Source of the DNA: Rhodocyclaceae bacterium
Lineage (GTDB): Bacteria; Pseudomonadota; Gammaproteobacteria; Burkholderiales; Rhodocyclaceae
Direction of reading: 5' to 3'
Length of the DNA: 40,647 nt
NCBI GenBank assembly: GCA_020445665.1
Contig: JAGRGD010000065.1
Coordinates: forward strand, 1 to 40,647
Shown: piece after piece, positions 1 to 40,647 of the stretch
Position numbering within the stretch: the stretch's first letter is position 1
How the letters are laid out: each line of letters begins with the position of its first letter
Position numbers and translations under genes: made by a program
The notes under the pieces: generated by a model
Database searches by the model: none
Told to the model about the DNA's origin: nothing
The model's input: only the letters and a program-made list of their open reading frames with translations

Positions 1-698
1 CGTCTCCACCTCCGCCCCCGCCGAAGACCGAGCGCCTGGTCGAGCCTCCGCAGATCCCCGCCTCGACCGCCGCGCCCGCGACCAGTGCGTCTTCCGACGA
101 ATTGATCGCCGCGCTGAAGCGGGGCCTGAAGGCGGGCGAACTGCCCCTCGAGGGGCCGCTCACGCCGCAGATGATGGAGAACATCGGCGCCCTGATCCGG
201 GAGAGCACCCAGGGCACCCTCGACCTGCTGCTGGCCCGCGCCATGACGAAGCGGGAGGTTCGCGCGGAAGTGACGATGATCGTCAGCCGCGGCAACAACC
301 CGCTCAAGTTCTCGCCCAATATCGGCATGGCGCTGAGCCACCTCTTCGGTCCGCCGCGCAAGGGTTTCATGACACCCACCGAGGCGATGCGGGACGCGTA
401 CAACGACCTCCGGTCGCATCAGTTCGGCTTCATGGCGGGCATGCGGGCCGCCCTGGAAGGCGTCCTCAAGCGATTCACGCCAGAGACCCTGGAGCGACGG
501 CTGACCAAGAAGTCGGTGGTGGACAGCCTGCTGCCGATGAACCGCAAGGCCAAGCTGTGGGACCTCTATAACGAGATGTACCACGAGATTTCGCGCGAGG
601 CGGAAGATGACTTCCACACCCTGTTCGGCAAGGAGTTCCTGCGCGCCTATGAAGAGCAGATCGAGCGCCTCGAAGAGGCGCAGGACGGACCGCGCTGA
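1..698 (+). CDS. tagH: T6SS-associated FHA protein TagH, C-terminal part (5' end outside window)
   Basis: The frame is open from the window edge, so the gene starts upstream and only the last ~232 codons are visible. The visible part begins with a Pro/Ala-rich linker (to about base 100) and continues as the helical C-terminal domain typical of T6SS FHA proteins (VI_FHA family), including LDLLLARAMTKREVR, NNPLKFSP and LFGPPRKGF. The N-terminal FHA domain, which would bind phosphothreonine, lies outside the window. In characterised systems this protein is the substrate of the T6SS kinase PpkA and its phosphorylation promotes assembly. It ends 14 bases before the phosphatase gene, so the two are probably co-transcribed. 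Family assignment is confident from the C-terminal domain and context; the FHA domain itself is not seen. Confidence 0.88.
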   Translation, partial: SPPPPPPKTERLVEPPQIPASTAAPATSASSDELIAALKRGLKAGELPLEGPLTPQMMENIGALIRESTQGTLDLLLARAMTKREVRAEVTMIVSRGNNPLKFSPNIGMALSHLFGPPRKGFMTPTEAMRDAYNDLRSHQFGFMAGMRAALEGVLKRFTPETLERRLTKKSVVDSLLPMNRKAKLWDLYNEMYHEISREAEDDFHTLFGKEFLRAYEEQIERLEEAQDGPR

Positions 699-712
699 AC
701 TCGGGGACCATT

Positions 713-1483
713 TTGGATCTTGACACTGCCACACTGTCGCAGCCCGGCGGGCGCGGATACAACGAGGACTCCTGCGCCTTCTGGGTCAGCGAGCGCGCCG
801 CCTGCTGGGTGGTCTGCGATGGCGCCGGGGGCCATGGCGGCGGCGATGTCGCCTCGCGCGTCGCGGTGGAGACCATCGCCCGCTGCTTTCGCGAGCGCGC
901 CGAAGCCTCCATCGAGGGGGTCGCCGAGTTGCTGCAGGACGCCAACGAGGCGGTGATCGAACAGCAGTACCAGTCGTCCGAGTTGCGCAACATGCGCTCG
1001 ACGGTGGTGATCCTGGCGGTCGACCGGGAAAACGGCGCGGCAGTCTGGGGGCACGTCGGCGATTCGCGGCTGTACTGCATCCGCGACGGGCGCATCCTCC
1101 ACCAGACCCGCGATCACAGTGTCGTGCAGAGCCTGGTGGATGCCGGCTACGCCGACGTGGATGCCCTGCGCTCCCACCCCCAGCGCAGCGTGCTGCTGTC
1201 GGCGCTGGGCACGGAGGACGATTTCGAGGCCAGCTTCGCGGCCCAGCCCCTGCGCCTGCGCCACAACGACGTCTTCCTCCTCTGCACCGATGGCTGGTGG
1301 GAATTCGTGCACGAAGAGAAAATGCTTGAACTGTTCGAGCGCGCCGCGTCACCCAGACAGTGGCTGGAGCTGATGGAGGCGGAGTTGCTCGCCAACGCCC
1401 GCCCGGGCCACGACAACTACACGGCAGTTGCCGTGTGGCTGGACGACGACAATACCCAGACCCAGATCCTGGGCGGCCAGTAG
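713..1483 (+). CDS. pppA: PP2C-family Ser/Thr phosphatase of the T6SS (PppA/Stp type)
   Basis: A 256-residue protein of the single-domain bacterial PP2C type. All the metal-binding signatures are visible: GYNEDS near the N-terminus, CDGAGGHGGGD, GHVGDSRLY, RDHSVVQ, CTDGWWE and GHDNYTAV at the C-terminus. It starts at TTG, preceded by a GGGGA ribosome site, 14 bases after tagH. In Pseudomonas H1-T6SS the homologous PppA reverses PpkA phosphorylation of the FHA protein; here both kinase types and the FHA partner are in the same locus, so the same role is inferred. It is cytosolic, with no signal peptide or membrane segment. Confidence 0.9.
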   Translation: MDLDTATLSQPGGRGYNEDSCAFWVSERAACWVVCDGAGGHGGGDVASRVAVETIARCFRERAEASIEGVAELLQDANEAVIEQQYQSSELRNMRSTVVILAVDRENGAAVWGHVGDSRLYCIRDGRILHQTRDHSVVQSLVDAGYADVDALRSHPQRSVLLSALGTEDDFEASFAAQPLRLRHNDVFLLCTDGWWEFVHEEKMLELFERAASPRQWLELMEAELLANARPGHDNYTAVAVWLDDDNTQTQILGGQ

Positions 1484-1621
1484 CGCCGGCCACGCCACGC
1501 AACACGGCTGTTACGTGGTGTAGTTCCGCATCTCGCGCGGATTGCCGCCAGCGGATCCTCCGCACCGGCGCCGGCAGATGCTATTTTGGAATCAGATGCA
1601 TGCGTCACCTGGAGAATTGCC

Positions 1622-2203
1622 ATGAATGTCATTGAACGCGTCGCCCTCATCGCGCTGGCGGCCTGTCTTCCGCTGGGCGCGCAAGCCCAGGACCGCGTCC
1701 TGCGCGGAGCCGATATCACCGAGTCCGCCCTGATCGAGGCACTGACCCCGCAGATGGACGCCGAAGGCGGCACCCCGGCGGCGTCGACGCCCGGCGTGCG
1801 CACCCGCTCCATCAAGATCATGCGTGACCAGCCCGAGGCGCCGGCCAAGCAGGTCGCCAAGAAGGCCCAGGCCTCACTGCTGATCACCTTCGAGACCAAT
1901 TCGGCCGATCTGCGGTCCGAAGCGAAGGATTCCCTCGACGTGGTGGGCAAGGCCCTCCAGGCCGATTCGCTGGCCAAGTTCAATTTCGCGATTGAGGGTC
2001 ACGCCGACCCGCGCGGTGGCGACGACCTGAACTACCGCCTGTCCCAGGCCCGCGCCGAGAGCGTGATGAACTATCTGGTCGGCGCCCATGGCATCGACCG
2101 CAGCCGGCTGAAGGCCGAGGGCAAGGGTTCTTCCGAGTTGCTCAACGCGGACGACCCGACGGCCCCCGAAAACCGCCGCGTCACGATCACGACGCTCAAG
2201 TGA
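1622..2203 (+). CDS. exported OmpA-family peptidoglycan-binding protein
   Basis: A 193-residue protein with a signal peptide (MNVIERVALIALAACL, probable cleavage after AQAQ). After a short spacer comes one OmpA C-terminal domain (about residues 88-193): beta start LLITFETNSADLR, EGHADPRGGDDLNYRLS and the terminal NRRVTITTLK. ATG 1622 is preferred over an in-frame TTG 36 bases upstream because GGAG lies 8 bases before it and the signal peptide begins there. It probably sits in the periplasm or outer membrane and binds peptidoglycan. Similar small OmpA proteins occur in T6SS loci, but TssL here already has its own OmpA tail, so this is an additional wall anchor. Its specific role is unknown. 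Confidence 0.85.
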   Translation: MNVIERVALIALAACLPLGAQAQDRVLRGADITESALIEALTPQMDAEGGTPAASTPGVRTRSIKIMRDQPEAPAKQVAKKAQASLLITFETNSADLRSEAKDSLDVVGKALQADSLAKFNFAIEGHADPRGGDDLNYRLSQARAESVMNYLVGAHGIDRSRLKAEGKGSSELLNADDPTAPENRRVTITTLK

Positions 2204-2270
2204 GCGGCCGTGCTGCCCGATAACTAAGCGGCGGCGCCGCCCGCTGGCGGACGTGCCCCATCGACATCCG

Positions 2271-2303
2271 CACCGGCGGCTGCGCACCCTGCAGCCGCCG
2301 GTG
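2271..2303 (+). terminator. perfect 13-bp hairpin after the OmpA gene
   Basis: CACCGGCGGCTGC (2271-2283) and GCAGCCGCCGGTG (2291-2303) are exact reverse complements around a 7-base loop. It lies 67 bases past the OmpA stop and 50 bases before the next start. The following CCATTT is only a weak T tract, so it may act as an attenuating terminator or as an mRNA-stabilising stem. Confidence 0.45.
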
Positions 2304-2353
2304 CCATTTGCCGGAAGGCCCGAAGTGGCCGTCGGCACCCAACGGAGAGGCTG

Positions 2354-3226
2354 ATGAAGCTGGTCGTCAAGTTCAACCTGGTGTTCCTGGTGGTGTTCCT
2401 GCTCGGCTTCGCCGCCTCAGGCGTGGTGTCGTGGCAGGTGCTGCAGCAGAACGCCCGCGAGGAAGTCGTCCAGAATGCGCGGATCATGATGGAGGCCGCT
2501 TCCGCGGTGCGGTCCTACACCAACACCCAGATCAAGCCGCTGCTGGCGACGCAGATGAAGTACGAATTCCTGCCCCAGTCGGTACCGGCCTACGGCGCCC
2601 AGGAAACCTTCGAGACGCTCCGCAAGGACCACCCCGAGTACGCCTACAAGGAGGCGACGCTCAACCCCACCAACCCCCGCGATCGGGCGAGCGACTGGGA
2701 GGCCGACATTGTTCACGCCTTCCGCAACGACAGCACCCTGACCGAACAGATCGGCCTTCGCGAGACCCCGCAGGGCGAGTCCCTCTTCATGGCGCGACCG
2801 ATCCAGATCAAGAGCCCGGGCTGCCTGCAATGCCACAGCACGGTCGAGGCAGCACCGCAGACCATGATCGCCCGCTATGGCAACGCCAACGGCTTCGGCT
2901 GGCAGCTCGACGAGATCATCGGCGCCCAGGTGGTGTCGGTGCCGACCACCGTCACCTTCGCGCGCGCCAAGGAGACCTTCACGGTCTTCATGGGGTCCCT
3001 GGCCGGTGTCTTCGCCTTTATCTTCATCGCCCTCAACCTGCTCCTCAACGCGCTCGTGATCCGGCCGGTCAACAAGCTGGCCAAGGTGGCCGACGAGGTC
3101 AGCCTGGGCAATCTCGAGGCCGGCGAACTCGAGGCCAGTGGGCGGGACGAGATTTCGCAGCTGACCCAGGCGTTCGGCCGCATGCGCAAGAGTCTGGTGC
3201 AGGCCTTCCAGATGATCGAGGATTGA
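2354..3226 (+). CDS. DUF3365 heme-binding sensor with HAMP domain and no output domain
   Basis: A 290-residue membrane protein. It has an N-terminal membrane helix (about 5-25), a periplasmic DUF3365 (Tll0287-like) domain (about 40-195), a second helix (about 212-235) and a HAMP domain (from RPVNKLAKVADEV to the end). The sensor domain carries a CLQCH motif, the CxxCH signature for covalent c-type heme, next to KSPGCLQCHSTVEAAP. Family knowledge links DUF3365 to heme-based redox or gas sensing, often fused to histidine kinases, chemoreceptors or cyclases. Here the protein stops right after HAMP, and a Ser/Thr kinase starts 13 bases downstream. I infer that the kinase, or an assembly containing it, is the output. 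The start has a clear GGAGAGG ribosome site. Confidence 0.88.
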   Translation: MKLVVKFNLVFLVVFLLGFAASGVVSWQVLQQNAREEVVQNARIMMEAASAVRSYTNTQIKPLLATQMKYEFLPQSVPAYGAQETFETLRKDHPEYAYKEATLNPTNPRDRASDWEADIVHAFRNDSTLTEQIGLRETPQGESLFMARPIQIKSPGCLQCHSTVEAAPQTMIARYGNANGFGWQLDEIIGAQVVSVPTTVTFARAKETFTVFMGSLAGVFAFIFIALNLLLNALVIRPVNKLAKVADEVSLGNLEAGELEASGRDEISQLTQAFGRMRKSLVQAFQMIED

Positions 3227-3239
3227 GGCGGTCGCGACC

Positions 3240-4661
<1,422 letters not shown>

Positions 4662-4679
4662 GCCGCCCCGTCCGCCCCC

Positions 4680-4979
4680 TCAGGCCGTCAGATCGAGCAA
4701 CTGCCCGAGCATTTCGTCTTCGGCCTTGAGGCTCAGCACATTGGCCTTGAATTCGTAGCTGAGCTGCATCTGGTCGACCAGATCCCGCTCCAGGTCCGTG
4801 CCGGGCTGCGATGCGTTGCGAACGGTTGCGCTGACGCCACCCTCGGGCTGTGCGGCGACGACCCGCTCCTGCCGGGTGAAACCAGCGGTGCTGGCATTGG
4901 CGACGTTATGCGCCGAGACCTGCAGGCCCAGCGCGGCGCTGTTGAGCCCGGACAGGGCGTTGGATCCGATCGCGCTCAT
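4680..4979 (-). CDS. small orphan flagellar basal-body rod/hook-like protein
   Basis: A 99-residue protein combining the two signature ends of the flagellar rod/hook family with almost nothing between. The N-terminal motif is LNSAALGLQVSAHNVANAST followed by AGF. The C-terminal helix, DLVDQMQLSYEFKANVLSLK, resembles the family's C-terminal domain. ATG 4979 is chosen because AGGAGG lies just upstream; a longer in-frame extension lacks a ribosome site. No flagellar gene is nearby; it sits between two convergent T6SS-linked kinase genes. It may be an unusual structural or regulatory protein, or a domesticated flagellar remnant. Its stop is 18 bases from the + strand kinase stop. Confidence 0.75.
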   Translation of the reverse strand: MSAIGSNALSGLNSAALGLQVSAHNVANASTAGFTRQERVVAAQPEGGVSATVRNASQPGTDLERDLVDQMQLSYEFKANVLSLKAEDEMLGQLLDLTA

Positions 4980-5075
4980 GGGTGATTTCCTCCTGCGCTG
5001 GTCTACGACGTCCGTCGAGGCCTGCTTGAGCCCCCATGCGCCCTGCGCCGTGACAGGGGGCACGGGCGCCGGGCC

Positions 5076-6956
5076 TCAGTTGATCTCCTCGATGGAGAAG
5101 AGGGCGGCGCCGTAGCCCTGGCTGCAACTGCTTGCGCCCGCGCAGTCCGCGACGCCCGGCATGAAATCGAGCTTGCCGTCGTTCGCCTTCGCCAGCGCCG
5201 CAATCCGCGCCAGCGGGAACTCGTCGAAGGGCTCCCCGTGTTCGATACCGGCGCCGGAGAAATCCCGCGGGGCATCCGACACCATCGCCACCAGATGGTT
5301 GGTGCCGGCGGGACCGCCGGCGACGAAGGTCCAGCCGCTGCGCGGCAATGTCAGTTCGCTGCCGGCCGTGATCCGGTTGTCCTTGTCGATGCTGTTGGGG
5401 AACAGGATCATCAGGTGCTCGGAGTCGGTACCGACCATCATCACGTAAAGGAAGCCCGACCCGGTGCTGCGGACCCGGAAGGACGGCCTGTCCTTGCCGA
5501 TGCGCACCCGCGTCCGCGAGACATCGACGGCCACGTTGCGCGCCCGGTCGCGCCCCTGGTAGATCGCCTGCAGCGCCTGCACCGGGTCCACCGCGGCGAC
5601 GGTCGGCGGCGCAGGCGGCGGTTTGGGCGCCTCGACGACCTTGGGCGGCGCGACCGGCGTGGCCTTGGGCGGAGTTACGGCCGGGGGCGAGCTGACGACC
5701 GGCTTCGCCTCGACCGGAGGGGTGTCGTTCCCGGGCGGCGTGTCCGCTGGCGGTGTCGCATCCGGGGCAGGCTCAACCGGCTTGGCGGGCGCCTTCGGCG
5801 CGTCGACCGGAGGCTTCGGCTCGCTCTTCTGCGCGACCACGGCGGGAGGCGGAACCGGGTCTGCCCCGGCGCCGAGGAAATACCAGGCGCCCGCGCCGGC
5901 GGCGGCGACAACGGCCAGGCCGCCCAGGATCATCGGCATCGGCGAGCGCGCGTTGCGGTCGATCTCCTCGAGGCGGCGCGCCCGGTCATCGGGTGCCGTG
6001 GTCCGCGGCAGGACCTGGGTGAACTCCTGGTAGATGCCCAGCAGATCCCACATCTCGCGGATCGACTGAGGGCGGTCTTCCTGTTTCACCGCCAGGCATT
6101 TGTCGAGCCCGGCCAGGAACTGCTGGCTGTAGCGCCCCTCGCACTGCTTGGTCAGGGGCTCCATCGAATCGTTGACCATCCGCGCCACCGAGGGCGGCGG
6201 CGTGCGGCCGACGATGGCGTAGTACACCAGCGCGCCGAGGGCGTAGATGTCGGTGAAGGCGCCCTGCTTCATGCCCGGCACCTCGGCGTACTGCTCGATC
6301 GGCGCGTAGCCCGGCTTGAGGATCACGGTCAGGGCCTGGGTCATGTCCCCGATCACCCGGCGGGCCGCGCCGAAGTCGAGCAACAGGGGTCGATCACCCT
6401 CGAGCAGCAGGATGTTGTCCGGCGCAATGTCGCGGTGGTAGATCTGCGCCCGGTGGATCACGTCGAGGGCCTCGAGGACCGGCCCCAGCAGGCGCTTGAG
6501 GGTCTCCTCGTCCGGCGGCTCGCCACGCTCGCGCAACCAGTCCTTGAGGGTGATGCCCTCGTAGTAGGGCATCACCATGTAGGCGGTGCCGTTCTGTTCC
6601 CAGAAGCGGTAGACCTTGACCAGCGCGGGGTGGTCGAACTGGGCGAGGACCTTGGCCTCATTGACGAAGCTGCGCAGGCCTGCCTTGAAAGTCTCGGCGT
6701 TGCGCTGGGTCTTGATGCGCACCTCCGACGAGTCCGGCACACGGGAGGCCAGGGACGACGGCATGTACTCCTTCAGCGCGACACTGCGCTCGAGGGAGTG
6801 GTCGTAGGCCAGGTAAACGATGCCGAAGCCGCCTTCGCCGACGATGCCGGTCAACTCGAACTCGCCGATGCGCGAGCCGATCGGCAGCGCGTTGCCGACC
6901 ATGTGTTCGTCGATGGCCTGGGCGGCGACCCTGGTCTTGTCGTCAGCTGGTGACAC
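5076..6956 (-). CDS. ppkA: membrane-anchored Ser/Thr kinase of the T6SS (PpkA type) with C-terminal DUF4384-like domain
   Basis: A 626-residue protein. The N-terminal kinase domain (about 27-300) has GEGGFGIVYLA, VALKEY, catalytic HRDIAPDN and LLDFGAAR. The HRD loop has Ala where most kinases have Lys, as in many bacterial kinases of this subgroup. A single membrane helix follows (PMILGGLAVVAAAGAGAW, about 345), then a ~100-residue Pro/Ala/Lys-rich periplasmic linker and a DUF4384-like domain (about 475-626) with a CAGASSC cysteine pair. Start is GTG with GGAG 6 bases upstream. It lies 60 bases downstream of tagF at the end of the tssJKLM operon. By analogy with PpkA it phosphorylates the FHA protein in response to an envelope signal. 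Confidence 0.87.
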   Translation of the reverse strand: MSPADDKTRVAAQAIDEHMVGNALPIGSRIGEFELTGIVGEGGFGIVYLAYDHSLERSVALKEYMPSSLASRVPDSSEVRIKTQRNAETFKAGLRSFVNEAKVLAQFDHPALVKVYRFWEQNGTAYMVMPYYEGITLKDWLRERGEPPDEETLKRLLGPVLEALDVIHRAQIYHRDIAPDNILLLEGDRPLLLDFGAARRVIGDMTQALTVILKPGYAPIEQYAEVPGMKQGAFTDIYALGALVYYAIVGRTPPPSVARMVNDSMEPLTKQCEGRYSQQFLAGLDKCLAVKQEDRPQSIREMWDLLGIYQEFTQVLPRTTAPDDRARRLEEIDRNARSPMPMILGGLAVVAAAGAGAWYFLGAGADPVPPPAVVAQKSEPKPPVDAPKAPAKPVEPAPDATPPADTPPGNDTPPVEAKPVVSSPPAVTPPKATPVAPPKVVEAPKPPPAPPTVAAVDPVQALQAIYQGRDRARNVAVDVSRTRVRIGKDRPSFRVRSTGSGFLYVMMVGTDSEHLMILFPNSIDKDNRITAGSELTLPRSGWTFVAGGPAGTNHLVAMVSDAPRDFSGAGIEHGEPFDEFPLARIAALAKANDGKLDFMPGVADCAGASSCSQGYGAALFSIEEIN

Positions 6957-7016
6957 GGTGGCTCCGGGAAACGGACGGGCGTTGGCGGTAAGGCAGCGGG
7001 CGGCGGACGCGCGACA

Positions 7017-7733
7017 TCAGAACGCGCCTCCGATCATGCGAGCGTAGCTCTGGGAGCCGGGCAGCCCCCGCACCACGGCGGCCGGGATGCGGTCGCCATC
7101 GACCGCGAAGGACCACCACAGGCTGTGGCCGGAGAAGGCGGCCGGATCCGAGAAGGCCTGGGCCAGCCAGGTGCTCATCTCGGGGCCTTCCCGCAGCATG
7201 AAGAGGCTGGGCTCGGCGGGGAGATCGCCGGTCGGCCGATCGCCGCCGCAGCGCCCGGACGGCAGCGGTGACAGTTCGCATTGCCGCTGCAGCGCGGCCT
7301 CGAAGTCTTCGATGCTGGCCTCGGGATCGAGGGCGCCCAGGGCCGCGCCTTCCAGGGTGCTGAGCCAGTCGAGCAGGGCGTCGGCGCCGTCGAGGGTATC
7401 GGGTACCGCTGCGAGACGGCTGCAGATCGTGAGGGGGAAGTAGCGCCCCACCCGGTCGACACTGGGCATCATCAGGCCGGTCCAGGCACCCGCCCCGCAC
7501 AGGGGCGGGAAGGCGACGAACTGCCAGATCGGGCTGGCCAGGTAATGCTCGAGCCAGCCGTCTCCGAGCAGGGCCTTGCTGCCCGCGATCGCATCACCGA
7601 GGAAGCCGTCCCAGGCCGCGACGAACTCCGAGGGCAGGCGGCGGGAGACGAAGTCGCCGGTGGCTGGCAACTTGCCATACCAGCCGGCCGGCGTGGGCTG
7701 AGGCGTGGCTTGTGAGGCGCCGAATCCGAACAC
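7017..7733 (-). CDS. tagF: T6SS-associated protein TagF
   Basis: A 238-residue cytosolic protein of the TagF (DUF2094) family, recognised by the N-terminal pattern GWYGKLPATGDFVSRRLP, then FVAAWDGFL, ASPIWQFV, GLMMPSVDRVGRYFPLT and the late SLWWS. In studied systems TagF is a post-translational repressor of T6SS assembly that acts independently of, or together with, the kinase/phosphatase circuit. Start is GTG 12 bases after the tssM stop, with a GAGG site, so it is translated from the same message. A GTG start and tight spacing are shared with the following kinase gene. Confidence 0.93.
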   Translation of the reverse strand: MFGFGASQATPQPTPAGWYGKLPATGDFVSRRLPSEFVAAWDGFLGDAIAGSKALLGDGWLEHYLASPIWQFVAFPPLCGAGAWTGLMMPSVDRVGRYFPLTICSRLAAVPDTLDGADALLDWLSTLEGAALGALDPEASIEDFEAALQRQCELSPLPSGRCGGDRPTGDLPAEPSLFMLREGPEMSTWLAQAFSDPAAFSGHSLWWSFAVDGDRIPAAVVRGLPGSQSYARMIGGAF

Positions 7734-7745
7734 GCTGCGCCTCGC

Positions 7746-10700
7746 TCAGAGGCCGCTCGGGCAGCTGAACTGCTCGATCGCCTTGAGTCGGAAGGGGTTC
7801 TGGACGCTGTTGGCGGTCACCTCGAAGATCGCCTTGCGGCCGGCCACCGAGATCGTGACGCGGAAGCGCTCGGGCAGGCGCGTCTCTTCGATGGTCGCCT
7901 GGTCGAGTAGTCGGAACAGCGCCCACGGGCCCTCGGTGACCACGCCGGAGGTGCCATTGGGCGCCGGCGGGGTGATCGACACCCGCACCTGGGCACTACC
8001 CCGCGGGCCCGGCCACTGCACGCTCTGGGGAATCTGCGGGCCGTGACTGTACTTCACGAGCTGGCCATCGACGTCGAGGATGAACTGGGTGATCGCGGCG
8101 TCCATCTCGATCGGCTTGAAGTCCAGCCGCAGGTTCGGCGTGCGGCCGCCACTGCGGAAGAACACATCGCGGATCGTCGCGGCGCGCTGGAACTGGACGA
8201 GGTTGCCGCTGCCCCCCATCGACTGATCATTGACCTTCTTGAAAGACCAGGTCCGGGTCGAGGTGTCGACAAACTGGGCCAGCTCCTGCTGGAAGAAGCT
8301 GTCGAACAGTCCGCCGCTCGAGAACAGGCGCGAGAAGTCATCCTGGGTCACATCCCGGTTGCTGGTCTTGACGAAGGGATAGCGGCCGTTGATCGCCTGA
8401 CGGCAGAAGTCGCCGACCTGGCTGCCAACGCCCTGGGACAGATTGGCGCGGGTCGCCCCGAGCGCCTGGCTGGCACTGGTCGCCGAGAGCGTCTGCAGAA
8501 TGCCACGGACCGGCTGCGGCAGTCGGCTGGCGTCGGTCTTGACCCGGTTGGGGACCTCGCTCTGGGGCGGCGCATTGCCGCTCTTGAGCGCGGTGTCGGT
8601 GGCGGCCATCAGGGTGAAGACGTCGTTGATCAGCTGCAGCGTGCTGTCGATGGGCGGCTTGCCCCCGGGCGGCGCCATGACCATGCGTCGGATCGCCGCG
8701 AAGCGGTCGTCGACGATGCTCTTTTCGAGATCCTGCCGGACCACGCGCCGCTTGTTGTCCTCGCTGCCGCCAAGAATCTTGACCAGGTCCTCGGTGGCAT
8801 TGCTGAACTTCTCGGACGTGCGGTCGACGATCGTCTTTTCCTTCTCCTGCTTCTCCGAGAGGGTCGTCTCACGGGCGATGCCTTCGAGCAGCGGCACCAG
8901 CGGCGAATCGACCGCCGACAGGATGCGCGCCAGCTGCATGCTCTCCTGGAGGTTCGAGGAGCGCTTCAGGCGGATGTCGTTGACGAAGCCCTCCCAGGTG
9001 TTGGCGTAGTCCTCGAGGTAGAGGCGGCGCACGTCCTGGGCGAGGGTCTTCGAGCCGTCGTCGAGCACCTCGGCGGCCTTTTCGGCCGTGCTCTTGGGCG
9101 GCTCCTCCAGGCCGAGCACCCAACCGTTCTCGGCCGCCATCTGCTTGGAGGCCTTCTCGGCCGCCGACACGAAGGCCGTGTGGTAGGCGTCGTAGCTGTA
9201 CATGCCCGGCACGCCACTCGTCAGCGGCTGTCCGCTCTTGCGTTCGAAGACCAGCGGCGCGGCGGCGCCGGCCGCCCGCGAGATCGTGAACTCGGGGAAG
9301 GCCTCGCCCACGCCCTGGCGCTTGAGGCGGCTATACACCCGGTCGGCGAGGGGGTAGCGCGCCAGGGTCTGGCGGGTCTGGGCGATCAGTTGCGCATCGG
9401 GTGGCACCGGCGAGCGGGGCTGGCCCAGGGCCAGCAGATTCTCCAGGTGCTGCCCGAGCTGGGCCCGCTGGCCTTCGGTCACTTCCCGCGGCAGGGTCTG
9501 GGCCCAGTCGAGGCGGATCCAGGTGGTCAGCGCGTCGGCGTCGAAGGGGCCCTCCTCGTTGATCATCAGGTAGGCCTTGAGGGCCTCGTAGGTGTACTCC
9601 AGGTTGGTCGGATCTGCCTGGCGGACCTGCTCCTCGATGCGCAGCGCGAGGCGCGGCAGGAAGGCGTCGGTGAGGAGCCGCTCGTAGGCGGAGTTGGAGG
9701 CCGCATTGAGCTTCTCGCCCTGGAACAGGCCGAAGCCCATCAGGGCGGGCGGATTGTTGTCCTGCACGACCGGCGTCTCGGCCACGCTGTGGACCCGCTC
9801 GAGGATCGGCAGCAACGGCACCACGTCACTCGACAGCTCCGGCGGCAGCTCGGCAACGTCCTTCTCGGCCGCCGCGGTCTGCTGCGTCACCTCCTCGAGA
9901 TAGCCCTGGTTGCGCGAATAGCTGACCGCCCACAGGGACACCAGCCCCGCCGTGACAAGGGCGGCAATCGCGTAGGAGCCCCACTGGATCAGGTTGCGGC
10001 GCCGCTCCCACTTGAGGTTGGTGCCGGCCAGGGCCTGCTCGAAGAAGACCACGTTCTTCAGCAGGCCGGTCAGGAAGTAGCTGCGCCCGCTGCTGGCCTG
10101 GGGCGGCGCCATCTTGCGATCGATGCCCAGGGCGCGCGACAGGCCGCCGAGCACCCGGTCGATCGGGCTCCCTTCCTGGGTGCCGCTGGTGAAGTAGACC
10201 CCGCGCAGCATCGGCGGCTGCTCGTACTTCGAGACGGCGAAGACCCGCTCGAGGAAGGCGCCGAGCGCCGGACGCAGACCGGCGAACTGCTGCTGGAAGC
10301 CGAAGATCGCGGCCCGCCGGGCCGGGTCGCGCTCGGCCTGGAGGCGGTCGGGGATGCGATCGACGATGCGCCGCTGGAGGGCCTCGACCTCGGTCGCCAG
10401 GGTCGCCAGCGAGGCATCGGTGGACTGGTTTTCCACGAAGGGGAAGGTGGTGCCCCACACCTGTGCCCGCTCCTCGCGGCCGAGGTCACCGAAAAACTCC
10501 ATGAAACCCGCCAGCAGGTCGGTCTTGGTGACCAGAACGTAGATCGGGAAGGCGATCTTGAAGCGCTCGTGAAGTTCCTGGATGCGGGTGCGGACCGCCT
10601 GGGCGTGCATCTCGCGTTCGGCCGGAGACTGCTGCAGCAGGTCGCCCGCGCTGATGGTCAGGATGATGCCGTTGATCGGCCGCCGGGGCCGGAAGCGACG

Positions 10701-11363
10701 CAACAGGTCGAGGAAGCCCTGCCAGGCGGCGGCGTCCACGTTGCGGTCGGATTCCTGCGTCGTATAGCGGCCGGCGGTATCGAGCAGCACGGCCTCGTCG
10801 GTGAACCACCAGTCGCAGTTGCGGGTACCGCCCACGCCCTTGATCGAGGCGGTGCCGAACTTCTCGGCGAGGGGAAACTTGAGACCCGAATTGACCAGCG
10901 CGGTGGTCTTGCCCGAACCCGGCGCGCCGATGAAGACGTACCAGGGAAGCTGATAGAGATACTGCTTGCCGGAGAGGCTGAACAGGCTCGACAGGCCGCT
11001 GCCCTTGCGGCCGGCGACGTTGAGCTGCATGTCGCGAAAGACCTTGACCGCCTCCTCGAAGCGGCGCTTCAGTTCCGCCACCTCCTGCTGGGAGGCGGAG
11101 GGCTCGGCCGGTCCGGCGCTCTTGGCGGACGAGACCAGCAGGTCGTTCATCATGGCCTTGTTCTTGCGCCGCGCGGCAAGCACGCGCCACAGCTTCCAGA
11201 CCAGATAGACACCGGCGATCAGCCCGATCAGGACGAGGCGCGAGGTGACCGAGACGAGCGGCGCGAAGCTGCCGATCGACACCATCGGCCCGACGAACCA
11301 GATCACCAGGCAGATCGCGACGATGCCGAGAACGACCAGCAGGGTTGCGAGAATCTTCTTCAT
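7746..11363 (-). CDS. tssM: T6SS inner-membrane complex protein TssM (IcmF family)
   Basis: A 1205-residue protein of normal TssM length. Two N-terminal membrane helices (about 3-25 and 38-60) precede a cytoplasmic NTPase-like domain with Walker A GAPGSGKTT (146-154) and the LLDTAGRY motif. A third helix (WGSYAIAALVTAGLVSLWAV, about 455-475) leads to the large periplasmic IcmF and DUF1215-type regions. The Walker A is intact, which is not the case in all TssM proteins. It forms the envelope-spanning channel with TssL and TssJ. ATG start, 19 bases after tssL. Confidence 0.97.
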   Translation of the reverse strand: MKKILATLLVVLGIVAICLVIWFVGPMVSIGSFAPLVSVTSRLVLIGLIAGVYLVWKLWRVLAARRKNKAMMNDLLVSSAKSAGPAEPSASQQEVAELKRRFEEAVKVFRDMQLNVAGRKGSGLSSLFSLSGKQYLYQLPWYVFIGAPGSGKTTALVNSGLKFPLAEKFGTASIKGVGGTRNCDWWFTDEAVLLDTAGRYTTQESDRNVDAAAWQGFLDLLRRFRPRRPINGIILTISAGDLLQQSPAEREMHAQAVRTRIQELHERFKIAFPIYVLVTKTDLLAGFMEFFGDLGREERAQVWGTTFPFVENQSTDASLATLATEVEALQRRIVDRIPDRLQAERDPARRAAIFGFQQQFAGLRPALGAFLERVFAVSKYEQPPMLRGVYFTSGTQEGSPIDRVLGGLSRALGIDRKMAPPQASSGRSYFLTGLLKNVVFFEQALAGTNLKWERRRNLIQWGSYAIAALVTAGLVSLWAVSYSRNQGYLEEVTQQTAAAEKDVAELPPELSSDVVPLLPILERVHSVAETPVVQDNNPPALMGFGLFQGEKLNAASNSAYERLLTDAFLPRLALRIEEQVRQADPTNLEYTYEALKAYLMINEEGPFDADALTTWIRLDWAQTLPREVTEGQRAQLGQHLENLLALGQPRSPVPPDAQLIAQTRQTLARYPLADRVYSRLKRQGVGEAFPEFTISRAAGAAAPLVFERKSGQPLTSGVPGMYSYDAYHTAFVSAAEKASKQMAAENGWVLGLEEPPKSTAEKAAEVLDDGSKTLAQDVRRLYLEDYANTWEGFVNDIRLKRSSNLQESMQLARILSAVDSPLVPLLEGIARETTLSEKQEKEKTIVDRTSEKFSNATEDLVKILGGSEDNKRRVVRQDLEKSIVDDRFAAIRRMVMAPPGGKPPIDSTLQLINDVFTLMAATDTALKSGNAPPQSEVPNRVKTDASRLPQPVRGILQTLSATSASQALGATRANLSQGVGSQVGDFCRQAINGRYPFVKTSNRDVTQDDFSRLFSSGGLFDSFFQQELAQFVDTSTRTWSFKKVNDQSMGGSGNLVQFQRAATIRDVFFRSGGRTPNLRLDFKPIEMDAAITQFILDVDGQLVKYSHGPQIPQSVQWPGPRGSAQVRVSITPPAPNGTSGVVTEGPWALFRLLDQATIEETRLPERFRVTISVAGRKAIFEVTANSVQNPFRLKAIEQFSCPSGL

Positions 11364-11382
11364 TTCCAGGTTCTCTCCGTTC

Positions 11383-12741
11383 TCAGTTTTCGCCGCGCGC
11401 GACCATCAGGGTGATCTCGACGCGTCGGTTCTGGCTGCGGCCCTCCGCGGTTTCATTGGTGGCGACCGGCTCGGAGTCCGCCATGCCCTCGGCGCGCATG
11501 CGCGCCGGATCGACCTGCTGGGCGAGGATCTTCTCGACGTTCAGGGCACGCTCCTGAGAGAGATGCCAGTTGGACGGGAAGCGCGCCGTGCGGATCGGCT
11601 GGCTGTCGGTGTGGCCGGTGATCAGGACCTTGCCCGGCACCGAGTTGAGCGCGTCGGCGATGCGCACCAGCAGCGGCCGCACCCGCTCGGCGACCGTGGC
11701 GCTGCCCGGCTCGAAGAAGCCGTCGCCGCGGATCGTGATCACGCTGCGGTCGTCGAGGTCGCTGACCGTCACCAGATGGGCCTTGATCTCGGGCTCGAGG
11801 AAGGTCGCCAGGCGCGGCTTCTCGGCCGGCGCCGGTGGTTTCGGCGGCACCGCCGAACTGGCGCGGATGCCGAGGATGCGGGTAAAGACCGGGTCCGACT
11901 GGTTGCTGAGGGAGAACGAGAAGCCCATGTAGGCGGCCACCACGATCAGGGCCGCAAGGGCGGCGACCACCCACACCGGCAGCATCGCCAGGACCTTGTT
12001 GCGCTCCACCTTGGTGCCCTGCCAGTGGGGCGAGAGATCCCGCTCGTACTCGCCGCGCTGGTTGCGGATCATCTGGTGCAGGCGCTCACGCACCGTATCG
12101 AGCTGCGCCTTGCCGTTGTCGATGACCTTGTAGCGGCCCTCGAAGCCGAGCGCGAGCATCACGTACATCAGCTCGAGCAGGTTGCGGTTGGCGCCGGGGT
12201 TCTCGGCGAGGCGGGCCAGCAGCTGGAAGAACTTCTCGCCGCCCCAGGCCTCGTTGTGGAACATCACCAGCAGGCTCTGGCGGGCCCACACGCCGGAGCC
12301 GCCCCACGGCGTGCTGCCGCAGAACTCGTCGAGAAAGGTGCACAGGCAGTAGCGGGCGGCGACCACCTGCTCGTTCGGCACGCCGGCGGCGCGCACCCGC
12401 TCCTCGAACTGGCGGATCGAGACCGCCAGGGCGTCCCGCAGCCCCGGGGGGTCCGGGTGGTGGGAGGTGCGCAGCTGGGGGCCCGCCATCATCAGGGAGC
12501 TGGCTTCCGCCACCAGCGGGTTGAGGCTGATGCCCGCCGACAGCGAGGCCATCACCGAGGGGTCCATCTGGGCATTGCCCGGGGATTGCTGGGGCTGCTG
12601 GGGTGGCGTCGCCTGCGCAGCGGGCTGCTGCTCCAGCTGCGAACCGAACTGCGTCACCTGACGTCCCTGTCGGGACCCCGGCGATGGCATCACCAACGTG
12701 CGGTCCGAGGGCAGCTTGGAAAATGGATCGTCCTGACTCAT
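11383..12741 (-). CDS. tssL: T6SS membrane protein TssL with C-terminal OmpA-like domain
   Basis: A 452-residue extended TssL. After a Gln/Pro-rich N-terminal tail (1-60) comes the cytoplasmic DotU domain (about 75-260) with ARYCLCTFLDEF and FFQLLARL. Then a single membrane helix (VWVVAALAALIVVAAYMGF, about 275) and a periplasmic OmpA-type peptidoglycan-binding domain (about 330-450) with ITGHTDSQPIR, LSQERALNVEKIL and NRRVEITL. In such evolved TssL proteins the OmpA part anchors the complex to the cell wall. It lies 95 bases downstream of tssK, a longer gap than the other members of the operon. Confidence 0.96.
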   Translation of the reverse strand: MSQDDPFSKLPSDRTLVMPSPGSRQGRQVTQFGSQLEQQPAAQATPPQQPQQSPGNAQMDPSVMASLSAGISLNPLVAEASSLMMAGPQLRTSHHPDPPGLRDALAVSIRQFEERVRAAGVPNEQVVAARYCLCTFLDEFCGSTPWGGSGVWARQSLLVMFHNEAWGGEKFFQLLARLAENPGANRNLLELMYVMLALGFEGRYKVIDNGKAQLDTVRERLHQMIRNQRGEYERDLSPHWQGTKVERNKVLAMLPVWVVAALAALIVVAAYMGFSFSLSNQSDPVFTRILGIRASSAVPPKPPAPAEKPRLATFLEPEIKAHLVTVSDLDDRSVITIRGDGFFEPGSATVAERVRPLLVRIADALNSVPGKVLITGHTDSQPIRTARFPSNWHLSQERALNVEKILAQQVDPARMRAEGMADSEPVATNETAEGRSQNRRVEITLMVARGEN

Positions 12742-12836
12742 GGCCCCTTATCCCCTGGTGTCATGCGGGTCCGCGCGGCATCGGCCGGACCGGTGGTCTC
12801 TGTTGGGGGCGACGGCGTACGATGCGCCGCCACCGT

Positions 12837-14174
12837 CTAGTTCCTGATCGCCCACATCTCCAGCTCCAGCCCCGGGAATTCGCCGGCGATGTGCATCGCC
12901 AGGCCACCGGAGTTGTTGAGCTGCTTCCACAGGTCGCCGGAGCGCTCGAGCTCGAAGTAGTTATAGCCCGCGTGATACGGGATCTGGCGCGGCGCGACCG
13001 GCATCGAGCGCAGGGTGATGCCCGGCAGCTGAAGGTTCACCAGGTCGCGGATCCGCTCCACCGGCCCGATCTTGGTCTGGGTCGGGAAGCGCGAGCGCAG
13101 GACCTCTCCGGCAATCTCGGCATTGACCGCCAGCACGAAGGACGAGCTGCGGAACAGCTCCTTGTCGGGCACCATCGCGACCCGCACGCCGTACTTGCGC
13201 TCCTGCAGTTCGATCGGAATCGCGTTCTGCTCGAGCACCATCGACAGGGAGCGGCGCAGGTCGATCATCAGTGGCGGGAAGCACTTCTCGAGCTCGTCAT
13301 GGTTGTAGCTCGGGTACTCCGTCGGCCGGCGCTTGTCCGAAGAGAAGGTGCACAGATCGCCGGCGAGCATCAGGCAGAGGCTGAACAGACGCTCCGGGTG
13401 CAGGGGAATCTGCTCGCCCAGGTGCGCGAACAGGGGCTCGAAGCGGTTGATCGTCTGCAGCAGCAGGAAATCGGCGATCTCGGCGACGCCTCCGCGGCCG
13501 GCCTGACCCATGCGCGCGCCGAGCACCTCGCCGCGCTGGTGGAGCAGCCCCCGGATCTCGCGGACGAACCCGGCCAGGATGCGACTGCCGTCCACCGAGA
13601 GCATCGGCGGGATGTAGTTCTTGTCGAGGACCACCTGGTTGTCCACCCGGCGCTCGACGACGCGGACGACCCCCAGCGTGGCGTAGGCGTCGGTGACGTC
13701 GGCAGCGCGCATCAGCCGGACATTGAGCTGGCCGACCTGCACCAGCGCCGACTGGGCGGAGGCCAGCGTGTTGTCGGCAACCTCCGCCTCGGCGGTGGCG
13801 TAGCGCACCAGCGCTCCCTTCTCGGTGCCGGCGACATCGGCGTCAAGGCCGCCCTGGCGCCGCATCGGCACGGCCAGGACGATCAACTCGCTCTTGATCT
13901 CTGAGGGCAGCTCGATGGGCTCCGGGCCCTTGTCGGTGCCGGGAAAATCGAAGGGGGTGCCATCGGGGAACAGGCCGTGGGCAGACGACAGCGCAATCTT
14001 GCCCAGGGCGAGGGCGTCCTCGTCGAGGACCACTTCGACGAAGCCCCATTGCCAGGCCCTCAGGGGAGATACCCGGCCATTGACGAAGCGTTCGAGATAA
14101 CGGTCGTTCTGCTGCAGGTGCTGCGGCTGAAGGAACATGCCCTCCGACCAGATGACCTTGTTATTCCATGACAT
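12837..14174 (-). CDS. tssK: T6SS baseplate protein TssK
   Basis: A 445-residue protein of standard TssK length. The start MSWNNKVIWSEGMFLQPQH is the family hallmark, followed by YLERFVNGRVSPL, IPPMLSV, LLLQTINRFEPLFAHL and the C-terminal PYHAGYNYFEL. TssK trimers connect the baseplate to the TssJLM membrane complex. ATG 14174 is preceded by AGGAA. It lies 44 bases after the tssJ stop on the same message. Confidence 0.97.
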   Translation of the reverse strand: MSWNNKVIWSEGMFLQPQHLQQNDRYLERFVNGRVSPLRAWQWGFVEVVLDEDALALGKIALSSAHGLFPDGTPFDFPGTDKGPEPIELPSEIKSELIVLAVPMRRQGGLDADVAGTEKGALVRYATAEAEVADNTLASAQSALVQVGQLNVRLMRAADVTDAYATLGVVRVVERRVDNQVVLDKNYIPPMLSVDGSRILAGFVREIRGLLHQRGEVLGARMGQAGRGGVAEIADFLLLQTINRFEPLFAHLGEQIPLHPERLFSLCLMLAGDLCTFSSDKRRPTEYPSYNHDELEKCFPPLMIDLRRSLSMVLEQNAIPIELQERKYGVRVAMVPDKELFRSSSFVLAVNAEIAGEVLRSRFPTQTKIGPVERIRDLVNLQLPGITLRSMPVAPRQIPYHAGYNYFELERSGDLWKQLNNSGGLAMHIAGEFPGLELEMWAIRN

Positions 14175-14218
14175 CGTTGCCTGTTCCTTGCCGTTCGGGA
14201 CGGTCTCGCGCGCCTGCC

Positions 14219-14701
14219 TTACTGGACGCCACCGGTGATCGTCACGCTGCGATCATCGAGCTTGACGTTCATGGCCGTGGTCTTCTCGGGTGTGACCGGC
14301 ATGCTGGCGCGCCAGACGGCCCGCTCGAGATCCCGGTAGGCGGCCACGACGCCGATGAAGCGCGTGTCGGACTTGGTGATCCGTTGTACCGAGTTCGTGT
14401 CGCCCGGTCGAAGGACCATTTCCTCACGGGAGACCAGATCGGCGCCGAGGGTCTGCTGGTCGGAGTCCCACAGGGAGAAGAAATCGGCATCCTTGAACGA
14501 GGACAGCGCCTTCAGCTCATACACGCGGATCACCAGCGGCGAGGGCCGGCCGGTGGCGTCCGGGTTGAGGTTCTCCTCGGCCTGGATGGTAGCGGCGACG
14601 ACCGTAGGATCCGGGGTCGAAGAGCAGCCCGTGACGGCCAGGACAGCAGCGCAGAGGAGGGCGGAAAGCGTATTCCGTCGGGATGGGATGAAGGCGGACA
14701 T
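14219..14701 (-). CDS. tssJ: T6SS outer-membrane lipoprotein TssJ
   Basis: A 160-residue lipoprotein with signal LSALLCAAVLAVTGC; the lipobox cysteine is followed by SSTPDP. The body is the TssJ beta-sandwich, recognised by NPDATGRPSPLVIRVYELK, FFSLW and LGADLVSREEMVLRPG. ATG 14701 is chosen because GGAG lies just upstream and the signal peptide begins there; an in-frame start 78 bases further up has neither. TssJ contacts TssM at the outer membrane. It is the first gene of the tssJ-K-L-M-tagF-ppkA run. Confidence 0.95.
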   Translation of the reverse strand: MSAFIPSRRNTLSALLCAAVLAVTGCSSTPDPTVVAATIQAEENLNPDATGRPSPLVIRVYELKALSSFKDADFFSLWDSDQQTLGADLVSREEMVLRPGDTNSVQRITKSDTRFIGVVAAYRDLERAVWRASMPVTPEKTTAMNVKLDDRSVTITGGVQ

Positions 14702-14781
14702 CAGTCGGATCTCCAGAGGACTGTGCGCGGCCGGGGCCGCGAAATCACGTGCAGGCGGGCGTTTCGCCGATGGAATCAATG

Positions 14782-14787
14782 ATTATA
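14782..14787 (-). promoter_or_regulatory. candidate -10 box for the tssJKLM-tagF-ppkA operon
   Basis: On the - strand the sequence is an exact TATAAT, 80 bases upstream of the tssJ start. At 17-base spacing the -35 position reads GTTTTC (14805-14810), a poor match, so an activator or a relaxed -35 is likely. A short hairpin followed by four Ts (14806-14822, - strand) lies just upstream and could weakly terminate the preceding vgrG cassette transcript. Confidence 0.45.
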
Positions 14788-14874
14788 CGCATTGGCCGGG
14801 ACGTGAAAACCGGAGACCCGGTCGCACGTCAAGGCGCACGCCCGGGTCGAATCGCCGCGTCCGGGCCGGTCCGT

Positions 14875-15276
14875 TCAAGGGGACAGCATCAACACATTGA
14901 CCTGGCTGGGAGCGATCCGCATGCCGGGCGCGTTGGTGGAGTTCTGCAGCGACATGCTGGTCATCCGGGTCGCCGGCATGCCCCCGACGAGGCAGGTGAA
15001 AGCCGCGGTCAGGTGGCGAGCAGGTCCCATCACGAGCCCCGACGCCACGCCCATGGCAAGGCCAGGGTTGTCGCCGTTTGACAGGGGCACCGTGGTGCTC
15101 ATGTTGTGGGCCGGTGTGCAACTCCACAGCACGTTGTACGCGGCAGGCACGCCCATCGGACCGGCGGCGATGTTCGGGTACGGGATCGGGACCGGCACCG
15201 GGGACGGCGGCGCCGGGGTCAGGCAGACGTCCGGGAAAGCCATGTCGACGCCGCCCATCTGTGAGTTCGCGAACAT
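14875..15276 (-). CDS. DUF4150 PAAR-like T6SS tip protein
   Basis: A 133-residue protein of the DUF4150 PAAR-like family: it opens with the MFANSQMGG segment and the proline-rich DVCLTPAPPSPVPVPIPYPN, and contains CTPAHNMSTTVPLSNGDNPG and GPARHLTAAFTCLVGG. PAAR-type proteins cap the VgrG spike and often carry a toxin at the C-terminus. Here the protein ends directly after the tip domain (QVNVLMLSP), so no fused effector is present. It begins one base after the DUF3540 stop, showing translational coupling, and is the last gene of the vgrG cassette. Confidence 0.9.
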   Translation of the reverse strand: MFANSQMGGVDMAFPDVCLTPAPPSPVPVPIPYPNIAAGPMGVPAAYNVLWSCTPAHNMSTTVPLSNGDNPGLAMGVASGLVMGPARHLTAAFTCLVGGMPATRMTSMSLQNSTNAPGMRIAPSQVNVLMLSP

Positions 15277-15277
15277 G

Positions 15278-15922
15278 TCAGCCCACCTGGATCTGCTTGC
15301 CGTCGAGCTTGACGAGTTGGCGTGACTTCAGCATCGCATGCTCGGCGTTCATGTGGAGGATCTGCTCGGCGCGCACATCCATATGGCCGACCCGCACGAG
15401 CTCCATGTCCTCGACCTGGCGGGTGTGCGAGCGAGCCCGCACGCTCAGCGTGTCAGCCACCTGGCGGATCGCGCGGGCGGTCGCATCGAGGGAGTCGGCG
15501 ATCCAGGTCACAGCCCGGCCCGCCAGGCTCAGGCGGTCACCGTTGAGTTCGACGGCTTCGCCGCTGATCTCGACATGGCGGGCCTTGAGCGCCGCGCCAC
15601 GACCTCCGCCGAGAACTGTCTCGCCCTCGGCGGCGATGGTTGCATCGCCAGCCACCTGCATGTGGAGCGATCCGGCAAAGCGCATCGTCACCGGCGCATC
15701 GCTGTGGCGTTCGAGCACTGACAGCACGTAGTGGTCGTCGCCTCGGCAGGACAGCAGCACGATGTCGCCACAGGTCGGCTGGACGAGACAAGAAAAGGCC
15801 AGCCGGGCCTTCACGATCCCCTGTCGGGTGGACACCACGACCCCCGCGTCGCCGTGCTTCTCGACTTCGCCAATGGCCTGGATGACGCCTTCCGTGACAC
15901 TGGCGCTCTCGGTTGTGTTCAT
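15278..15922 (-). CDS. DUF3540 protein of the T6SS VgrG cassette
   Basis: A 214-residue protein matching the DUF3540 family, with a beta-rich N-terminal part (VSTRQGIVKARLAFSCLVQP, GDIVLLSCRGDD, YVLSVLER) followed by a repetitive V/L-rich region (HVEISGEAVELNGDRLSLAG) that looks like a beta-helix and ends at VKLDGKQIQVG. The family is found almost only beside DUF2169, pentapeptide and DUF4150 genes in T6SS clusters; its biochemical role is not established. ATG has AGGAG upstream. It could be a spike extension or an adaptor. Confidence 0.85.
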   Translation of the reverse strand: MNTTESASVTEGVIQAIGEVEKHGDAGVVVSTRQGIVKARLAFSCLVQPTCGDIVLLSCRGDDHYVLSVLERHSDAPVTMRFAGSLHMQVAGDATIAAEGETVLGGGRGAALKARHVEISGEAVELNGDRLSLAGRAVTWIADSLDATARAIRQVADTLSVRARSHTRQVEDMELVRVGHMDVRAEQILHMNAEHAMLKSRQLVKLDGKQIQVG

Positions 15923-15945
15923 TTCGGATTCTCCTTTCCAATCCC

Positions 15946-16998
15946 TCAGCGCCCTGGGCGCCAGGTCTCTGCCTTCAGGGTGTCTTCGTCGTCAGGGGCG
16001 GCCTGTCGTCGGTTGGGCATCTCGACGGACTGGCCATGGGCGCCCCGGAGGCCGGCGCGAAACATGTCCGTGCCGACAAAGCGGCTGCCACTCAGTTCCG
16101 AGTGAGCAAAGTCCGAGTAGCGGACGCTTGCACCATCGAAATCGCACTGGGTCAGGGTGGTCTTCTGCAACACCGATTCGACGAGGCTCGCCTTGCGGAA
16201 GCTGGCACGCTCGGCGCTGGCCTCGAGCCAGACCGTGTGATCGAGCCGGGCGTCGTCGAAAACCGCCTCGTCCAGGTGCGCACCGACCCACAACGAATGC
16301 TCGGCGTCGATGCCTTTGAAATCGGCCTTCGTCAGCGTCGCCCCCTTGAAGTTGCTGCCCGACAGGCGCGCGCCCGTGAAGCTCGCCCCGCTCAGGTCCG
16401 CATCCATGAACTGGCTGCGCGTCCAGCGTGCTCCCGCGAAGTCCATGCCCGCGAGGTTGCACTCGGCGAACACGCACTGGTCGCCACCGACGCCGACGAA
16501 GCGCACCTGCCGCAGGTCCGCCTTGTAGAAGACCGTCTTTCGCATCTCGGCCTCGTCAAGAGCCACCTCTCCGAAATCGCAGTCAACGAAGCTGGCCTGC
16601 ACGAGACGTGCGCCCGCAAACTGTCCGCCCTTCAGATTGCACTTCACGAGATTGGCGAACTCCATTTCGGCACCGCCAAAGCGGGCGCTGCCCAGGTCCG
16701 TCTCGTTGAAGGTGGCCCCGACCAGATTGGCGCCGGCGAAGCTGCAGGCGCCGAGATCCGAGGCGTGGAAGGTCGCCAGCCGCAGGCGGGCCTTCTCGAA
16801 GCGCGCGCCACGCATCCGGCAATTGACGAACGAGGTTTCCTCCAGCTTCGCCCCGCTGAAATCGCACTCGCCGAAATCGCAGTCCGTGAAGATGCCCTTG
16901 GCGAGATCCTGGCCGGCGAATGACTGCCCGGCGAACTGCGCCTCGACCACCGGCTCACCCTTGGCGAGCTTCTGCTTCAGCGTCTCGATGGCGCTCAT
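15946..16998 (-). CDS. pentapeptide repeat protein of the T6SS cassette
   Basis: A 350-residue protein made almost wholly of pentapeptide repeats of the A(D/N/S)Lxx / AxFxx type, from about residue 25 (FAGQSFAGQDLAKGIFTDCD) to about 325, giving roughly 55-60 repeats and a long right-handed quadrilateral helix. There is no signal peptide or enzymatic motif. The ATG overlaps the stop of the DUF2169 gene by four bases (ATGA), so the two are coupled. Pentapeptide proteins can act as scaffolds or DNA mimics; in this genomic setting they accompany DUF2169 adaptors, and whether this one is cargo, chaperone or immunity is not known. Confidence 0.88.
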   Translation of the reverse strand: MSAIETLKQKLAKGEPVVEAQFAGQSFAGQDLAKGIFTDCDFGECDFSGAKLEETSFVNCRMRGARFEKARLRLATFHASDLGACSFAGANLVGATFNETDLGSARFGGAEMEFANLVKCNLKGGQFAGARLVQASFVDCDFGEVALDEAEMRKTVFYKADLRQVRFVGVGGDQCVFAECNLAGMDFAGARWTRSQFMDADLSGASFTGARLSGSNFKGATLTKADFKGIDAEHSLWVGAHLDEAVFDDARLDHTVWLEASAERASFRKASLVESVLQKTTLTQCDFDGASVRYSDFAHSELSGSRFVGTDMFRAGLRGAHGQSVEMPNRRQAAPDDEDTLKAETWRPGR

Positions 16999-19688
16999 GT
17001 CTCCCTCCTCGACGCCGGCGGTTCGACCTTGTGACGCGGCATGGTTCGGGCCTTTGCCATGAAGGCATTGTCCAGTTTCGTCTCGGTGTCCACGTCAACG
17101 CGTGCCAGATCCGCGGCATACAGGTTGGTGTCGGTCAGATCGGCACCATTCAGGATCGCGTGCTGCGCCACCACCTGCATCAGGTTCGCCCCGGACATCC
17201 GCGCCCCGGTGAGGTCGGTCTTCATCAGCAGCGCACCCTTCAGGCTGGCCCGCTCGAAGCATGCCTTGGCGCAGGCGGCCTCGGACAGGTCGGCGTTGTC
17301 GAGCACCGCCTCGCTGAAGTCGCTCTCGCCCAGAGGCGTGCCCCGCAGGTTGGATCCGGGCATGTGACTGCCCTTGAAGCTCGCGGCCTGCAGGCTGCTG
17401 CGGTAGACAAAACGCAGGTTGGGTGCCTCGCAGCCATCAAAGCGTGCCCCGTCGAGCTGGCAGGTGATGAAGTCGGCTGACTCCGCCCGAACGGTCGAAA
17501 AGTCGGCGCCGGCCAACTCGCACTCGAGCACCGTTGCCCGCCGCATCTGAGCGCCTGAAAAATGACTGCCTGCCAGCTTGCCCTTGATGAAAGTCGCCTG
17601 AGCGAGCGCCGCCCGAGACCAGTCGCTCTCCGGCGCATCGATCTCGAGCAGGGTCACACCCTGCCAGTCCGACTCCGCCAGCTTCGCCTGGGCCAGGCGC
17701 GTGTACTGCGCGACCGCATCGGTGAAGCGCGCGCCGACGCACGAAGCCCCCGTGAAGTCGGCCTTGCCGATGTTGGCTCCGACGAAACTCGCCTTGTCGA
17801 GGGTCGCGCCGGTGAAATTGGCATGGGCCAGGCCGGCGTCGTTGAAGTTGGCCCCGACCAGGGTCGCGCCGCTGAAATCGACCCCTTCCAGCTCGCCGCC
17901 CGAGAAATCCACGCCGGACAGGTCCATGCCGTTGAAGTCGGCAGACTTGAGCTTGAGGCCGGCAAAACTCTGGCCCGCCTGGCGCGCGCGAGCCGCCCCG
18001 TCGCGCCAGCGGCTGGCAACGTCCTGCGCGAGCCGCGGTGGTCTCGGCTGCATGTGCGCGACCCCCCGGGACATGCTGCTCTGGAGCGACTCGGCCTTGT
18101 CCACCAGGTCGCGCAGGCGGGAATCGATGCGCGGCATCTCGATGTTCGGCCGCTGACTGGCCTGGGCAATCAGGTTGTCGATGCGAGACAACATCTGCCG
18201 CGGCGTGTCCACGACGGCCGGGGGCGAGGGATGCAACAGCCGCGACACGTCTGCCTCGGCGATCCCCTCGGCTCTCAGCGATTCACCGACACTGTTGCGC
18301 ATGCTGCTCTGCTGAGCCGACAGCATGCTCTTAATGTCGTCTGCCCGGGGCATGCGCGCAAAGAGGTCCCGGCTGGCCGCCATCATGCCTGTCGGGTCAT
18401 GGGGCACCTGGCTCGGCGGACGGGGCACGCCGGCCCGACTGATCGTGGACTGGACCGCCTGTCGCGACCTGGCCGCGAATTCCGCGCCAAAAGCCTTGAC
18501 CATCGCGTTGTCCCTCTCCTGCTCCGCCTCGGCAAGCCGGGTCTCGATGCGGGTCACATCGACCCCGCTATGGCCCAGCGACTTGCGGAAGTGCTCGACC
18601 ATTTCGTTGGGCGTGGCGAGCCCCTCGGGCAGCAACTCGTGGTCGTCGAGCATCTTCTCGGCACCGCGCTCGGGGTCCAGCCGATCGGCGATGGCCTTCA
18701 GGTAGTGCGCCGCCTCCCGCGGCCGATCCTGCCACTCGAGACCGGCGCAGAGCAGCTCGACATCGTCGGCAAACTCGTTACCCACCTCAAACATGGCGTG
18801 CCACACGAGCACGATGCGCCTCTGGTTGGGCAGCAGCCAGACGGTCGACAACTGGGCTTCGCCGATACGGTCGGAAGTGCCGCCGCCCCGCTTCATCCGT
18901 GCCACGATCATCGGCGTGATACCCGGCAGCCGATAGCTCATGCGCGGGTGGTCCGGGTGCATGTGGACGATCTCGATCGTCTCGTCGCCACGGAAGGACG
19001 CCGCCTGCCACTGGTCGGCCGAGCCGATGCAGTGGAAGCGCCAGTTGAAATCCTGCGGCGGCGCCGGGAAGGTGTCCTTCAGCCACGCGTCGTCGTACGT
19101 GCCGTCGAACTGCTTGCGCTGCGGCCACATGGGCGGGATAGGGGCGAAGCTGGCCGGCAGGCAAGGTCCTTTGGGCGATGTACACGGGTGGTCCGGATGC
19201 TGGACTGGCGGGATCGCGCGCAGCGGCCCGGCTGCCGTGGGCTCCGGCTCAGCGCCGCGGCCCATCGGGTTCTCGGCCACCTTCGGGCCGCCCCAGGCCT
19301 GTGCCCAGTTGACCGGCATGCGGGTGAAAGGCCGGACGTCGCTGATCCGCTGGCTGTCCAGCCAGTAGCGCTCGCCATAGACGTGAAGCTTCTTGTGCAG
19401 GGACCCGACCCGGGCCTCCACCTCGAGCCCCGTGACCGGCTCGCCCCCCGGCGCGCAAGCGTCGCCAATCATCAGGAATTCGGCGCCTGACTTTGGCAGC
19501 ACTGCATCAAGCGGCACCTCGGGCTGCATCAGGGGCGCCACCTCCTGCCACAACTCCTGCTCCGGCAGCAGCGCCGGTTCGTCCCGGATCGGCAGATAGG
19601 CCATCACCGCGACGCCCAGATAGGCGCGGCGCTGCCGCTCAAAGCAGCGGTGCATCAGGGACAGGTGCTGGGGCTTGAGGATTCGCAT
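16995..19688 (-). CDS. DUF2169 T6SS adaptor fused to pentapeptide repeats
   Basis: An 897-residue protein. The N-terminal DUF2169 domain (about 20-330) shows the family pattern: VMAYLPI, VTGLEVEARVGSLHKKLHVYG, RPFTRMPVNWAQAWGG and ENPMGRG. A mostly helical linker (about 330-575) is followed by a pentapeptide-repeat domain (about 575-880) of the ADFxx/ANLxx type. DUF2169 proteins such as Agrobacterium Atu3641 load DUF4150/PAAR-linked effectors onto VgrG. The linker contains ERDNAMVKAFGAEFAARSRQ and an SRLLHPSPP segment with no recognised toxin motif. It overlaps the next pentapeptide gene by four bases. It could carry its own payload in the linker or repeat region, but I see no catalytic signature. 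Confidence 0.88.
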   Translation of the reverse strand: MRILKPQHLSLMHRCFERQRRAYLGVAVMAYLPIRDEPALLPEQELWQEVAPLMQPEVPLDAVLPKSGAEFLMIGDACAPGGEPVTGLEVEARVGSLHKKLHVYGERYWLDSQRISDVRPFTRMPVNWAQAWGGPKVAENPMGRGAEPEPTAAGPLRAIPPVQHPDHPCTSPKGPCLPASFAPIPPMWPQRKQFDGTYDDAWLKDTFPAPPQDFNWRFHCIGSADQWQAASFRGDETIEIVHMHPDHPRMSYRLPGITPMIVARMKRGGGTSDRIGEAQLSTVWLLPNQRRIVLVWHAMFEVGNEFADDVELLCAGLEWQDRPREAAHYLKAIADRLDPERGAEKMLDDHELLPEGLATPNEMVEHFRKSLGHSGVDVTRIETRLAEAEQERDNAMVKAFGAEFAARSRQAVQSTISRAGVPRPPSQVPHDPTGMMAASRDLFARMPRADDIKSMLSAQQSSMRNSVGESLRAEGIAEADVSRLLHPSPPAVVDTPRQMLSRIDNLIAQASQRPNIEMPRIDSRLRDLVDKAESLQSSMSRGVAHMQPRPPRLAQDVASRWRDGAARARQAGQSFAGLKLKSADFNGMDLSGVDFSGGELEGVDFSGATLVGANFNDAGLAHANFTGATLDKASFVGANIGKADFTGASCVGARFTDAVAQYTRLAQAKLAESDWQGVTLLEIDAPESDWSRAALAQATFIKGKLAGSHFSGAQMRRATVLECELAGADFSTVRAESADFITCQLDGARFDGCEAPNLRFVYRSSLQAASFKGSHMPGSNLRGTPLGESDFSEAVLDNADLSEAACAKACFERASLKGALLMKTDLTGARMSGANLMQVVAQHAILNGADLTDTNLYAADLARVDVDTETKLDNAFMAKARTMPRHKVEPPASRRET

Positions 19689-19694
19689 CGGTTC

Positions 19695-20045
19695 TCAGCG
19701 AGACCAGGGTTCGTCGATGACCACACGCCCGCGGTCGTCCGGGTCCACCCGCAATTGCAGGCGGGCGCCAGGCTGGACCATGGCCAGGCGGACCTGGGGC
19801 ACCATGGTCCGCAGTGTGGCACGGTAGCGCTCGCCTTCGAGGCTGACATCCAGCGCCAGGTCGAGCACCGGGTTGTTATTGACCCAGCTCCCCGACTGGT
19901 CCGCGCTGACCACCTCCGCGATGGCGGCCTTGCCCGAAGCGCGTAAACGGGCGTCCGCGTCGGCGCCGAGCTGGCTATAGACCAAGAAGCCGACGAAAAC
20001 AGCGAGAACGACCCCGGCAAGGATCCAGTTGTTGGAGCTGGCCAT
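19695..20045 (-). CDS. small single-pass membrane protein of the T6SS cassette, unrecognised
   Basis: A 116-residue protein with one N-terminal helix (NWILAGVVLAVFVGFLVYSQ) and a soluble beta-rich remainder (AEVVSADQSGSWVNNNPVLD, YRATLRTMVP, PGARLQLRVDPDD). The pattern around VNNNPVLDLALDV and the DPDDRGRVVID ending resembles the broad DUF3592-like group, but I do not assign it. ATG 20045 is preferred to an upstream frame because the helix starts there; the ribosome site is weak. It sits 4 bases after vgrG and 6 bases before the DUF2169 gene, so it is part of the same cassette. Confidence 0.7.
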   Translation of the reverse strand: MASSNNWILAGVVLAVFVGFLVYSQLGADADARLRASGKAAIAEVVSADQSGSWVNNNPVLDLALDVSLEGERYRATLRTMVPQVRLAMVQPGARLQLRVDPDDRGRVVIDEPWSR

Positions 20046-20049
20046 CGGC

Positions 20050-22314
20050 TCAGGAGAAGATCTGCATGGCCGCCTGACGCAGGGCCAGGGCACCCTGGGT
20101 GATCTTCGTCACCGGGTTGATCATCTGCAGGCCCGCTGCAACCTTCTCCAGCGCGGCGATCTTGTTCTCGAAGGCCACGTTCTCGGCCTTTGTCGTCACC
20201 GCTTCGGTCTTGACGCCGACCACTTCCATGACGACCCCCTTCATCTCGGTGACCACGCCGGTGACGCCATAGGCGATGGCCTTGAACCAGCTGTCGTTGG
20301 ACGTCAGCCCATTGATACTGGTGCCGGCGAGCAGGTTGACCCCGGCGGGTGCCGTGACGTTGATCATCGCCGGGGTGGTCAGGTTGATGCCCCCGGCGGC
20401 CGTGATGCTGGTCGGGCCACCGGAAGTCAGGGAGATGGCGGCACCGGCAGTCACGGAGTAGGCCGCACCGACGGTGGTGGTCATTGCCGCCCCGACCATG
20501 ATCGATTTTGAGGCCGAAACGGTGAGGGAGTCCGACGCGCCGACGGTATGGGTGCGCGACGCCCCGATGGACACCGTCTCGCTGGCACCGACGGTTTCGG
20601 TCCGGGTTGCCCCGATGGTGATGCTTTCCTTGCCCCCGACGTTCTCGGTCCGGTTGCCGCTGATCGTGATGTCCTCGTTGCCACCGACCTGCTCGGTGCG
20701 GTTGGCACCGATCTCGGTCTTCTCGTCGTTGCCGACCTTCTTTGTCCGGTCGTTGCCGACGGTGAGCGTCTCGTTGGCCTCGATCATGGTGTCCATGTTG
20801 CGCTCGGCATGGACATAGACCTGCTCGGATCCCTTCTTGTCCTCGAAACGGATCTCGTTGAAGTTGGCGGTTCCGCCGCCCTTCGAGGAGCGGGTCTTGA
20901 TGCCGGTCTGGGTGGCGTTGGCCGGCAGGTCGTAGGGGGGCATCTGGTTGGCGTTGTAGACCCGGCCGGTGATGATCGGCTTGTCTGGATCGCCCTCGAG
21001 ACACTCGACGATCACCTCCTGACCGATCCGGGGGATGGCGATCATGCCCCAGTTCTTGCCGGCCCACGGGTGGCTGACGCGCATCCAGCACGAGCTGTTC
21101 TCGTCATTGGCGCCGTAGCGGTCCCAGAAGAACTGGACCTTCACGCGGCCGTACTCGTCGGTGTAGATCTCGTCGCCGGACGGCCCGACCACGACCGCGG
21201 TCTGGGGACCCTTGACGATCGGCCTCGGCGTTCGGCGCTCCGGCCGGAACACATAGGACGAGCTCATCGCCGAGAAGCGGCACTCGATGCTGGAGCCGCC
21301 GGCGTCGTCGCTCTCGTAGCCGTTCATCTGGCCGTGCAGCTCGGTGCGGGTGATCAGGTATTCGACGTTCTGGTCGCCCCGCGGGTGGTCGGTGAGGGTC
21401 AGCAGGCAGCCGGCGGCGATGCCGCGGGCGTTGGATCCGCCCTCGGCCATGTCGAAGCGGCCCTGGGCCTCCTCGACGCGGGTCTTGGCGTAGGTTTCGC
21501 CGTCGCTCTTCTCGAGATACTCGCCGGGATAGTCGAAGACCTCGTAGTCGGCATGCTGGTGATTGCGCTGGATCAGCGAGGTGGCCTCGAGCTTGACCCC
21601 CGGCTTCTTGAAGTCGTAATCGGTGTGGGTCCACTTGCCCGGCCGTACCTCCCGCTCGAAGGACCAGCTCGCGATGTACTCCTTGTCGTGGTAGCGGCCG
21701 ATATTGCTCGGCGCGACGAAGGGCAGATCGGCATAGGCGGGGAAGGTCGAATGGGCCGACAGGCTGTCGGCAAGGACGAGCTTGTTTTGGTTGCCGTCGT
21801 GCTCGAAGTAGAAGTAGATCCCTTCTTCCTCGAGCAGGCGGCAGACGAAGTTGAAGTCCGTCTCGCGGTACTGGACGCAGTACTCGCGCGGCTGGTAGCT
21901 GCCGCTCAGGCGGTCCTCGAAGTCGGCCGTGGCGTGGTCGCCGAAGACCTGCTTGACGATGTCGGGGACCGTCATCTCCTGGAAGATCCGGCAGTCGGCG
22001 GTGCGGGTCAGGAACCACATCCAGGCATGCACGGTGGCGCGATAGACGTGGTATTTGCCGAGCTTGCCGGCCTGGGCGAAGCGGGTGACGTATCCGGCGA
22101 AGAAGCGCTTCGACTCGTCCGGCATGGTCATCTTCACATGCACGTTCTGGGCGAGGATGTCGTCCGGATTGATGTCGCTGGTGGTGCTCAGGCACTCGAG
22201 CTCGAACCGGCTCACCTGGGACAGCCCTTCGACCGCATGCATGCGATAGAAGAGCAAGCCTGCTTCTGTTTCTTCACCCAAGGGGGTGCTCAGTATGAAT
22301 GCCGGTGCGGCCAT
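20050..22314 (-). CDS. vgrG: T6SS spike protein VgrG (TssI)
   Basis: A 754-residue VgrG. The N-terminal gp27-like part (about 1-380) contains SRFELECLSTTSDINPDDI and YCVQYRETDFNFVCRLLEEE. The gp5 OB-fold follows, with YTDEYGRVKVQFFWDRYG, CWMRVSHPWAGKNWG, RIGQEVIVECLEGDPDKP and ITGRVYN. A beta-helix of about 8-residue VGxx repeats follows, and then a ~110-residue Ala/Val-rich C-terminal extension with heptad-like character ending ALRQAAMQIFS. Such VgrG tails bind the DUF2169/PAAR module. ATG 22314 has AGGAGG upstream and replaces a longer frame. No enzymatic domain is fused, so it is a structural, delivery-type VgrG. Confidence 0.95.
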   Translation of the reverse strand: MAAPAFILSTPLGEETEAGLLFYRMHAVEGLSQVSRFELECLSTTSDINPDDILAQNVHVKMTMPDESKRFFAGYVTRFAQAGKLGKYHVYRATVHAWMWFLTRTADCRIFQEMTVPDIVKQVFGDHATADFEDRLSGSYQPREYCVQYRETDFNFVCRLLEEEGIYFYFEHDGNQNKLVLADSLSAHSTFPAYADLPFVAPSNIGRYHDKEYIASWSFEREVRPGKWTHTDYDFKKPGVKLEATSLIQRNHQHADYEVFDYPGEYLEKSDGETYAKTRVEEAQGRFDMAEGGSNARGIAAGCLLTLTDHPRGDQNVEYLITRTELHGQMNGYESDDAGGSSIECRFSAMSSSYVFRPERRTPRPIVKGPQTAVVVGPSGDEIYTDEYGRVKVQFFWDRYGANDENSSCWMRVSHPWAGKNWGMIAIPRIGQEVIVECLEGDPDKPIITGRVYNANQMPPYDLPANATQTGIKTRSSKGGGTANFNEIRFEDKKGSEQVYVHAERNMDTMIEANETLTVGNDRTKKVGNDEKTEIGANRTEQVGGNEDITISGNRTENVGGKESITIGATRTETVGASETVSIGASRTHTVGASDSLTVSASKSIMVGAAMTTTVGAAYSVTAGAAISLTSGGPTSITAAGGINLTTPAMINVTAPAGVNLLAGTSINGLTSNDSWFKAIAYGVTGVVTEMKGVVMEVVGVKTEAVTTKAENVAFENKIAALEKVAAGLQMINPVTKITQGALALRQAAMQIFS
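20430..20780 (-). repeat. VgrG beta-helix repeats (about 24-base period)
   Basis: Within vgrG, residues such as VGNDEKTEIGANRTEQ and VGASETVSIGASRTHT recur with an 8-residue step (VG then six residues), so the DNA has a loose 24-base period. It is the spike needle of the gp5 C-terminal type, and the repeats are protein-level rather than a mobile or CRISPR element. Confidence 0.6.
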
Positions 22315-22397
22315 TCCTGCCTCCTGAAGCGTTCTCTCTGCCTTCCGGGTCGCCGTCGGTGGGCGCAGTCCCTCTCGCCCAGCCAACCGACGCTAGC

Positions 22398-22403
22398 ATT
22401 CTA
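22398..22403 (-). promoter_or_regulatory. weak candidate -10 box for the vgrG cassette
   Basis: TAGAAT on the - strand, about 80 bases upstream of the vgrG start. No acceptable -35 is seen at 16-18 bases, so this is a low-confidence call. It lies in the 175-base gap between vgrG and the histidine kinase gene. Confidence 0.25.
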
Positions 22404-22454
22404 GCCACAGCAAACCATCATGGGTGGCCAGCGACAGGGGTGTACCGTGAACCT

Positions 22455-22490
22455 ATTGGCCCCCGGGAGCAATCCCGGCGTGATGCCAAT
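22455..22490. other. two-part hairpin at the 3' end of the hybrid kinase gene
   Basis: ATTGGC (22455-22460) pairs with GCCAAT (22485-22490), and CCGGGA pairs with TCCCGG inside it. It overlaps the stop codon of the - strand kinase gene. There is no T tract, so if it ends transcription it does so without the classical tail. Confidence 0.35.
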
Positions 22491-25400
22491 CACGTAACCG
22501 CGTTGGTTCGGCTCCGCTGGATCCAGTGCGCCACCGTGTCCACCAGTTGGTCGGGGTCCACCGGCTTCGGGATGTGATCATTCATCCCCGCTTCGAGACA
22601 TTTGTCACGGTCCTCGCCGAATGCGTTGGCGGTCATGGCGAGAATCGGCACCTGGGCATAGCCTTCCAGGCGCCGGATCGCCCGTGTCGCCGCGAGTCCA
22701 TCCATGACCGGCATCTGCATGTCCATCAGGATCAGGTCGTAGACGCGGGCGCCGGCCGCATCGACAGCCTCCTGCCCGTTCTCCGCGATGTCGATGGTGG
22801 CGCCGGTATCGGACAGGAGTTCGATCGCCACCTCCTGGTTGACCCAGTTGTCCTCGACCAGGAGAAGGCGGCAATCGGCCAGCTGGCCGTCCTGCGATGC
22901 GCCGACGACTTCAGCGCCATCACAGCATGCACCGGCGGCGGGTTCTCCCGGTACGACGTGGAACGGCAGTTCGAACCAGAAGGTGCTGCCTTCGCCGGGC
23001 ACGCTGTCGAGGCCGATCTCGCCCCCCATCAGGCTCACCAGACGACGGCAGATGGCCAGCCCGAGGCCGGTTCCGCCGAACTGCCGGGTGGTGGTGGTGT
23101 CGGCCTGCGAGAAGGGCTGGAAGATCCGCTGGCGCTGGGGATCGTCGATGCCGATCCCGCTGTCGGCGACCTCGAAGCGCAAGCGCACCAGATCAGCCTG
23201 GCGCGCGGCCGCACTCAGCCGGATCGTGACCCCGCCCCGGCTGGTGAACTTGACGGCATTGCTGGCGAGGTTGATCAGCACCTGCCCGAGCCGCATCTCG
23301 TCGCCGACCAGACAGCGCGGCAGGGTCGGTTCGACCTCGGAGCTGAGGCGCAGCCCCTTGGCGTCGGCGAGGTCGCCGATCAGGCCCGTCACCTTGTCGA
23401 GCACGGCGGCCAGTTCGAAGGGGGACTGGTCGATGAGCATTTCGTCCGCCTCGATCTTCGACAGATCGAGCACGTCGTTGATGACGCTGAGCAGGTGCTG
23501 CGCCGCGACCGAGAGCTTGTCGAGCTGCTCGAGTTGCCGATCGCCGGTGAGCGAGCGGCGCAGCAGGTGGGACACGCCGATGATGGCGTTCATCGGTGTC
23601 CGGATCTCGTGGCTCATGTTGGCGAGGAAGGCACTCTTGGCCCGGTTGGCCGCCTCGGCCGCGTCGACCGCCCGCGCCAGCTCCTCGGTGCGGGTGGCGA
23701 CCAGTCCCTCCAGTTCATGGCGATACTGCTCGAGTTCGGCCTCCTCGCGTTTGCGTTCGGTGATGTCCTGGACGACGGCATGGATCAGGGGGGTTTCGTT
23801 GTCGCTGATCGAGGTCGCGACGACATCGCCGATGAAGGGCGTCCCGTCGGCCCGGCGATGGGCCCACTCGAAGCGGTGACTACCATGGACCTGCGCCAGC
23901 CGGATCATCTCACCCGCCTTCTCGTCGGACCGTTGCCCGTCGGGCTGGTATTCGGGAGAGAACGCCGCGGGGTGGGTGCCAACCAGTTCTTCCGGTCGTT
24001 TCAATCCGAACAGTCGAAGGCCTGCCGGGTTCGAGCCGATGAAGCGTCCGTCCGCGTAGAGAATGGTCGGCAGCGCCGACTCCTGGAAGAGGGAGCGGAA
24101 ACGGGCCTCACTGGTCTCGAGCGCGGCACGGGCGGCGTACTGCTCGGTCACGTCCTGAACCACCGCGTGCAGCAATGTGCGACCTTCGCGCACGACCGCA
24201 GTGAGGATCACATCGGCACGGAAGTGGCTACCGTCCGCACGCACATGCTCCCATTCAAATCGGTGACTTCCCTTGGCCTCGGCCTGCTGGACCACATTGC
24301 GCACCTTGTCGAGCGAACGTGAGCCGTCCGGCTGAAGCTCCGGCGAGAAATCGGCCGGACTGGTGCCCACGAGTTCGTCGGCCGACCCGAGGCGGAACAA
24401 CTGGAGGCCCGCCCGGTTGGCCCCGACGAACTTGCCGTCGGACACCAGCAGGGTCGGCAATGCGGAATCGCGAAACAGGGCGCGGAAGCGCGCCTCGCTT
24501 TCCTCCAGGGCCGACTGGGCGGTGACCCGCTCGGTGATGTCCTGTACGACCGCGTAGAGCACCGGGCGCCCGCCATGGGAAAACGCCGTCAGATTGACAT
24601 CGGCCGTGAAGAGCGTGCCATCGCGCCGCCGGCTCAGCCACTCGAACTGCAGGCTCCCCTTCTCCCGCGCGATCGCCTGCAGGCGAGGCGCTGCGGTGGC
24701 AGACGGCCCGTGCAGAGGCTGTTCCGGGGGTGACAGATCATCCGCGGTACACCCCAGCATCGCTTCCCGGCACTCGAAGCCAAGCAGTTCGACCGCGGCC
24801 CGATTGACATCGACGAATTCGGGGCCATCCAGCACCAGCGTGGCCAGGGGGGATTCCTCGAACAAGGTGCGGAAACGGGATTCGCTCTCTTCAAGTGCCT
24901 TGATGGCTGCAACCCGCTCGGTGATGTCCTGAATAACACCGTGCATCAGACGACGCCCTTCATGGACGATCGGCACCAGGATCACGTCCGCCGTAAACGG
25001 CGTACCGTCGGTCCGCACGCAATCCCACTCCATCCGCAGGCTGCCCTGGTCACGGGCGATTGCCTCGATCCGCTCCCGTTCTTCGGCCGATACGAGTCCA
25101 CTCGGCTGTATGGCGGGCGAGAAGTCAATCGGCCGGTACTGCTGGAGTGCCTCTCGGCTTTCCACAGCGAACAACTGCAGGGCCGCCCGGTTGGCATCCA
25201 CGAACCGGTCGCCGTCGAACAGCAGGCTGGCGAGGGGCGAGTCCTCGAACAGGGTCCGGAAGCGCGATTCGCTCTCGCGCAGCGATTCCTGGGCGACACG
25301 CCGCTCGGTGATGTCCTCGACCGTTCCGACCGCGCTGATCGCCCAGCCGGCTTCGTCGAACTGCAACTCGGCCCGCTCCCGCAGCCAGTAGGTCTGCTCC

Positions 25401-27538
25401 CCGACCACGATGCGGTGCTCGACCTCATAGGGCTCGCCCTTGTAGGCCCGCTTCCAGGCGGCGTTGATCCTCGCCATGTCCTCCGGCACAACCCGCGCAT
25501 GGAAATCGCCGAGCGTCACCCGGGCGCCGTTCTCGATGCCGAACAGGCGGTAGGTCTCCGCCGTCCATTCGAGGGCGCCGGTGCCGATGTCGAGGATCCA
25601 GCTCCCCTGTCGGGCCACCGCCTGGGCCCGATTGAAGGCGGCCTCGGACGCCCTCAGCTGCTCTTCGACCTGCTTGCGCTCGTGGATGTCCACATGCACG
25701 CCGATCATCCGCGTCGGGGCCTGCTCCGTGTCGCGCTCGATCACCAGCCCACGGGCCTGGATCCACTTCCAGTGTCCGTCGCGGTGGCGCATCCGGAAAT
25801 CCACCTCGTACTGGGGATCAATGCCGTCCAGATGGCGCTGCAGGCTGGCGGTCGTAGGGGCCAGATCATCGGGATGAATCGCGTCCTGCCAGAACGCGAA
25901 GCTGTTCTCGACCTCGTCGTCCCGGTAGCCAAGCATCCGCTTCCAGGTCGGCGAGAAGTAGCTCCGCCTGGACGGGATGTCCCAGTCCCACACGCCGAGG
26001 CCGCTGCCCTCGAGCGCGAACTTCCAGCGTAGTTCCCATTCACGCAGGTCCCGGTCGGCCTTGCGCGCCGCGGTCACGTCACTGGAGATCGTCGCGAAGC
26101 CGTCCTCCATCCAGGGCACGACCGAGATCTCGAAGGTCTTGCCGAGGGGCTCGAAGTAGGTCTCGAAGCGATGCGGCTGACCGCTGCGCACAACGGCCTC
26201 GAACGTCTCAAGGAACGGGGCAACTTCCTGCTGATAGGCCTCGCTTCCCTGGAGACCGATCACGGCGCTGCGCGGCATGCCGATGACCGTCTCGAAACTC
26301 GGGTTGACTGCGACGACGACGTAGTCTTTCGCCCGCCCGGCCTCGTCCCTGACCATGGTGTGCAGGGCCACTGCTTCGGACATGCTGTTGAAGAGGGTTT
26401 CGAAGCCCACGGCGCTTTCGCGGGCCAGCCCCTCGGCACGCTTGCGTTCGCTAATGTCGCGGATGATCGCCACGGAGACCACCTCGCCGTCGAGCTCGAC
26501 CGCCCGGCCGCTGATCTCGGCTGCGTAGGTACTGCCATCCGCGCGTCGATGCGTGGTTTCGAAACTGGCGCTGAAGTCGGACAGATCGTGGAAGCGCGAG
26601 CGGATCTCCTGCTCACTCATCGTCGCGTCCCAGTCCCAGATGTGCAGACCCGGCAGTTCATCGACGGACCGGCCCAGCATCTCGGCGAAGCGTCGGTTGC
26701 CCTCGATCAACTCGTGGTCGGCGCTCATGATCGCGACGCCGTCGCGGGAGGCATCCATCAACTCTCGCCAGCGCTGCTGGCCGCTGCGTGCCGCCGTGAT
26801 GTCGTGGGCCAGCCCCAGCACCGCGTACGGCTTGCCGGCGTCGTCGCGAAGGCCGACCTTGACGGTGTCGAAGAGCCCACGGTAGCCGTCCTCGGCGAAG
26901 CTCAGCCACTCTTCGTTGTGCAGCGGCGTCACCGAGTTCAGCGCCGCGCGGTCATTCTCCCGGAAGCAGTCGGCCAGATCGGCCGGCGCGAAGTCGTAGT
27001 CGGTACGGCCAAGGATCTCGTTGCGGGGAACCCCCATGAAGCGCTCGAAGGCCGCATTGCAGGCGAGGAAAACGCCGTTCGCGTCCTTCAGCCAGACCAT
27101 GTCGGGCAGCAAGGCCAGCAGTTTGCCGAGCGCATTGAGATCCTGCGCCTGATGCGCCGGCAGACGCTGCACGGCGTCCGGATCGAGGGGCTCGAGCAGG
27201 GCGCGGGCGCCGCGCGAGCCATTGCCATCGACGGTGCCCCGCAGCCGGTAGTCGTGCCAGGCATCGCCTTCCCGGAGGCCGATGTGCTCGTCGAAACGGC
27301 CGGTCGTTGCCAGTGCCAGGCGGAGGCGCCCCTGGTCCTGGGGGCGCAACCGGTCCAGCCAGTCGTTCAGCGTCCCCGCGTCGGCCCCGTCGATCTGCAG
27401 GCGGCCGGACGACGCCTCGTAGCGCCAGCGGCGGATACCCAGCTCGGCGAGGAGATCATCGGACGACACGGCGGGCAACGCGTGAGAAGGCAAGACTTCG
27501 CGCTCTGTGGAGGCTACGGGAAACCGATTCAACGGCAC
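22490..27538 (-). CDS. very large hybrid sensor histidine kinase with about nine PAS domains and a C-terminal receiver
   Basis: A 1682-residue cytosolic hybrid kinase; I see no clear membrane helix. After a degenerate N-terminal PAS-like part, nine PAS/PAC units fill about residues 125-1270. The last four (starts near 752, 880, 1010 and 1139) are close tandem copies with the frame SExRFRxLFxxSxLxxLL and DITER. Then a HisKA domain with SHEIRTPMNAIIG (phospho-His about 1310), an HATPase domain with NLASNAVKFT, DSGIGI and GGTGLGLAI, and one receiver with MDMQMPVMDG (phospho-Asp about 1606). Start is GTG with a weak ribosome site, so the exact N-terminus is uncertain. It is divergent from the two-receiver regulator at 27696, its likely partner. 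The stimulus is unknown. Confidence 0.93.
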   Translation of the reverse strand: MPLNRFPVASTEREVLPSHALPAVSSDDLLAELGIRRWRYEASSGRLQIDGADAGTLNDWLDRLRPQDQGRLRLALATTGRFDEHIGLREGDAWHDYRLRGTVDGNGSRGARALLEPLDPDAVQRLPAHQAQDLNALGKLLALLPDMVWLKDANGVFLACNAAFERFMGVPRNEILGRTDYDFAPADLADCFRENDRAALNSVTPLHNEEWLSFAEDGYRGLFDTVKVGLRDDAGKPYAVLGLAHDITAARSGQQRWRELMDASRDGVAIMSADHELIEGNRRFAEMLGRSVDELPGLHIWDWDATMSEQEIRSRFHDLSDFSASFETTHRRADGSTYAAEISGRAVELDGEVVSVAIIRDISERKRAEGLARESAVGFETLFNSMSEAVALHTMVRDEAGRAKDYVVVAVNPSFETVIGMPRSAVIGLQGSEAYQQEVAPFLETFEAVVRSGQPHRFETYFEPLGKTFEISVVPWMEDGFATISSDVTAARKADRDLREWELRWKFALEGSGLGVWDWDIPSRRSYFSPTWKRMLGYRDDEVENSFAFWQDAIHPDDLAPTTASLQRHLDGIDPQYEVDFRMRHRDGHWKWIQARGLVIERDTEQAPTRMIGVHVDIHERKQVEEQLRASEAAFNRAQAVARQGSWILDIGTGALEWTAETYRLFGIENGARVTLGDFHARVVPEDMARINAAWKRAYKGEPYEVEHRIVVGEQTYWLRERAELQFDEAGWAISAVGTVEDITERRVAQESLRESESRFRTLFEDSPLASLLFDGDRFVDANRAALQLFAVESREALQQYRPIDFSPAIQPSGLVSAEERERIEAIARDQGSLRMEWDCVRTDGTPFTADVILVPIVHEGRRLMHGVIQDITERVAAIKALEESESRFRTLFEESPLATLVLDGPEFVDVNRAAVELLGFECREAMLGCTADDLSPPEQPLHGPSATAAPRLQAIAREKGSLQFEWLSRRRDGTLFTADVNLTAFSHGGRPVLYAVVQDITERVTAQSALEESEARFRALFRDSALPTLLVSDGKFVGANRAGLQLFRLGSADELVGTSPADFSPELQPDGSRSLDKVRNVVQQAEAKGSHRFEWEHVRADGSHFRADVILTAVVREGRTLLHAVVQDVTEQYAARAALETSEARFRSLFQESALPTILYADGRFIGSNPAGLRLFGLKRPEELVGTHPAAFSPEYQPDGQRSDEKAGEMIRLAQVHGSHRFEWAHRRADGTPFIGDVVATSISDNETPLIHAVVQDITERKREEAELEQYRHELEGLVATRTEELARAVDAAEAANRAKSAFLANMSHEIRTPMNAIIGVSHLLRRSLTGDRQLEQLDKLSVAAQHLLSVINDVLDLSKIEADEMLIDQSPFELAAVLDKVTGLIGDLADAKGLRLSSEVEPTLPRCLVGDEMRLGQVLINLASNAVKFTSRGGVTIRLSAAARQADLVRLRFEVADSGIGIDDPQRQRIFQPFSQADTTTTRQFGGTGLGLAICRRLVSLMGGEIGLDSVPGEGSTFWFELPFHVVPGEPAAGACCDGAEVVGASQDGQLADCRLLLVEDNWVNQEVAIELLSDTGATIDIAENGQEAVDAAGARVYDLILMDMQMPVMDGLAATRAIRRLEGYAQVPILAMTANAFGEDRDKCLEAGMNDHIPKPVDPDQLVDTVAHWIQRSRTNAVT

Positions 27539-27695
27539 GCCAGCGTCGATCCTGAAGTGGAATCAGGGCTCCATGCAAGCGCACGCGTGCGGAGGGCCGG
27601 CACGTGCCGCTAAAGACCGCCGCCGAGACTCCGTTCTATTCAGGTTCATCGATCACCGTCCCTGCCTCTGGCGGATACCACCGGGAGACCTGCCC

Positions 27696-28493
27696 ATGAC
27701 GACACAGCTCAGCATTTGCGACCTCAAGGTCATCCTGGTCGAGCCGTCCCGGATGCAGGCCGCCCTCGTCACCCGGATGCTCGAGCAACAGGGACTCTCG
27801 GGCCTCGAGGCCCGGACGGAGGGGCGCGAGGCCCTCGACACCATGCGCTCGCAGCGGCCCGACCTCGTGATCAGCAGCCTCTACCTGCCGGACATGGCGG
27901 GCACCGACCTGGTGTCCGCCATGCGCGACGACCCGGCCCTGGAGCGGGTGCCCTTCATCCTGATCTCGAGCGAGACGCGGCCGCAGGTGCTCGATCCGAT
28001 TCGCCAGGCGGGGGCCTGTTCGATCCTCAATAAACCCTTCGACGACGGCCAGCTCTATCGGGCGCTGGGCAGTGCGGTCGACTACCTGTCGCCGGACGTC
28101 AGCCTGGAGGGCCTCGAGCCCGAGCGTCTGCGCGTCCTGCTGGTGGACGATTCGGGCGTCACCCGCCGCCACTATCGCCGCATGCTGGAGGACCAGGGGA
28201 TTCGCGACATCCTCGAAGCCGAGGACGGCCTCGAGGCGGTCGCGCTGCTGGCCGACACGATGGTCGATCTCGTGATCACCGATTACAACATGCCGGAGAT
28301 GGACGGACGGCAGCTGGTCGAGTACATCCGCCAGCAGAGCTGGCAGAGCACGGTGCCGGTCCTGATGGTGACCAGCGAGCACAACCAGCAACGCCTGGCC
28401 GCCGTCGAGCGCGCCGGCGTCTCCGCGATCTGCGACAAGCCCTTCGAGCAGGAATCGATCAAACGCCTGCTGGCCGAAGCCCTGGCAAACTGA
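27696..28493 (+). CDS. response regulator with a degenerate and an intact receiver domain
   Basis: A 265-residue protein made of two receiver domains and no DNA-binding or enzymatic output. Receiver 2 (about 145-265) is intact: LLVDDSG, phospho-Asp 196 in DLVITDYNMPEMDG, and CDKPF. Receiver 1 (about 10-130) has VEP in place of the acidic pair and Ser 61 where the phospho-Asp should be (PDLVISSLYLP), while keeping NKPF. It is therefore a pseudo-receiver. ATG 27696 has GGGAG upstream; a longer frame to 27507 runs into the divergent kinase gene and is not used. It shares a 157-base divergent promoter region with the hybrid kinase. It may work as a phosphate shuttle, a dimeric titrator, or a protein-interaction regulator. 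Confidence 0.9.
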   Translation: MTTQLSICDLKVILVEPSRMQAALVTRMLEQQGLSGLEARTEGREALDTMRSQRPDLVISSLYLPDMAGTDLVSAMRDDPALERVPFILISSETRPQVLDPIRQAGACSILNKPFDDGQLYRALGSAVDYLSPDVSLEGLEPERLRVLLVDDSGVTRRHYRRMLEDQGIRDILEAEDGLEAVALLADTMVDLVITDYNMPEMDGRQLVEYIRQQSWQSTVPVLMVTSEHNQQRLAAVERAGVSAICDKPFEQESIKRLLAEALAN

Positions 28494-28496
28494 TCG

Positions 28497-29495
28497 TCAC
28501 TCCAGCGCGAAGCTGTACTCGATGGCGCGGCCGACGCCGTCCACCCGCACGCCGTCGATCCGCACGCGGTAGCTGAGCCCGGTGCGCAAGCCCCCGACCT
28601 GCCAGCTCAACAGGTTCGGCAGACCCGCGCCGCTGTAATCCTCGGCGCGATTCGTGACCGCCAGATCCTGTCCGTTCGGGTCGGTCACCCGGATCGCCGC
28701 CGTTGCGAAATCCACCCGCCCGCGGTTCGCGTTGCGGTTCGCCGGATCGGCCACCACCGAGACCGACAGCACGCCCGTCGGCGGAAACAGGTCGGCCGGG
28801 TAGCTGCCCTGAGGCATTGCCACGAAGTCGGGTGCCGCAGGGCCCAGCGCACGCGCGCCGGCATCGATCAGCGCCAGCACGCCGGCCATCGTCTCGCCCG
28901 AGCTGCCCGACGGCTGCCCATCGGCGCGCCCCCACGCAACCGGGCCAAGGAAAGGATCGAGCATCCAGCGGCGGTGGCCCAGGCTCGCCACCCCATCGTC
29001 AAGCAACAGCGCCGCCAGGGCCGACGACGACGGGAAGCCGAGTGTCCCGCTGCTCGAGGAGCGCAGATAGAGGTTGCTGCGGGCCGCCTCGCCGGCCCCT
29101 GCCGCGCTGTAGCAGGTCCAGGACGCCGGCGGCTGGTGCGACAGGGCGCGGTTGGCCACCATCATCAGCGCCGCCTCGCCGGCGGCCGCCTCGCGCCCGG
29201 TGTCCCGCGCGACCGCAGCCAGACCATGACGGGCGCGCAGGGCATTGAGGGCGTCGAGGACCCGCAGGTGTTCCGCCTCGGTGAGGCTGCCCGGCCGGCA
29301 GCTGGACAGCTCGGCGGCGGCCGCATATATGCCGTCCGCCTGCGTGCCGTCGTCGCCGCCGCCCGTGGTCGGCGCCGGGGTGCCGGTATCCGGGGTGCCG
29401 GCGGCCGTCTCTCCGCCGCCCCCGCCACCCCCGCACGCGGCGGTCAGGAAAGCGACCAGCAGGGCCGGGATCACGTTGCGCAGGAAAGGGAGCAT
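28497..29495 (-). CDS. lipoprotein with CAP (SCP/PR-1-like) domain
   Basis: A 332-residue lipoprotein. The signal MLPFLRNVIPALLVAFLTAA ends in a lipobox cysteine followed by a run of Gly, then a Gly/Thr/Pro linker. The CAP/SCP domain (about 60-220) has LRVLDALNALRARHGL, SHQPPASWTCYS and the helix motif SLGHRRWMLDP. A short beta domain follows (about 225-332). ATG 29495 is used because the signal peptide starts there; the ribosome site is weak. Bacterial CAP lipoproteins are poorly understood, some being proteases or lipid binders. Its stop meets the response regulator stop with 3 bases between them. It is divergent from another poly-Gly lipoprotein. Confidence 0.85.
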   Translation of the reverse strand: MLPFLRNVIPALLVAFLTAACGGGGGGGETAAGTPDTGTPAPTTGGGDDGTQADGIYAAAAELSSCRPGSLTEAEHLRVLDALNALRARHGLAAVARDTGREAAAGEAALMMVANRALSHQPPASWTCYSAAGAGEAARSNLYLRSSSSGTLGFPSSSALAALLLDDGVASLGHRRWMLDPFLGPVAWGRADGQPSGSSGETMAGVLALIDAGARALGPAAPDFVAMPQGSYPADLFPPTGVLSVSVVADPANRNANRGRVDFATAAIRVTDPNGQDLAVTNRAEDYSGAGLPNLLSWQVGGLRTGLSYRVRIDGVRVDGVGRAIEYSFALE

Positions 29496-29629
29496 GACAA
29501 GGGCAGAGAGGAATGCGGATCGCCCGAGTATAGTCGGCGCTCCCGACGACGCGAGCCCGCGGTGTAACAAGTGCTTTCGCCCACCGGGCGGCACCTGCCG
29601 TAGGCTGCCGGGGCGCACGGAGGAATGAC

Positions 29630-30712
29630 ATGGATATCAGGAGACTCGGCGGCTGGCTGGCAGCGTCCGCGCTCGTCATCGGCCTCGCGGCATGTGGTGG
29701 TGGCGGCTCGTCGTCGGCAGACGCCGGCAGCGACACCGGAACGCCCCCGCCCGCCGCCGGTGGCAGTGGCGATCCGAACGCCGAGCTTCGCTACGGCGAC
29801 CTCACCGCGGCCTCGCTCGGGGTCGGCGGCGACCTCCACGGCGCCATGCCGTTCACCGCCGACAACGCCTGGAACCGGGACGTCTCGGCCGATCCGGTGG
29901 ATCCCGCGTCGGCGGCGATCATCGCGTCAATCGGGCTCGACCGCGGGCTCCACCCGGACTTCGGCAGCGGTCTGTGGCTCGGTGCCCCGATCGGCATCCC
30001 CTACGTCGTCGTGTCGTCCGGCCAGCCCCGCGTCGCGATCGGTTTCACCGACTACGGTGACGAGAGCGACCCGGGCCCCTACCCGATCCCTTCCGACGCC
30101 CCGATCGAGGGCCAGCCCCAGGATGGCTCCGCTTTCGGCGGCGACCGCCACGTGCTGGTGGTGGATCGGGACGCCAACCGGCTCTACGAACTCTATAACG
30201 CCCACCCCCAGGCCGATGGCAGCTGGCTCGCGAGCAGCGGCGCCATCTTCCATCTGGACGCTGCGGTGGCGCGTCCGAGCGCCATGCCGGGCTGGACCAG
30301 CGCCGATGCCGCGGGCCTGCCCATCTTCCCGGGGCTGGTGCGCTACGACGAGGCGAGCCGCGGCGAGATCCGGCACGCCCTGCGCTTCACCGTGGCCCGC
30401 ACCCGCCGGGCCTATCTCCCGCCGGCCACCCACTGGGCTTCGTCCAGCGACGACACCGCGCTGCCGCCGATGGGCATGCGGGTGCGCCTGCGGGCGGATT
30501 TCGCGATCCCTGCCGGTTTCAGCCAGGAGAGCCGCGCGATCCTGCAGGCGATGAAGACATACGGCATGTTGGTGGCAGACAATGGCAGCAACTGGTACAT
30601 CAGCGGGGCGCCCGATCCGCGCTGGAACAACGACCGGTTGAATGCCGAGCTGGGCAGCGTGCGGGGCAGCGATTTCGAAGTGGTGCGCATGCAAGGCCTG
30701 GTCACCCCCTGA
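29630..30712 (+). CDS. uncharacterised exported lipoprotein
   Basis: A 360-residue lipoprotein (signal ALVIGLAAC then GGGGSSS). The mature part has a mixed alpha/beta character and a conserved-looking FTADNAWNRDVSADPVDP motif, then GGDRHVLVVDRDANRLYELY, SGAIFHLD, HALRFTVARTRRAYLPPATH and DNGSNWYISGAPDPRWN near the C-terminus. The pattern around DNAWN and GSNWYISG recurs in environmental bacterial proteins of unknown function, and I can assign no activity. The start has GGAGGA upstream. It is 15 bases before the GH114-type lipoprotein gene, so the two are probably co-transcribed. Confidence 0.85.
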   Translation: MDIRRLGGWLAASALVIGLAACGGGGSSSADAGSDTGTPPPAAGGSGDPNAELRYGDLTAASLGVGGDLHGAMPFTADNAWNRDVSADPVDPASAAIIASIGLDRGLHPDFGSGLWLGAPIGIPYVVVSSGQPRVAIGFTDYGDESDPGPYPIPSDAPIEGQPQDGSAFGGDRHVLVVDRDANRLYELYNAHPQADGSWLASSGAIFHLDAAVARPSAMPGWTSADAAGLPIFPGLVRYDEASRGEIRHALRFTVARTRRAYLPPATHWASSSDDTALPPMGMRVRLRADFAIPAGFSQESRAILQAMKTYGMLVADNGSNWYISGAPDPRWNNDRLNAELGSVRGSDFEVVRMQGLVTP

Positions 30713-30727
30713 CCTGGAGACACGCGC

Positions 30728-31651
30728 ATGAGAAGACAATGGATGGTGTGGTGCATGGCGCTCTGCCTGGCCGCCTGTGGCGGCGGTGGTGGTGGCGGGG
30801 ATGACGATGACGGCGGCGGAGACAGCGGCATCGTCGGGGAGAGCAGCGGCGGCTCGGGGGACACGGGTGGCACCGGCGACTCCGGAGATACGGGTGGCAC
30901 CGGCGGCACCGGCGGCACCGCCACGAGCTGGTACCAGCCCGGCGTCGGCATCACCTGGCAGTGGCAACTGCTCGGCAACGTCGATACCAGCGTCGCAGCG
31001 GCACTCTACGACATCGACCTGTTCGACGTGGACGCAGCCCAGATCGCCGCGCTGCAGGCGGCGGGCCATCGCGTGATCTGCTATTTCTCGGCCGGCTCCT
31101 ACGAGGGCTGGCGGCCCGACGCCAGCCGCTTCCAGGCGGCCGAGCTGGGCAAGACGCTGGACGGCTTCGCCGATGAGCGCTGGCTCGATGTGGGCTCGGC
31201 CAATGTGGCCGCCATCATGAAGGACCGGCTCGATCTGGCAGTGCAGAAGGGCTGTGATGGCGTCGAGCCCGACAATGTGGACGGCTGGGACAACGACACC
31301 GGCTTCACGCTGAGTCGCGACACCCAGCTTGCCTTCAACCGGATGCTGGCCAGCGAGAGCCACGCGCGCGGTCTGGCCGTCGGCCTCAAGAACGCCCTGG
31401 GCCAGATCCCGGACCTGGTGGGTGACTTCGACTTTGCGGTCAACGAGCAGTGCTTCGAGTTCGACGAGTGCGACGCGCTGGCGCCTTTCATTGCCGCCGG
31501 CAAGCCCGTGCTGGGGGCCGAGTACCTGGCCTCCTACGTGAACGACGTGGCCGCCCGCGATGCCATGTGCGCGGACGCCCGCCAGCGGGGCTTCAGCACC
31601 CTGGTCCTGCCCCTCGACCTCGACAACAGCTTCCGCTTCAGCTGCCTCTGA
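30728..31651 (+). CDS. GH114-type glycosidase lipoprotein (endo-alpha-1,4-polygalactosaminidase family)
   Basis: A 307-residue lipoprotein: signal MVWCMALCLAAC, then Gly/Asp and Gly/Ser/Thr repeats to about residue 58. The GH114 domain (about 60-307) shows the TIM-barrel signatures VICYFSAGSYEGWRPD, WLDVGS, GCDGVEPDNVDGW, GLAVGLKNALGQIPDL and FDFAVNEQCFEF. The Asp/Glu residues of EPDNVD are the likely catalytic site. Family members cleave alpha-1,4-linked galactosamine polymers of the kind found in some biofilm matrices. Three cysteines (CFEFDEC and FSCL) could form disulfides. Its stop abuts the oppositely oriented regulator stop, with no base between. Confidence 0.88.
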   Translation: MRRQWMVWCMALCLAACGGGGGGGDDDDGGGDSGIVGESSGGSGDTGGTGDSGDTGGTGGTGGTATSWYQPGVGITWQWQLLGNVDTSVAAALYDIDLFDVDAAQIAALQAAGHRVICYFSAGSYEGWRPDASRFQAAELGKTLDGFADERWLDVGSANVAAIMKDRLDLAVQKGCDGVEPDNVDGWDNDTGFTLSRDTQLAFNRMLASESHARGLAVGLKNALGQIPDLVGDFDFAVNEQCFEFDECDALAPFIAAGKPVLGAEYLASYVNDVAARDAMCADARQRGFSTLVLPLDLDNSFRFSCL

Positions 31652-33028
<1,377 letters not shown>

Positions 33029-33099
33029 GGTGCCGCCTCCGCCCTGGGCCGTTGGCGCCCGATTTTGCCAGAGGCCGCGCCGCTCAATACAATCCGGCC

Positions 33100-33609
33100 A
33101 TGAAGATCCTCGGCATCGCCGGTTACTCCGGCTCTGGAAAGACCACCCTGCTGGAATCGCTGATTCCGCTGCTGGGTCTCCACGACCTCGTGGTTTCCGT
33201 CATCAAGCGCGCTCACCACGGTTTCGACGTGGACAAGCCCGGCAAGGATTCCTGGCGGCACCGTCAGGCGGGTGCCCAGGAGGTCATGCTCGCGAGCCCC
33301 GAGCGCTGGGTCCTGATGCGGGAGCTGCGGCGCGACCCGGAGGAGAACCTGCACAACCTCCTCGCCCGCCTGTCACCGTGCGACCTGGTGCTGGTCGAGG
33401 GCTTCAAGTCGACGCCGATCCCCAAGATCGAGGTGTATCGCCCGAGTCACGGCAAACCGCCGCTGTTCCCGGAGTTTCCCAGCGTCGTGGCGGTCGCGAC
33501 CGACGCCCCGTGCGACACCACACTGCCGGTGCTCGATCTCAACGACCACGCCTCGATCGCCGACTACATCGTCTCCCTGCTGCCCGGCCTGCCCGACTGC
33601 CCGCGCTGA
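33100..33609 (+). CDS. mobB: molybdopterin-guanine dinucleotide biosynthesis protein MobB
   Basis: A 169-residue P-loop protein with MKILGIAGYSGSGKTTLLES (Walker A), KRAHHGFDVDKPGKDSWRH and LVEGFKSTPIPKIEV, all hallmark MobB segments. It binds GTP and assists MobA in making the bis-MGD form of the molybdenum cofactor. ATG 33100 begins the conserved domain; a 48-base upstream extension is not supported. The stop is directly adjacent to the dusA stop on the other strand. Confidence 0.94.
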   Translation: MKILGIAGYSGSGKTTLLESLIPLLGLHDLVVSVIKRAHHGFDVDKPGKDSWRHRQAGAQEVMLASPERWVLMRELRRDPEENLHNLLARLSPCDLVLVEGFKSTPIPKIEVYRPSHGKPPLFPEFPSVVAVATDAPCDTTLPVLDLNDHASIADYIVSLLPGLPDCPR

Positions 33610-34605
33610 TCAGGCCGCGCGCGGAAGACGACGCTCCAGTTCGTCGGCCGCCTTCAGCAGCAAGCCCGGGTCGTTGCCCCGGAGCGCCACGGGGTCCGAC
33701 AGGGTCCGCCGCCAGGCCTTGGCGCCCGGCACCCCCTGGTACAGGCCGAGCACATGCCGCGTCATGTGCTTGAGAGGAACGCCCTCGTCGATCCGGGCCT
33801 GCAGAAAGGGCAGCAGCGCCTCGACAATCTCGCGCCGTGTCGGCAGCGGATGGTGGTCGCCGAACAGGCGTCGGTCCGCCTCCACCAGAAGCCATGGGTT
33901 GTGATAGGCCTCGCGCCCGATCATGACCCCGTCCACCTCGGCCAGATGGGTCTCGATCGCCGGCCAGTCGGTGATGCCGCCATTGATCAGGATCGTCAGT
34001 TCGGGGAAATCCTGCTTGAGACGGTACACATAGGGGTACTTGAGGGGCGGAATGTCCCGGTTCTCTTTTGGTGACAACCCCTTGAGGATCGCGTTGCGGG
34101 CGTGAACGGTAAAGATCCGGCAGGCCGAGCGCCGGCTCACTTCACCAACGAAGTCCCGCAGATAGTCGTAGCCCTCGACCTGGTCGATGCCGATCCGGTG
34201 CTTGACGGTGACCGGGATGTCCACCGAGTCCTGCATCGCCGAGAGGCAATCGGCCACCAGCGCTGGCTCGGCCATCAGGCAGGCGCCGAAGGCCCCGGAC
34301 TGGACGCGCTCGGAGGGACAGCCGACGTTCAGATTGACCTCGTCGTAGCCCCACTCGGCCGCCAGCCGGGTACAGCGCGCCAGGTCCGCCGCGTCGCTGC
34401 CCCCCAGTTGCAGGGCCAGCGGTTGCTCGCTCGGATCGAATCGCAGGAAGCGCTCGCGGTCACCGTGGATCAGCGCGCCTGTGGTGACCATCTCGGTGGT
34501 CAGCCAGGTGTGGCGCGTGATGAGGCGGGCGAAATAGCGGTAGAAGCGGTCGGTCCAGTCGAGCATCGGCGCCACCGCCAGGCGACGGGGCGGCAGTGCG
34601 CCCAT
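33610..34605 (-). CDS. dusA: tRNA-dihydrouridine synthase A
   Basis: A 331-residue protein with the N-terminal APMLDWTDRFYRYFARLIT typical of DusA, the FMN-binding barrel, the catalytic cysteine in NVGCPSERVQSGAFGACLM, VTVKHRIGID, TVHARNAIL, and LINGGITDW and GVMIGREAYHNPW for phosphate binding. DusA reduces uridines 20/20a of tRNA. The length fits the family. It lies 5 bases downstream of ubiK in the same direction. Confidence 0.96.
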   Translation of the reverse strand: MGALPPRRLAVAPMLDWTDRFYRYFARLITRHTWLTTEMVTTGALIHGDRERFLRFDPSEQPLALQLGGSDAADLARCTRLAAEWGYDEVNLNVGCPSERVQSGAFGACLMAEPALVADCLSAMQDSVDIPVTVKHRIGIDQVEGYDYLRDFVGEVSRRSACRIFTVHARNAILKGLSPKENRDIPPLKYPYVYRLKQDFPELTILINGGITDWPAIETHLAEVDGVMIGREAYHNPWLLVEADRRLFGDHHPLPTRREIVEALLPFLQARIDEGVPLKHMTRHVLGLYQGVPGAKAWRRTLSDPVALRGNDPGLLLKAADELERRLPRAA

Positions 34606-34610
34606 GGCAC

Positions 34611-34865
34611 TCAGCCTGCGTCGTCGGCCGATCGACCGGCAGACTCGAGCTCGGCCACCCGGCGCTCGAGCTCGGCCAGCCGCTCCTCCGCGCGCGCCAG
34701 CAGCGCGCCCTGCACCTCGAATTCCTCGCGGGTCACGAGATCCAGCCGCGAGAAGCCGCTGGCGAGCAGCGCCTTGACGTTCTTCTCCACGTCCTTCGCC
34801 GGGCTGTTGGCCGCCAGTTCGGCAAGACGGGATCCGATTTCATCGAGCAGTCGAGGGGTGGCCAT
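34611..34865 (-). CDS. ubiK: ubiquinone biosynthesis accessory factor UbiK
   Basis: An 84-residue protein of the UbiK (YqiC/BMFP) family: ATPRLLDEIGSRLAELAANS, then VTREEFEVQGALLARAEERL, a C-terminal coiled coil. UbiK helps the Ubi enzyme complex with its lipid substrates. ATG 34865 has GGAG upstream. Confidence 0.92.
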   Translation of the reverse strand: MATPRLLDEIGSRLAELAANSPAKDVEKNVKALLASGFSRLDLVTREEFEVQGALLARAEERLAELERRVAELESAGRSADDAG

Positions 34866-34922
34866 TGCGTTCTCCAGGGGCATCAGGGGCGCGATTCTAG
34901 CACGCGGGCTTCAGGCCCCGGA

Positions 34923-34939
34923 TGCACGCAAACGGTGCA
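34923..34939 (+). promoter_or_regulatory. NtrC-type binding site 1
   Basis: TGCACG-CAAAC-GGTGCA matches the NtrC consensus TGCACC-N5-GGTGCA at 11 of 12 fixed positions. It abuts site 2 and lies about 145 bases before the inferred sigma-54 start site. Confidence 0.8.
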
Positions 34940-34956
34940 TGCACCAATCTGGTGCG
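34940..34956 (+). promoter_or_regulatory. NtrC-type binding site 2
   Basis: TGCACC-AATCT-GGTGCG matches the NtrC consensus at 11 of 12 fixed positions. Directly joined to site 1, it gives a tandem enhancer with 17-base centre spacing. A third, weak site (TGCGGT-GTTGC-AGTGCA) may lie at 34971-34987. Confidence 0.82.
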
Positions 34957-35049
34957 CCATCTCGGAGCGCTGCGGTGTTGCAGTGCATGAATTGTTTCCC
35001 CTTCGTCACAAATTTTCCCATGTAGCTGTTTTTAAAGCACTAAAACAAC

Positions 35050-35064
35050 TGGCACGGATCCTGC
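35050..35064 (+). promoter_or_regulatory. sigma-54 promoter of the porin-glnK-amtB operon
   Basis: TGGCACG-GATC-CTGC matches the -24/-12 consensus TGGCACG-N4-TTGC with one change (C for T). Transcription would start near 35076, 31 bases before the porin ATG. The A/T-rich stretch between it and the NtrC sites (about 35006-35045) could bend the DNA. Confidence 0.85.
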
Positions 35065-35106
35065 CATGGGGGCTTCACTGCATCACAACTTCTCAAGGAG
35101 AAAACC

Positions 35107-35814
35107 ATGCGCACATCCCTGCTTTCGCTGTCCATGTTGGCCGCACTTCCGCTGCTCAGCACCCAGGCCCTCGCCGAGGACTCGCCGATCAGCGCCAACG
35201 TGGCCCTGGTCTCGGACTACCAGTATCGCGGTATCTCCCAGACCAACGAGAACATGGCTCTGCAGGGTGGCTTCGACTACGCCCACGAGAGCGGCTTCTA
35301 CGCCGGCACCTGGGGCTCGAATGTGTCCTGGCTGTCGGACGGCAACGCCGACGTGAGCAGCAGCCTTGAGATCGACGTCTATGGCGGCTATTCCACCGAG
35401 TTCTCGGGCGTGGGCGTCGACGTCGGCCTGCTCCAGTATCTGTATCCGGGCAACTACCCCGCCGGCTACAACAGTGCCGACACGCTCGAGGGCTACGTCG
35501 GTGTCTCCTACGGCCCGGTCTCGCTGAAGATCTCCCACTCGTTCACCGACCTGTTCGGTGTCGAGGACTCCGAAGGCTCCCAGTACTACGACCTGTCGGC
35601 CTCCCACGAGATCGCCGGCTTCACGATCGACGCCCACTTCGGCCGCCAGAAGATCGAGGACTGTGACGGCTGCTCCTACAACGACTGGAAACTTGGCGTC
35701 GGCACCAGCGTGATGGGCTTCGACGTTGGCCTGGCCTATGTCGACACCGACATCGACTCGTCGGTCGATATCGCCGACCAGCGCGTCATCCTTTCGGTCG
35801 GCAAATCCTTCTGA
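35107..35814 (+). CDS. TorF-family putative porin
   Basis: A 235-residue outer-membrane protein of the TorF/TIGR02001 group, with signal peptide LLSLSMLAALPLLSTQALAE and alternating beta-strand sequence. Signatures include NVALVSDYQYRGISQTNENM, ESGFYAGTWGSNVSWL and the C-terminal aromatic ending SVGKSF. It is expected to form a beta-barrel. The start follows an AAGGAG site. It is the first gene of a nitrogen-regulated operon with glnK and amtB, so it probably provides outer-membrane passage for a nitrogen compound. The substrate is not shown. Confidence 0.9.
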   Translation: MRTSLLSLSMLAALPLLSTQALAEDSPISANVALVSDYQYRGISQTNENMALQGGFDYAHESGFYAGTWGSNVSWLSDGNADVSSSLEIDVYGGYSTEFSGVGVDVGLLQYLYPGNYPAGYNSADTLEGYVGVSYGPVSLKISHSFTDLFGVEDSEGSQYYDLSASHEIAGFTIDAHFGRQKIEDCDGCSYNDWKLGVGTSVMGFDVGLAYVDTDIDSSVDIADQRVILSVGKSF

Positions 35815-35823
35815 GTCGCATGA

Positions 35824-36207
<384 letters not shown>

Positions 36208-36237
36208 CACTGTTTTCGCGAGTTAAAGGGGAATCCA

Positions 36238-37548
36238 ATGAAGAAACTGATTACGATGCTGCTGGCCGCGGGCGCGGTCGGCCTGTCCGGGGCGACCTGG
36301 GCGCAGGAGGCGGCAGTCGAGGTCAACAAGGGCGACGTCGCCTGGATGATGACCTCCACCCTGCTGGTGCTGTTCATGGCCCTGCCCGGCCTGGCGCTGT
36401 TCTACGGCGGCCTGGTCCGTTCCAAGAACATGCTGTCGGTGCTGATGCAGGTGATGGTGGTGTTCTCCCTGATCAGCGTGCTGTGGGCGGTGTATGGCTA
36501 CAGTCTGGCGTTCGGCGGTGAAGGGACAATCATCGCGGGCCTCGACAAGATGTTCCTCAGCGGCGTCACAATGGACTCGCTCGCCGACACCTTCACCGAC
36601 AACGTGAAGCTGCCGGAGTACCTGTTCATCGCCTTCCAGTGCACCTTCGCAGGCATCACCTGCGCGCTGATCGTCGGCTCCTTCGCCGAGCGCATCAAGT
36701 TCAGCGCCGTGCTGCTGTTCTGCGTGATCTGGTTCACGTTCTGCTACCTGCCGATCGCCCACATGGTCTGGGGCACCGGCGGCTACCTGCTCGACGCTGG
36801 CGCGCTCGACTTCGCAGGCGGCACCGTGGTGCACATCAATGCCGGCGTGGCTGGCCTGGTGGGTGCCTACATCCTCGGCCCCCGGATCGGCTACGGCAAG
36901 GAGGCCATGGCACCCCACTCGCTGACGCTGACCATGGTCGGTGCCTCGATGCTGTGGGTGGGCTGGTTCGGCTTCAACGCCGGTTCCAACCTGGAAGCCA
37001 CCTCGGGTGCCACGCTGGCCTTCATCAACACGCTGCTCGCCACCGCCGCCGCGACCCTGGGCTGGACGCTGGGCGAGGGCATGTTCAAGGGCAAGCCCTC
37101 GATGCTGGGTGCCGCATCGGGCGCCGTCGCCGGTCTGGTGGCGATCACGCCGGCCTGCGGTAGCGTCGGTCCGATGGGTGCCATCGTTCTCGGCCTGCTG
37201 GCTGGCTTTGTCTGCCTCTGGGGCGTGACCGGCCTGAAGCGGATCCTCGGCGCCGACGACTCCCTCGATGTGTTCGGCGTCCATGGCGTCGGCGGCATCC
37301 TGGGTGCCATCCTGACCGGTGTCTTCACCGCCCCGTCGCTCGGCGGCACGGGTGGCGACGACTTCTCGATCGCCAGCCAGGTCTGGATCCAGACCGAAGG
37401 CGTGCTGATCACCATCGCCTGGTCCGCCATCGTCGCCTTCATCGCCTACAAGCTGGTCGACATGATCGTCGGTCTGCGCGTCCCCGAAGACGAGGAGCGC
37501 GAAGGCCTGGACATCACGTCCCACGGCGAGACCGCTTACGTTCGCTAA
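36238..37548 (+). CDS. amtB: ammonium transporter AmtB
   Basis: A 436-residue transporter with an N-terminal signal (KLITMLLAAGAVGLSGATWA) and 11 expected membrane helices. Motifs include MTSTLLVLFMALPGLALFYG, the first pore His in PIAHMVWGTGGYL, and the second in DVFGVHGVGGILGAILTG. It conducts ammonium across the inner membrane and is gated by GlnK, encoded 30 bases upstream. Confidence 0.97.
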   Translation: MKKLITMLLAAGAVGLSGATWAQEAAVEVNKGDVAWMMTSTLLVLFMALPGLALFYGGLVRSKNMLSVLMQVMVVFSLISVLWAVYGYSLAFGGEGTIIAGLDKMFLSGVTMDSLADTFTDNVKLPEYLFIAFQCTFAGITCALIVGSFAERIKFSAVLLFCVIWFTFCYLPIAHMVWGTGGYLLDAGALDFAGGTVVHINAGVAGLVGAYILGPRIGYGKEAMAPHSLTLTMVGASMLWVGWFGFNAGSNLEATSGATLAFINTLLATAAATLGWTLGEGMFKGKPSMLGAASGAVAGLVAITPACGSVGPMGAIVLGLLAGFVCLWGVTGLKRILGADDSLDVFGVHGVGGILGAILTGVFTAPSLGGTGGDDFSIASQVWIQTEGVLITIAWSAIVAFIAYKLVDMIVGLRVPEDEEREGLDITSHGETAYVR

Positions 37549-37582
37549 GCCTCCTCCGGACCTCCGCTCAGGCGGGGTCTTG

Positions 37583-37609
37583 CGGGGCACCTTCGGGTGC
37601 CCCGTTTTT
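37583..37609 (+). terminator. rho-independent terminator after amtB
   Basis: A perfect 9-bp stem CGGGGCACC / GGTGCCCCG with a TTCG tetraloop is followed by five Ts, 34 bases past the amtB stop. Confidence 0.93.
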
Positions 37610-37652
37610 CGTTCACCCCGTCGGCGAAGCGAGCCGCCGCGCGGGGCGCACG

Positions 37653-37682
37653 AAAAAAAACCCCGCGGCGCCCACCGCGGGG
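37653..37682 (-). terminator. rho-independent terminator of purU
   Basis: On the - strand, CCCCGCGG and CCGCGGGG (37661-37668 and 37675-37682) form an 8-bp stem with a 6-base loop. It is followed by eight Ts (A run 37653-37660 on the + strand), 30 bases past the purU stop. Confidence 0.9.
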
Positions 37683-37711
37683 TTGCTGTCTTTCCGGGCC
37701 TGGGTGTCCTG

Positions 37712-38827
37712 CTAGCGGAACACCACGGTCTTGTTGCCGTGGACCAGCACCCGGTCCTCGAGGTGGTAGCGCAGGCCGCGGGCCAGCACCGACTTCTCGA
37801 TGTCCTTGCCGTAGCGGACCATGTCCTCCACCGAATCGGAGTGGTCGATGCGGTTCACGTCCTGCTCGATGATCGGCCCCTGGTCGAGGTCGGCGGTGAC
37901 GTAGTGGCAGGTCGCGCCGATCAGCTTGACGCCTTTCGCCCAGGCCTGGTGGTAGGGCCTGGCGCCGACGAAGCTCGGCAGGAAGCTGTGGTGGATGTTG
38001 ATGATCCGCCCCGGGTAGGCGCCGCACAGCTCGGGCGAAAGAATCTGCATGTAGCGCGCCAGCACCATCGTGTCGCCGCGCACCTCTTCGAAGATCCGCT
38101 GCACCTCGGTATAGGCGCGGGCCTTGGTGTCGGCGGTCACAAAATGGCAGGTGGCGCCGATGAGCTTGACGCCCTTGGTCCACGCCTGGTGGTAGGGCTT
38201 GGCGCCGACGAAGCTGGGCAGGAAGCTGTGGTGGATGTTGATGATGCGCCCCGGGTAGGCGGCGCACAGCGCGGGCGACAGGATCTGCATGTAGCGCGCC
38301 AGCACCATGGTGTCGCCGCGCACCTCCTCGAAGATGCGCTGCACCTCGGCGTAGGCGGCGGCCTTGTTGTCGGCGTTCACCGGCACGTGGTGGAAGGGGA
38401 TGCCGTGCCACTCGACGAAGCCGCGGAAGGTGTCGTGGTTGGAGATCACGCAGGGGATCTCGATGTCGAGCTCCTTCGACTGCCAGCGCGCGAGCAGGTC
38501 GTAGAGGCAGTGCTCCTGCTTGCTCACCAGCACCACCACGCGCTTCTTGACCGCGGAATCCGTGATCTTCCAGTCCATCTCCAGCTCTTCGGCGAGCGGG
38601 CGGAACTTGTCGCGGAACTCGGCGAGGTGGAAGGGCAGCGAGTCGGCGCGGATCTCGATGCGCATGAAGTAGCGCCCGACCGCCTCGCCCTCCTGCGGCG
38701 GCTCGGCGTGCAGCGAGGTCTCGAGGATCCAGCCCTTGTGCTCGGCGATGAAGCCGGAGACCTTGGCGACGATGCCGACGCGGTCGGGGCAGGAGGCGGA
38801 CAGGGTGAAGAAGCGTTGGCGGTGCAT
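37712..38827 (-). CDS. purU: formyltetrahydrofolate deformylase PurU with internal tandem duplication
   Basis: A 371-residue frame; normal PurU is about 280-290. The N-terminal ACT domain (about 1-85) starts RFFTLSASCPDRVGIVAKVS. The formyltransferase-fold region then appears with an 80-residue segment twice in a row: EVQRIFEEVRGDTMVLARYM, GRIINIHHSFLPSFVGA, and KGVKLIGATCH ending in FVTAD (copy A) or YVTAD (copy B). Only copy B leads into DLDQGPIIEQD, which carries the catalytic Asp. The N/H pair NIHH is present in both. ATG 38827 is chosen where the conserved domain begins; its ribosome site is weak. The enzyme makes formate and THF. The gene is followed by its own terminator, and thrH lies 46 bases upstream on the same strand. 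Confidence 0.85.
   Translation of the reverse strand: MHRQRFFTLSASCPDRVGIVAKVSGFIAEHKGWILETSLHAEPPQEGEAVGRYFMRIEIRADSLPFHLAEFRDKFRPLAEELEMDWKITDSAVKKRVVVLVSKQEHCLYDLLARWQSKELDIEIPCVISNHDTFRGFVEWHGIPFHHVPVNADNKAAAYAEVQRIFEEVRGDTMVLARYMQILSPALCAAYPGRIINIHHSFLPSFVGAKPYHQAWTKGVKLIGATCHFVTADTKARAYTEVQRIFEEVRGDTMVLARYMQILSPELCGAYPGRIINIHHSFLPSFVGARPYHQAWAKGVKLIGATCHYVTADLDQGPIIEQDVNRIDHSDSVEDMVRYGKDIEKSVLARGLRYHLEDRVLVHGNKTVVFR
37891..38380 (-). repeat. 240-base-period tandem duplication inside purU
   Basis: The + strand sequence from 37891 to 38140 aligns with 38131 to 38380 at an offset of exactly 240 bases, without gaps. I count about 26 mismatches in 250 positions, mostly third-codon changes, with about six amino-acid differences. 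The edges lie at V-T/N-A-D codons (GTGACCGCCGAC and GTGAACGCCGAC), a short homology that could have mediated the joining. Confidence 0.93.
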
Positions 38828-38873
38828 GGGGTGCGTGAGGTGCGAGGCGTCAGGAGTGAGGGGCGGAGCGGGG

Positions 38874-39482
38874 TCAGACGCGCGCGAATGCCTTGTCGAT
38901 CTCGGCACGCAGCGCGTCGTAGTCGCGCACCACGGGATACTGCGGAAACTCGCGCACCACGTTCTCGGGCGGATGGAACAGGATGCCGCCGTGGGCCTCG
39001 CCGAGCATCGCGGTGTCGTTGTAGGAGTCGCCCGCGGCCACGACCTTGAAGTTGAGCTCCTTGAAGCGCTTGACGGCCTCGCGCTTCTGGTCGGGCATGC
39101 GCAGGTGATAGTTCACCAGAATGCCTTCGGCGTCGGCCTCGAGGCTGTGGCAGAACAGCGTGGGCATGCCGAGCTGCTTCATCAGCGGCTTGGCGAACTC
39201 GTAGAAGGTGTCGGACAGGATCACCACCTGGTAGGTGTCGCGCAGCGCGTCGAGGAATTCGCGCGCGCCCTGCATCGGCCCCATGCTGGCGATGACGGCC
39301 TGGATGTCGGGCAGGCCGAGCTTCTTGTGCGCGAGGATGTCGAGGCGGTACTTCATCAGGGTGTCGTAGTTGGGCTCGTCGCGGGTGGTGCGGCGCAGCT
39401 CGGGGATGCCGGTACGCTCGGCGAATTCGATCCAGATTTCGGGGACGAGCACACCTTCGAGGTCGAGACAGACGATACGCAC
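38874..39482 (-). CDS. thrH: phosphoserine phosphatase / homoserine phosphotransferase ThrH
   Basis: A 202-residue HAD-family protein of ThrH type: catalytic Asp in CLDLEGVLVPEIW, then RRTTRDEPNYDTLMKYRL, LSDTFYEFAKPLM and AAGDSYNDTAML. GTG 39482 is the start, preceded by AGGAG; longer frames run into a divergent gene. It dephosphorylates phosphoserine and can transfer phosphate to homoserine in characterised relatives. The gene lies 46 bases before purU in the same direction and may share its message. Confidence 0.92.
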   Translation of the reverse strand: MRIVCLDLEGVLVPEIWIEFAERTGIPELRRTTRDEPNYDTLMKYRLDILAHKKLGLPDIQAVIASMGPMQGAREFLDALRDTYQVVILSDTFYEFAKPLMKQLGMPTLFCHSLEADAEGILVNYHLRMPDQKREAVKRFKELNFKVVAAGDSYNDTAMLGEAHGGILFHPPENVVREFPQYPVVRDYDALRAEIDKAFARV

Positions 39483-39517
39483 CGCGGACTCCTGGAGGCA
39501 GGTTGGGTAAAGCCCGG

Positions 39518-39523
39518 ATTCTA
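39518..39523 (-). promoter_or_regulatory. candidate -10 box for thrH-purU
   Basis: TAGAAT on the - strand about 35 bases before the thrH GTG. A weak -35 (TTCGAT) sits at 16-base spacing. Confidence 0.35.
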
Positions 39524-39626
39524 GCAGCCCGCCCCCGACATCGAACGCTGCCCCGGAAAACCGCCGCTCGCCGTGACCGACTCGGCTCGCTCCGCGGCGC
39601 AAGGCATGGCGAGCCGTGCATGCGCT

Positions 39627-39635
39627 TGCGATAAT
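39627..39635 (+). promoter_or_regulatory. candidate extended -10 box for the HD-GYP gene
   Basis: TGCGATAAT reads as an extended -10 (TGn plus GATAAT) about 28 bases upstream of the GTG at 39663. No clear -35 is seen, which extended -10 promoters tolerate. Confidence 0.4.
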
Positions 39636-39662
39636 GCGCGCAACGAACACCGGCCCCATAGC

Positions 39663-40647
39663 GTGATCAAGCTCATCCCCGTCGCCCGGCTGCAGCCCGG
39701 CATGTACGTCCACGACCTCCACTGCGGCTGGCTGGAGCACGACTTCGTGCGCAACCGCTTCCTGGTGGCGGATGCGCACGACGTGGCCAGAATCCGCGCG
39801 CTGGGCGTCGCCGAGGTCAGCATCGACACCGCGCGCGGCCTCGACCCGGACGCGGCGCCTGCAGCCACCACGCCGGATCGGGGAGACCCTGCCGGCCCGC
39901 CCCCGCCTGCGGTGCATACCGCCTCCAAGGTCGCCGGAACGCCGGAGCGCGCCCGCAACCTGCACCGCGAGGCGAACGAGATCGTTCGCAACCTGCTGGC
40001 CGACGTCCGCCTCGGCCGCCAGATCGAGATCGAGAAGGTCGAGCCGCTGGTTGCCCGCATCGTCGACTCGATCTTCACCAGCGCCGACGCCCTGCTGCCG
40101 CTGGCCCGCCTCAAGCAGCACGACAGCTACACCTTCCAGCACTCGGTGTCGGTGTGCGCGCTGATGACGGCCTTCGCGCGCACGCTGGGCCTGCCGCGCG
40201 AGACCATCCGCGAGATCGCCATCGGCGCCCTGCTGCACGACGTCGGCAAGGCGCGCATCCCGGACGAGATCCTCAACAAGCCGGGCAAGCTCACCGAGGC
40301 CGAGTTCGAGCGCATGAAGAGCCACGTGGTGCAAAGCAAGCTCATCCTGATGGCGCCCCCCGGGATCAGCCCGATCGCGCTGGAGGTCGCCGCCCAGCAC
40401 CACGAGCGCTTCGACGGCAGCGGCTACCCCAACCGGCTCGCCGGCGAGTCGATCAGCCTGTACGGGCGCATGGCGGCGATCGTGGATGTGTATGACGCGA
40501 TCACCTCGGAGCGCGTCTATCACAAGGGCATGCCACCCACCGAGGCGCTACGCAAGTTGCTGGAGTGGTCGTCCAAGCACTTCGAACCGCGCCTGGTGCA
40601 GGCCTTCATCCGCTCGGTGGGGATCTATCCCACGGGCGCGCTGGTGC
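39663..40647 (+). CDS. HD-GYP domain phosphodiesterase (3' end outside window)
   Basis: A protein of at least 328 residues starting at GTG (VIKLIPVARLQPGMYVHDLH), still open at the window edge. The N-terminal part (about 1-115) resembles DUF3391. The HD-GYP domain (about 150 on) has HDSYTFQHSVSVCALM, HDVGKARIPDEILNKPGKL, the defining HHERFDGSGYPNRLAGESI, and YGRMAAIVDVYDAITSERVY. Such enzymes degrade cyclic-di-GMP, affecting biofilm and motility. The metal-binding residues appear intact. Its ribosome site is weak, so an alternative start is possible. It diverges from thrH. Confidence 0.92.
   Translation, partial: MIKLIPVARLQPGMYVHDLHCGWLEHDFVRNRFLVADAHDVARIRALGVAEVSIDTARGLDPDAAPAATTPDRGDPAGPPPPAVHTASKVAGTPERARNLHREANEIVRNLLADVRLGRQIEIEKVEPLVARIVDSIFTSADALLPLARLKQHDSYTFQHSVSVCALMTAFARTLGLPRETIREIAIGALLHDVGKARIPDEILNKPGKLTEAEFERMKSHVVQSKLILMAPPGISPIALEVAAQHHERFDGSGYPNRLAGESISLYGRMAAIVDVYDAITSERVYHKGMPPTEALRKLLEWSSKHFEPRLVQAFIRSVGIYPTGALV

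Follow-up and report, generated by a model that had tools for sequence, protein, structure and literature searches.

A tandemly repeated catalytic segment in purU attributed to a contig that very probably joins two organisms

The contig analyzed here, C285, is in all likelihood a chimera of two organisms and an assembly artefact rather than the source of a new enzyme, as judged by comparing it with related genomes, and the 371-residue purU protein read from it is almost certainly not real. The window is the whole of this contig (40647 bases), one of 341 contigs in an assembly with a completeness of 93.65% and a reported contamination of 2.62%; given that number of contigs and that many of its relatives carry MAG in their titles, it is probably a metagenome assembly. 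Under the proposed course of events, a native piece would have broken within purU where a conserved segment has its upstream edge, and a Thauera piece where that segment has its downstream edge. The two tips would have been joined out of register via a word of about 12 bases, GTGACCGCCGAC, present at each of these edges, with the effect that the Thauera segment would be placed ahead of the native one, in frame. The segment would appear twice because the break points of the two pieces differ by 240 bases of the gene, and since the sides are from different lineages, the apparent divergent copies would be one stretch of 80 codons taken from each of two organisms. Three elements of this account are established, namely to which lineage each side belongs, where the joint lies, and the presence of a native-type purU start at the end of a second contig, C190.

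The repeated segment in purU

The gene purU occupies 37712-38827 on the minus strand (371 aa) and holds two copies of a catalytic segment, A and B (Table 1), each of 80 codons and in frame, arranged head to tail with no gap, as the original prediction had described. The span that it gave, 37891..38380, captured an existing repeat whose start, in register, lies 2 bases away at 37889. The array 37889-38380 scored 802 by TRF against 138 for the runner-up array in the window, so that the repeat is not due to chance. Other short tandem arrays were located by TRF at 20586-20713 and 30843-30920, with a 48-base unit in 2.7 copies and with 9- and 27-base units. The copies are equal at 215 of 240 bases (90%), and the 25 differing bases affect 22 codons, with 14 silent and 8 residue-changing, so the description of a divergence of about 10% that is mainly silent holds. 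Also in agreement with the original prediction, copy B, which comes first in the protein, keeps NIHH and lacks DLDQGPI: its ATCHFVTAD runs directly into TKARAY, and DLDQGPI is reached only after copy A. The edges do share a word, seen as GTGAACGCCGAC before copy B, GTGACCGCCGAC at the joint and GTCACCGCCGAC after copy A.

Two NCBIfam models, TIGR00655 and NF004684, describe PurU, formyltetrahydrofolate deformylase; the purU product matched the first with 459.7 bits (cut-off 285.95), in two stretches, and Formyl_trans_N of Pfam matched it in two stretches as well. The distance from segment start to stop is 218 residues here versus 138 in 111 of the 114 other loci compared (134 in two and 131 in one), which bears out the expectation of a protein some 80 residues longer than PurU. 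A form of about 370 residues among PurU homologs, for which a search had been proposed, did not emerge: the segment is present once in 114/114 of these loci and twice in none, in contrast to the two copies read in C285. Of 130 loci in all, 117 matched the segment, of which 3 were copies of this window and were left out; among the remaining 114 are the 80 best of 594 relatives from a scan and some overlapping extracts of single genes. Among 61 genomes searched, the organism's own included, 34 gave a match with an E value of at most 1e-60, and within these the own purU alone covers residues 1-371 in one piece. When the literature was searched for a PurU whose catalytic domain is duplicated, none of the matches listed contained "formyltetrahydrofolate deformylase". 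A paralogous purU was considered as the source of a second copy and rejected: at E 0.001 or better the own genome has four matches, which are purU itself, the end of C190, C322 (32%) and C19 (36%), and the last two are weak and cover part of the formyltransferase region only.

Table 1. Features of contig C285 on the two sides of the joint at 38128/38129
Feature	Position	Strand	Correspondence
Native side, with glnK, amtB, purU C-terminal part and copy A	22542..38128 (extent compared)		Order of G002:C179
Copy A, second in protein; native segment continuous with DLDQGPI and the C-terminus	37889..38128	-	92.4% to L048, 90.4% to L050
Joint, last 12 bases of Thauera side (GTGACCGCCGAC in sense)	38129..38140	-	L036 identity unbroken from 38129
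Copy B, first in protein; Thauera segment	38129..38368	-	240/240 bases equal to L036
purU N-terminal part, Thauera	38369..38827	-	459/459 bases equal to L036
thrH-like gene, Thauera	38880..39500 (limits approximate)	-	99.8% to L036
Rest of Thauera stub, to contig end	39501..40647		99.9% to L036

Lineages on the two sides of the joint

Each side matches a lineage of its own. From 38129 to 40647, the window differs from a Thauera MAG (HK-STAS-PROT-107, JACKMB010000007.1; locus L036) by 2 substitutions in 2519 bases, at 39298 and 40356. The unbroken identity ends at 38128, and when compared in steps of 240 bases it rises from 90% to 100% in the step containing 38129. L037 and L039, which are also Thauera loci, each gave a single alignment across the entire right part, at 88% and 83%, so the order of this part is found in other Thauera. 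The same-genus loci cease to match in this order at about 39500-39527. The gene at 38880..39500, which we take from its protein to be thrH, is 92-96% identical to five Thauera-titled loci (L037, L038, L039, L042 and L043) and 82-88% identical to same-genus loci L007, L008, L012 and L048. The Thauera title, these thrH identities and the gene order indicate that L036 probably lies outside the genus of the window. As the DNA at 39501-40647 is Thauera sequence, any gene call within it is foreign to this genome. The stub reaches the contig end and no return joint to native DNA was seen; for the last 200 bases of C285, one other matching place was found, at 76%, and for Thauera sequence past either border of the stub the assembly gave no match exceeding 83%, among the 40 of 499 candidates scored. 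The name HK-STAS was not found among the literature matches listed for HK-STAS or Thauera.

These comparisons bear on two readings that keep the repeat within one species. A true tandem duplication in a single purU followed by 10% divergence would give a 240-base repeat in frame; it is hardly credible when copy B is identical to Thauera throughout and copy A stands at 89.9%, when the identity to Thauera extends across thrH as far as the end of the contig, and when none of the 114 other loci compared holds the segment twice. Equally little weight can be given to the joining in assembly of two strain haplotypes of one species. Such an event would place a joint between differing copies, as is observed, and the original prediction was correct in raising an assembly joint; the partner, however, is the near-identical Thauera MAG and not a second strain, and the purU N-terminal part together with thrH is only 82-88% identical to the four same-genus loci named above.

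To the left of the joint, the window resembles its own genus in order and identity. The relatives of copy A in Table 1 are of the same-genus type, compared with 89.9% for Thauera L036, and the purU C-terminus is 90.8% identical to L036. The glnK-amtB region has no match in L036, which extends 2.5 kb past purU; in the whole Thauera genome of L036 the amtB region reaches 76%, and there purU is on C7 and amtB on C6. Between 36369 and 37568, same-genus loci are 84-95% identical per 240-base step, and L036 is without a match. The same-genus contig G002:C179 matches the window in five pieces, collinear between 22542 and 38119 and followed by the ortholog of the C190 end, and is 80% identical over 31666-37610. 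G001:C156 shows the same pattern over a shorter stretch, with one unbroken alignment to copy A (36541-38140). The window stretch 28486-31666, about 3.2 kb, has no counterpart in G002:C179 (L116), where only 39 bases separate the flanking matches; this may reflect an insertion or a deletion. The distance from amtB to purU is within about 0.4 kb in G001, G002 and G005, about 1.3 kb in G003 (G003:C277, L048) and about 9 kb in G004 (G004:C44, L118), and this variability of the purU neighborhood within the genus counts against a chimera, as do the frame kept at the joint and the low reported contamination.

The native continuation was found elsewhere in the same assembly. C190 stops at its base 27209 (base 1780 of L002) within another purU, after residue 93, and residues 1-93 of that purU start are 83% identical to the C285 purU protein. 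The gene is preceded on C190 by thrH and by what is presumably a threonine-dehydratase-like gene. In 5/5 same-genus genomes, the orthologs of the C190 end and of copy A form one gene on one contig (G001:C156, G002:C179, G003:C277, apparently L048, G004:C44, and G005:C69, apparently L050), and in L119 the two native ends lie about 167 bases apart. It is likely from these alignments that C190 is the true neighbor of the left side of C285. A novel PurU architecture formed by crossover between divergent alleles, as had been proposed, is not supported, given sides of different lineages at 38128/38129 and a native-type N-terminal part that ends another contig.

The joint and its origin

At the place aligned to the joint, same-genus loci read GTGACCCGCGAC (L117, L119), GTGAGCCGGGAC (L116) or GTGACGGCCGAC (L048), and the intact Thauera gene reads GTGACCGCCGAC followed by CTCGACCAGGGC. 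A like word would thus be expected there on the native side; relatives suggest what its letters may be, that stretch of the native gene being absent from C190. Window 37501-38140 (minus strand) and L036 have no exact stretch in common that exceeds 29 bases, and the one of this length falls within the segment. Assembly k-mers are usually longer than 12 bases. With a word and a longest shared stretch of these lengths, a plain k-mer join does not explain the contig, which counts against an assembly chimera, and a gap-closing step or a chimeric molecule has to be assumed. A join via a long shared k-mer was rejected, as the 29-base stretch inside the segment would give an in-register chimera without duplication. 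For SPAdes, overlaps of about 10 bases are enough to link the tips of contigs; in a literature search on gap closing by assemblers "gap closer" was absent among the matches listed.

The same word might have served in a living cell. A real and recent transfer, in which illegitimate recombination at the word of about 12 bases linked Thauera DNA to purU, would yield a cell with a hybrid, two-segment PurU of 371 residues. The short homology at the joint and the kept frame suit such an event, and "homology-facilitated illegitimate recombination" occurs as a term in print among the literature matches listed. Against it, native-type thrH and the purU start are still in the assembly and stop at a contig end inside purU, the stub reaches the end of C285 with no second joint to native DNA seen, and the event would have to be very recent to account for the near-identity to the Thauera MAG. 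A cellular event is therefore very unlikely, although not as improbable as the two readings weighed above, and we infer that the join arose either in software, from two overlapping contig tips, or in a chimeric library molecule.

Comparison with known systems

If C285 is a chimera, it illustrates that a mis-joined contig can mimic a domain duplication whose divergence looks plausible and is mainly silent. Telltale signs are a side that stays near-identical to another lineage as far as the contig end, and a native-type half located at the end of another contig. The last 2.5 kb of C285 would be unfit for use as the sequence of this organism.

Passages of the GUNC paper describe how fragments of several sources are misassembled into chimeric contigs (PMC8201837), although in the same passages misassembly is relatively rare compared with mis-binning, which counts against a chimera here. 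In a mock community, as excerpted from its report, chimeric pieces ran to the contig end (PMC8172020), as does the Thauera stub. C285 is like the inter-species chimeric contigs of these excerpts (PMC8201837, PMC8172020) in having two genomes, a foreign part at the contig end and homologous DNA at the joint. As a difference, its joint is 240 bases out of register and in frame, and so resembles a domain duplication. With respect to PurU (TIGR00655, NF004684), both source genes look like ordinary purU, and relatives carry a single catalytic segment, which leaves them some 80 residues short of the product read from C285.
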